Below, one piece after another: positions 1 through 64,000 of a stretch of 64,000 bases of DNA. Numbering within the stretch: position 1 is the stretch's first letter; every line of letters begins with the position of its first letter. Made by a program: the position numbers and the translations under genes. The stretch is from Geosiphon pyriformis (lineage: Eukaryota; Glomeromycota; Glomeromycetes; Archaeosporales; Geosiphonaceae), in NCBI GenBank assembly GCA_016748015.1, contig JAAOMT010000085.1:104967-168966 (forward strand). The letters are read 5' to 3'. Under the pieces are notes generated by a model. That model made no database searches and was not told the origin of the DNA. It saw only the letters and a program-made list of their open reading frames with translations.

Positions 1-946
1 TATCTTGATTAAAAAAGATACAATACATATGATCAGAGCTGATTAAGACAAAAAATTATAAAATACTAGGAATTTTCATAGAGCATTGCTCTATACTCTG
101 CTAATAAGAACAAATACTCATGATATTTGGGATTTTGTTGGTTTTATAGATGAGAAAACATGTGCAATTAATCATCATCCAAGTATATATGTTCAAGTTA
201 GATGTTTCATTGTTTGTTTTGACTTGGCTGAGACTTTGGATGCTGTTATGCAAACCACACCAGTAGTGAGGAATGCTTATCTTTGCTGGTTTTGTCTTGT
301 TTCTGCTGTGTGTGCCAAGTATAAGAAATCTGGTTATACATTTTTGGACTGTGTTTTTGGTAGAAAATTTTTTTTTGGTGGCTTGTCTTGCAAAGTTTTT
401 TCGGATGTTAATAAAAGCAGACTGGCTGCCATTTATGCCAAATATTCAGTTCTGGTAGCTCATCTTGTTTCTTTTGGTAGTACTTCTTGAACACAGATAG
501 CTGGTGGGTTATCTTTCCTATTTCTTCTTTTAAACAATGGTTCAGTCAATTTTGGTTCTTCTTCAAAGAAAAAACCTACTCCACTGGTGTTTGTAGAAAT
601 AAATGACAAGTTTGCTGCTCTTGAATACAGTCTCACCAACCTCATAGAGCAAGTTAATAAGCTGGCTAAAAATTTGGATGTATTCAGGCCAATGGTTTTC
701 CAGCTTAGCTCTAAATGTTAACTGTTGATGACCTCTTTATTATAGAATCAAGAAGTAGATATAGTAATAAGTAAGGATTCAAGTGTGGTCACTAGTGGTA
801 AAGCTATCATGAGAATAGTGAGTTTTGACTCATCAGTGGTCTTAAAACTGAAAGATACTTTGAACAATTTAATTAAAACAGTAATGGACTTTTTGGCTAA
901 AATAGAGAATGCTGATATGGATTCTGGCAATCATTTCTCTCAATGA
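1..946 (+). pseudogene. LINE A ORF1 (gag-like) 3' part
   Basis: Frames around 86-490 and onward match the C-terminal two thirds of ORF1 in copy C. A zinc-knuckle relic lies at 311-352, in which the second Cys and the His of the CX2CX4HX4C pattern have both become Tyr (TGT to TAT, CAT to TAT). The frame ends at the TGA at 944-946, which overlaps the ORF2 ATG at 943-945. Several stops interrupt it. Nucleic-acid binding is the expected role of the intact protein. Confidence 0.8.
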
Positions 947-3900
947 CTGCTCTTATTTGAAAAATAGCTATGTATAATATCAAAGGCATAAATAATGCTG
1001 CTAAACAAGCAGACATTATTCAATGGCACAAAGATATGAATAATTTGATTTCAATTTTTACAGAGACAAAGCTGAAAGGAAAGATTCATCTGTGGATTAC
1101 TAATAAGTATGATAGTGTTTGGGTTTTTACTTCTGGTTTGAATTCTGGTTACATGAACTCTGAGATCACAGTTGTCATAGAAGCATCTTTGGCTAGACAT
1201 GTGTGTAAAATTTCTGAAGTGCCTGGTTAGCTCCTTTTTGTCAGGTTACTTTTCAAAAATAAACTTTTTGTTTCAATTTTGGGGCTCTATGCTAGTGTTT
1301 TTTCTACAGTTCAGTTTGCTCAAGCTAGTAATATCAATTCTCTAATTGCAAAGACTGTAAATGAATTCTCTTTTGTTATTTTGGGTAGCAATTTTAATAA
1401 AGATAATTTCCACAGATGTGCTAATTTTAAGAAGTGCTTCAATTTAGGTTTGGTTAATTCCTTAGGTAGAAGCTCATTTGTAAAGATGCCAACATAAGCC
1501 AATTTTAGGAATGTTGCAAAAATAATTGACTATATATTCATTTCTTCTAACTTGATTAATACATTAGTGAATTATGACATATTTTCAATTAAAAAATATT
1601 TTGATACTAATTACCAAGCTGTCTTTATTTCTGTAAGGCTAAGTGGTTTGTTGGATATGTATTTGAATCTTTTATGTAAGCAGACAAATATGAATCATTA
1701 AAAGTTTGATGTTAAAAATATGAATGAGATGAAATAGAGTGAATTTAAAAATGCTATAGCAGCAAATATAGTAATGTTTTTTGACAACTTTACTACATCC
1801 AGGCAATTCTCTAATTTGGATGCAATATGAGAAGTTGTTTACAAGGTTGTTACTTTTTTGGCTAATGAGACATTCAAAAAAAGTGGTTTAAGAGTTTTAA
1901 TAATGTCTTTACCAAAAAAATTTCTAGGTTTTACAAGTTAGAAATTTTGGTGTCTAAATTGGTAAAGGCTTCTTGTTTGGTTTCTAGTAAGAAATTTACA
2001 TTGTTAATAAATACATGGAATGTGCTTAACACAGCTAGTGCATTGGCTGTGAATTCTTTTTTTCTGTCAAAATCTAGTTTTAACATTATTCAGTTGGTTT
2101 TGGTCAGAACAAGAAAGTTTTATTGTTTTTCCAAGTTGCTGAAATTCAGGCATGCTGAAAAATCTCACATCAAATTAGCTATCATTAAAAGAATAGAAAG
2201 TTTTGAATTAGACAGGAGTCATACTATTAGGAGTGTGTTGAAACATTCTTTTCACAAAGTGGTGCTGAATTATCTAATGGTGGAAAATGAATTGGTTTTG
2301 AAGCCCAAGTTGGTTAAATCTAAGATAAATGAAATCATAGAAAGTTGGACCAGGAAGCATGAAGTAATCTCTAATATTTCTGATGATTGGTTTTGTCAAT
2401 ATTAGCCTTAAAGTCGTGTTTTCAATGGTGCTTTTTTTGATGTGATATGTTTGATTGGTTTTAATGAAATTTTTGGTGTAATCTCAAGTCTGCCTAATGA
2501 AAAAGCAGCTGGTCCATCTGGCATCTTAAATAAATTGTGAAAACACTGTGACAATCAGGTTTTGGATATGTTTTTGGTGCTTTTGAATTTGTGCTTGGTT
2601 TGTAAATCAGTACTTGAATCTTGAAAAAGAGCTTGGGTTTTAATGATTTTCAAGCCATATAAGTAAAAAGGTGTTTTTATAAATACCTAGCTTATTGCTT
2701 TAATTAAAACAGCTTGCAAAATTCTTTCCAAAATTCTTTCAGACAGGATTTTTTCTGTTTGTTGTGTTTTTGGAGTTCTTTAGAGAAATAATTTTTCTGT
2801 TTTAAAAAATATGACAATACAGTCTTCCATTTTTGCCATTAGTTCTGTGGTTAAGGATGCCTTAGAGAAAAACCAGGAACTGTGGCTTGTTTTGCAAGAT
2901 ATACATAAGACTTATAACTCTGTTGGGTGAAAACATCTTAGGAAAAGTTTGGTTAAGATCAAAATGTGCAGCAGGTTCATTAAATCTTTTGGTAGCATTC
3001 ACAATAGTCATGTTAACAGAGTGATAACAAATTTTGGTTTGACTGATAAGTATTGAATTCATGATGGGTTGGATCAAGGAGAAGTTTTTTACCCCTTTTT
3101 TGGTACATATTCTATAATCTACTCTTATGTGAAGTCAAGAGACAGAAAAGCATGTGTGATTACAGATTGAACTCTTATTTTATTGCTAAAACTGGCCAGG
3201 TAGAATCTCAGACTGGGTTAACATTCTTTCTTACTGTTGATGCTTTTGTTAATAATATAATATGAGTTGGTAGTAGCCAAACTGTCACACAACACATCCT
3301 TAATGTTGCTAGTAAATTTTTTCAGTTCAATAACATTTCAATTAATAATGACAAGATTGTAGCCATTCTTATTAATTGCAAGATAGCAAACTCATCTTTG
3401 ACTATTGGCTTGCCTATTTCTATTACTAAAAAAAAGAAATCTTATTGCTATTTGGGCATTTTTTTATCTTTTAAGGGTTTATTAAAGCCCAGTTTAGCTA
3501 AAACTCATTTGAATGTCTGGTTTTTTACCAATTTAGTTTTAAGAAAGGCAATTTCCAATAAGCAGTTTGTATATTTGGTGTCTGCAGTTCTTTATTCTAT
3601 TGTTAGCTATAGAACTTAATTCAGTTACATTTCTATTGGCACGTGTAATAAATGAGACACTCTAATTTGCAAGGGTTTAAAGTCTAAATCTGGTTTGTTA
3701 CTCAATTTCTCCAATAATACTATGCATTACTCTTCTTTATATGGTCTCTAAATGTTTGAACAAATTCAGGCTGAAAGTAAATTGGCTGTTGTTGTTTCTT
3801 TTGTAAACTTTGTTGGGATTTTGGGTCAGCTGTTTTTTCACAGATTCTATAACCTGCAGATTCTTAGCTGGTGTTTGCTCTACTCTTTGCAGTTTCTAGT

Positions 3901-5627
3901 TTATATCAATGTCAATCCTTTGAATAATTTTTTGACAGGTGTGATCTGTATTTTTTCTGAATATAATATGTTCTTGGATGTTCCTATGGCTAATGCTTTT
4001 AAATTTCAAAGTAGAACTCCTATGTCTTTTGTTTTCAGTAATTCAAATTATTCTAAATATTTTTTTTCACTTTAATGCTATGAGGTTGCCTTTGTAGAAC
4101 AGCTTTACAACTATAAAGACAATGTTTTTGATTGGAAAATATTCAAGTAGTAGAAGTGATTAGATCCTTGTGGCCTAATTCTGGTTTGGTTTGAGCTCTC
4201 TGTTCATTTTCTTTGTGGTGTGAGTCTTTTTTCTGTCTCCTTTCCACCTTTGAACAGTGGCAGCTCTTTAAATATTCTTGAGTTTTATGAGTTTGAGATC
4301 ATTTGTGATGATTTTTTGGGTACTAAAGTGGATTAACTTTCAGTTTATATGAATAAATCTTTATGTGATTTGGGAACTTTGGACATAAAGACTGGTGCTG
4401 CAGCTTTTTTCAAAAACATGAATTTAAGTTTAGGTGTTAGAGTCTTGGGTTTGGTGTCTTTTACTATGGCAAAGTTGTAGGCCATTGTATTGGTTCTTGA
4501 ATGTATTACTTTATCTCATTTAGTCAACCTATATTCAAACAGTCAGACTGCTATGGATAGTTGCAAATCAGAATTAAGTTTGGCTTGTCCAGATTTCAGG
4601 AATTATTGTTGAATTAAACATCATCACATTGTGAATATTATCCAATGCAAAAATTTAAAGATTAATTGGCACAAGGTTAAGAGTCACTTGGGTGTTGCAG
4701 GTAATAAACATGTTGATATGCTTGCCAGGGCTGCCATTTTCTTTAGTTGGTGTCTTCTATATTTGGTCAGTGAGCATTATATTAGAATTGGTAGTAATAC
4801 TGTTTCTGGCAACTCTAGATATTTTATTCATGGGGTTTTTTGGTCAATTAATTGTGTGTGTTGGGAGATTAACTCTGGCTCTTGAATTGTGTTGGATAGT
4901 TTACATGCAGATATTAATTGGTTTAAGTCTTTTCTGGTTTGGCATCCTAACTTCTATATGGCTGCTGGTTTTACCAGCAAATGTTCAGCTAAATTCTACA
5001 CATATCTTATGAAAGCTCTATATCATTGGCTACCTATTGCTTTGCATAAGTGGCTGTACAACAAGTGTTATTCCAATGTTGTATGTTTGTTTTGTGGTAA
5101 AGTGAAGGTTTCAAACCATGTTTTTTCTTGTGCTTTTGATACTGCTGGTTATGTTTGGTTAGTGAATGCTTATGTGAATACTTGAAGAGCATTTTCTGGT
5201 CTTTTTTACTCTGCTTCTTGTGTTTCACAATTGTTATCTATCTGTGTTTCTGATGTTGTAATTAGTGTGGCTTTGTGTAAGGGCTTTGTTTTTAATAACT
5301 GGTATTGTGAGTCTGTTTCTATTTTCGAGGATCCCAAGATAGCAAGTCAAAATATTATTAATTTTGTGCACAAATTTTGTCTGGCTTTTCAGAATAAATT
5401 TTGGTTGATTTGTGCCAAATACAGAGCTTTCATGGAGAAGAATAAGCTAATCCTACATGATGGATCTATTTTTGTTTCAGTTTCTGGGTTTTTTTTTGTT
5501 GCTTTTGGCTAGCATAGTCAAATTATTAGGTATAGTTGAAATTATTGATGTTAGTTTCAGTTTTTATAAATCTTGTTTGTTTTTCTCAGGTATAGGTAAC
5601 ATGGTTTCTGTTCATATAGGTGGTTAG
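943..5627 (+). pseudogene. LINE A ORF2 (endonuclease-RT-RNase H) remnant
   Basis: Domain order is read by comparison with copies B and C. An APE-type endonuclease lies at about 960-1640 (stretches like TETKLKGKIH and LGSNFNKDN are visible). RT spans about 2440-3480, with the active-site box at 3245-3256 reading F-V-N-N. A decayed RNase H lies at about 4340-4750. A Cys/His motif (CLFCGKVKVSNHVFSC) lies near 5080-5130. Catalytic Asp codons in RT motif A, the RT box and RNase H have become Asn, and many stops are present, so the enzyme is dead. Confidence 0.85.
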
Positions 5628-5738
5628 TATTGTTTTGTTTGACCTGAATGGCTGGTCATGTGTAGAAAATGCATAATTTACATTTAGTTTAGATCAATTA
5701 TATAATGTATTATATAAACATATAAAAAAAAAAAAACA
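5628..5738 (+). repeat. LINE 3' UTR and A-rich tail (copy A)
   Basis: It follows the ORF2 stop and carries the family 3' module (GGCTGGTCATGTGTAGAAAA, then a TTTAGTTTAGAT motif and a GTATTA block) before a run of A. The same module ends copies B, C, D, E and two orphan tails near 54.1-54.5 kb. Confidence 0.75.
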
Positions 5739-5899
5739 TTATAAAATCAAATAATTAAGATTAAACCAATTTTTTAATATCTTAATAATTTATTTTTTTA
5801 GAAAAAATAGAGTTTATATAATTAAAGCTAATTAAACAAACAATTATAAAATATTAAAATACATATTAAACTTTGTTATATATTTTTTTAATAAGCATT

Positions 5900-8878
5900 A
5901 ATATTTATAATCTGTGAAATTTTGTTGGTTTAATTAATAAAAAAACTTGTATTATTAATTATAATCTGATAATTTATTCTTATATTAAATGTGTAATTAT
6001 TTGGTTTAATAATAATAAAAATCTGGTTAAGACTTTAATTATTATTTTTATTATAAAAAATTTTTTTTATTGGTTTTATTTAATTTTAATAAATTATTTA
6101 ACTTATAGTAAATCTTAATTATATTTTTTTTTAGTATAATTTTTTTGCAAATAAACAAATTTGGTCTGAAAATTGTTGAAATTTCAGTTTTATGAATTTG
6201 TCAATATATTAAATTTTCATTAATTAAAATATTGAATTTTGTAAAATATTTTACATGTATTAAATAAGTTATAGAGTCTAAAAGCTGCTCTGAATTTATA
6301 GCAAGTATTTATTAGTCTGGCTATTGTCTTAAATTTGTTGTGTATTTGCTTTTGTATAGCTTTGAAGATAAGATTGGTTGTTTTTAGTTCTAGTTTCTGT
6401 TGGTACAGTGTTTTTTTAATTTCGAAATATCAATAATTAGAAGTATATTCACTGTTTTTATTAAGACATATTTGAAGTTTTTATTGTATTGTGACATTTG
6501 GAGAAATGTCAATAAGTGTAAACAATAAGTTTTTTTTTAAAGCTTGTTTCAAAAGTTTTGGTAATTGATTTTTAGAATAACTTCTTGTGTTTTTTTATAA
6601 AAATAATATTTTTGAAAATTATTTACTACTAAAACTGTAGTTTTTTTTTAAGTATAATTAATTTAACTTTTATTGATTGTAATAAATAAGTCAGAAAGTA
6701 TTTTTAAAGTTAATATTAATTTTTGGAATATTTGTTAAATATTTTGAAAAATAAATATTATAAAGTTAAATAGAATTTAAATAAATTTTTTGTAAAAATA
6801 AAAGAAAAAAAAATTATTTTTGGTATAAAAGTTTTATATATTTTTAGTTTGGATATTTTCTGGTAATTATTTTATTATTTTTGTTTAATGTTTCTGTATT
6901 ATTTTAAAAGAAATACTATTAAAAATTAAATTAAATATTCAAATTTGGTTGTTGTTTTATTATAACTATTGGTTCTAAATTTTAGAAAATATTTTCAGGA
7001 TTAATTAAAAAAAAATATGTATTAATTTGTAAAATTAATGATTTAAGATTGTTTCTAAAATAATAGTGCTTCAATTAATTTCTATGTACAACTTTGGTTA
7101 AAACTTTGTTATTAAGTCATAACTTGTATAATTCATTGCCTAAGATTTTATGAATATAAAATAGTTTGTCTTATTTATGTTTAAAATTTTCACTTTATTG
7201 TTTTTTAGTCTTAGTTCTGTATAAGAAAATTTTGTTTTTAACTTTAAATTTGTTGGTGACTAGTGACAATTTGTTGACATACTATTTTTTTTGTTAAGCT
7301 TAAAAGTATTTAATATAAGTGGCTGTAATTTGTTGTTTTCCTTTCAATGTACTAAAAAAAATGTAAGCTCTTTATTAAAATGTTTATTAGAAGTTTTTTT
7401 TGGTAATAGATTATACTAGATATGTTTCTACAGTAAATTTAATTGACAATATTGCTGTTTTTTTGTAAGTTAAATCAAATAATATGTGTTTTATTGTATC
7501 TTGTTTTAGTGTTTTATATACTAGTAACACTAATAGAATAAAAATATCTTATTTCTGCTCAAAATTGGTTAAGACTTTGGTTAGTAATTTACATAATGTC
7601 TAGTTAAAATGTTCCATTAATTCATTTGTTTATGAATGATATAGTAATAATAAAAGTCATTTGACTTTAAATTACTTACAAATTTTTTGTATTAAGTTGT
7701 TTACAAAGTGTGTTTCTTGATTAGATAAGAGTTCAATTAAATATCTATGTTTATAAATAATATTTTTGTAAATAAAATTTCTTATTAATTTTGTATCTGC
7801 TTTTTAGATGACTTTGGTTTCAGGTCATTTGGTAAGATAATTTATTGTGACTGCTATATAACAGTTTTTTTGAATAGTAATAAGTAGTAATCTGATTAAA
7901 TCAATTTCTATTTTGTTAAAAAGTTGTCCAACTTTAATTGGATTTAAAGATTCAATAAGACAAGTTTTTTCTCTTTTTTGATAACTATTACATGATTCTA
8001 TATATTGTTAAATGTTTTAATACATATATAGCCAAAAATAATGTTCAAGTATTTTTTAGATTATACTATTTTTTTTTAAGTATATTGATAAAAAATTTGT
8101 GTATATGTTGTATAAGATGGTTTTTTTCTTATTTTGTTGGACTAATCTGAATAAATTTGTTGGTTTTTTGTGGTTTTAGTAATAAATTTTGTTATGCAAA
8201 ATAAAATATTGCTTTGCTTGGTTTTGTAGTCAATGTTTTTCAATTAAAAATTAATTTTCTGGTATATTAAGAATGTCTAAATAGTTTTTGATGTTGTTGT
8301 AGTTTTCAAAATCCATTGTTTTGTTATTAATTTGTTGAATTGTTGAGTTGTTAGTATAAGTTCTAATTTTGTTTTATCTAGAAAAATTATTAATATTTAT
8401 ATATAATTTTCTTGATTTGTAGTATATAATATATTTGTAATTAGCTAGAAAATCAGTCTATCAAAATTGCTTTGTATTGAGTTCAGATCTTTTTTTATTG
8501 AGCTATTTAAGATTAATATTATTTATAATAATGTTGAATTGGTGTTTATTTCTGAAGTATTGCTAAAAGTATTTGAAAACCCAAATAATGGCTGCTGTTT
8601 CTAATTTAATTGAGCCATATTTAAGTTCTGTTGGTTTAAAAGTTCTGTTAGCATAGGCAATTACTTATTTATTGCAATTATTATTTAATTGTAATAGAAT
8701 AATACTAAAGATTATATGTAAAGTATCAGTAACTAACTAAAATCTTTTGTTGAAGTCAAAATAAGCAAAAAATAAAGCCATAATAAGTCTTTCTTTGAGA
8801 ATATTAAATGCTTGTTATTGGATTTGAGTTTATTAATATCTTTATTAATTAGGTAATTAAGTAAATTAATTAATTTTG
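5900..8878 (-). mobile_element. Decayed Ty3/Gypsy polyprotein region (Gypsy-1), RNase H to integrase
   Basis: Reading the minus strand from about 8760 down gives an RNase H segment (IAYANRTFKPTELKYGSIK pattern) at about 8760-8560. An integrase zinc-binding relic and a core linker (NPIKVGQLFNKIEIDLI) follow at about 8170-7890. The integrase core continues to about 7350, with recognisable FIYKNIIYKH and ELLSNQETHFVN strings where active copies have D residues. Gag, protease and most of RT are missing upstream, and stops are frequent. From about 7300 down to 5900 the DNA is AT-rich with no motif I can name; it may hold the rest of pol and the 3' end. No 3' LTR was found. Confidence 0.7.
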
Positions 8879-9659
8879 TGCCAGTTATTTTGTATAGTTA
8901 CATTTTAATAAATGTCAACTTTTTTCTAAAAATTGCTTATTTAAAAGCTTATTAAATTGTTTAGTTATTTTATAGTAAAAGTTAATTCTTCTACAAAAAT
9001 TTTGTTTATAGACTATTCTAATAATTATAATAATAAAAAAAGAAAAAATATAAAAAATATAAAAAATATAAAATTTTGTTAAAAGAATTATTTTCTGATT
9101 CAAGTTTGGAGTTACTAACTGTTTATTAAAATTGGTAGTTAATTAATTTCAAAATATTAGTTAAATTTTATAGAATTTTAAATGTAATTATTTTAAGAAT
9201 TGGTTTTCAAAGTATATTTTTATTTTGAATTTGTGCTGTAGGATAATTCTAAAAAAGATAAGATATTTATAGTAAAATACATTTTCTTAAAAAAAAAGCT
9301 CTTCTTTTATATAACTTGTTGTAATACTAGTTTATAAACTTAAATTTTTTCTTTTGCTATAATTTTGGCAAACTAAAAATATATTTTGTTAAACTACAAG
9401 TTATTTTATTAAACTATTAACTATTTATTATTTTGACAAATTTTGGCAAATTCTTGAATATTATATAGTTTGGAGTATTGTATAATTTGATTATTTTAAT
9501 TTTTATTGTACAAATTAGATTATTAATTAAATAGTAATATTTGATAATTTAATTAAGTAATAAAATAATAATTGAAATAATATTAATATATACTAATTAA
9601 TAATAGAAACTATAAGAATAATTTTATGCTAATTAATAATTAAAATTTCTTTAATAATA
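8879..9659. repeat. Truncated LTR, same family as the solo LTR at 28898-29903
   Basis: It aligns from TGCCAGTTATTTTGTATAGT (29060 in the intact copy) to the terminal TAATA at 9659 (TAACA in the intact copy). The first 162 bp of the LTR are missing at the 8879 side, where the Gypsy-1 RNase H region begins. An imperfect nine-base (AAAAAATAT) array lies at about 9043-9073. The likeliest reading is the 5' LTR of a minus-strand Gypsy-1 that suffered an internal deletion. Confidence 0.65.
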
Positions 9660-10221
9660 TTATTGACCTAATCATTAATCTGGTTATTAATTACTTTTAA
9701 TAACTATATAAGTGATGAGTTTCTTAACTATAGAAAAACATATAGTAATTGATCAAGAATAAATAAAATAACAACTATTATCTCAATTTTTCTCCTATTA
9801 GTTATTCTTTTTTCCTTATCTTCAAGTATCTAAACATCTTGAAATAAAAAATTACTTGTTGGCATTTATCTACCCTTTTTTTGAATTATATAATTGTAGT
9901 ATTTGAAGATTATTCAATAAAATATGACTAAAAAGCACATATAATATCTAATATTAAATTTTAAAAACACTAACATAAGACATAAAATTATATTAGTGTG
10001 TTATTATTTGTTGACAGTACAGATTATCCTTTTATCTTCAAATTTTTTGGTTATTCTTTAAAAAAAATAACAATTAAAATATTTTATAAAACTGATCTCA
10101 CATATTAAATTCATACTTATTTAATTTGTTTCTTAAAGTTGAATTTCTTTTGATTTATTCTATTATTATACAATCCTGTTTTCTCTTACTATCTATTAGC
10201 TTATTATTCCAACTTATAACA
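9660..10221. repeat. 5'-truncated LTR of the Gypsy-2 family
   Basis: It aligns with both LTRs of Gypsy-2 (35948-36565 and 42735-43385) from about LTR position 57 to the end, closing at TAACA (10217-10221). Shared landmarks include CATCTTGA followed by an ATTACTTGTTGGCATTT stretch and TTAGCTTATTATT near the end. The first ~57 bp are lacking where it abuts the other LTR fragment. Confidence 0.75.
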
Positions 10222-10429
10222 ATTTTATTAATTTATTTTAACTAAAATTTTATTATTAATATTTGAAAAAAATATGTACAAATTATGTAATCTAAAACAA
10301 ATACCAAATTTCTCTGTAATTTTAAGCAGTTTTATAATATTACTAGAAAATTAAGATAACAAGTTATAAATAATAGAAAACAAAAAGTTATTATAAGATA
10401 TTAAACTATATTTTACTGTAATATTTTTG
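10222..10429. other. AT-rich spacer
   Basis: About 200 bp of AT-rich DNA between the LTR end and the 3' tail of LINE B. No coding signal or repeat structure was recognised. Confidence 0.5.
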
Positions 10430-10581
10430 TATTTTATTTTATTTTTTATTTTTTTTATTAATGTTTAACAAGTGAGGCCCAAAAGCCACCTAGTGCAATA
10501 CATTAAACTAAGCAATCTAAACTAAGTGCTAATCATGCACTTTCTACACGTGACCAACCACTTGGACCAATTAGAGCAACA

Positions 10582-13500
10582 CTATAAATCTATCAGAACA
10601 GAAACCACACCATTTATACCAGAAAAAAAGCAGCTATGTTCATGAAAACCAAAACAGACACCAACCACCTCGGAAATCCCAAGCAACCTAATCATCCCAG
10701 CAGAAAACATGTATGACAAACCATGAATCACAAGATACACAGAACCATCAAGTAGAATTAAACTGCCTTTTTCCATCAAAGCCCTATATTTAGCTCTAAC
10801 CACTCAAATATCCAAGCAGTAAGCAGTACCCAATTCTCGAACAAAATCAACAATAAACTTGCCCACAACCTTGGTATTACCTAGAATAGATGAAGCTTCC
10901 TGAACCCAATCTCTGAACACAAAACCTTTGCCCACAGTAGTATACAACACATTATCAGATGTGCACAGAGAAAGCACCTGTGAAACACGAGACGAATGCA
11001 AGTCCAATCCAGAAACACTTTGTCACTTGACCAGATGAGACTTAAGAATACTCTTACAAGCATCAAAATTAAATGTGCAAATGAAGAAATGGTCGGAACT
11101 TTCCACCTCACCACAATGCAGACATGAGACACTTGGGTAAATCTTACTATACAGACATTTTCACACAGCAACTAGGAGATGGTAGTGAAGAGCCTTTAAA
11201 AAATAAGAGCACAAACCAGCCATAGATTTACTGGTAAAGCCAGCTGCCATATGGGAGTCAGGATGCCACACTAAAGCAGTATGAAACCAGTCCACATTAC
11301 CAAGCAAACTGTTATCAACAACGTTGAAACCAGAACCAAACTCCTAGTGAGCCTGATTAATAGACCTGAAAATCTCACAAGCAAAATAACGAACATTTCC
11401 AGACACTGTCTCCCCAGTAGCCATGATAAATCTCTCTCTAACCAAAACAGGAAGCACCAAAGAAGAGCTTGCAGCTAGACCAACCAACTTATTAGCATAC
11501 TCATTACCTACAACATCTGAATGTCCTTTTATCTTATGCCAAGAAACAATAAGCTGCTTATCTCTAATTAAATTGACAATGCCATGTCACTCCATCCAAC
11601 AGTGGTTGTGGAAATCCAGAGACACCAGAGCAGATTCAGCCACACATACATCCAATGCAGCCTAACTGTCTGAATAAACCACCACAGAACTGTCAAGAGA
11701 AACACACTTTAATGTCAAAGCAATCGCCAGCAGTTTTACCATAGTCAAAGACACCAATCCACCAATCTTAACACCAATATCCATGTCCAGATCTGAGAAA
11801 TAAGCAGCAGCACCACATTTCATTTCACATGAACCCAAATCTCTCAATGATCTATCAGTGTAGACATTGACTACCCTTATATTTGCTGAAGAGAGACAAT
11901 GGCTCAATCTGGAAACTACACCTGAACTGCAAACATTCATATCCCATGAATCTTTAATGCGCAAATCATCAGAAGTAGAAGATTGATTCAAAAAATTACA
12001 AATCAAAGTGAACCAATGAGGGGTGAGGCCCCTCGGATCAAGTCTCTTCCAATGACGAAAGCTTTTTCAATCAAAAATTAAACTTTTTTTGATATATAAC
12101 TGCTCAGCAAAGGGGACCCAAACTTTTTGAGAAATAAAGAGACATTATAAAACAAAAAAGCACTTAGGACTGCAGATATTGGTGTTCCACCAAAAAATCA
12201 GAATGCAGAAACAGAGAGATTGCCAAGAGACATGCCACAGTCCAAAAAATTCTAACAACTCCTGCCAAAAAATTATTGACCAGACTGACATGCAACCTAA
12301 TTGGACAACATAAAAGATAAATAGATGACTAACCCAAGACTTGAAGATCCAGAGATCTATGATTGAACAAATGACCAAGAATACCATCAGCGTTTGAGAA
12401 ACACAACACAGAAGCCACCTTGTATTCAGTTTGCAACTGCTCAAAAGATCTTAAACCATACAAAAAAGGATGATAAAGGGTCTCATTGGGAAAGTCTCTT
12501 GGAAGACCAGCTTTAAGCCTTAACCCCTTCTTGATCAATGTATCCCACTTCATACACACATTCCTGGAGACAAAGCTGAACTGAGTCCTATAACTGATAA
12601 TTGGTTGTAACACAGCTAATACTAAATAAAAAAACTGCTTGTCTGAAATAGCTTTCTTGAGAACCAAATTGACAAAAAACTTGACATCCATGTGTGCCTT
12701 AGCCAAGCTTGGTTTGGACAATCTCTCAGATGACAAATAAATGCCAAGATATCAATAAGACTTTTTTTTGCAAGCAATTGAAATTGGCAGATCACTAATT
12801 GACAATGAAGTATTACTAACTCTCTGATTAATAGAAATGGCTACAGTTTTTTCATTATTGATAAAAATGTTATTTATCTTAAAAAATTCACTTGCTGTGT
12901 CCAGGATATACTGAGTGGCAGCCTGACTGCTTCTCACCCAGATGGTATTATCCATGAATACACCAGCAGCCAGAAAAGAAGTCAAACTGCCTTGGTTTTC
13001 TATTCTGCTAGTCTTAGCTACAAATTTAGTATCAATTCAGTAACCACACAAACTTTTCTGTCTTTTGACCTCACACAAAAGGGGGTCATAAAAAATTCTC
13101 CACAGCAAAGGAAAGAAAACCTCACCCTGATCAAGACTATCATGCACCCAGTAGTCATCTGTTAGACCAAAATCAGTCATAATCTGGTTAACGCAGTTAT
13201 TGTGAATTAAACCAAAAAATATAATAAAATGCCTGCACATTTTGATCTGAACCAAACTATTATGCAAGTAATGCCAACCTACAAAGTTATAGGCTTTATG
13301 CATATCTTGTAACACAAGCCAAAGCTTACAATCCTTTTCCAAAGTGTCTTTAACAACTGAACCAATGGCAAAAATAGGAGACTAAGTGGTCGTTCTTTTA
13401 AGCACTAAAAAATTGTTCTCACGAAGTACTGCATGCTGAAAAAATTCTGTCAGACAACAACTTAGAAAGAATCTTATGGGCAGTCTCAATTAAAGCAATT

Positions 13501-15251
13501 GGCCTAGTATTTGTTAAGACACCCCTTCACTCATAGGGCTTGGGAATCATTGACACCCAAGCTTCCTTCCAACAATGGGGAATTAACTTACATGCCAAAC
13601 AAATATTCAGAAGATCCAGAAGCAAGCCTAACACAGAATCATTACAATGTTTCCAAAGTTCATTTGAAATGCCAAACAAGCCAGCAGCTTTACCATTAGG
13701 CAAATTTTTAATTACACATATCAAGTCATTCAAACTGATAGCATTTATTACACCCAAAAAAGCATTATTATCAACATAATCTAATGGCAGGTATTGATGT
13801 TACCACAAATTGGAAACACTTCTCAGCATGGCCCTCTTTCTTATTCAGCCCTCTATTATACTATCAACCTTATTTTTAACCTCTACCAAGTCCAAAATCA
13901 AGCTGCCATCAGAGACTAAATGATCTAACACCACTTTGTGGAATGGGCATTCCAAAACACTATGGATCATATGGCCTTTGTTGACCACAAAACTCTCCAT
14001 CTTTCTTTCAATAGCTGATCTAATGTCCAACTCCTTGGCTTGCAAAGACTTGGCAAGCTTAAAGGCACAATAATACCTCCTCATGTCACAAAGAGCAGAA
14101 TGGACATGATTAAAATTTGCACCAAAACTCACAAGATCACAAACAACAGAAGTTTTGTCACTATTCATAGAAATTTAGCATCTTAATAGAGACTCAAATC
14201 TGCTGGAGTCTGCCTTGTAAGAAGCCTTGACAATTTTTGACACCAAAACCTCCAAGTTATGCAACTTAGAAGACTCTTTGGTAAACATCCCATCATAACC
14301 CTTAAACCATTTCTTCTTGAAAGCACCATTAGCTGAAAAAACCATCACTTTGTAAACAGTATCCCACATAGTATTCAAATCAGAAAACTTCTTAGCAGCC
14401 TCAAATTCGTCTAAAAACATGACAGCATTGGCTGCAGTAGCATCTTTAAACTCACCCCATTTTGCTATATCTGCACTTTTGACATCAAACTTCCAATGAT
14501 CTTTATTCACCTGCTTGCATATTGAACTTAAACAGACATTGAGCAAACCACCCAAACCCACGGAAGCAGATACAGCTTTGTGGTCAGTATCAAAATATTC
14601 CTTGACATTGGCCACACTATCATCTGTTACAGCATTGACCAAACTCGAAGAAATGAAAATGTAGTCAAGAGCTTTAGTGACACTGCAGGAATTGGTTCAC
14701 GTAGGTGTCTTAACAAATAAACTTCCCCCTAAAAAATCAACTAAATCCAAATCAAAGCATTTCTTGAAGCTAGCACACTTTTAGAACCCATCTTTGTTAA
14801 AATCACCACCCAAAATAACAAAGAAGGACTCGTTTACTGCCTTTGTAATGAGAAAGTTGATTTCACCAGCCTAAGAGAACCAAACCACCGATAACACACC
14901 AGCATAGAGTCCCAAAATTAACACAGAAAGATTATTCTTGAAGAGTAATTTGAGAGAAAGGAGACAACCAGGAATCTTGGAAACCTTACATACATGTTTT
15001 ACCAAAGAAATGTCCATGATAATCACCACACCAGAACCCAAATGACCAAAGTCCAAACCAGAGGTGAAAACCCAAACACCATCAAATTTATTCATAATCC
15101 ATGGGTGGATCTTGCCCTTCAACTTAGTCTCAATAACAACAGAAATCAAATTGTTCATCTCTTTATGCCAACATATTACATTATTCTGTTTTGTAGAATT
15201 ATTTATACCCCTAACATTGCATGTGGCAATCTTCCAAACTAGACTGGTCAT
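10582..15251 (-). pseudogene. LINE B ORF2 (endonuclease-RT-RNase H)
   Basis: Begins MTSLVWKIATCNVRGINN, a typical APE-endonuclease start. The endonuclease runs to about 14500 (DTDHKAV motif near 14590). RT lies at about 13760-12750, with the thumb below it; the active-site box at 12958-12947 reads M-D-N. Motif A near 13290 reads KAYN where D is expected. RNase H near 11890-11480 keeps YTD and YSDS but is broken after YSDS. A C-terminal Cys/His motif follows near 11110-11040, and the last open stretch ends at 10582. Stops and frameshifts split it into about ten blocks. Confidence 0.85.
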
Positions 15252-15397
15252 TGAGAAAGAGATTTGGGAGATGCATTGCCAGCCAAAATCGAACCATTAA
15301 ATCTCGCTGTAAGACTTAGAACTGAGGCAAAAAGTCCTTCCAACATGCTTTCCAATCTTTTTACTTCAGTAAAAGCAGAAGAGTTGAGAGTATTGAC
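15248..15397 (-). pseudogene. LINE B ORF1 C-terminal fragment
   Basis: Encodes an open stretch matching the end of ORF1 in copy C (common core LE-MLEGLFASV-SL, ending in SLSQ-stop). The stop TGA (15250-15248 on the minus strand) overlaps the ORF2 ATG (15251-15249). Only the final ~50 residues remain; upstream sequence is replaced by copy C. Confidence 0.75.
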
Positions 15398-17014
15398 ATG
15401 GAGGAGGAGTGCTTGGTTGAGGAAACCAGTGTTGTCTATGGTGAGAATGGTGCTTTTACAGGAGAGGATCCTAATCAAATGCCTAAAAGTTTGTGTGTAA
15501 AGACCAAGAAGATATTAAGAAAGCCTCTGGGTGTGATTGATTATGGTACTGTCAATGCAGAAGATGACGTGTTAGACAGTTCATTCCTTTTCCCACCCCT
15601 TTTACCTATTAAACTGTCTATTCAAGTGTCTGTTCGCAAATTTTTTGCTTTGGATATTAATCTCGTGGCTGTTGCTGGGAAATCATCTCAGGAAAAATTG
15701 AACTTTGTCAAAAAAAATTTTTCAGGTGTGAATGGTTTTGGGGGGGTCTCTGCTCCCTCAAAATTTGGTGGAATTATCCAGACATCTTTCACTTTCAAAA
15801 AGGTGATGATGGCAGCTGCTTAATTGGCAAATGATTGTAGTGTTATGGTAAACACCAATCTTAAGTGCCCCATCAACAATCATATGAATCGGGCAATTGT
15901 GTTGAAAGAAATTCCTGTGGAAACTTCCATCAAGGCAGTGCATGCAGCCATTTCTGAATTTGGACTTATTAAGTTGATCAAAATACAGTTGGTGAGTCTA
16001 TGACAAAAGGCGATTATTGAATTAGAAGATCAAATTTAGGCTGATCTCTTGGCAGCTAAGTAGTCTGTTCTTATTGGGAAAGATGCAGTGCATGTGGCCC
16101 GGGCCGATATTAACAAACAAATGTGGGATGCCAGAGATGAGTTTAGGACTTTGCTTTACACTTTCCCTATAGACACCACCACTCATGATCTTTGGGACTT
16201 TATTGGTTCAGTTGGTGGGAAAACATGTGTTATTGAACGCAGCTCTGTCAGTTATGTCTGGGCATACTGTGCCACTGTGTGCTTTGATTCTGAGGGTAGC
16301 CTTATTTAGACAATGGCAAACACTCCTGTTATAAAAGACGTTGGTCTCCGTTGGTCTCATTTGACCACTGCACTGTGCTCAATTTGCAGAAATTCCGGTC
16401 ATACTTCTCTCACTTGTCGTACTGCTGGTGCATCCTCAAGTCCTAGGAGCAAGAGAGCTCTTCTTTCAGCTCAAGATCAGCTCCGTCTGGCTAAGATATA
16501 TGAAAAAAAATCTGCTCCCGTTTCCCACCCTTTGGCTTTTGGTGGAAAAACCTGGGCCTCTGTGGTTGGTAAACCACTTCCATTAGCGTCATTTAGTGGT
16601 TCAGCTCAATCTGGTTTCGTATTTTATGGTAAACCTTTCTTGACTGTTAGTGGTGAATTGAAAGACCATTTGAAGAATATTGAGAGCAGTCTTGTCAGCC
16701 TTGTGGGACAAATTGGTAAGTTGGCTAAGAGGTTGGACTCATTCGTGTTGGCAGTTTTCCAGCCTAGCCCTGGATGTCAACTGCTGGTGACCCCCCCATC
16801 ACAGAATTAAGGGGAGGATATAGTGATGAGAGTGGGTTTGGATGATGCCACTAGTGACAAGACTGCTGCCGTTACAGGTTCAACTGCCTCACCTGAGGTT
16901 GTGAAATTGGAAAACATGTTGGAAGGTCTCTTTGCTTCAGTCATGAGCCTATTGGCGTGCTTGGATGGTTTGGCTTTGGCAGGTGGTGCTCTTTCTTTAC
17001 CTCTTTCTCAATGA
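15398..17014 (+). pseudogene. LINE C ORF1, gag-like zinc-knuckle protein
   Basis: Starts at an ATG three bases after the junction with copy B. Order: low-complexity acidic N-terminus; a conserved SVRKFFALDINLVAVAGKSS block near 15630-15690; an RRM-like/LINE-ORF1 region (LKEIPVETSIKAVHAAISEF near 15905-15965); and an intact CX2CX4HX4C zinc knuckle (CSICRNSGHTSLTC) at 16376-16417. A predicted helical stretch precedes the natural stop. Premature stops near 15823, 16036, 16062, 16309 and 16810 look like CAA/CAG or TGG decay. The intact protein would coat LINE RNA. Its TGA at 17012-17014 overlaps the ORF2 start. Confidence 0.85.
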
Positions 17015-20000
17015 ATGGTCTGGTGTGAAAAATTGCTACGTGTAATGTTCATGGGTTGAACAATCCTGTGAAGCAAGATGATGTCATTCATTGGCATAGA
17101 AATATGGGTAATTTAGTTTCTATTTTTACTGAGTTAAAGCTTAAAAGAAAAGTTCATCTGTGGTTGGCCAACAAATTTGATGGTGTTCGGGTTTTTACTT
17201 CTGGTCTGGATTCTGGTTCTTTGGGTGCTGGGGTGTTAATTGTCATGAATTCTTCTTTGGCAAGGCATGTTTTCAAGGTTTCTGAAGTGCCCGGCTGGCT
17301 TCTCTCCATCAAACTTCTCTTCAAAAATAAACTTTTGGTTTCTGTTTTGGGTCTCTATGCTGGTGCCTCTTCAAGTGTCTGATTCTCACAGGCTGGTGAC
17401 ATCAATTTTTTGATTGCTAAGACGGTAAATGAATCTTCTTTTGTGGTCTTGGGTGGCAACTTCAATGAGGATGGCGTTCGTAAGAGTGCCAGTTTCAAAA
17501 AGTGCTTTGATCTGGGTCTGGTTAATGCCTTGGGTGGAAGTGTGCTTGTGAAGACGCCGACATGAGATAACTCTTATGGTGTTGTCAAGACTATTGACTA
17601 TATGTTTGTCTCTTCGAGCTTGGTCAATGCTGTAGTGGATCATGGAGTGACTGGGATTGAGGATTTTTTTGATACTGATCATAAGGCTGTTTCTGTTTCT
17701 GTGGGTTTAGGTGGCTTGCTTGACTCTCAGCTGAATTTGATACACAAGCAAGCTAATAAAGATTGTTGGAAGTTCAATTTCAGGAATGCTGGTGAGAAAG
17801 GGTGGGAACAATTTTAAGGATGCTATGTTGGCCAATGGCCTAATGTTCTCGAGTGATTTCACTGCCTCTGCAAAATCTTCAGATTTAGATGCTATGTGGG
17901 ACATTGTACACAAAGTAATGGTTCTCTCAGCAGTTGGGACATTCAAAAAGAAATGGTTTAAGGGTCATGATGAGGTTTTTACCAAGAGTTCTTCTAGGTT
18001 TCACAAGCTTGAGTTGCTGGTATCCAAGCTGGTTAAGGTGTTTCATTTGTTGTCTAGTGTGGAATTTGCGTCATTGTTGAATACATGAGAGAAGCTTAAT
18101 GTCAATGGTGCTTTGGTGGTAAAGTCTTTATTTCTTTCAAACTCCAGTTTTGACAGGATTCGCTTGGCTCTGGCTAAAGCAAGAAAGTCTTACTGCTCTA
18201 CTAAGTTGCTGGAATTCAAACGTGCTGAGGAATCCCATATTAGGGTGGCTATTGATAGAAAAATAGAAAGTTTTGAATCAGACAAGGGTCACACTATTAG
18301 GAGTGTTTTGGAGCATCCCTTTCGCAAAGTGGTACTGGATCATTTGGTTGTGAGTGACGAGTTGATTTTGGAGCCCAGCTCAGTCAAGGCTAGGGTGGAT
18401 GGGATCATAGAAGACTGGACCAGGAAGCGCAAAGTGGTGCCAGATATCTTCGATATTTGGTCTCGCTAGTACAAGCCTTTGGAGTATGTTTTTGATGGTG
18501 CATTTTCTGGTGTAATGTGTCCTGTTGGTTTCAATGAGTTGTTCAGTGTGGTTTTTGGTCTGCCTGAGAACAAGATTGCTGGTCTTTCTGGGATTTCAAA
18601 CGAGCTCTAGAAACACTGTGACAGATCAATTTTGGACATGTTTTTGGTGCTTTTAAATTCTTGTTTGATTTGTGAGTCAATACCTAGTGCTTGGAAGGAA
18701 GCCTGGGTCTCAATGATCTCTAAGCCATATGAGTGGGAAGAGGTTTTTATGAACACCCGATCTATTGTCTTGATTGAAACTGCCCACAAGATTCTTTCCA
18801 AGATTCTTTCAGATAGGATCTCATTGGCTTGTAGTACTTTTGATGTTCTGCGTGGGAACAATTTTTCGGTATTAAAGGGTATGACAACACAGTCTCTTAT
18901 TTTTGCCATTGGTTCAGTTATTGAGAATGCTTTGGAGAAAAATCGTGAACTCTGGTTGGTCTTGCAAGACATGTAAAAGGCTTATGATTCTGTTGGGTGG
19001 GAACACCTTTAGGACAGTTTGGTTAGGATAAAGATGTGTAGCAGGTTTATTAGGTTCTTTGGTGGTATCTACAGTAGTTGCATTAACAGAGTTATGACAA
19101 ATTTTGGTTTGACGGATGGGTACGTGGTGCATGATGGCTTGGACCAGGGGGAGGTGTTCTCACTACTCCTCTGGTGCATATTTTATAATCCCCTTTTGTG
19201 TAAAGTTAAGAGACAGGCGGATGGGTGTGGCTATAGATTGAATTCTCATTTTATTTCTGGATGTGGTTATGCTGAGTCTTGGGCTAGTGTATCTTCATTT
19301 TTTGCAGCAGATGCCTTTGTTGATAATACTATATAGGTTGGCAGCAATCAAAGTACCACACAACACATTCTCAACATTGCTAGTGAATTTTTCAATATCA
19401 ATGACATCTCAATTAATAATGATAAGACTGTTGCCATTCCTATCAATTGTGATGGTACGGCTTCCTTTTTGCTGATCAGCAGGTCACTTATTTCTATTGC
19501 CAAGAAGGGGGAATCACATCGATATTTGGGGATTTATTTGTCAACTGAGGGTCTTTTGAAGCCTAGTTTGGCTAAGACACATTCTGATGTCTGGTTTTTT
19601 TCTAATTTAGTCCTGAAAAAGGCAGTATCTGATAAGCAACTTTCATATTTGGTTTTGGCGGTCCTCTTTTTTATCATTAGATATAGAACACAGTTCAGTT
19701 ACATTCCTATTAGTTCTTGTAAAAAGTGGGACACTTTAATTCGTAAGGGCTTGAGATTTAAGTCTGGTCTGCCATGTGATTTCCCCAATGATACAATTCA
19801 TCATCTCTCTCTGTATGGTTTGAAGACTTTTGAGCAAGTTCAAGCTAAGAGCAAGTTGGCTTCGGTTGTTTCTTTTGCAAACTCTGTTGGGATTTTGGGG
19901 CATCTATTTTTTCACCAGTCACATGATCTGCAGGTCCTCTGCTGGTGCCTGCTACATCCATTGCAGTGTCCGGTTCATGTCAAAGTTAATTCTCTAAACA

Positions 20001-21700
20001 ATTTTCTGGTGAGTGTGGTGCATATTTTCTCTGGATGTGATTTGTCATTAGGTGGCTCTCTAACTAGTGCTTTTCGTCATCAGGGTGGAACTCCTATGTC
20101 TCTTGTTCTTGGTGAATCAAATTATGTCAAGAGTGTTTTTTCACTTCGGCATTATGGGGTTGTTTTTGTAGACCAGCTACAGAACCAAAATGGGACTGTT
20201 TTTGAGTGGAAGACCATCAAACGGTGGAAGTGGTTAGACCCACGTGGTCCGGTTCCTGTCTGGTTTGAGCTGTCAGTTTGTTTTCTTAGTGGCATGTCTT
20301 CTCTTTCTGTCTGCTCCACACTTTTGGCTGATCACGGCTCTTCGGATGTTCTTCAGTCTCATGAATTTGGCATCATTGGTACCGGTTTACTCAATTCTAA
20401 TGTTGGTCATTTTTCCATTTACACAGATGGATCTCTAAGTGATTTGGAGACTGTTGATATGAAAGCTGGGGCTGCTGTTTTCTTTGAGGACATTGGTATG
20501 GGTTTGGGTGTGGGGGTATTCGGTTTGATGTTTTCTACCTTGATGGAACTGCAGGCTATTGCTCTGGCGCTTGAGTGCATCCCTTCTTCTTATTCGGTCA
20601 ACTTGTTCTCGAACAGTTAGGCTGCTTTGAATGCTTGCAGGTTGGAAATGAAATTGGTTTGCCCAGATTTTAGGAATTGGTGTTGGATTGAATGCCACCA
20701 TATTGTTAATGTTATTCATCGTAAGAATTTAAATGTTAATTGGTGTAAAGTAAAAAGACACTCAAAGGTTTTAGGCAATGAACGAGCTAATAAGTTGGCC
20801 AGGGCTGCAGCTCTCTCTGGTTGGCATCTGCCCCATTCTGTTGATGAATGCTATCTTAGGAGTGGAGGAGCAGCCATTTTTGGTAATTCTAGACATTTCA
20901 TTCGGGACATTTTTTGGTCAGTTTATTGTGCACATTGGGAAATCAGTTGTGGTATGGGGGTGGTGGTGGATAGTCTGCATACAGATATTGATTGTTTTAG
21001 GTCGTCGCTGGTTTGGCATCTGGATTCTCACATGGCTGCTGGCTTCACTAGCAAGCGAACTGCTGGTTTCCAGACTTACTTTATGAAGGCATTGTACCAT
21101 CGGCTCCCTGTTGCCATGTGTAAGCAGCTTTATGATAAGTGATACTCCAGTGTAATGTGTTTGTTTTGCGGTGATGTTGAGGTCTCAGACCATGTGTTTT
21201 CTTGTTCATTTAATGCCAATGGTCATGCTCAGTTGTTGGACACTCATGCAGTAGTTTGGGGTGTGTGCTCCAGTTTGGCTCATTTTTCTTCAGGTGTCTT
21301 GCAGCTAATGTCTACTTGTGTATCTGACATTTCAGTTAGTACTGCTCTATACAAAGGTTTTGTTTTCAAGGATTGGTTTCATGAGTCTGTTTTTGTCTTC
21401 AAGAATTCCAGGATAGCAGGTCAGAACATTGTGGCCTTTGTGTGTGAGTTTAACTTGGCTTTTTGGGAAGACATTTGATTGGTTTGTGCCAAGCACTGTG
21501 CTTTTATGGAAAAGAATGGGCTTATTTTGTGTGATGGGTCAGTTCCTGTCTCGATTTCTGGGCTTTCTTTAGGGCTGTCATTTGGTGTGACTCGGCTGCT
21601 GGGTGTTGCTAAGGTGATTGGTGTTGGTTTTGGATTCCGTAAGTCTTGTTTGTTTTTTTCAGGGATAGGAAATGAGGTTTCTGTTCATATAGGTGCTTAG
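17011..21700 (+). pseudogene. LINE C ORF2, endonuclease-RT-RNase H polyprotein
   Basis: The ATG at 17011 overlaps the ORF1 stop. APE endonuclease: TCNVHGLNN near 17040, TELKLK near 17130, LGLYAG near 17350, GGNFNED near 17460, KTIDYMF near 17590 and DTDHKAV near 17675. RT: AWKEAWVSMISKPYEW near 18690; motif A LQDM-stop-KAYDSV near 18965-18990 keeps Asp; the box at 19316-19327 reads F-V-D-N. RNase HI: IYTDGSLS near 20420 and MELQAIALALE near 20545, but the second Asp is Asn (FSNS) and NERADKLA has become NERANKLA. A Cys/His motif CLFCGDVEVSDHVFSC follows near 21158-21205. Stops occur throughout, so it is inactive. Confidence 0.88.
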
Positions 21701-21838
21701 TGTTGTCTTGATTGGTCCGAGTGGCTGGTCACATGTAGATAATGCATGATTCACATCTAGTTTAGATTATTTGTATGATGTATTGCACTAGGCAGTGTTT
21801 GGACTTTGCTCGTTAAATGTTAATAATAAAAAAATAGT
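21701..21838 (+). repeat. LINE 3' UTR and tail (copy C)
   Basis: It carries the family 3' module, with GAGTGGCTGGTCACATGTAG, TGCATGATTCACATCTAG and GATGTATTGCACTAGGC, then TCGTTAAATGTTAATAATAA and an A-run. It is the best copy for defining the 3' end recognised during target-primed reverse transcription. Confidence 0.8.
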
Positions 21839-22940
21839 ATTTAACTTTTGATTAAATAATATTTAGATCTTTATTTTTAATAATATTTGTAACATATTGT
21901 TTTTTTAATTAATAACAGTTGTAAAAACTTAAATAAATTAAGCCAAACTTAAAATAACAAAAGTTTAATATATTTAAATTGTTAAAATATATTATAATAG
22001 TAACAAAAATAAAAACATATTTTAAAACCAGTATAATTATTTGTAATTTTGCCAAAATAAATAAAATTATATTATTTATTTTAATATTTATGATAAAATT
22101 TATATTATATGTTTAATTAACAAAATTAGCTGGTAAATAGAAAACAAAAGATTAATAATTAATTTAATAGTAACAAAAAAATATAATTCAATTATTTAAT
22201 TAAATTAAAAACAAAAAAATCTTAACAAATTAAAAAATATTAATAAAAATTAAGAATTAACATATATAATTTAATAATAATAAACTTTATTATACTTTTA
22301 AATTCTTATATATTCTTATTTATGTAGTTTAATATTTTAAATCTGTAATTATTATTTAAAAATAATTACCAAAAAATATAATTAATTAATTTATATCTAA
22401 TTATATTGATTATAATTATAAATTTAGTTATTTAAATCTAATTATTTAAATTATTAATTTTTAGAAAAATAACATATTAGATAAGTTTATAATTAATTTA
22501 ATTAATTTAAAAAAGCATTAATTTTATATTAAGCTAACTTTTTTTATAATTTTATAATAAATAGTTAATTATTTTTTTCATATCTTTTTTTTTAAAAAAA
22601 AAGCTTTAAATACTTCTTATTAATATTTTAAATTTATTATATGTTTAGTATTAGTATTTTAAATTCCCAATTATTTTTTAATTTTTAAATACATATTATT
22701 AATATTTTATATTATCTTATTTTATTAAATAAATTATTGGTTTTATTATTTAATTTTGTTTTTATTATAATATTAAATAAGTAATAAAAAATATTATATT
22801 GTTAAAAATATGATCTTAACAATAATAATTAAATTAATTAAATATTTTAATTATGTTTTTTTTATAAATTTTTTAATAATTTTTTTATTTTGTTTTCAAA
22901 ACTAGATTTTTAAATATCATATATTTTTAATAATTATTTA
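21839..22940. other. Very AT-rich stretch, no gene seen
   Basis: About 1.1 kb made almost wholly of A and T with short TTAATTAA-type words. No open frame above noise and no recognisable transposon motif. It is probably decayed repeat past the point of recognition. Confidence 0.5.
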
Positions 22941-25170
22941 AAAAAATTCATAATTATAACCAAAATAAAGAATAAAAAAGCTGTACCTAATATTTTTCTT
23001 GAAATATCTAATAAAATTTCAACCAAAAAAACTTTTTCTGTTGTAAAAACAGCTAAACAGAATGTTTTAGAAGTTTTTTTTTTATCTAATAATCATGAAA
23101 AGCTGTTTTTAATAACTATTAAAGTATTTTCCTCATTTTTGACTGGTTTTTTATTAATTAAAATCCTCTCAAAAAAACATACTTAGATTAATTTTAGTGT
23201 TGTCTTCATTTTATTTAAGAGCCTAAAAGTTTTTAATAATAGATTAATTAACAAGCTGGTCTTTTTTTCTATAGCTTTTAATTTTAATATTATTAATATT
23301 ATCTTTTTAAAAAATATGATTAAAAAGACCAAAGATTCAAAAAAGTGAAGACAGTTGCTTACTTTTGCTATTATTACATCAAATTTTTTTGTGATTTTTA
23401 ATAAAATCTCTGTTGTATTATCTAAGATAGACCAAAATTAACTACTAACTCTATTGTTAAATATGATATTCTTTAGTAGATTATTACTAATTTTAAAAAC
23501 AAAACAACTATTTTCTGTAAAGTTATCTGTTCTTAAGAATTGAACTAACCAAATAAAAACTGAATCATTCTTTTTGCTGGTTTTTAGTGCTGTTATAAAT
23601 GGTATTTAGAAAACTATTTTTAATTATCAAAGATTTGCTGAATGAATGGCCTCTATTTTGATGCTTTATGCTATTTTTAAGATCAAATTGGCTTATGTTA
23701 AGACTGTTTTTTAGTTTGTACATGGTTTTTTAAATACAAAATCAGTATTAAAAGACAATATAAAGTTCTTTTGCATAGAGTTTGCTTCTTAAGAGTTTTT
23801 AAAAGCTGTCTTTTTACTTGAGCCTGCAAGTTCTGTTTATTTAATTACTCTTAAAATTATTAAATCTTTAGTAATTTCTGAATTTGGTTCCTTTTTTACT
23901 GCTGTTGTACTGTATAATATGCCTTTAAATGTGTCTGCTGCTGATATTAAAATAGCTTTTAGTGTATTTGGTAAGATTGTCTGTATAGTATTAAAGCCTG
24001 TTAGTATTTGGCAATATGTATTTGTTTATTTTGAGAAACTGAACTTTGTTATATTTATTTTAAATTATTGATCAGTTTTGGTGAATAAAAATAGTATTAG
24101 GATTTTTTTTTTAATGAATTAAAATAAGAGTATTTTGTCTCATAATAGGTTTAAGACCAAGTTAATTAATTTTTTTTCTGATTGTACTGTTTTTAAAATC
24201 AGTAATATAATTTTTCAAATTAATGGTTAGACATGTTTTATTTCTTGTTTTTCTAATTTTGGTCATTATTTTCAGTTTGTTCTGGTTATATTTGGATTTC
24301 AAATGGATTTGAATATGACTGTAGTTAAAACTAGTACATTAAAAAAGTGCTATATTTAGTAGAAAACTTCTGGTTGTTGGCATTGTTTTAGATATTAAAA
24401 AATAGACCATCTGACTGTGGATTATAAAGTGTTTTTATCTTCTCTTTTTAAAACTTCTAAGGTATTTATACTTTATTTTATTAGCTCTAAATTTTATGCC
24501 AAAATTTCTGTTCTTTTGAGCTTCTTTGAGTTTTTATCTCTAACAACTCCTATTTTTTCTTCTGTTATTGTTGGTAATTTTTTAGTATTGTCTTAATTGT
24601 CTTCTTTAGAATCTGATCTGGCCAAACTTTCTGTACTAGTCAGATCAATTGTCAAGTCTATTGGCTTTTTGGTTATTATATTTAAACAGTTTATTAATAA
24701 TAATTTGGTTTTAAGCAGTGTTTTTAGTCTTAAAGTTAATAAACTTAAGATTTATCTGAGTTTTTTTAACAAAGTTGTTGGTAAGTTAAAGAAGAAAATA
24801 GTTTTATTAAAAAAAAATATTATATATATAATGTTAATATAACTGGTAATTTAGATTCTGTAGTTTGTATTAATAATGATATATTTTTAATTTAATGTTT
24901 CTTTGAATACATAAGCTCAATAATATTAAAACTAATCCTTTAAAAACAGCTAAATAGCTGGTTGAATTAATTTTTTATAGTATTAGATTATTTGATATAA
25001 TTCAAAAAATGTTGGTTTTGGGTAAGTTTATTTTTACTATAACAATATAGTATAGTCTAAACTGATTTAAGTAGCTAATTATATATAAAAAATGTATAAA
25101 CTATACTTAATTTAAAACACTTAGTTTGTTTCAAAGTTTTAAGCAATAATTGGACTATACTCATTAAACT
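22941..25170 (+). mobile_element. Element E: half-LINE (ORF1 only), strongly decayed
   Basis: It aligns end to end with element D minus its solo LTR: the same 5' region (AATTTCAACC near 23020), the same ORF1 blocks (near 23690, 23890-24000, 24230-24400 and 24590-24800) and the same 3' module at about 25040-25165 (AAGTAGCTAATTATATAT, then TCATTAAACTTTAAAAA). No endonuclease or RT lies between the ORF1 end and the 3' module. The zinc knuckle near 24375-24425 keeps His but has lost Cys residues (TGT to TAT). Stops are very frequent. Confidence 0.75.
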
Positions 25171-27895
25171 TTAAAAAAAAAATTTGGTTGTATTTTAATT
25201 AAATTAGTTTTAATTTTTAATGATAGTATTTTATGTGCTTTTATAAGATTTAATTATTATTTTTTATAAAATTTATATTAAAATTGGTTTTTATTTAAAA
25301 ATAAATAATAATAACAATATATTTTTTTTTAATAATTTATTTATTACTATTTTTGTTCTTTTAATACTGAAATAATTTATATAATTATGTATATACTATA
25401 GTTAATAATTATATATATAACTATATGTATTATTTAAAAAATTATTATTATTATTTTTAAAAAAATTTTCGAATTTGTGATTTTTTTCTGAAAACAATAA
25501 AAAACATATTGTTTATAAAAAAAAAGTTATAATTCCAAAATAATTTTATAATTTTTGCCAAAAAATTGTTCATAGAATTGATCTTTAACTTAATAAAAAA
25601 CTATAGTAAGTAATTAAGAAACTAATATAAAATCTGTAAATCCAAAAATCTATAATTAAAAAATTAGCTAAAAATATTATTAGTATTTAAAAAAATTACA
25701 ACCAAACAATCTTATTTTCTGTTTGTATTTGTTTAAAAATTTTTAAGTTATATAAAAAAAATAGTAAATAGTCTTATTTAAAAGTTTTTGGTAGTTTAAA
25801 TTTTGTTTTTGAATCTTTTTTAATTAATATATTTTACTTATTACATATATGCTTAGAAATAAAACTAAATTATTTCTTATAACTAACTATAAATTACAAT
25901 ATTACTAAGATTAAATAAAAGAATTATTTGTCTAAAATAGTTTTTTTCAAAATTATATTAGCAAAAAACTTTAAAATTAAATATGTTTTTATTATATTAA
26001 GTTTAAATAGACTATTTAATAATAATAAAATATCTAAATACTTATAAAACTTATTTTTTTTATTAAGATTAATAAACTGCTAATTAACAAAAAAACACTA
26101 ATTTTTTAATTAATAAAAATTATCATAATTTTATTATTATTTATTAAAATATTATTTAATAAAAAGAATTTATTTATATTATTTAGAATCTATTAAAATA
26201 TAAATTGGCTGTTTTTATTTAAATTATGTTATTAATAAATATATTAACTATAAAAAATAAAATAAAATAAATTTATTCTTTAATTCTGCTAATTTTAATA
26301 ACAAACTTAATATTAATTTAATAATTATATATATATTTTTGTTTCTTAATTTTATATAAAAAAATATTGTAAAAAATTTTAATAAAAAAATTTTATTTTA
26401 ATTTAATCTATTATATATTTATTTATTAAACTAAAATTTGTTATTACTCTGTTAGTTTTATTATTATAAATGCTGTCTAAAAACTTAATAAATTTATTAT
26501 ATATTTTTATTTTGATTAAATTATTTTTTAAATAATATCAATTAACAAAATTATAAGCTTTGTACATATTTTGTAAAATTAATCATAATTTATAATTTTT
26601 TTAAAATGTTTTCTATTACTAAATCAACTATAAAAATCAGAAATTAAATTAAAATATTTTTTAACACAAAAAAATTATTTCTATATAAGACATTAAATTT
26701 GTTATAAGCTAATAAAATCTTATTAAAAAATCTTTGAAAGAATTTTTTAAGCAGTTTTAATTAAGACAATAAATCTAATATTAATTAAAACTCTTTTTTA
26801 TTTATATGATTTGAAAACTATAAATACTTAAGTCTTTTTTTAAAATTAAAAATTTAATTTGTATACTAAATAAAAATTTAAAAACATTTTTAAAATCGAA
26901 TTATTACAATATTTTCAAAGTTTATTAGAGATTTTTAATAATTTTGCAGCTTTTTTATTTGGCAAATTTATGATTATATCTCTTATTTTATCAAATTTAA
27001 TAAAATTTATAACTTTAAAAAAAGCTTTATTAACATAAATTAAAAATAAATATTAATAATACTATAAATCAAAAATTTTGCTTTAAATTTTTTTTTTTAG
27101 TTTAACTTTTTATAATTTTATTTATCTTAAATTTAATTTTCTTAAAATTCAAAACCAGTTTTTTCTAATAACTAAATAATTTAAAATTATTTTCTAAAAA
27201 AAATACTTTAAAATACTTTAATATATTTTTAATAATATAACTTTTGTTAATTTCAAAGTTTTTTATTTATTTATTAATAGCAGCTTTAATTTTTAAATTC
27301 TTAGCTTTTTAAAAATTTTTTATATTGAACAAAATAAATTTTATATTATTAAAACTAATATTTAAATCTAATAAAAACTAAAATTTTAATATATTATTAT
27401 TATTAACAAATGTTTAATAGCTTAACAAATAATTAAGTTTGGTATTTAACTTTATTTTTAATGTTTTATCAATCTTAAAAACCAGTAATTTAAATTTATA
27501 AAACTAAAAAAAAACTTTAATAAATGCACTATTAAATTTTTTATATTAATACTTAATAAATATTTTATTTATTAAAAAACAAACTATTTTTTAAATAATA
27601 TTTTATATTGTATTTATATTTAAAAACTTATTTATAATGATAAATTTATTAGAATACATATTAATATAACAGCTTTGAAATAATTTTACTTAAATTATTA
27701 ATATTTTTGAAATTAAACTTCTAATAGTTTTTGTTAATCTGTTTAAAAAAAAAATCAACTATATATTCAGCAAATTATTTAAAAAAAAAACAGTTTAGTA
27801 ATTAGTATTGAAATAATTATTAATCTCTAAAACATTTTATTTAATTATTATATTAATAAAATTAATAAAAATAAAACAATATAAAAAATTTAAAA
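25171..27895 (-). mobile_element. LINE copy F, extreme AT decay
   Basis: Minus-strand relic that aligns with LINE B from the RNase H/thumb region (25500-25740 matches about 12100-12460 of B) through RT (26530-26600 matches the motif A region) to the end of the endonuclease (27700-27840 matches about 14450-14600). The RT box at 26239-26228 reads F-I-N-N. Almost every C/G that can become T/A has done so. The upstream end abuts element D at about 27.9 kb. Confidence 0.7.
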
Positions 27896-28097
27896 AAATC
27901 AACTTTTTGTCTCTTTAATTTTATGATCATAATTAGAGCAAAAAGTAAAAAAGCTGTATCTAATATCTAATAAAATTTCAACCAAAGGTGCTCTTTCTGT
28001 TGTAAAAGCAACTAGACAAAACATTTTAGAAGCCTTTTCTTTATCCAGTAATTGTGATAAGCTGTTTTTAGTAGCCACTAAAACAATTTCCTCATCT

Positions 28098-31044
28098 TTG
28101 GCTGGTTTTTTACCAATCAAAATTCCCTTGAAGAAACACACTTGGATCAGTTTCAGTGTTGTCTCTACTCTAACTAAGAGCCCAAAAGTTTTTAATAATA
28201 GACCAATTAACAAGCTGGTCTTTTTTTCTATAGTTTTTATATCTGGTGCTGCTAACACCTCTTTTTTAAAAAAATGGTCAAAAAAACCAAAAGTTCAGAA
28301 AAGTGGGAGCAGTCACTTGCCTCTGCTATTGTTATACTGAACCTCTTTGTGGTTCCCAATGAGATCTTAAATGAGATCTCCATAATATTATCCAGCATAT
28401 TGTTCAAAATAAGTCTAGATCAACCACTGGCTGTATTGCCAAATATGGTGTCTTCTGATAGATTATCACCAGTTTTAGAAGTAAAACAATTTCCTTCTGT
28501 TGGATCACCTGTTCTTGGGAACTGGGCTGATCAAATGGAAACTAAATCATCTCTTTTTCTAGTTTCTGGTGCTATTTCTGGTGGTACTTAAGAAACTATT
28601 ACTAGTCATTAAAGGTTTGCTGGATGGGTGGTCTTCATTCTGGTGCTTGGTACTACTTTTAAGATTAAATTGGCTTATGTTAAGGCTGTTTTTCAGTCAG
28701 TACATGGTTTTTTGGGTGCAAAGTCAGTATCAAAAAACAATGTGAAGCTGTTTTGTGTGGAGTTTGCTTCTCAAATGTCTTTGGATACTGTATTCTTGGT
28801 TGAGCTTACAAGCTCTATACATTTGGCCACCCTCAAAATTGCCAAGTCTTTGGTAATTTCTGAGTCTGGTTTCCCTTCTACTGCTGTTGCACTGCATTGT
28901 TACTGGAGATTTTTGGTCTTTTTTCTTGAATGTTGTAAATGTCTGTTGGTTGCAAATTCATGTTTTCTAGATGTAGTTGAACCTCCAGTAACTGAATTTA
29001 TCTTCAAATTATCTCCTATAATTTGAACTGCTGGGCTTATAAGTGGAATAACCAATTCTATGCCAGTTATTTTGTATAGTTACATTGTAGTAAACATCAA
29101 CTCTTTTTCAAGAATTGCTTGTCTGGAAGCTCATTAAAATGTGTAGTTACTTTGTTGTGAAAGTCAACTCTTCTATAAGAATCTTATCTGTAGGCTACCC
29201 TAATGATTATAAAAAAAAAATAAAAGAAAATAAAAGAAATGTAAAAGAAATAGAATTCTGTCAAGAAAAACGTTTTCTATCCAGGCCTGGAGTTACTAAT
29301 AGTTTACTAAAATTGGTAGCTAATTAATTTCAAAATGTTAGTTGGGTTTTGAAAATTTTTTAAATGCAATAATTAAAAAATTTGGTTTTTCAAATTATTT
29401 GATATTTTTTTTTTGTGTGTATAGGAATGGTTCTAAGTGATAAATCTAAAGTAAGATATATTTTCTTGAAGAGAAAAGTTCTTCTTTTATACAATTTGTT
29501 ATAGTACTAGTCTATGAACTTGCACTTTTTCTTTTTGCTCAAATTTCAGCAAACTAAAGATATATTTTGATGAACTACAAGTTATTTCACTGAACTATTG
29601 ATTAATTTGAGTAAACTATTTATAATTTTGGTGAATTTTTATAAATTTTGGCAAATTTCATATAAATTTTGGCAAATTTCTGTAAATTTCGGCAAATTTT
29701 AGAATGTTACAAAGTTCAGAGTATTGTGTAATTTGATCATTTTACTTTTTGTTATACTAATTGGATTATTAATTAAATCGTGATATGTGATAAATTGATT
29801 AAATAATAAGTGATAATTTGAATTGATATTAATATATTAATTAATAATAGGAATTATAAAGATAATTTTATGCTAATTAATAGCTAAAATTCTACTGGTA
29901 ACAGCATGATGTGCCCTTGGGTGTGTCTGCTGCTGACATTAAGACAGCTTTCAGTGTGTTTGGTAATATTACTCATGTTGTGCTGAAGTTTGCTGGCGTT
30001 TGGCAATATGTGGTGGTTTATTTTAAAAAGTTGGACTCTGCTGTGTTTGCTTTGAATCATTGATCAGTCTTGGTGGACAAGAATAGTGTTAGAATCCTTC
30101 CTTTGGTAAATCAAAATGAGACTATTTTGTCTCATAATAAGTTTAAAACCAAGTTGGTCAATCTTTCTTCTGAATGCACAGCTTTTGAAATCAGTGATAT
30201 GATTTCTCAAGTTGGTTGTCAGACATGTTTTATCCCTTATTCTCTTGAGTTTGGTTGTTGTTTCCAGTTTGCTTTGGTCACATTTGGTTCCCAAGCTGAT
30301 TTGGACTCTGTTGTTGTCAAAACTAGTACATTGAGAAAATGTCATATTTAATAAAAAACTCCTGGTTGTCGGTGTTGTTTCAAGTGTCAAGAACTGGGCT
30401 ATCTGGCTGCAGACTGTAAGGTTTCTTTATCTTCTTCTCCCAAGTTTCCCAAGGTGTTCACACCACATTTTGTTGGTCTTAAGTTTTATGCCAAGGCTTC
30501 TGCTCCTTTAGACTTTTCTGGATTTCCACCTTTGTTATCTCTTGTTTCTTCTCCAGTTGTTGTTGGTGATCCTTTAGTGCTATTCCAACTGTCTTCTTTG
30601 GAATCTGATTTGACTAAGCTTTCTGTTTTGGTTAAGTCTATTGTTAAGTCTATTGGCTTTCTGGTTACAATTTTTGAACAGTTTATTAATAGTGATTTGG
30701 TTTTAAGTAGTGTTCTTGGTCTTAGGATCAATGAAGTTTTGGTGCATATGGGTTTTTTTAGTAGAACTGTTAGTAAGTTGGGGAGAAAAGTGGTTTCTTT
30801 AAAAAAAGAATGCTGTATAAAGGACATTGATATGTCTGATAATTTAGAGCTTCCACCTGTTGTGAATGATGAAGTGTTTTCCAATTTAATGTCTCTTTGG
30901 GAGCATAAGTCTGTTGATGTTAAAACTAATCCCTTTAAAACTGCTGAGTGGCTAATTGGTTTGGTTTCTTGCAGTGCAACTTTGTTTTCTGTTATTCAAA
31001 AAATGTCATCTTTGGATAAGTTTTCTTCTGTAGTATTAGCATAG
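28098..31044 (+). pseudogene. Element D ORF1, zinc-knuckle gag-like protein
   Basis: Coding blocks run 28098-28270, 28274-28591, 28628-28897, then (after the LTR) 29904-30351 and 30352-31044. The middle block resembles the RRM-like region of LINE ORF1 (FGSQADLDSVVVKTSTLRKC near 30285-30345). The knuckle at 30376-30417 is C-F-K-C-x4-Y-x4-C, with Tyr (TAT, 30400-30402) where the family needs His. The C-terminal third is Ser/Leu-rich, likely helical or coiled (30590-31040). Premature stops near 28588, 30061 and 30350 correspond to Trp/Gln codons. The intact protein would bind element RNA. The opposite-strand open frame over 27899-28258 is taken as a shadow. Confidence 0.72.
28898..29903. repeat. 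Solo LTR with 4-bp target-site duplication
   Basis: 1,006 bp starting TGTTAC and ending GTAACA (6-bp inverted termini), flanked by GCAT at 28894-28897 and again at 29904-29907. Removing the LTR and one GCAT restores an unbroken frame that matches the empty site in element E (about 23900-23925). A partial copy lies at 8879-9659. No internal retroelement sequence remains, so it arose by LTR-LTR recombination. Confidence 0.9.
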
Positions 31045-31289
31045 TGTGTTCTTGACTGGTTTAAGTGGCTAATTACATGTAGAAAATGTATGATTAGCAC
31101 TTAGTTTAAATCGATTCTTCGATGTATTGTTCTAAGTAGCTTTTGGGTCTTACTTGTTAAACTTTAATAAAAAAAAATTAAAAAATAAAACACATAATCA
31201 ATCATTTTTTTAGTATTTTAAAAGTTTTTTTACATGAATGATTTGATAATTAGACTCTTTAACAAAGAATTAATTAAATTTAAGTTAAT

Positions 31290-31545
31290 TTATTTTTTAG
31301 AATTAGCAGAATTTTGAGAACTATTCTTATTAAAGTTTTTATTCAAGATCACAAAAAAAGATTTATTAATAGTTTTAGTAATTAAAAAGTTGATCTTTTT
31401 AGCTTAAAGTAAATATATTGCCAAAACAGTATTAGCATATAATCTTAAAATTAAAACAGAAAACTTGTTCTTAAAAAGCAACTTAACAAACAAAAATTGA
31501 TCAATAACACAACTTGTTAAAATACACATTTTTTATTCATTTATC
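31290..31545 (-). mobile_element. Short LINE endonuclease fragment
   Basis: Matches about 14780-15000 of LINE B (endonuclease region) in the same orientation, with AT-decayed sequence such as AAAAAGTTGATCTTTTTAGC and TTGTTCTTAAAAAGCAACTT. It has no ends of its own and marks the repeat edge beside the first gene island. Confidence 0.6.
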
Positions 31546-32153
31546 CAACTTATTGTTTTACATAGTCAGGTAATTGATAAAAATTACATTAAACATATGA
31601 TTATTACTTTTTCGCCCAATCAAAATTATTATGTATCACGTTTTTTAATAACCAATCAAATAAAATTCTGCAATTTCCGGCCCTAGCCGGACTAATTTTC
31701 CGAGATAATTCCTAGAACAGGGTGTTCCATTTAGATTCATCCATAAAAGAATATTCTCACTTAACTAAAAATAATCAAGGGGTGTACAATTCTGAAATAT
31801 CCGTACTGCAAGAACCAAGAAAATTTTTACTTTAGTAAAATAAATTCAATGAACAAAGATTAGTATATAAATTATTTGTCATTATGGGTGATATTATTAC
31901 GTTTCACGACTGAATGTCATAGTGATTTTAACTCTCTTACAGAGTCCACAGATGTGCTGACAAATTTACATCGAATAATACTTTTAATTTAGATTATCGC
32001 TTCTGTACAAAGTGCAAAAGTAAAAAAGATTTACAAAAATTTTGTGGAATCCTTCTACCTTACGTATATTGAAAATCTAACTAACCCACCCTCTGTTCTC
32101 GCCTATTTTCATCATTTGTGATTGTTCAGATTAAAAAACATCTTGGTTTTCTG
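31546..32153. other. Intergenic DNA downstream of the membrane-protein gene
   Basis: Base composition rises here from repeat-like AT richness to more balanced DNA. It contains the 3' flank of the minus-strand gene. No further gene or RNA was recognised. Confidence 0.5.
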
Positions 32154-33871
32154 TTAAAAATTTGGTGATGCGAATCGATAAATAATATAAATTTCAAATA
32201 ACTGAAAAGCCAAACCTGTCAGAATCCAGACAAGACCTACTCTATCCCCTCCCATTAATAACCTTTTCTTTTGAATGCGCTCGGTAATACGCCGACCAAA
32301 CGTTTCCTTCCCTCGCCACTCCCATGTACCCCGCCACCAACTAAAGCTTCCACCACACCCCAAATCGATAGCACAAATCCCAGGAAAAAAACGACCAACA
32401 TGAATGCCACTGGTACGAAATCTTTGAAAACTTGGGACACCTCCCCATTTGGTTGATCAAAAGCGCTGCCCACCAGGTCAGATATAACGAAACCCATCAA
32501 AAGTAAACTATAAAATGTCATAACAAGGCCTTCACGTACTCGGCTTGTTCCCAATCGCCACCACTTTGCACCATAATTCACCTCATGAAATTCCGAAACA
32601 TCTACACGTTTTTTTTCTTTGAAAAATAACGAGAATAACATCAGAGGTGAATAGTACAGAACAGTAAAGGTGGAATCATAATCCTTGTTTCGAATATCCA
32701 CATAAGTCCATACAGTGACAAAGAAAATATAAAGGAGGAGAAATCCCAATGGTATGATCACCAAAAAAATTGAATTTAGTAAACTTGACTTTCCATCATC
32801 AACTACATTGTTTAATTTGTTGTCTTTGGTAAAGTTTGATGTAGAGCTATGATGAATGAGTTTATAACCAGCGTAAATCAGATTGAAAAGGACAAGAGTT
32901 GAGAACCAAGAAACACGTGACATTATTTGATTCCTTGAAATGACTGGTCCGTATGGGGGTGAAAGATAGGCGTAATTTGACGAAAATGTTAATCCACCAG
33001 CTGCAGTTCCGGGACCACTAGAGACCAGCGTTAAAGGTAACAAATCACTTGAAGCACGATGTTCAGTATCTTTTGAGCGACGTGGACCATGCAAATCAAC
33101 TTCTCGTTTTGTTGATTGTTCAAAAGATCCATGTGGTGTAGAATCTAGGAATATGAGGGAAATAATGTTCTATTAATATCGGGATTAAATAGAAACAGAA
33201 AATCAAAAGGAAAAATTCCAATTTAATATTCTACTCAAACCAATAATTTAAAATTAAAAATCACCATTAGAGTTTGGACCGGCCTGCATTAAACCTTTCT
33301 CCAAATTGTTCGTGGATGTCGAAATATTTCCAGTACCTCCGCCACCTCCCCCCCCTAATAAGTTCAAAGGTCTTAACCCATGGCCATCCATTCGTTGTGG
33401 GACTTCGCTCAAGTTAGGATTTGTATCATAATGCGTATGTGGATTAGTTATCAAGTGTGTTGGCGGCGGGTCATAAACTTCCTCTTCGCTTTCTCCGTCT
33501 TCTTCGAATAATAACTCTTCGTCAATACTTTGTCTTGTTTGCACAGACTCTTCCAACAAAGACAAATCTGAGCTTCGTCTCTGATGTTCTAAAGGTGGTG
33601 GCATTGTGGAAGAACGTATTGGTCGCACTGGTGCAGGAAGTTGCCCGTGGGACATGACTATTAAATTACTCGAGTTTTCACTAATGTGACTAGGAATTGA
33701 GGTAATAATAGGCGTCGCAAGGGATGGAGTAGCAGCGAATATATTTTCGTTTATTGGACCACCACGAAAACGTTCAGAACTTTCAGAGTCACTATCTGAC
33801 GATGCGTCAAAATTATAAATCGGAATAGTATGAAAAGACTCGCTTGGGGCGTCGTCTCCGGTTACATCCAT
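32154..33871 (-). CDS. Multi-pass membrane protein of unknown function (2-3 exons)
   Basis: Exon 1 is 33871-33265, ATG start, 202 codons plus one base. Exon 2 starts at 33144 after a 120-nt intron (GTGATT...CCTAG). It can end at a stop at 32255 (498 aa). Alternatively it is spliced at 32263, over a 47-nt intron, to exon 3 (32215-32154), giving 516 aa with frame kept. I favour the spliced form because the added tail is hydrophobic and ends cleanly. The first ~200 residues are polar, acidic and Ser/Pro-rich with a poly-Gly run, probably disordered and cytosolic. Four or five hydrophobic segments follow, at about residues 282-300, 325-350, 361-375, 405-428 and 445-468. I do not recognise the family. 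The expressed form needs RNA data. Confidence 0.75.
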
Positions 33872-34200
33872 ATTTTAGCTAGGACCCTTTTGAAGTGAAA
33901 AAAACTAGTAAACGAGTACTGTGTATCTGGGGGTGTGTCAAACTTTCAGAAAGAGGAAACAACGGGAACAAGTTTAGAGTCAAGAAACTCGCATAAAAAG
34001 GTATAGCTTGGCAAGTTTTGGGGAAGGCAGTGAAAAAACAAGATACAGATGCTGACAAGTTGTTAACCAGACCCGACAATGGTTACGACCAGGACAAAAA
34101 AGAAAAATTGACAAGTAACCCTTATTGAAAAAAGAAAAGGAATAATAATATATTGGGATATACATTACTGTGGAGTAAAGTAAAATAGTATTTCTTTTGG
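33872..34200. promoter_or_regulatory. Upstream region of the membrane-protein gene
   Basis: It lies directly 5' of the minus-strand ATG at 33871. The first in-frame ATG sits in an A-rich context (AAAATATGG). No defined transcription-factor site can be asserted from sequence alone. Confidence 0.35.
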
Positions 34201-35640
34201 TGGTTGTAAGAAGGCTTTTACCAGCAAGGCTGAAGAAGAGCAGAATACCGAAAGAGTCGGAAGTTGAAAAGCCTCACGATTTTATTCCATTCGATAAGAA
34301 AAATGGCCCAAAAAGGGCGAGAACTTGGAACCCTGCCCTCTGTAGGGAGGGAAAGAATTTTAAGATCACTAGAATCGTAAACATTTGAAAGTTTACCCCA
34401 TTCTAAAGATTTTGCCATTTTAATATCACTGATAATTCTTCTCCCAAAGTTGCCTTTGGAGTTACCTATTTTCTCGATTCCAAAATTTGCTTTCAAAGAT
34501 TAATAATTTTCTATTATTATCAGAATCTTAATCAGCAAGGCTTAAGAAAATTGGCTTAGTTTAATTTTCAAGCAGCTGGTGAGGTTATCGTCTCAAGTAA
34601 AATGCCCAAAACGAAGTTTAAAAAATTCTTGATCAAGTACAAGAGTATAAAGCGTTCTATAAATCATAACCAGCAAAGTTGCTTGAAAACTTTCTTGCTC
34701 GTTTAATATGACATGTTCTCATTCTTGTTCTTCCTTGCAAAAACTTCGCCTTACCAAATTTCAAAAGGGGCAAAGCCATCAAAGAAATTAACTTCGAATT
34801 ATATCATTGCGTGAATAGTCTTAGGAAAAACGATGTAACTTCACGAATGATGGTTTTAAAAACCTTCATTCTTGATTATAAAAAGAATGAATTAGAGATT
34901 GAAAAGAACAAGGAGAATTTTTACGATGGAAAAAAGTGGAGATTTAGCCACAAGATTCATACATAGATATATTCTAGTTTTTTGATATTTGTTAAAATTA
35001 AGGAAATTTGATTCAGAAAAAAGAGGGTTCCATTTTCTAGAGCTCGTAGAAAAGTGGACGAAAAATATTGTTATTAAAAAAGACCCTTCGGGAACCTGGC
35101 ATCACTCCCAACTTACAAAAGTGCAATCTTTATGTCGCCTCCCTTTCATATTCAAACCCTCGATTGTTTCAAAGGCTTCACCTCCTTTTAGTAACAATGA
35201 GATTGATTTAATATTGGACTCGTAGTATAATTTCCGCTACCTTACCACACAGTCTTTTTCGATTTAGGGAACCAAGAGAAGAACCCTATCTAAATTACTT
35301 TTCCTATGCTCTTCCTACAAAACAATGGATATCAACGAATTTCTCACAGCCACTACGTACCCAGTGGGGCTTGGTGTGTCTAATGCATCAACCGATTGTT
35401 TCATTCACTAATTTTCTCGTTTTAGAATTTTCAGAAGATGTATTCTAATTCTCGTCCAAGTTGAATGATTGAGTATCTTACTTTAATCAAATGTTCTTTA
35501 TATTTAGTAGTGACCACACTCAAGCCATATAATGATATTGTAAACCACAAGTTTGTATTCCAAGATGAATAGCACATTTAGCGTGCCCGTTATGGCAATG
35601 GAACACCATTCAAGTCACAAAGCATCAATTCTTAAAATAT
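34200..35640. other. Possible gene remnants in the first gene island
   Basis: Balanced base composition unlike the flanking repeats, with medium open stretches on both strands: 34496-34218 minus (92 codons); 34720-34965 plus, with a Lys/Glu-rich end; and 34989-35225 plus (78 codons, containing FHFLELVEKWTKNIVIKK). I could not join these with plausible splice sites or recognise a family. They may be exons of a small unknown gene or decayed host sequence. Nothing is called as a CDS. Confidence 0.35.
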
Positions 35641-35947
35641 GTTATATTAAAAAAATAAAATGTAAAATAATTTTAAAAATTTTAATATTGTAACTTTTAT
35701 AAAAATTAAATATTAATATTAAGATAATTTTATTTATTAAAAATAATAACTTCTTTTAAAAATAACATTTCTTAATTAAAATTAAAAATATTTTAATTAA
35801 TATTTTATATTTACAATACATATTTACAATTATATAATTTTTAATTAAAATTATGTTACAATTAAATAAAAATTTTTTTTTCTATTATTATAATTACAAT
35901 TAAAACAAAGTTATAAACACTATAGTGTTTAAAATTACTAATAGTAT

Positions 35948-36565
35948 TGTTATGATTAAAACTCATAGTTTTTATTAATTATTACATATATTAATCTGAT
36001 CATTAACCTAGTTATTGATCTGGTTGTTGACTATTTTTAATAATTATATAAACAATAAGTTCTTTAGCTATAATAATATTAATAATTAATAATTGAATAT
36101 AAGAAATAAAAGAAATAAAATAACAACTATTATTTTAATATTTCTTATATTATTTATTTTCTTTTTTCTACTTTTAAGTATCTGAACATCTTGAGATAAA
36201 AATTACTTGTTGGCATTTTTTTATCTAATTCATGTAATTGTAATATTTGAAAATTATTGAATAAAATATGATTAAAAAGCATATCTAATATCTGATATTG
36301 AATTCTAAGAGCACCAACATAAGACATAGAATTATAGCAGTGTGTTATTATTTATTAACAATACAAACTATTCCTCTACTTTCAAATTTTTTGATTATTT
36401 TTTGAAAAAAATAGCAACTAAGATATTTTATAAGACTAATCTTACATATTAAATCTATATTTATTTAATTTATTTCTTAAAATTGAATTTTTTTTTATCT
36501 ATTCTATTACTATACAATTTTGTTTTTTCTTGTTATTTGTTAGCTTATTATTTCAATCTGTAACA
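35948..36565 (+). repeat. Gypsy-2 5' LTR
   Basis: 618 bp, begins TGTTATGATT and ends TGTAACA (TGTTA/TAACA inverted ends). A TGG at 36572, shortly after the LTR, could begin the tRNA primer-binding site, but the match cannot be verified by eye. The end TAACA is shared with the truncated copy ending at 10221. Confidence 0.85.
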
Positions 36566-39500
36566 TAAAAATGGTGTTTTTTGTGAGATTGTCAAAATTT
36601 ATTTTGTTCTTTATTGTATGAGTAATTATTTATACTTGTTATAACAATTAAAAAAATACTTTGTAGTACACAACAGAAATAACTTAGATTTTATTAAACT
36701 CAATTTTCTGCTCTTTTGTTTGATCTGTTTTTCTGTTAAAAAACAATCCAGTTAACAATTCCAAAATTTTTGGAACTGGTTTCTAAATGAATATTTAGCT
36801 AAAATCTATACTGTTTACACAATTTATTTCTTTAATTAAACTTATTTTAAAGAAGTTTTTGAAAAAAAAACAACAATATTAATTAGCTTTTATACTCAAC
36901 AACTTTTATTTTTAATTTTTTCTTAAGTAAATCAAACTTTTTTATTCAAATAACTACTCTTAAATTAATAGCTATTAATTTCATACAAGCAAACATTCTA
37001 ACCATTTTCCAAAGTATACAAACTGCTTTAGGGAAAAAATAACAACATCTTACTATTTTTATTCAAAAGTAATGCATAAAATTTAATTAAATAGTTGTAT
37101 AATTTTGAAAAAGCTGCTATTGTCAATTAATATAATGAAAAATACAAATTTCAAATCATTGGTGGCTATTTTTAAGACTTTTTTATTTGGTTCTCACAAA
37201 AAACTAATATTGGTGTCTTCCAAAGGATTATTAAATAGATATCAACAAATACTAAAAAAAAAATATTTCTTTTATTATTTGGTTTAAAAACAAATTTAGA
37301 ACTTTCATCTTGATTTCTAAATAGTATATGGAATTAGAAAAAAAAACTCAAGACTTTAGTAAAGTTGTAACTAAATATGCCAAAACAATAAGAAAATTAA
37401 TTAAATAAATAAATTCTGAAAAAAACTGAACAGAAAAACAAAAGATTTATTTCTTTATAAAAAATTAAGAACTAATCTTTTATATGCTCTTTGGTCTTTT
37501 TTGGCTCTAAAAAACAATTCTACAATAAACATGGCTATCAAACTTGCCCAAAAAATTGAAGACAACTAAAAAATGCATTTAAAATTTACTCTTCCAGTTT
37601 TTGCTTTTGCTCTTATTCTGGTTTCTGTTTTTTAAATGGCTACTACTTTTTTTGCTGCCCAAACTTAAGATTCAAATAAACAATTAATAGATAAACTTAT
37701 AACCAATTTTGTCTAATTACTAAAGTTCTTAATTCAAGCAATTAAAAAGAATTAACAATCTCAAAAACCTAAATTTAAATCTTGTTTTAATTAATCTCAA
37801 CAATTTTTTTATCAAAGACAATAAAATTATGACCTACCTATATGTTATCACTGTGGATTAACTGAATATTTTTCAAAAGATTGCAATAATTTTTCTTTGT
37901 CTTCTTCAGTTTTTAAAAACAATGATAATTAAAACAACAGATCTATTAACAATAATGCTCTTAATCAAAAACTTAATTATGCCAACATTAATTTCTTTAA
38001 AAAAGATCTTTTAATTGAAGCCACTGTTTATTAGTTTTTAAACTGGTAAGTGCATCTCCAAAGAATAAGAGTACAAGCCAATTAGAAAAAAATAATGATA
38101 ACCATAATATAGATAAACTGGCTATTAATTCTTCTGAATTCACAAGAAAAAAGAAAAAAGCCAAAATTGATTTTGTTCCAGATTTTAATAAAGCCTTAAT
38201 TTCTACTGCTAATAACAATAAGCCATCAAAGAATAAAGTTTTTAAAAATTTTTTATAGTTGAAATCTTCAAAGATAATACAAAAATTTAAATCTTATTCT
38301 GTTGTCAAAAATCTCATGAAAACTTTTACATATATTATTTTTAACCAATTAATAATTTATTCACAGTTTAAAAAGATCTTCACAAATATTTAATTCCAAA
38401 AAAAAAACACAAAAGACCAAAAAATGTTCTTGTTAAGTTAAACTTATTGATAATAAAAATGTTATTCCTCTGATTTGCAAAACTTAAGTGATTAGTTACT
38501 TTATTAATCTAATTTTAGATAGTAGATCATCTATTAATATTATAGCCAAATATTTTTTTGAAGCAATTGGAAGAAAAATTGATAAATTTTTTACTCAATT
38601 AATGATTAATATATATGATAACAAAAAAAAGATCTGGATATAGCCAAAGCTGTTTTTGTTTATATTAATAGTATTAGCATTGAAACTGACATAGAAGTTT
38701 TTAAAGCCAAAAAATATATCATTATTGTTAATAATAAATAGCTTAAGAAAGCCAAAGTCTTACTTAATTATAAATTGTGTAAATTAACTATTAGATATAA
38801 TAAGAAACTCATTGTGGTTAAATATTACTATTAGACAATTTTCTCAGTACTCAAACAAAGCCCAGAAGAAAAACAATCAGATAAATCAGATAATGAAAAA
38901 ACTGATAAAAAAAAAATAAAAAACAAAAAAAACTGCTGAATTTACTTATATCATTTTTACTAACAATGACAAATCACTAAATAATATCAAAGCAAACAAA
39001 AAAAGAATCATTGTAAATAACAAAATAATTTGTTAGCTTTATTATAACATATTTAAAAAAACTTTTAACCAGAAGCCTAACAAAAAAGCCAAATATAATT
39101 ATTAATAATATGGCTTTTGTGCCTAATATTAATACAATAAACCATTGTATTTCTCTAGTAATAAATACAAGTTCTGCCTAATCTATTACAAAGATTAGAA
39201 ACTAATTAACTTAATACCAAAAGAAAAGATAAAAAAAATACAAAAATTTTTTAAAAATAAACTGCTTAAGATCTAATTACTAGTTATAAAACAAAAAAAA
39301 CTTTTCTCAGAAGAAAAAATAATAAACATTGAAAATCTGTTGGTTAGAAACAGTTTAGTTATCTTAAAAGAAAGTAATATTCCTAGATATACTTATGTAA
39401 TACAACATATTATTATTATTAAAAAAACTTGTCTCATTTATTTAAAGTCTTATTAATTCAATTAACATAATAATAAATTTATCAAAAAAGAAATAAACTG

Positions 39501-42500
39501 AATAAAAAATCTTGAATTCATACAAAAAACCAAGAGTGAATAGGCTTTTTCAGTTATAATAGTATCCAAAAAAAGTAGAATCTTATATTTTTGTATTAAT
39601 TACTGCTAATTATATATTATTATTAAAAAAAACATATATTTATTTCTCAAAATTAATGCAATGTTAAATCAATTCAATAATGTTTTTTTTTTTAAACTAT
39701 TAATCTAACTGCTGAATTTTGACAAGTAAAAATAGATTTAGAAAGCAAAAAAAAAACAATTTTTATTATTAAGTATGATATCTACAAATTTACAGTTATG
39801 CTTTTTGGTCTTATCAATGCTTTTCTCATCTTTTAATATTTAATAAACAAAGTATTTGAATTAGTAAAAAAAAACTTTGTTCTGGTTTATTTAAACAACA
39901 TAATAGTATACTTAAAAACTTGAAATAAACATCTTGAACATTTACAAAAAATTTTTAATCTTCTTAGAAATATTGGTCTTAAAATTAATTTTATCAAATC
40001 TTTTTTTGAATAACAATCCACCTAGTTTCTTGGTTATTTTATTACAAAAATAAAATTTTTTCTGATCCAGCCAAAGTTAAAAAAATTTAAAACATTAAAC
40101 AATCAATAAATGTTTATAAACTATGCTTTTTTCTTGAATTGGCCTCCTATTATTGCAAATTCTTCAAAAATTTTTCCAAAATTTTTTTTTTTTTTAATCA
40201 GTTATTTAAAAAAAAATGTCAATTATTACTAAGATACACATTAACAAAAAGCATTTAAAACTTTAAAAAAAAAATTGGTTATAGAACTTGTTCTTATGTA
40301 ATCTGATCTGAATCAATTTTTTATTCTCTATACTAATATATTTGGTTATAGACTTGGTGCCATTTTTTTACAAAAATATAAAGATAGCAAGAAACATACA
40401 ATAGCATATGCAAGTAGAACACTCTCATTAACAGAACAAAATTATTCTGTTATTAAACAGGAATGCTTAATAGTAATTTGGGCTACTAGTTACTGGGATT
40501 AATATTTCTTTGGTGTAAAATTTTTGGTAGTAACAAATTACCAAGCTTTGGTTTGGCTGTACAACAAAAAAAAACTGGAACACAAATAAATAACTTGCTG
40601 GATATTTCACTTGAATGAATTTGATTATAACATTTAACATCACAAAAGAGCAAATCATTAAAATACCAACACTTTCTTTAGATTTACCACCCAATAATAA
40701 TACAATCTTCACAAACCAAACCAATCTAATTATTAGTAACTTCTTCTTAACCAAACACAATAATGGATTTAAACAACTATTTTGCACTAATGAAATTTTT
40801 GGATAAAAAACAATACCCATCAGACTACAATTAACAGCAAAAAGAATATTTGTGCAAACAATCAAATTTTTATTTGATCTGCCAGAACCAGTTATACAAA
40901 AAAAATAGAAAAAATCCTGACTGTTTTCAAAGAGTTATCAAATTTAAAAAAAGAGAAATTGTGATTTATAACATACATACTAATTTATTAGCTAGACACT
41001 TTAAAAAAACAAAAACAATTCAAAAAACTTTAGCTTACTATTATTGGCCTATCTTGGAAAAAAATATTGCTGAATATATCAAAACCTGTAATATCTGCCA
41101 AAAAAAAAACCCCCCCAATTGCAAAAAAATATTTATTCAATTTTTATTAGTTAATCATTTGACAAAATTGGTATAGATGTTGTTAAATCTTTAATAATAA
41201 CTTTTAATAACAACAGATATATTATTACAGTTACCAACTATCTTATAAAGTGAGTAAAAACAAGAATTATTCCAAACCAAACAGCAGTCTTTATAGCCAA
41301 TTTTATTTATAAAGATATTATTTGCCACTATAACTGTTTCAAAGAACTTTTATCTAATAAAAAAAAAATTTTTCTTAGTATATTGGTTAAAAAACTTTGT
41401 AGAAAAATAGGAATATATTATAAATTCTCTTTTTTTATTATTTTTGAACAAATAGTCTAATAAAATGTTTTAACAGAATATTATGTGAAACATTAGCCAA
41501 AACCAATAAAAAAACAAACTTATAAAACAAAGTGCTGTTTTTAGTCTTGTTTGCTTATAAGACTGTAAATTATAACATAATTAATTATAAACCTTTTTAT
41601 TTGCTCTATAGACAAATGACAACTCTACCAATAAAAATTAACATTGAGACAATATTTTTTAAAGAAATCACAATAGAGAATTACAAAAACATTTTGTAAA
41701 AAAGACTTGGTACTATTCTTGACTTCTTGATAAAAACACAAATAATTGCCTTTAAAAAGATAAAACAGTTTTAAGAAAAGCTTAAGAAAAAGAAAATCTA
41801 TAAAACACTTTTTTTAAGTGTTGATAACTTAGTTTTGAATATTACTTAAACAAAAACAATATCTATAGTAATAAGTTTTTTAATCAATAGAAAAAACTCT
41901 TTATAATTAACAAGATTTTGAACAATATTTCTTATATTCTACAAGATCAATATAAAACAATTTTCAATAATTGCCCTGTTTATAATACACAACTCAAAAA
42001 ATATCACAAATAATCTGATTGGTTACTTGTTGTGATAATACCAACCCAAATAATCAGCAAAAATCAAATATAAATAAATACACTATTTACAAACAGAGAT
42101 ATTTTTAATCAACATAAACAATTATTTTCTAAATTAAAACATTCAAAATGTCTTTTATACTTTTCATGAATATTGAATCAAAAACTATTCAATTACTACT
42201 TTGACTATTGAAAAACAGACCACTATAACAGATAACAATAGAACACATATTGTTATTAGACCAAAAAAAACCATTATTAAAAGAAAAAAACTAGTAGCAA
42301 AATAGATAAATATTTGCTAAAAAGCATAATAACAGTAATATTTTTATCTTTTAGTATAATTAGAAAAACAATTCAAGAAATCTTGCCCATAGACAAAAAC
42401 TTGTCATATAAAAGGCAATTAGAACTCTATGATCATCTTGGTAAAATCATAGAAAATATAAAGCTTATAAAGAAAACAACTTCAGAAATACAGATAAAAA

Positions 42501-42734
42501 TTTTGGACATTATATAGTTAAATGTTTCAAAAGTTTTGACTATTGCTAAAAAAGCCAAAACTCTTATATAAAAATTTGATCTCTTAAATACAAAACTTAT
42601 TTTACCTTAAGTATTATATATCTTATCCACAAAAAATTTCAATAAACTAGTTTTAAGCTAGACAAAACTTTTTAAATAGATTATTTTATGAATAGCTTGA
42701 TTTTGTCAAAACTTAATTTCTTTGAAAAGAATAA
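36566..42734 (+). pseudogene. Gypsy-2 gag-pol polyprotein remnant
   Basis: Gag zinc knuckle at 37843-37884 reads C-Y-H-C-x4-Y-x4-C, with the required His changed to Tyr. The protease active site near 38518-38526 reads D-S-R instead of D-S/T-G. RT has TVMLFGLINAF near 39795 and its box Y-L-N-N at 39888-39899 (both Asp lost). RNase H lies near 40340-40570 (IAYASRTLSLTEQNYSVI), with TNYQAL where TDHQAL is usual. The integrase HHCC domain near 40970-41105 is well kept (YYYWPILEKNIAEYIKTCNI), followed by a decayed core at 41160-41480. The DNA from about 41500 to 42700 is the C-terminal and 3' region, including an open 67-codon piece at 42314. A purine-rich tract GAAAAGAATAA precedes the 3' LTR. 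Confidence 0.85.
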
Positions 42735-43385
42735 TATTATGATTGAAACCCATACTTTTTAGTAGTTATTATATGTATTAGCTACTAATGTTATATAATT
42801 AGCCACTTTATTTTTAAATAGTAATTATTAACCTAATTATTAATCTAGTCATTAACTACTTTAATAGTTATATAAGTAATGAATCTTTTAACTGTAGAAA
42901 AGTATGTAAAAATAAAAAAATAAAATAAATAAAATAACAACTTTATCTCAATTCTTTTTTTTTTGCTAAATTTTCTTTTTTTATCTTTAAGTATTTGAAC
43001 ATCTTAAAATAAAAGATTACTTGTTGGTATTTACTTACTTTTTTTTGATTTGTATAATTGTAACATTTAAAAATTATTAAATAAAACATGACTGAAAAGT
43101 ATATCTGATATTTAATATTGAATTCTAAGAATGTTAATATGAAGCATAAAATTATATTAATATGTTATTATTTGTTGTCAGTATAAAATATCTCTTTACT
43201 TTCAGATTTTTTGGTTATCTTTTAATAAAAATAGTAACTGAGATATTTTATGAAACTGATTTCGCACATTGAATTCATACTTATTCAATTTGCTTTTTGA
43301 AATTAAATTTTTTTTGATTAATTCTATTACTCTATAATTTTATTCTCCCTTATTATCTATTAGCTTATTACTTTAATCCATAATA
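42735..43385 (+). repeat. Gypsy-2 3' LTR
   Basis: 651 bp, aligned with the 5' LTR; its ends have decayed (TATTA at the start for TGTTA, TAATA at the end for TAACA). It has about 40 extra bases near 42782-42822. The difference between the LTRs, mostly transitions, shows the insertion is old. Confidence 0.85.
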
Positions 43386-46299
43386 ATAGTATCTTTTTTT
43401 TATAAATACAGTCCAACTGCTATCTAATATATAGAATCAAACTAAGTGGCTCAAACTAAATACAATTCATATTTTTACTATATATAACTAGTTATTTAAG
43501 CCAAACAAAGCAATATTACATATTTATATATATATATACTATTATTTAAACCAGAAAAAAAAGAACACAATTTGCACTTATCAAAACTAACTATAAAGAA
43601 CTCAATAATACCAAGTAATTGAATCATTTTATTTAACAACATAATTATTATAATACAAGACAAGCTTAATATTAAACTATTATTTTTGACCAGTCTAATT
43701 TTTTTTATATTTATTCTATATCTAGATTTTACAAGTTACAACTTTAAATATATTTAACAACAGCAAAAACAGTTTTTCCTCTTTTATTAAAAACTGCAAC
43801 AGCTTTTGCACACTAATTTTTAAACACAAAACTTTTACAAACTACTATATATAAGCTTATATCTAATAAACACATAAAAAAAGTTCTTAAGACAGCAGAA
43901 ATAAAAAAAATGCAAACAATTATCAACAAAATCTACTATTCAGAAGTCTTATTTAAAATGTTTTTGCAAATACCATTATCTTTGGTACAAATAAAAACAT
44001 GGTCTAATAGCTTTATCTTATTATACAGTAAATATAATATATTTAAATACATTTTATTATACAATTTTTTGTTAACTGTTACCAATAGTTATCTATATAC
44101 AGTATTATCAGAGATTTTTGTCAATATTTGTAAACATTTTTTAGCTTAACTGGTAACACACATTATCATGATTATGCTACTAACTATAGTATATTATAAA
44201 TGTATGAACTATTTCAATAAATGGAAAAGTAAAAAGATATATATAATAAAGTCATTAAAAGTAAAAGAAAGTATTGTCATTATTATTTGTTTTTGAGTAA
44301 GAACCAGTCTTAGGTATTTAAAAAAGGAAAGAAAAGTCACATCTCTTTATATGTATTAGAAGCACAACTAATAACAGAAATAAAACCAACTACTTTAATA
44401 AATACATAATCAAAATTTTTTCAATTAGTCATTAAAAGGATGTGGTGTTTAAATATCCACTTTGAAAATAAAGTTATAAGAATTATAAAAAAGATTATGA
44501 AAATCAAACATAACTGAAATAGATTTTGCTTAAACTTTTTATTGTTGAGACTACTTTCTAATAATGTAATACTTTATTACTTATTTTTATATTTAACAAC
44601 TTGTTTGGTAAAACAAGACTTAATGTGAAATAATAATAACACATGATTTGAAAGATCAGAAGTAATAGAATGACTGGAAATAGTGATAACAAGTAAGTAA
44701 AAAATTATAAACAACATAATTTCAAATAGTGATAAGAAATATAAAAAGGCATACTTAAGATTGTAATAACAAATATTTAGAGCATAGAAAAAGGGAAAAA
44801 AAGAGTGAAAGATAGAGGAAAGAACTAACTGCTTACTATAAAACTATAATGAAGAGTTGGCTCAGTATTAAACTAATACTTTTCTGAACTAACAAAGAGG
44901 CTATATATATAGTTAAATTACATCAGATCTATATACTATATTAAAACTATTTAAGATACATCAATTATTTATATATTTTAATTTAATCAATTCATGATAA
45001 ACTTACTTGACATGTTATTTTTCTCAAAGCTAGTGATTTTTAGATGATCAGATTTAGATGGCTAAATCTAGAACATTAATTATAAATCAATGATGCCAAT
45101 TGTAATTATGATTAATATAATCAGAAGTAGATCAATTGATTACATTTTTTGGTAACTATTTTTAACTATTAATTGTAAATTTAGAATGTTAGATTGTTCC
45201 AATAAAGATGTATAAAAATTTTAAAGCATAACAAAATCTGTTGTTATCTAATTACATATATCAATTATTCATTTTTATTGGTGTTTTTTAGTTTGCCAAG
45301 ATTTTTTTGTATCCAACTTAATTAAACTGTTGGATTGTGTTATATTTTTTTGTTGTAATTAGATTGATTGCTAATCATTTATTTTCAGATTGCCAGCTGA
45401 TTTTGTTAATTAAGTATAATAATATAGGTCTTTTTCACATGATTTTAATGTTAATTTCCATTGTATGTGTTGTAATTTTTATATTGAAAAGTGTGAAAAT
45501 TTTCTGGTAATAATAGTTTTTATTAAGTATGTATACAGATTAGCAAATCTTTTATCAATAAATTTAGAAAGCATATACAAGTCAAAATGCCATATTTTTG
45601 TAATAGTTAACAGCATATCTTAAAAATTCATCTGTATAAATCTTAATAAAACTAGACCAAACTTTAAGTAAACACTTTTATATATCAAAAAACTCTTTAG
45701 ATTTCAAAATATTTAAGCCATATGACTTACTAATATTGGCAAAATTAACTGTTAAAAAACTTTTATCACACAAAATCTTAGATGTTATTCAAACCAATAA
45801 GACATAAAGCTCTTAAAATCTAATCTCTTTTATTAATAAAATATTTTCTAATTTATTATATTTTTTTTGTTTAAAAGTTTATTACCAAATACAACTTTAA
45901 ACCACTTTAAAAAATAAACAAAACTATAATAGAAAGTTTTCTTTAAAATATCTAATATTAAAAACTTACTAAAACTATAAAATATATTGTATAAATTAAT
46001 TATTAAGAATAAATTATTGTTCAAAAAAAATTTTACTACTTTAACCAAAAAATTGTTTATTAAACTAACATACAATTTAACAAAAAACTATAAAATATTC
46101 AAAGAAAACCACTTTAAAATTTGCAAATCCAAAAATTTGTGTTTAAACAAATATCCAAAAATACTTAAAACATTAAAAAAAGTAACCAATAAAGCAAATT
46201 TTTTTTCAAATTGCATTTGCTTAAAAAGCTTCAAACTATACAAAAAAAAATAATACAAAGCTTTATTGAAAAAGTTTCATAGCAAATTAACCTTAGTCT
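43386..46299. other. AT-rich repeat-like block, unresolved
   Basis: No complete gene or named element. A CAGTCCAACTGCTATCTAAT sequence at 43410, directly after TA, looks like a pogo/Tigger terminal inverted repeat start; a weak inverse match (CTGTTGGATTG) lies near 45330. Open frames such as 43910-44149 and 45987-46253 have biased composition and no motif I trust. A purine-rich stretch lies near 44620-44840. Confidence 0.35.
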
Positions 46300-47965
46300 T
46301 AAGATTTTTTCTGATTATTATATCTTATTGTTACTTATAAAAATTAGGAATTATAATAGTAAATAAAATAGACATAGTAAAAAAAGAAATTCTAAGATTC
46401 TTTTTGAAGAATCCCAAAATTGCAGAATTCCAGAATTCCAGAATTTCTTTCAAAAAAATTGAAAAATTTCAAAAATCTTGTATAACATAAATTATATATA
46501 TATAATAAAAGTGTTAAAAGCAGAAAAAATATTTAATTCAGTTCAGAACAACAATATTTTTTTCTTTAAAAAATAGTTTTCTATAACTTAAAGTAAAATT
46601 ACATTAATATTAATAAAATATCTAATTATTATCCAATTTATGTTATTATCATTTAATTAAAAATATTAATTATTTTTACACTAACAATACTTCATATTAA
46701 TAGAATCTAATACTTAACTATACTGAACCAATAGCTTTTGATTACAACTATTAACAGAATACTAATTTCTTATTTTTTTTTCTTATTTCTTTTTATTTTT
46801 TTTTATTTTTTTGTGTTTTGTTTCTTTGTTGTTTACTAAATTGATTAAAAAAATTAAGCACTAAATAATTAATGTCAAGAATAGTCTGGTAAAAAACTTA
46901 ATATTATAGGTAATTATATACAATGTTGAAACAAATAACAAACCTGTAACTTGGTGCTCAATAGCTAAAAATGTTGGTAATTTCTAAAGGTTTTGGTTAA
47001 GTTCTTTGTATAATAGACAAAAATTTAATTGATAGTTTCTTCTGTAAATTTTTTTTTTAGCATAATGGCCAGTTTATTCTGGCAGTTGTGCACTTCTGAT
47101 AAACTATCCTTAAATTTTTGTTTTTGTTTCTAGGTTTTTTATCAGATTATTTTTAATATCAAATACTTAATACTTAATCTTTTTAATCAATTAGTAAACA
47201 ACAAAGAAATAAAACAAAAAAAAATAAAAAAATAAAAGAAAATAACAAATTAGTATTCTGTTAATAGTCATAATTAAGAGCTATTAATCTAGTATGATTA
47301 AGTATTGAATTCTATTAACATTTTATGTTAATAATAAGAAAAGTAATTAATATTTTTAATTAAGCAACAATAATATGGATTGGATAGTAATTAGATATTT
47401 TATTAATATTGATATGATTTCACTTCAAATTATAGAAAACTATTTTTTAAAAAGAAAAATAGAAGATAAGTAGTTATTGCTAGCTACTGTTCTGTTTGAG
47501 TTAAATTTTGAATACTTTTTTTGCTTTTAATACTTTTGCTATATATATATAATTCATATTATATAAAATTTCTTGAAATTTTTCAATTTTTTATGGAAAA
47601 TCCTGGAATTCTGCAATTCTGCAATTTTTTAAGGGGAATTTTGGAATTCTGAAATCTTGCAATTTCTCAAGAAAAATTCTGGAATTCTTCTTTTTAATAT
47701 GCCTATTTCTGATTGGTTATTTTATTTATTATTATAATTTCTAATTTTTATGAGTAATACTAAGAATAAGAATAAAAATTTAAAGATAACTTACCAGAAA
47801 AACATAACTGTCAGAATAAATTAACTACCATGCTAAAAAAAAAAATTCATAGAAAAAACTATTAATTAAATCTCTGTTCATTATACAAAAAACTCAACCA
47901 AAACTTTCAGGCTCCAAAACCTTTAGAAATTATCAACATTTCCAGCTATTAAGCACTAAGTTACA
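46300..47965. repeat. Large imperfect inverted repeat (fold-back structure)
   Basis: Arm 46300-46910 is the reverse complement of 47140-47790 over about 600 bp with scattered mismatches. Landmarks include ATTAATAAAATATCTAATTA and GAATACTAATTT..TTATTTT on the left, matching their complements on the right, and a hyphenated GAATTCCAGAATT-rich segment in each arm. Between the arms, 46930-47130 recurs inverted just outside the right arm at 47765-47965. Reversed, that segment gives a short conserved open translation, so it may be decayed coding DNA. It could be a fold-back/MITE-like transposon or two inverted copies of an unknown repeat. Confidence 0.75.
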
Positions 47966-50900
47966 GATTTACTATTTGTTTTAACACTTTAATTAATTAT
48001 TTGTAACATTATTTACAGTACATATTTAATAAAACAAAACTAAATTGTAATTGATAACTAACTATAAATTGTAAAACAACAGACACTAAATAAAAAAACT
48101 GCTTATTTGTAATTATTTTCTTTAATATCACATTAAAAAAATACTTAATATTAGCATAAGTCTTAGTTATATTAAACTTAAAAAAAATCTTAAGTTAATA
48201 AAAAAATTTCCAAGTATTTATTTAATTCATCTTTTTTGGCAATTAAGATTGACAATTTACTAATCATTAGTAAAGCAGTTTTGACATCTTGGTTAATAAA
48301 AATAGCTACTGTTTTTTTATTATTAATTAAAATATTATTGATACTAAAGAACTTATTAACAATATTCAAAATATATTGTGTGAAAGTTTGATTATTTTTA
48401 ATCCAAATTGTATTATCAACAAAGATATCAGCAACAAAAAATAATGTTATTTATTTACCATTCTCAATTCTGCCAGTCTTAATTACAAACCTAGTATTAA
48501 TTTAATATCTACACAAATGTTTATGTTTTTTGATTTTACACAAAAAAGATTTATAGAAAATCTTTCAAAGAAAAAACTTTACTTTAATTTAATTTATTAT
48601 GTACCTTATAATTATTTAAAAGCCCAAAATCAATTATTACTATATTAATTCTGTCCTTATATATATTGCCAAAAAGCTTAATAAATTGACTGTATATCTT
48701 AATGTAATACAAACTAACTTTTAGATGATATTATCCAACTAAATTATAAGTCTTGCACATATTTTGTAAAACTAACCAAAACTTCTTATTGTTTTCCATA
48801 GTATCTTTAACAATTAATCTAATAGCAAAAATAAATGACTAAGTTAAAGTACTCTTTAATACTAAAAAATTATTACTGAAAAATTATTATTGCAAAAAAT
48901 GCTAAATTTATTATATACAAAAAAAATCTGATCAGAGAAAATTTTAGATAAAATTTTTTTAGCCATTTTAATTAATACAATAAACTGAATGTTTATTAAA
49001 ACATTATTCCATTTATAAGACTTGAAAATTATTAAAGCTCATGTTCTCTTTTAAGAAACTGAAACATTACTTGAAGCCAAACAAAAATTTAACAAACTCA
49101 AAAAACACTTTAATACTATATTACTATAATACTTTTAAAGTTTATTTAAAATTTTTAACAACTTAGCAGTCTTGTTATTAGACAAACTATTAACTATTAA
49201 AACCAATTTTTTCATGTTAATTTTCTCTATTACATCAGAAAAAACACTATTATTTACATAATTTAAAAGCATATATTGACAAGTTTAAAGATTAAGCATT
49301 TTTAAGAAACAAACTATTTTTTTGTTTATTCTTCTATGATTTCATTAACCTTAAATTTTATCTCATTAGAATTTATAACTAATTTTTTTTAACTACTAAG
49401 TACTTCAAAACAACTTTGTAAAAAAACTATTCCAAAATATTCTTTATTAATTGTTCTTTGTTAAAGCAAAAATTATTTATATATTGTTTAATTGTCTTTT
49501 TAATAACTATATTCTTAAATGTCTTTGATTTATAATACTTAAATTTCTGATATATTTTTCTAATTACTAACAAATATTTAATAATATTTATCAATCTTAT
49601 ATTATTTTAAATTATGTTGGTAATTTTAAAAGTCTTAATATTATTAACAATCAACTAAGTTTTAACAAGATATCCAAATTTCAAAAGATTTTCTGAATTT
49701 AATTTCTTTACAATTTTAACAATAAGCAGCTCCAATTTAAAAAATCTTAATGACTGTTTGTTTTTTAAGCAATTATATTTACTATACCAATATTTAAAAA
49801 ATACTATATTAGCAAACTGTATCATAATTTTTTTTAACACTTTTTATATTGTTTCTAAATTACCACAATTTTTTGTCTTCTCAAACACACTCAATATTGC
49901 CAATAGTTTAATAAAAAAACACTTTTTAAATTGTATCTATTTGATCTTATCCACATTTTTTATTGGTTTGCTTATAAATACTATTAAGACAAGTATCTAA
50001 AAAACCATCCAAACTAATTAAGATTAAAACCACTTTGTAATTTGTATTAAAAAATTCAGACACAATATTAATTTTATGGCTTGTAATTACAAATACTAAG
50101 TTTCTATTCACAAAAACAAAATCTAATATCTTTTTAACATCTCTAAAATTGCTCTAAGTAGAAGATTTAACCAATAAATATTTATTAAATATATTGACTA
50201 AATTTAGATCTAAACAAATTTGAAATTCATATTCTTTTTGAATCTGTTCTTATTGAAATCTCTATTTAAGACCACAAAAGTACTGAAATTAACTGTTTTA
50301 GAAATAAAAAAATTGATTTTCAATATTTGTTTGAATCTAGTCTTAGTAAAAACACTACTATACAATCTTAAAACTATTACTAAGAGCTTATTTTTAAATA
50401 AAAATTAAACTAAGAAGATCTTGTTTAAATTTTTATTAATTTTTAAAACATAATAAGCCAAAAAATTGTTTATAATAATTATTATATTAGTACCAAAAAA
50501 ACTTTTGTCCAAATTAGATGTAAAAATATGAATATCATCAAACTTATTTATAATCTATAACTTAATACTAGATTTCAACTTAATTTTTGTAATAATAAAA
50601 ATTAAATTACCTAAATTTACATATCAATAAACAATATCTTTCTGTTTAGCAGAAATATTGATATCTTAAATATTACATATTATAATTTTTCAAACTAAAT
50701 CAGTTATTGTTGAAAAAAATTGCCTAAATTCATACTATTATTATTTATTTTGGCCAATAAGTTCTAAATTATAACTAACAAACTGTCTGTGTTTTTCTTT
50801 AATTTAAAAACAATTGATTAATCCAAAAATTCTGTCTTCATAATAGTCTTATTACTAATGACTATATTCAAATTTTTACTTATTACTATATTTGTTTTTT

Positions 50901-51299
50901 GATTCTATAAAAAAAAATTACCAATAATTAACATCCAAAACTAAGCTAAGAAACTGCTAATTCAAGTACATTTAATCTCTTAGCCAGCTTGTTAACTTGT
51001 TCTGTAAGACTAGCAAAATTGTGTTTAAGATTGACAAATTTATTATTTATTTTTTTTAATACAAGCAAAAAAAACTTTACTTCTAAAGAAAAGCTAAAAC
51101 TTAAAAAACTATTATGTATAAAAAAAGAAAAAAATAAAGACTTATCAACAATTTTTGTTTAAAAGATGCCACCAAAAGCAACAAAAGCCAAATATTTAAT
51201 ATAAATGACTGCCAATCTGCTTTTATCTGTTTTTAACAAAACTCTATAAAATAAATTACCAAGAAAGATTTTTTTATCTATTGTTATGGGTAAACTTAA

Positions 51300-52830
51300 T
51301 AAGATATAATAGTAATATTTAATGCTCTGAGTTTAGATATAGAAAGCTTGAAGTTTATTTTTGTAGATATGTAAGGCATATTAGAATTATTAGTTTTTAA
51401 AAGTCTGCTATAGATATAAATTTATCTGTAAAGTTTTTTGGTTATAAAGCACAAAAAAATGGTTTAATTGTTTGTAGTTAGATATATATAAGCTATTTTC
51501 TTTGAGCTAATCAAGTATAGTTACTAAAGTCTAATAGTGTTTTTTTATCTTTTTGATAATCTATCAAAATAATATTAATATATAATCCTAAGAGAAGCTT
51601 TTTTTTTTACCAAACTATTATGAAGTTTATTCTTAGACAGTTAATTTTACAGTATTACTACTTCATAAAAAAATAAGTAAAAAAAAATAAAATAAAATAT
51701 AACAAAAAAAAATTAATATTATTAATTGCTGTAATCAAGAGCAATTGGTTTAAGTTGTTACTATTTTAAGACATTTTATACTAAGAATATTTGGCTAAAA
51801 ATAAAAGTAAGAGAAATAATTGATTTAGTTTAAACACAAAAATCTGTAAATTATGTATAAATAATTTGGTTTTGAATATTTTTTTATTTAAAGTAATATA
51901 AGCACAAAATATAGATAAAATTAATTGAAAAAATACATAATATAAGTAGAAAAATATTGGTTCTTTTCTGTTTGTTTGTTTGTTTGTTTGTTTTTTCTGT
52001 TAAAACTATTTGTTTTTATACATATTTTTTAGTTTTACAAGATTGCTTTTAATTATTTGTTATTACTAGCTATTACTTATTATTACTATTGTTGTTTTAT
52101 TTTTTATACTATAACTAGTTATCTTATATTATAGTTAATTATTCTGTGCTATTTTATGTTATTGTGTATTATTTTGTATTATTTTAAGTTATTATGTATT
52201 ATTATGTATTATTTTGTATTATTACATTTTTTTTATGTTATTATGTTTTAATTGTGTTTTTTCAATAGTTTTTGGTTTGGTTTTTTTACTTGAATAATAT
52301 TATAGCACAATTTAATAATATATAATCTAATTTTTTATACTTTATGTACTTGGCTAAACTTAAACAAAACTAATGTAAATTGGTATTTTTTAGTATTAAC
52401 ATAATTCTCATAATAGTATTTAATAATTCAACAAATTTGAAACAAATAATTACACATCTGAATTGGGTATATATAATTAGATAATAATCAATAATACAAG
52501 TTTTTTCATTTATAAATTCAATAAAATTTCAAATATTGTGAGCATTAGTTTTAACTAATAATACATAAAGCAATATTTTATAATTTTTTATTTATATTAG
52601 TCCTAATTATATGTATTGTATTTTTTTAATCAAGATAAATTATTTAGCTACAATCAAATTAACATAATCTGATTAAACAAATTCAATTACAGCTTTCTGC
52701 TACAGCCTTATTAATTGTATTCTAATTAACTCAATTTTATTAACTTTAAATAACACAATATGTATAATCTCAACTAATGTTTCAATTAATATTTTTTTAT
52801 TATTATAGCTTAATCTAAACAGACTACTGA
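51300..52830. other. Unrelated segment inside LINE G, with simple repeats
   Basis: AT-rich DNA separating the two parts of LINE G ORF1. It contains a (TGTT)n tract at 51969-51994 and a 10-bp tandem array at 52141-52230. No coding or transposon motif was recognised, so its identity as an insertion rests on colinearity of the flanking LINE parts. Confidence 0.4.
52141..52230. repeat. 10-bp imperfect tandem repeat
   Basis: About nine units of a 10-base word varying around ATTTTGTATT / ATTATGTATT in strict 10-base register. It is probably a microsatellite-like expansion in AT-rich DNA. Confidence 0.7.
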
Positions 52831-53240
52831 TTTTTTGAGATTAGTATTTACAGAAATGCTTTTAGTTCTTGTCAAATTAGTTATCTGTACTAAACTAGAT
52901 TCAAAAATAAATATAGCTCTAATAAGTTTAGCAAATTTTAGGAAAGTAAATGTTTTTTTAAAACAATTGATTTTAGAAAACATTTTTTTGATTACTGTAA
53001 ACTTTTTTTAAGATAACTTCCTAACAATTTTGTCTAAACCAATATTCAAAGCAAAAGATTTTTTAATTGAAACTTAAACCAAATTCTTAAGAGAAAGAGG
53101 TAAAACTATTAATAATATTAGCCAAAACTTTACTTTTATATTTCTTTTTTGATAATATACTACTTTTAACTATTTAGTACTTATACTTTTAATTAATTTT
53201 CTTATAGTCTCAATACTACTGTTACCAGCAATTTTGTATT

Positions 53241-54125
53241 CAAATATAAATGGTTTAGAAGTATTAAATTAAATAGTAAATAATAAATAATAAATAATAA
53301 ATAATAGACAAAGCTTTATGACAAAAAACAAAAAACTTTTTCTTTGAATACAGCTTTTTTAAGAATTTGGAATGAACAAGAAAAGATTTTTGTTATTTAA
53401 TAAGATTTTGATTATAAAATTAGTAGTTTTTTTTAAATATTAAATTTAAAAAAAAATTTGTAATTAAAAAACATTAAAATTTTTAAATAAGTTTTCTTTT
53501 GTAATTTTAATTTAGTTTAATTTAGATGATTAATTATATGTAAAATTACAATTATTTATAAGATTTTTGAGTTTTATATTATAATTAATACTTTATTAAA
53601 ACATTATAAAAAATTAATATTTAATAAAAATTATATACTAATAAAAAACTTTTAAAGTTACTGTTTTTTGGTTTTTTAATATAATTTTTAAATTAAAATT
53701 AAATTTTTTAAAATTTTAATTGTTTTAGTTCTAATTAATTAATTAATTGTTTAGTTTATTAATTTTTTAAAAATTTTGGTTTTTTTGTTAACTATAAAAA
53801 AATTTTGATTTAATAGTACAAGACCAATTTTTTTTAAAAAAAAAACAAATTAGTAGTGTTATTAATCTGATTGTTAATATATATAAAAACTTTGTTAATT
53901 TTATAAGTAAATTCAAAAATATATTGATGTTAATCTTTTAAATAATAAAATTATAAATTATAAAATAATTTTTACTGTAAGTAAAAACATATTTGCTTAT
54001 TTAATAGGTATTTAAAACTTGTAAAATTTATTAATTAAAAATAGTAAAATTATAAATAAGTTATATTATAAAAAATATAAATTATTTAAATTATTGTATT
54101 AGCAAAATAAAAGCACAAAATTTGT
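53241..54125. other. AT-rich stretch, no gene seen
   Basis: Contains a short (TAATAAA)n array at 53281-53305 and otherwise featureless AT-rich sequence. It may be the body of the decayed element whose 3' tail follows, but I could not align it. Confidence 0.4.
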
Positions 54126-54250
54126 TTTTTGTCTAATATAAAGTAGTTTTGATTAATTTAAGTGGCTAATTCTATATTATTAATAGTGTAATTTATATTT
54201 AATGTACAATAATTATAATTGTATAATAATAATTGGTGATTGAATTATAG
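54126..54250 (+). repeat. Orphan half-LINE/LINE 3' module 1
   Basis: Resembles the element D 3' end: GATTAATTTAAGTGGCTAAT, then decayed GTAGAAAATG-like and CACTTAGTTTA-like parts. No recognisable ORF lies upstream. Confidence 0.5.
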
Positions 54251-54429
54251 TTGTTAAGCATAAAATAATCTACTAAATTGTTTAATATTAAGCAAAAAAA
54301 AAATTATATTAATTGCTTTTTTATTGTTAAAGTAAATAAAAATTAATAATTGGGTTTAAAATTTTTTAAAATATACAATTAAATTATTTTATTGATTAGT
54401 AAATAATAAAATAAAGAATATATTATTTT

Positions 54430-54555
54430 ACATAAATAAAATTAATTCGAATGGCCGGTTAAGTATTAAAACTGCATGATTTACGTTTATAATTGTCTTG
54501 TTATGTCTAGAATAGATAGTAAAAGGACCTTACTTTGTTATAATAATTTAAAAAA
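54430..54555 (+). repeat. Orphan LINE 3' module 2
   Basis: CGAATGGCCGGTTAAG, CTGCATGATTTACG, TAGAATAG, AAAGGACCTTACTTTGTTA and an A-run follow the order of the LINE C 3' UTR (GAGTGGCTGGTCA, TGCATGATTCAC, GGACTTTGCTCGTTA). It is either a severely 5'-truncated LINE insertion or a short parasite of the LINE. Confidence 0.55.
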
Positions 54556-55535
54556 ACAAAAACAAAAATTTAATTTGTTGCTAATTGTAATTTATTCAAT
54601 TAAAATTTGTTTTAGTTAGTGTTATTTTTTTTTAATTTCTTAAGTTTTACTTGAAATTTAAATTGATATGTGTATAATTAATTAATTGACATATTGCATT
54701 TATATTTATAAATATTCTGAAATTTTCAATAATAATAACAAAATTATTATATTTTAATAATACTTTTGGCTTTGAATTTTAATTGATAACAATATATGTT
54801 TTTGATAATAAAGTTTAACGAAAATTTAATGCAAATAAAATAAAAATTTATCAAGCAATTTAATAAGTTACAATTAAAATTTAGCAATAGTAATCATTTA
54901 TTTTATAATTTAACTATCTATTAAAATATTTGGCAACATATATAATTCAATTAAAATCACAGTTGTGAAATTTAAAATTTTTAATTAATTTTTTTTTTAT
55001 AATAAAACATCAACATAATTATTATTTAAAAATTTTCGATTTCATTTTAACATATTAAACAGTGTGTGTTATGGCATTTTTTTAACCATTTTTGAACAAT
55101 TATAACAACAATAATAACAACAACTGCAATAATAATAAGAAGTGTTTTCCTTATAAACACTTCATTTATAAAAATATGTGCTTTTTTTGGTTTTAATAAA
55201 ACAATTAATTTTTGATTTTATTTAATAGATAAGTTTTACCTAAATCTGTTTAATCCTTGAAATTTTTTGACTAAATTTATGCGAACTTTAAAATCTGGGA
55301 AAGTTAGGCAACTGTTGTCACGTTAAAATGCGAGTAAATGAAAGATCAAAAACAGAAAGCAATTGGTGAATTTATGTAATATATTCGTAACTGCAAAAGG
55401 TTATCTGCAAAAATTTGACAAATATCACAGAAATACTGCCTTTGATGAAGAGATTATCAAATGGCTATAAAAATCGCCAAAATCTAACAAAAGAGGAAAG
55501 TGCATGCATCCCGGGGAATTTCAAAGATAATCTTG
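54556..55535. other. Spacer before the second gene island
   Basis: AT-rich to about 55.2 kb, then more balanced and probably the 3' flank of the PPR gene. No gene, RNA or named repeat was recognised. Confidence 0.5.
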
Positions 55536-57932
55536 TTAATATCTATTTCGTGACAATTTCTCGAAGTATTTATTCTTAATATTGTTTATTGGTCTTAAAT
55601 GAGGGTGATTGTAATGATTAGAAATTTCTTTAGACTGATTTCTCCGAGGATATGATGACTGAGTTGATTTATAATGATGCACTAGTCTCGGCAGTTGGCG
55701 CTTCATTACATTAGATTGTTGATAATGAAGACGTCTAGGATCATCTTGAAAAGATCTTTTGGAATTTTCTATAGAAAGGGAGTTTACTGATTCATGGATA
55801 GTTATCGGTTTGACGATTTCGCCACGTCCTAAGGCTTTCAACTGTTCAGTGATTAACGCAGAAGTCGCTCTGTCAATAACTTGAAATACATTTTGTATAT
55901 CCAGACCATCAGGTTTGTGATTCAATTCCAACATTTCATTCCAAAGTTTCAATACCAAGACTGTGTCAAGGTTTTTAGAGCAAATCTCTATTAATGCTGA
56001 TAAAGTAAGCCGGGTTGGTTCCAAAAAATTTTGTTTCATTTGTAAATACCAACGTACAGCATCTGAACCTTTTTTGGCTCCACAATAACCGATAATAATG
56101 GCCTGATAGATTTCATTGTTCTCAGTTAGATGATATTTGTCACGCATTTCTCGTAAATATTTTTTCAAAGTGACATCACTTCGATGTTGTGCCCCGATAT
56201 AAAGGATTATTTTGAAGGTTATGAGGTCTGCCAAGACTCCTTTATCTTGCATTTTTCGGTAAATTGTTTCGACTAATTCAAAATCACCAAACCGGGAAGC
56301 AACCTGAATTATTTCGTTCAACGTAACGGTATTTAGTGTGACATCATCTTTTATCATCAAATCTATGAGTTCCGTGACGCCATGCAAGCTTTTCATCATT
56401 AAACCAGCTCTAATAAGGGCCGAATAGATATAGATATCTGGCTTTATGCCTTCCTCCCTCATGGCCTTATACAATTCCATGGATTGTTCGATATCTTGAT
56501 TTTTTATATGAGCCTCGATGAGCATTGTGTAGGTTTTGATATTAGCAGAGTATCCATTCTCACGCATATCTTGAAAAATTTTAAAAGCCTGGATCCAATC
56601 TGAGCCTCTGATAGCCTGACATATCAACCCGTTATAATCATTAACTGTCATATCTCTATTGGTTCGTTTCAATAATTTCAAAGCATTCAAGTTTTTAATA
56701 TCAACAGCTGCCAAAGTGTATCCATCTGGCTTTATATTGTAATCTTTCATTTGATGAAAAAGTTCCATGGCTTTCTCCTTTGCGCCACATTTTGACATGC
56801 CTCTTATTAGGATGTTATAGGTTGTAACTGTTGGTGTAATTCCTGTGCTCTTCATCTTTTCAAACAACAATAATGCTGGTTTAAAATTGGGGGCTAGTGC
56901 CTTTACATTAATTTGAATAATGGCATTAAATGCTATTTCATCGTAGCCTAACCCATCAGTCTCAAACTTTTGAAAAATTTCCATTGCTTTCTCTACTGAT
57001 GCTTTTTTTCCGATTTTTATTGTATTGATGGTGTAAGCTTCAATCATTGCCATATAAGTTCTCTTGGTTCTTTTTATATTTTTATCTACCATTGAGTCAT
57101 AAATTCTAATAACATCATCGAGCATTCCAAATCTTCCGTGAGCAGAAATCATTGTATTATAAGTGACTGTATCTGCCCTAATACCCAGGGCCTCCATGTA
57201 GTTGAATTGCTTCTTGCAAGATTCCAAATCTTTTAATTGCACATACATTGACAACATAATGTTGCAGACCCAGGTATTTGGTATTTGACCTGCTCTTGAC
57301 TCAATATCGTTATAGATTTTAATCATGATTTTGCTAACATTCGGCCTCCGAAGTTCCTTCTTAAGCGTCGTGAGCATTTGAATTATCTCTGTTTGGTCAA
57401 GTTGTTTTAATTCCTCGTCCGTTAAGTTATTATAACAAGTCCAAATGTCCATTACTGGATCTTTGTGACCCTCAATCCATGGGGCTTTGTCTTCAATTTC
57501 TGAAGACTTAGAGGCCAAAGCGTTTTGATCATATCCTAAGGGATTACCTCTAAGTTGGACTAAGGGTTTTCGATCAATGTTTTGGTCAAAATATCCAATA
57601 TTTTCTCCTACAAGTCTTTTTCCCTTACTTGAATCTGCTAACCGATGACTGTCTGAAGTCATAGATTGGGAAAACGCGTCATCTTGGGAGGAATTCTGTG
57701 ATAATTCAAAAGTCTCGGACTTATTGATTGACAGATACGGGTTCCTACTTTGAACGAATGTGCTATATTTACCTGAAAGATAAATATACTTTTGATCTTT
57801 TGCTGATTTTTTATACGAGCATTTTTCTTTATTCAAAAGACTTTGGTAAAAATGAGTTTTGGTGTGAAATCTAAATTGGCGGGGTACGGTTGAAATGGTT
57901 TTGGAAAAACATTCTCGAAATAAGAGAACCAT
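55536..57932 (-). CDS. Pentatricopeptide repeat (PPR) protein, probably mitochondrial
   Basis: Single exon, 798 aa from the ATG at 57932 (context GAAATGG); the open frame extends 27 nt further up but without another ATG. Residues 1-40 are basic and hydroxylated with few acids, fitting a mitochondrial presequence. About residues 80-160 are polar and probably disordered. From about 219 to 681 run tandem ~35-residue PPR helical repeats, with signatures such as TVTYNTMISAHGRFG, TTYNILIRGMSKCGA, KTYTMLIEAHIKN and DIYIYSALIRAGL. PPR proteins bind single-stranded organellar RNA and act in processing, stability or translation; the target cannot be told here. The basic C-terminal tail is rich in Arg, His, Gln and Asn. 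It is divergently placed to the transporter gene. Confidence 0.9.
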   Translation of the reverse strand: MVLLFRECFSKTISTVPRQFRFHTKTHFYQSLLNKEKCSYKKSAKDQKYIYLSGKYSTFVQSRNPYLSINKSETFELSQNSSQDDAFSQSMTSDSHRLADSSKGKRLVGENIGYFDQNIDRKPLVQLRGNPLGYDQNALASKSSEIEDKAPWIEGHKDPVMDIWTCYNNLTDEELKQLDQTEIIQMLTTLKKELRRPNVSKIMIKIYNDIESRAGQIPNTWVCNIMLSMYVQLKDLESCKKQFNYMEALGIRADTVTYNTMISAHGRFGMLDDVIRIYDSMVDKNIKRTKRTYMAMIEAYTINTIKIGKKASVEKAMEIFQKFETDGLGYDEIAFNAIIQINVKALAPNFKPALLLFEKMKSTGITPTVTTYNILIRGMSKCGAKEKAMELFHQMKDYNIKPDGYTLAAVDIKNLNALKLLKRTNRDMTVNDYNGLICQAIRGSDWIQAFKIFQDMRENGYSANIKTYTMLIEAHIKNQDIEQSMELYKAMREEGIKPDIYIYSALIRAGLMMKSLHGVTELIDLMIKDDVTLNTVTLNEIIQVASRFGDFELVETIYRKMQDKGVLADLITFKIILYIGAQHRSDVTLKKYLREMRDKYHLTENNEIYQAIIIGYCGAKKGSDAVRWYLQMKQNFLEPTRLTLSALIEICSKNLDTVLVLKLWNEMLELNHKPDGLDIQNVFQVIDRATSALITEQLKALGRGEIVKPITIHESVNSLSIENSKRSFQDDPRRLHYQQSNVMKRQLPRLVHHYKSTQSSYPRRNQSKEISNHYNHPHLRPINNIKNKYFEKLSRNRY

Positions 57933-58219
57933 TTCAGAAAGGTAAAGCCAATAATGCAAAAATTTGAGTCACGGAATTCAATCAAATATCACATGACCAA
58001 GTTTTTTGGTGAATTATTCTACTAAACATGTAAATAATTATTTTCCCCTCAACAGCTAGTCTGTCAGAGAAGTTCCGCTTTTTAATATCCCTTTCAAACT
58101 AACTTTTGGGGTTAGCCTTTGATAAATAACATAAGGATAGATCGCGGGCGAATCATCTATCAAAGTTCTACTGTTTCTATTTAGTAAAAAAGAAATTCGT
58201 ACATTTGAGAGGAATTACC
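57933..58219. promoter_or_regulatory. Shared divergent promoter region
   Basis: 287 bp separate the PPR gene start (minus) and the transporter start (plus), so both promoters must lie here. No TATA box or factor site is asserted. Confidence 0.5.
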
Positions 58220-59551
58220 ATGGTGTCTCCTGACGAGAAATCTGATGAAAAGAACTTACTTCCACCACCTGCTTCATCCGCAGCTGCGTATGCGCAACTG
58301 CAAAAGCAGCACTCGGGTACCATTATATTAGCGGTGGTGGGTTTCTACTGGGCTGCTTCTTTAGCCGTTGTATTTTTGAATAAATTTATTTTGAGTAGTC
58401 CAGAATACAGCTTTCCTTATCCTTTGTTTGTTACATGGTTTCAATTTGTTGTTGCTTTTGTCATCCTTGTGGTTTGGGGCTCTGCTGGACGAAGGTATTT
58501 AAATTATACTGTATTGTTGTCGAGAATCTTGAAAATCATTTTCAGTATAATTTTCTTTTAGATCCAAATCTTTTTCCCTTATACCACCTTTCGAGTTCGA
58601 TTTAAAAATTGCCCGCAAAGTTATGCCCCTAACCTTTATTTATGTAATGATGATAGCCTTTAATAATTTGTGTCTTGAATTCGTCGAGGTTACATTCTAT
58701 CAGGTTCGTACTAAATTTTTTGATGGAGATTTTAGTTTTTTATCTTTCATCTACTTTTGACCTTAGGCTCAATCAACCTTTTCAACTTTAGGTGGCTCGT
58801 TCTCTTTCGATAATATTCAATATCATCTTTACTTATACTCTCCTTGGCGCAAAAACATCTTTTCCTGCTTTGTTAGCTTGTGGTGTAGTTTTCCTTGGCT
58901 TTGTGATTGGGTCCTATGGTGAGATTAATTTCTCATGGCAGGGCATAATTTATGGTGTTACTTCTAGTGCCTTTGTTGCATTATACGGGATTTATGTCAA
59001 AAAAACACTTCCGATATTAGAGAATAATCAATGGTATGTCAATTTGTTTTGCAAAATTGAAAATTTTTCAAAATTCGAACATTCTAATAAATGTTCCTTT
59101 GGTCAGGCGCCTTCTTCACTATAATACCACACTTTCAATTATTTTACTTTTACCTATGGTTATATTTTCTGGAGAGTTAGAAAAAATATATTTGGATGCC
59201 TACTTCATAGATGAAGTAGGCTTCTGGATTATAATGATATTTACTGGGATAAGCGGCTTCGTAATCAATATTGCGATGTTTTTGCAAATTAAATTTACAA
59301 CACCGTTAACAAGCACAATCTCTGGTACCGCTAAAAGTTGTTTCCAAACTGGTCTCGCTGCTTGGTACTTCCAAAATCCGATTTCCGTCATGGTGAGTTT
59401 GGTCTACATTCATTCTTAGTTTTCATGTTTTTAACTTTACTAATATAATTTTCTCTATGCCAACTAAAAGAATGGGCTTGGCATTATTCTTGCCCTCTTT
59501 GGATCTGGCTTATATTCGTGGGTTCGATATAAAGAAATGCTCCGCAGATAG
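58220..59551 (+). CDS. Nucleotide-sugar transporter, GDP-fucose transporter (SLC35C1) type
   Basis: Five exons: 58220-58494, 58562-58703, 58792-59033, 59107-59392 and 59471-59551. Introns are 67-88 nt with GT/AG ends and all phases close, giving 341 aa, near the usual ~350. The ATG sits in ATTACCATGG; the longer frame upstream starts only with TTG. After a polar cytosolic N-terminus of ~35 residues comes the drug/metabolite-type fold with about ten membrane helices. Diagnostic stretches are NNLCLEFVEVTFYQVARSL across the exon 2/3 junction, SGTAKSCFQTGLAAWYF in exon 4 and a C-terminal WVRYKEMLRR. Family members exchange cytosolic GDP-sugar for luminal GMP in the Golgi. The GDP-fucose assignment is by similarity; another GDP- or UDP-sugar is possible. 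Confidence 0.87.
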
Positions 59552-59861
59552 ATCAACCTGATAGATTTCTCTATATACTTTGATTTTTCTCGAATCTCCA
59601 TATAAACCGCCTTCGAAAATAGTACCAAACAATATATGAGCATTCAAATTATTTCTGTACAGAAAATGCTATTATTCAAGATCTAAATAGACTACCATTA
59701 AATATAAAGCGATTTCACTCAAATAATTATGCCATTGTACTTGTCAAGAAATAACTCATAAATTTTTCGATAACAGAATTACAGAGAGGATTCCGCAGTA
59801 TTACGGATAGTAATAATTTTTATACAAATTTTATAAAAATGCAATCTTATATGACTTTTCA
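59552..59861. other. Intergenic, transporter 3' flank
   Basis: 310 bp between the transporter stop and the tRNA gene; it contains presumed 3' UTR sequence. No other feature was seen. Confidence 0.5.
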
Positions 59862-59933
59862 GCCTCTTTGGCCCAGTGGTAAGGCGTCGCTCTCGTAAAG
59901 CGAAGATCGGTGGTTCGAATCCGCCAAGGGGCT
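59862..59933 (+). tRNA. tRNA-Thr (anticodon CGT)
   Basis: 72 nt folding as a full cloverleaf. Acceptor GCCTCTT pairs with AAGGGGC (one T-G pair). The anticodon stem TCGCT/AGCGA holds loop CTCGTAA with anticodon CGT (codon ACG). The T arm is GGTGG-TTCGAAT-CCGCC, matching the B-box. There is no intron and no encoded CCA, as expected in eukaryotes. The discriminator base is T. Confidence 0.95.
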
Positions 59934-59935
59934 AA

Positions 59936-59939
59936 TTTT
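59936..59939 (+). terminator. RNA polymerase III terminator of the tRNA gene
   Basis: A TTTT run two bases after the mature 3' end, the minimal Pol III stop signal. Confidence 0.7.
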
Positions 59940-60047
59940 AGATTATAATTTTATCCAACCAGATTAAAAATTCTTAAAAATTATTGATTCTATTTATTTA
60001 TTTACTTAGGCTCGAGAAAAAAGTTGTTTGAAGTTTTTTAATCAATC

Positions 60048-62710
60048 ATGGCTCTTTACAACTTTAAACGTATTCAACCCGTTCCGGCGGCCAGTGATTT
60101 CTTAGATATTGTTCTTTCGAAAACGCAGCGAAAGACCCCAACTGTCATTCATAAAAATTACAAGATTGGAAGAATTAGGCACTTTTATATGCGTAAAGTC
60201 AAGTTTACCCAAGATACTTTCGAAGAAAAGTTTAAAGCAATCTTGGAAGAGTTTCCAAAGCTTGATGTAAAAGGAATTATTTTGTTGTTTGACTCTCTTG
60301 CTTCAATTTTCAAGAATCCTGCAACACAAACATTCTTCATGGCTACGAAATTTATGGCGCGATATTAAACCATTTAACGAAGCATTCAATTTAAAACCAG
60401 GATATTCACCCTTTCTACGCCGATCTAATGAATGTGTTATATGATAAAGATCATTATAAACTTGCTTTGGGTCAATTAAATACCGCACGTCATCTTATCG
60501 ATCAAGTTGCCAAAGAATATGTTCGTCTACTAAAGTTTGGTGATTCGCTGTATCGATGCAAGCAGCTAAAAAAGGCAGCCCTTGGCAGGTGTGTGAAGTT
60601 TACGTTCTTCAAATTGTTTATCTTTACTATTAATCATTTCACGCATCTTATGTGAGCTTCAATAAATTTAGAATGGCAACTATAATGCGACGTCAAAAAG
60701 ATAGTTTAGCCTACCTTGAACAAGTGCGGCAGCATTTGTCGCGCCTTCCCTCTATTGATCCAAATACAAGGACTCTCTTGATCTGTGGTTATCCCAATGT
60801 TGGCAAATCAAGCTTCATGAATAAGATTACACGAGCCGATGTTGATGTGCAACCATATGCATTCACAACAAAATCGTTATTTGTCGGTCACATGGACTAT
60901 AAATATCTCAGATGGCAGGTCGGTAGATTTGACGTGATTGCAACCAATTATAATATACCAGTTTGACCCCTTTTCAGGTCATAGATACACCTGGTATTTT
61001 GGATCATCCATTGGAACAAATGAATACAATTGAGATGCAATCGGTGACAGCTCTTGCTCATCTCCGTGCTTGTATCCTGTTTTTCATGGATCTATCGGAA
61101 CAGTGTGGTTACAGTGTTGAAGATCAGGTCAGTTTTAAATCTTTGGATTGTATTTTATCGCTTTGGTTTACCAATTAATAACATGCCTTCGGTTTGATAT
61201 GGTAAAAAGATCAAATTATATCATAATATCAAGCCTCTTTTTGCCAACAAACCCACATTCATTATGATCAATAAAATCGACGTGGTAGGCCTTGTAGACT
61301 TGCCTATCGAACAGCAGACCATGCTGAAAGAAATATCTGAAAAGGAAGGTGTTCAGATAGTTCAATTGAGCTGTTTCACTGATAGCGGAGTAATGGATGC
61401 ACGAAATTTAGTAAGTTGACCGAATAACATTAATCGTTTTTTGATAAGATTTGGACTTTGGGACGTTCATTAAAAATAAATTTTTACAGGCATGTGACAA
61501 ATTGTTAGCAGCACGTGTCGAGGTGAAGTTGAAGGGACACAAGATAAACGATATTATCAATAAAATCCATCTTGCAGAACCCCAATCACGTGATAATGTA
61601 CCGCGTCCACCTATAATTCCTGAAAAAGTAATTGGACGTCCATTGTTCAATTTCAATGATCCTCAAAGAGCAAGGTTAGAAAGAGACCTAGAAACAGAGG
61701 GTGGCGGCCCTGGTGTATTCAATGTGGATCTGAAAAGTAAGTTTTTTTCTTAAACAGTGTATCAATGTTTTAGATTTGTCACATTAGAGACAGTGGATTA
61801 ATGCTTTTATTTCTCAGAGTTATATCTATTCAAAGACCCTGATTGGAAGTATGATACAATCCCGGAAATTGTTGACGGAAGAAATATTGCCGATTTCATA
61901 GATCCTGATATTCAAGAGAAGTTGGAAAATCTTGAGCGGGAAGAAGAGAAATTAGCTGCAGAAGGATTTTATGATTCAGCCGAAGAAACAGTCAGTAATT
62001 TTATTAATGGGGAATTGGTAATACTTTGACACACTATTGAAGATAATTACCTTTTGCAATCTTAATTTTTAGTATAATTCAGAGGAGGAAGAGTTGCGAA
62101 ATGTGGCAAATGCGATTAAAGAGAAAAAGAAATTGATGGTTCAAGTGCACAGAGCTCGTAAGATGATGAAGAATCGGCCAATTATGCCCAGAACAGCACA
62201 AACTAAGGTGAAATCCAAAGTTTAGTCAATTCTTAGTTTTTACTTTTGGAACTTCTTTTGAAACTTGATCCTTTCAGACAATTGAAGAAATGGAAAAGCA
62301 GCTGGGCGAACTCGGTCTTGATACTAGCGCTGCACGTTCACGAAGCTTAACAAGAAAACGAAAACGGAACGATATAGAAGACGATAGTATGGATATTGAC
62401 CGATCACCTAGTGTAACAAGACGTATTCCGAGCGTGTCACGTGATCGCAGTAGATTAGGGCTTTCTAACGAAGCTGTAAGCAAATCCATAGTTTAGTGTT
62501 GAAATTGGTTTCACAATTTAATAGCTCTAATAACGCGTATTACATTTTTTCCTTTAGCAAAAACAGCAAACTGAAAAGATTAAGAAATTTGCTCAACGTC
62601 GACCCAATATGTTCGCGAAGGTCGGCGAGTCAGATCGTAGTATACAAGCCAAGCGCCCCAAACATTTATTCAGCAAAAAGAGTACTATAGGGAAAAAAGA
62701 CTGGCGTTGA
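60048..62710 (+). CDS. NOG1: Nucleolar GTP-binding protein 1 (60S ribosome assembly GTPase)
   Basis: Ten exons: 60048-60266, 60401-60588, 60672-60918, 60978-61127, 61210-61410, 61490-61736, 61818-61990, 62073-62207, 62278-62475 and 62558-62710. All phases close to 636 aa, close to yeast and human proteins. The N-terminal helical domain contains [16 protein letters not shown] and a DYVRLLKFG-like stretch. The Obg-type GTPase domain has the P-loop GYPNVGKSS (residues 175-183), DTPG (221-224) and NKID (289-292). The basic, acidic-patched C-terminal tail ends [11 protein letters not shown], matching the family's conserved end. NOG1 joins pre-60S particles in the nucleolus and blocks the exit tunnel until late maturation. 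The exon 7 donor could instead be at 62018, adding nine codons in frame; the shorter form reads more like the family. Confidence 0.95.
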
Positions 62711-62941
62711 TTGGAAGACTTCGGATCTTCTAAGCCAAGATAATATAATAAGTAACCATCACTACATTTTTTTCATTTTTCATGACACTCTTTAGCAATA
62801 TGCTAAATATAAATTTATAACAAGTATATTAGTCATTTTTAAGTGACAAATATCAGATGAGATCCTTAATATCACATGTTTGTCGATATGTAGATTCTTA
62901 TTAAATTTCTTTCATTGAACTTCAATTGTAACTACAGCAAC
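62711..62941. other. Spacer between NOG1 and the next gene
   Basis: 231 bp, AT-rich, holding the NOG1 3' UTR and the promoter of the downstream gene, which is transcribed in the same direction. No specific site was recognised. Confidence 0.5.
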
Positions 62942-63795
62942 ATGATAAACAAAAATTTTTTAATTAGCACTCTCCTAACTCCTTTAAAGAAAATTAAACC
63001 ACAAAACAAGTCGTTAGCTGGGTCAACCAAAAGAGAATCCTTTTGTAAACCACGGTCATTTCAAACTTCACTAATAAAACGAGAATCAGATAAAGGTCCT
63101 CGAACCCCCAATATATACAATGAAAAACCACCGAAATCCAACACAATAGTCCCAATGCCTCTGGCGTCAGCCTTTCGTAATATGTTTGATGATTCTGCTA
63201 TTCGTTCTATGATCACAATAAAAGTTATAAAACAGAACGGTTTTGTGACTTCCAATGGAGTACATCTACGAGGACCTGTTATCTTATTGAATGGTGAGGT
63301 TTTTCTATGGGATGTGCCTCAAAGTAATATTACTGATTCCATTTCCCATTTTGATGCATGGGAACCCAAACTGTTAAAAATCTTTGATGTTGTGATGCCA
63401 AAACCTGGTAATATACCTTTTTTAATACACAGCGAGTCTGAATTTATAAGGGGGGTTCTCTCAAAATCTTTGGGTTTTTTTCAGAAATATTGATTTTTGG
63501 AACGGGCAAATATTTTTTACCAATCCCATCATTCCTTCGAGATCATATCCACAAGCTCGGGATGCAAATAGATATAATGGATACAGTGAGTTTAAATTGT
63601 TTTTTTGCAAATCATATCACATTTTCATAATGGTTTGTCCGTATAAAAATTGAACAAATAATAATCTGTGAATTGGATTATTTTTCTTTTCAGAATAACG
63701 CTGTTTCCACTTTTCGATTTTTATCAGAAGAAGGAAGACGGGCTGCTGCCGCATTGTTACCCTTGAAACCTACCAGTCCAAGGTTTGAAAAATAA
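62942..63795 (+). CDS. NDUFAF3: Mitochondrial complex I assembly factor, NDUFAF3/Mth938-domain type
   Basis: Three exons: 62942-63407, 63485-63585 and 63694-63795. Introns are 77 and 108 nt, phases close, 222 aa. The ATG at 62942 is the first in frame. The N-terminus (LISTLLTPLKKIKPQNKS) is basic with few acids, fitting a mitochondrial presequence. The Mth938 domain covers about residues 90-215: NGFVTSNGVHLRGPVILLNG, FLWDVP, then PEILIFGTGKYFLPIP made by joining exons 1 and 2, and NNAVSTFRFLSEEGRRAAAA in exon 3. NDUFAF3 with NDUFAF4 helps build the peripheral arm of respiratory complex I. Paralogous AAMDC-like proteins share the fold, but the presequence and PEILIFGTG motif favour NDUFAF3. 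Confidence 0.9.
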
Positions 63796-64000
63796 TCTAA
63801 AATGGAGACTTTTGGAATATGGTACACTATTTTTCTTTAGAAACTGGGTTGCTGATTAGTTTCTTGAAGTGAGATTTTTGCAATAAATGATTTGTTGCAC
63901 ATTGAATTAGTTTTTCGAAATAAAAAATCATCACCAATGCTCATTTCGAATTTGTTGAATTTTGAATTTTTATATTTTGGCAAAAATTGAATTTACAAAA
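63796..64000. other. 3' flank of the NDUFAF3-type gene
   Basis: AT-rich sequence to the window end with AATAAA-like words (for example near 63881 and 63918) that could serve polyadenylation. No further gene was seen. Confidence 0.4.

Follow-up and report, generated by a model that had tools for sequence, protein, structure and literature searches.

Elements D and E, two repeats in a 64-kb stretch of the Geosiphon pyriformis genome (the window), belong to a family that in all probability consists of non-autonomous non-LTR retrotransposons mobilised in trans by LINEs; we call its members half-LINEs and its subfamilies HAL-a to HAL-d. One assembly was examined (124.7 Mb, 406 contigs), in which well over 100 to 150 places share the same layout: a fixed 5' end, a single ORF1 (~708 aa), a UAG stop, a tail of ~119 nt and an A-tail, within about 2.3 kb. 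Of the 30 copies aligned first, nearly all begin on the same base (ACTCTTTGTCTCCTTAATTTTATG) and reach their 3' end at the same A-tail. The two members in the window have the following features.

27902-31175, forward strand: element D, a half-LINE of the HAL-a subfamily, beginning with the 5' terminal ACT and ending with the A-tail, as set by family ends and flanks
27902-27946, forward strand: 5' terminal hairpin of D, ACTTTTTG.CTC...GAGCAAAAAGT, with the start codon inside, placed by the fixed 5' end and by pair counts over 38 copies
27923-31044, forward strand: ORF1 of D, decayed (stops, frameshifts, a 1 kb insert), with RRM-like domains and a CCHC knuckle; its stop is the TAG at 31042-31044
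28898-29905, no strand assigned: DNA transposon inside D, unrelated and not part of it, missing here in other copies
31042-31160, forward strand: 3' tail module of D, with the stop codon as its start, supported by DNA match, fold and covariance model
31161-31175, forward strand: A-rich 3' end of D
22941-25182, forward strand: element E, an older, heavily decayed half-LINE with the layout of D, 50-51% identical in amino acids to relatives over about 590 aa
25048-25167, forward strand: 3' tail module of E (covariance model, 81.6 bits, E-value 1e-17)

The sequence-only reading had begun D at 27905, and the 5' end common to the family moves this to 27902. D and E align over their whole length at about 71-73% DNA identity, and the 5' end of E is decayed. 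The knuckle of D (CFKCQELGYLAADC) is without its histidine, which an intact relative (HCFRCQEMGHLVMDC) retains. Nearly all other copies have no insert where D is split by the DNA transposon of about 1 kb, which has imperfect inverted ends (TGTTACTGGAG / TACTGGTAACA), GCAT flanking both sides, and a relative at 8858-9647 of the window. The same type of transposon was seen inside the tails of a half-LINE (L034) and a LINE (L075), and also at L098. An 11-bp 5' terminal hairpin around the start codon is present in the subfamilies seen, its first three pairs being invariant across 38 copies.

A full ORF2 behind this ORF1 would, on the earlier reading, have made D and E internal-deletion derivatives of an autonomous element. 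Neither endonuclease nor reverse transcriptase (RT) was found behind ORF1 in about 75 distinct junctions from several subfamilies, 52 of which were picked by protein alone, down to 52% amino acid identity, and these copies are without the ORF2 with RT that marks an autonomous LINE. All 40 copies scored in a DNA search with the 3' part of D (the best 40 of 1300 candidates) continue into the tail. Because that query itself contains the tail, a protein-only search is the fairer test of what follows ORF1. Searching with ORF1 protein alone gave 64 places among 5659 first-look candidates, and 30 of 30 junctions fetched read as ORF1, stop and tail, the tail of L034 being split by its DNA transposon. 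Three of three HAL-c junctions had the same order. The HAL-c C-terminal region, used as a query, gave 150 places, and in 22 of 22 further junctions from both protein lists, down to 52% identity, the tail followed the ORF1 stop directly, with tail model E-values of 2e-14 to 4e-30. Each search scored the best-scoring of its 1300 to 5659 first-look candidates, and a rare ORF2-bearing relative could lie outside these. All subfamilies have the same ORF1/tail junction, and for this reason an origin of D and E by one deletion each was rejected.

The tail is what the half-LINEs share with complete LINEs. The last 120 bases of D match LINE C at 81% (E-value 8e-27), LINE B at 73% (2e-16) and element E at 70% (1e-10), and no DNA match to the LINEs of the window was found for the coding part of D. 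A covariance model of the tail, run over the 64 kb, returned six strong places, which are the ends of D (E-value 7e-27), E, LINE B, LINE C and two more LINEs. Together, the DNA and covariance matches exclude chance and bear out the sequence-only reading in that D and E end in the 3' module of LINEs B and C. The LINE features concerned are these.

15401-21831, forward strand: LINE B, with ORF1, ORF2 (endonuclease-like, RT, RNase H) and 3' tail
21698-21816, forward strand: 3' tail module of LINE B, with the ORF2 stop as its start (covariance model)
10450-15405, reverse strand: LINE C, 5' truncated, with ORF2 and tail
10465-10584, reverse strand: 3' tail module of LINE C (covariance model, E-value 8e-28)
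5625-5726, forward strand: 3' tail module of a further LINE, with coding matches at 952-5711 (covariance model)
43399-43518: 3' tail of another further LINE (covariance model)

Pfam matches to RT and RNase H in the LINE B ORF2 were above the cut-off, and the endonuclease match was weak; LINE B is likely of the type that serves as enzyme source for the half-LINEs. More decayed LINEs lie at 43399-50647 (reverse strand), 25541-27031 (reverse strand) and 952-5711 (forward strand), and the window holds a nest of LINEs with at least five copies, D and E not counted. Elsewhere, at L088, a LINE tail is broken by a short run of N, either an assembly gap or a withheld stretch, beyond which lies LINE coding sequence.

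The conserved tail opens with the UAG stop as its first codon in LINEs as well as in half-LINEs, which explains why the junction sits at the stop codon. RNAalifold, given 33 tails (19 from LINEs and 14 from half-LINEs), predicted a branched fold of 30 pairs common to both. In this fold 96.4% of cells pair, compared with 29-37% when partners are slid, a control that flatters the result because the fold was derived from the alignment on which it was tested; the covariation score reaches 0.48, compared with 0.13 or less, and 94 cells are changed on both sides (compensatory changes) against 37 in shuffles. The comparison with shuffles and the magnitude of the effect make it very likely that the shared fold is real.

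Comparison of the tails shows that they have been exchanged as modules. In trees whose support values rest on only about 120 columns, HAL-a and HAL-c tails join the LINE-C tails (support 91), while HAL-b and HAL-d tails (the latter being L101-L105 and L109) join the LINE-D tails (support 84). Five chimeric HAL-b copies (L117-L119, L121 and L122) group with LINE-D tails at a support of 97. Their proximal halves are closer to HAL-b (0.78-0.84) than to LINE-D (0.63-0.69), and their distal halves are closer to LINE-D (0.68-0.76) than to HAL-b (0.51-0.56). In addition, one HAL-c-like class of ORF1 occurs with two tails, the main HAL-a tail in L114 and L116 and a second HAL-a tail in L106 and L115. 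These chimeric tails, and the pairing of one ORF1 class with two tail types, indicate from the alignments that half-LINEs exchange the whole tail among themselves and its distal half with LINEs, whether by template switching or by DNA recombination. Group means (0.80 in the distal part versus 0.825 within) hinted at a recent and simple copying of the LINE-C tail by HAL-a; this was rejected, as HAL-a tails are not nested in LINE-C and the two are sister groups.

The ORF1 protein had been described as a zinc-knuckle ORF1 distinct from that of the LINEs, and this is right only insofar as the two have diverged. The half-LINE ORF1 is only about 25% identical to the best LINE ORF1s seen, no resident LINE was found with the near-identical ORF1 expected of a recent parent, and the half-LINE protein has a C-terminal region of its own. 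However, its residues 244-504 align with a LINE ORF1 (hhalign 99.2%, E-value 8.8e-20, 249 columns), both ending at the knuckle, and by this alignment the two are diverged homologues with the same domain order. Pfam matches of an intact HAL-c ORF1 to RRM_1 and CCHC both fell just below the cut-off. A predicted structure of residues 244-504 (mean pLDDT 59) has up to three beta-alpha-beta-beta-alpha-beta units, the third at low confidence, and its best Foldseek matches are tandem-RRM proteins (E-value 6e-5, Z 8.5, 70 residues). The full-length AlphaFold2 model (mean pLDDT 35) is usable for a hint of RRM topology only and gave no significant Foldseek match, and the ORF1 sequence gave a single weak match against the PDB (E-value 0.1).

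The tail and the 3' part of ORF1 distinguish HAL-a (31 copies), to which D belongs, from HAL-b (17 copies), and HAL-c has a C-terminal region unlike the others. One HAL-c copy (C357:145684) is intact, with an uninterrupted ORF of 708 aa, and several other places from the HAL-c search have open frames of more than 700 aa around the match. The fixed differences between HAL-a and HAL-b number 0 in the first 600 nt of ORF1 and 93 in the rest, from which we infer that the 5' part was homogenised across the two subfamilies, via recombination or template switching. Fifty-eight of these 93 differences fall at third codon positions (p 7e-11). Within a subfamily there is no third-position excess, and the differences represent neutral decay, 74% of them being C>T or G>A. 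This contrast shows that ORF1 evolved under purifying selection and that the source copies needed the ORF1 protein, making ORF1 a working part of the element rather than a fossil. The C>T and G>A decay shows no CpA preference of the kind typical of RIP (rates of CA 0.133, CT 0.131, CC 0.160 and CG 0.247 in half-LINE copies L001-L060). A passage in a Rhizophagus paper cites the AM fungus Gigaspora margarita as having no RIP signature (PMC8647823).

The flanks of the copies point to integration by reverse transcription at the target. Among 44 copies, the longest word found both in the 5' flank and downstream of the tail had a mean of 10.0 letters, compared with 6.8 for randomly re-paired flanks, the maximum of 300 permutations being 7.5. 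Judged by this comparison, the words represent target duplications of about 8-14 bp that are significant across the family, which answers the check for target duplications named in the sequence-only reading. Target duplications are expected of target-primed reverse transcription, and the half-LINEs have both of its hallmarks, the A-tail and the duplications. In AT-rich DNA such as that of the window (27% GC), the target duplications of single copies, including that of D, are weak or ambiguous. The D 5' flank AAAAATAAAACA at 27867, which is 12 letters long and lies 23 nt upstream of the D 5' end, recurs at 31181 and is a possible target duplication. An A-rich filler that varies in length, up to about 25 nt, often separates the target duplication from the 5' end, which simple target-primed insertion does not usually produce. 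LINEs and half-LINEs were also found next to each other: at L073, L063 and L096, respectively, a LINE A-tail runs into a half-LINE 5' end, a HAL-c A-tail runs into the 5' start of a LINE, and a LINE ends about 200 bp before a HAL-c copy. Such adjacencies may reflect either insertion into A-tails or template jumping.

Because the tail of the half-LINEs has the same fold as that of the LINEs, a borrowed LINE enzyme is the most likely source of their mobility. The proposal that D and E are non-autonomous, bring their own RNA-binding protein and borrow the LINE enzyme stands as regards the absence of ORF2 from the junctions read, the shared tail and the selected ORF1; the borrowing itself we infer from the tail. 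It is unlikely, in our view, that the shared tail is a mere 3'-processing or poly(A) signal and that another enzyme, for example that of another LINE clade, mobilises the half-LINEs. Such a role for another enzyme would agree with the tails of HAL-c and HAL-d, which have at most about 65% sequence identity to LINE tails sampled from about 38 copies of three lineages, a distance at which we assume recognition by structure, and with the report of other LINE clades in Rhizophagus irregularis, a likely relative (PMC11075540). However, a branched fold of ~119 nt with compensatory changes in both groups far exceeds a poly(A) signal, and chimeric tails between LINEs and half-LINEs exist.

The origin of ORF1 allows two further explanations. 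As this ORF1 is LINE-type, the half-LINEs could be internal-deletion derivatives, amplified later, of an autonomous LINE with the same ORF1, a parent that is extant in the genome or recently was so, and HeT-A and TAHRE provide a precedent, the former being gag-only and the latter complete with a similar gag (PMC5537684). We consider this improbable given the absence of ORF2 across the junctions of several subfamilies, the low identity to the LINE ORF1s seen, the separate C-terminal region, and the divergence of the subfamilies under selection as ORF1-only elements. It is less probable still that an RRM/CCHC gene, domesticated or cellular, acquired a LINE tail on its mRNA and spread as a multi-copy retrogene with ORF1 as passenger cargo. 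Although ORF1 comes without an enzyme, and many host genes too have RRM and CCHC domains, the homology follows the LINE ORF1 with the order of the domains unchanged, purifying selection persisted through the radiation of the subfamilies, and the layout recurs at well over 100 places.

Under trans mobilisation by LINEs, the half-LINE RNA would comprise a short 5' leader with a hairpin at the start codon, one RRM/CCHC ORF and the structured tail of ~119 nt. The ORF1 protein would coat its own RNA, and the LINE endonuclease and RT would recognise the folded tail and copy the RNA via target-primed reverse transcription. By trading its distal tail with LINEs, a half-LINE could stay readable by whichever LINE lineage is active. 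It is conceivable, although we hold this only tentatively, that the half-LINE is no by-product but a long-lived lineage that, with its own selected ORF1, swaps the distal half of its tail with successive LINE lineages and can thereby change the enzyme that it parasitises, and that ORF1 may even serve LINE RNAs in return.

ORF1-only LINEs have already been described in mammals (HAL1) and, as a specialised telomeric element, in flies (HeT-A), and the best reading is that the half-LINEs work like these. HAL1 is a non-autonomous, LINE-derived element with ORF1p only and no RT (PMC5753468, PMC4859970) that arose several times (PMC5753468). Like HAL1, the half-LINEs would be ORF1-only partners of a complete LINE; unlike HAL1, which is described as a derivative of L1, they have an ORF1 remote from the resident LINE ORF1s seen, and they end in a specific structured tail that is shared and exchanged with LINEs, while L1 needs little besides a poly(A) 3' end (PMC3747384). 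HeT-A of Drosophila is a gag-only non-LTR element under selection that is believed to depend on a partner element for its Pol (PMC5537684). The half-LINEs resemble HeT-A (with TART/TAHRE) in their selected, gag-only coding capacity; however, HeT-A inserts at chromosome ends only, without target duplication, while half-LINE copies are found in contig interiors, flanked by target duplications and starting at defined 5' ends, and HeT-A has in TAHRE a complete relative with a similar gag, of which no counterpart was found at the ~75 half-LINE junctions. ORF1 proteins have RNA-binding and chaperone roles, and certain LINEs require a particular 3' structure, which SINEs copy (PMC2881922, PMC3747384), as in stringent-type pairs such as the eel UnaSINE and UnaL2, which have a common 3' end with a structured tail recognised by the LINE RT (PMC3747384). 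The half-LINEs share with such SINEs their non-autonomy and the 3' sequence and structure of a resident LINE, but SINEs are short and non-coding, with a head derived from a small RNA, while half-LINEs are about 2.3 kb long and encode a selected protein of 708 aa. With the LINEs of the same genome (B, C and relatives) they have in common the 3' tail with its embedded stop, the A-tail and a homologous RRM/CCHC ORF1, and they differ from them in that the LINEs carry an ORF2 with endonuclease, RT and RNase H.

We found no description of a fungal ORF1-only LINE in the open-licence literature. Repeat studies of Rhizophagus irregularis report LINE families and many unclassified repeats, and leave ORF1 unmentioned; about two thirds of the repeats in this fungus are reported as unclassified (PMC11075540). 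The half-LINE family may help to classify repeats in AM fungi. A many-copy fungal family with a clearly selected ORF1 also bears on the question of why a parasite of a LINE enzyme carries an ORF1 of its own, and the covarying fold common to LINE and parasite, together with the natural chimeric tails, provides a set of variants for mapping recognition by the LINE enzyme.
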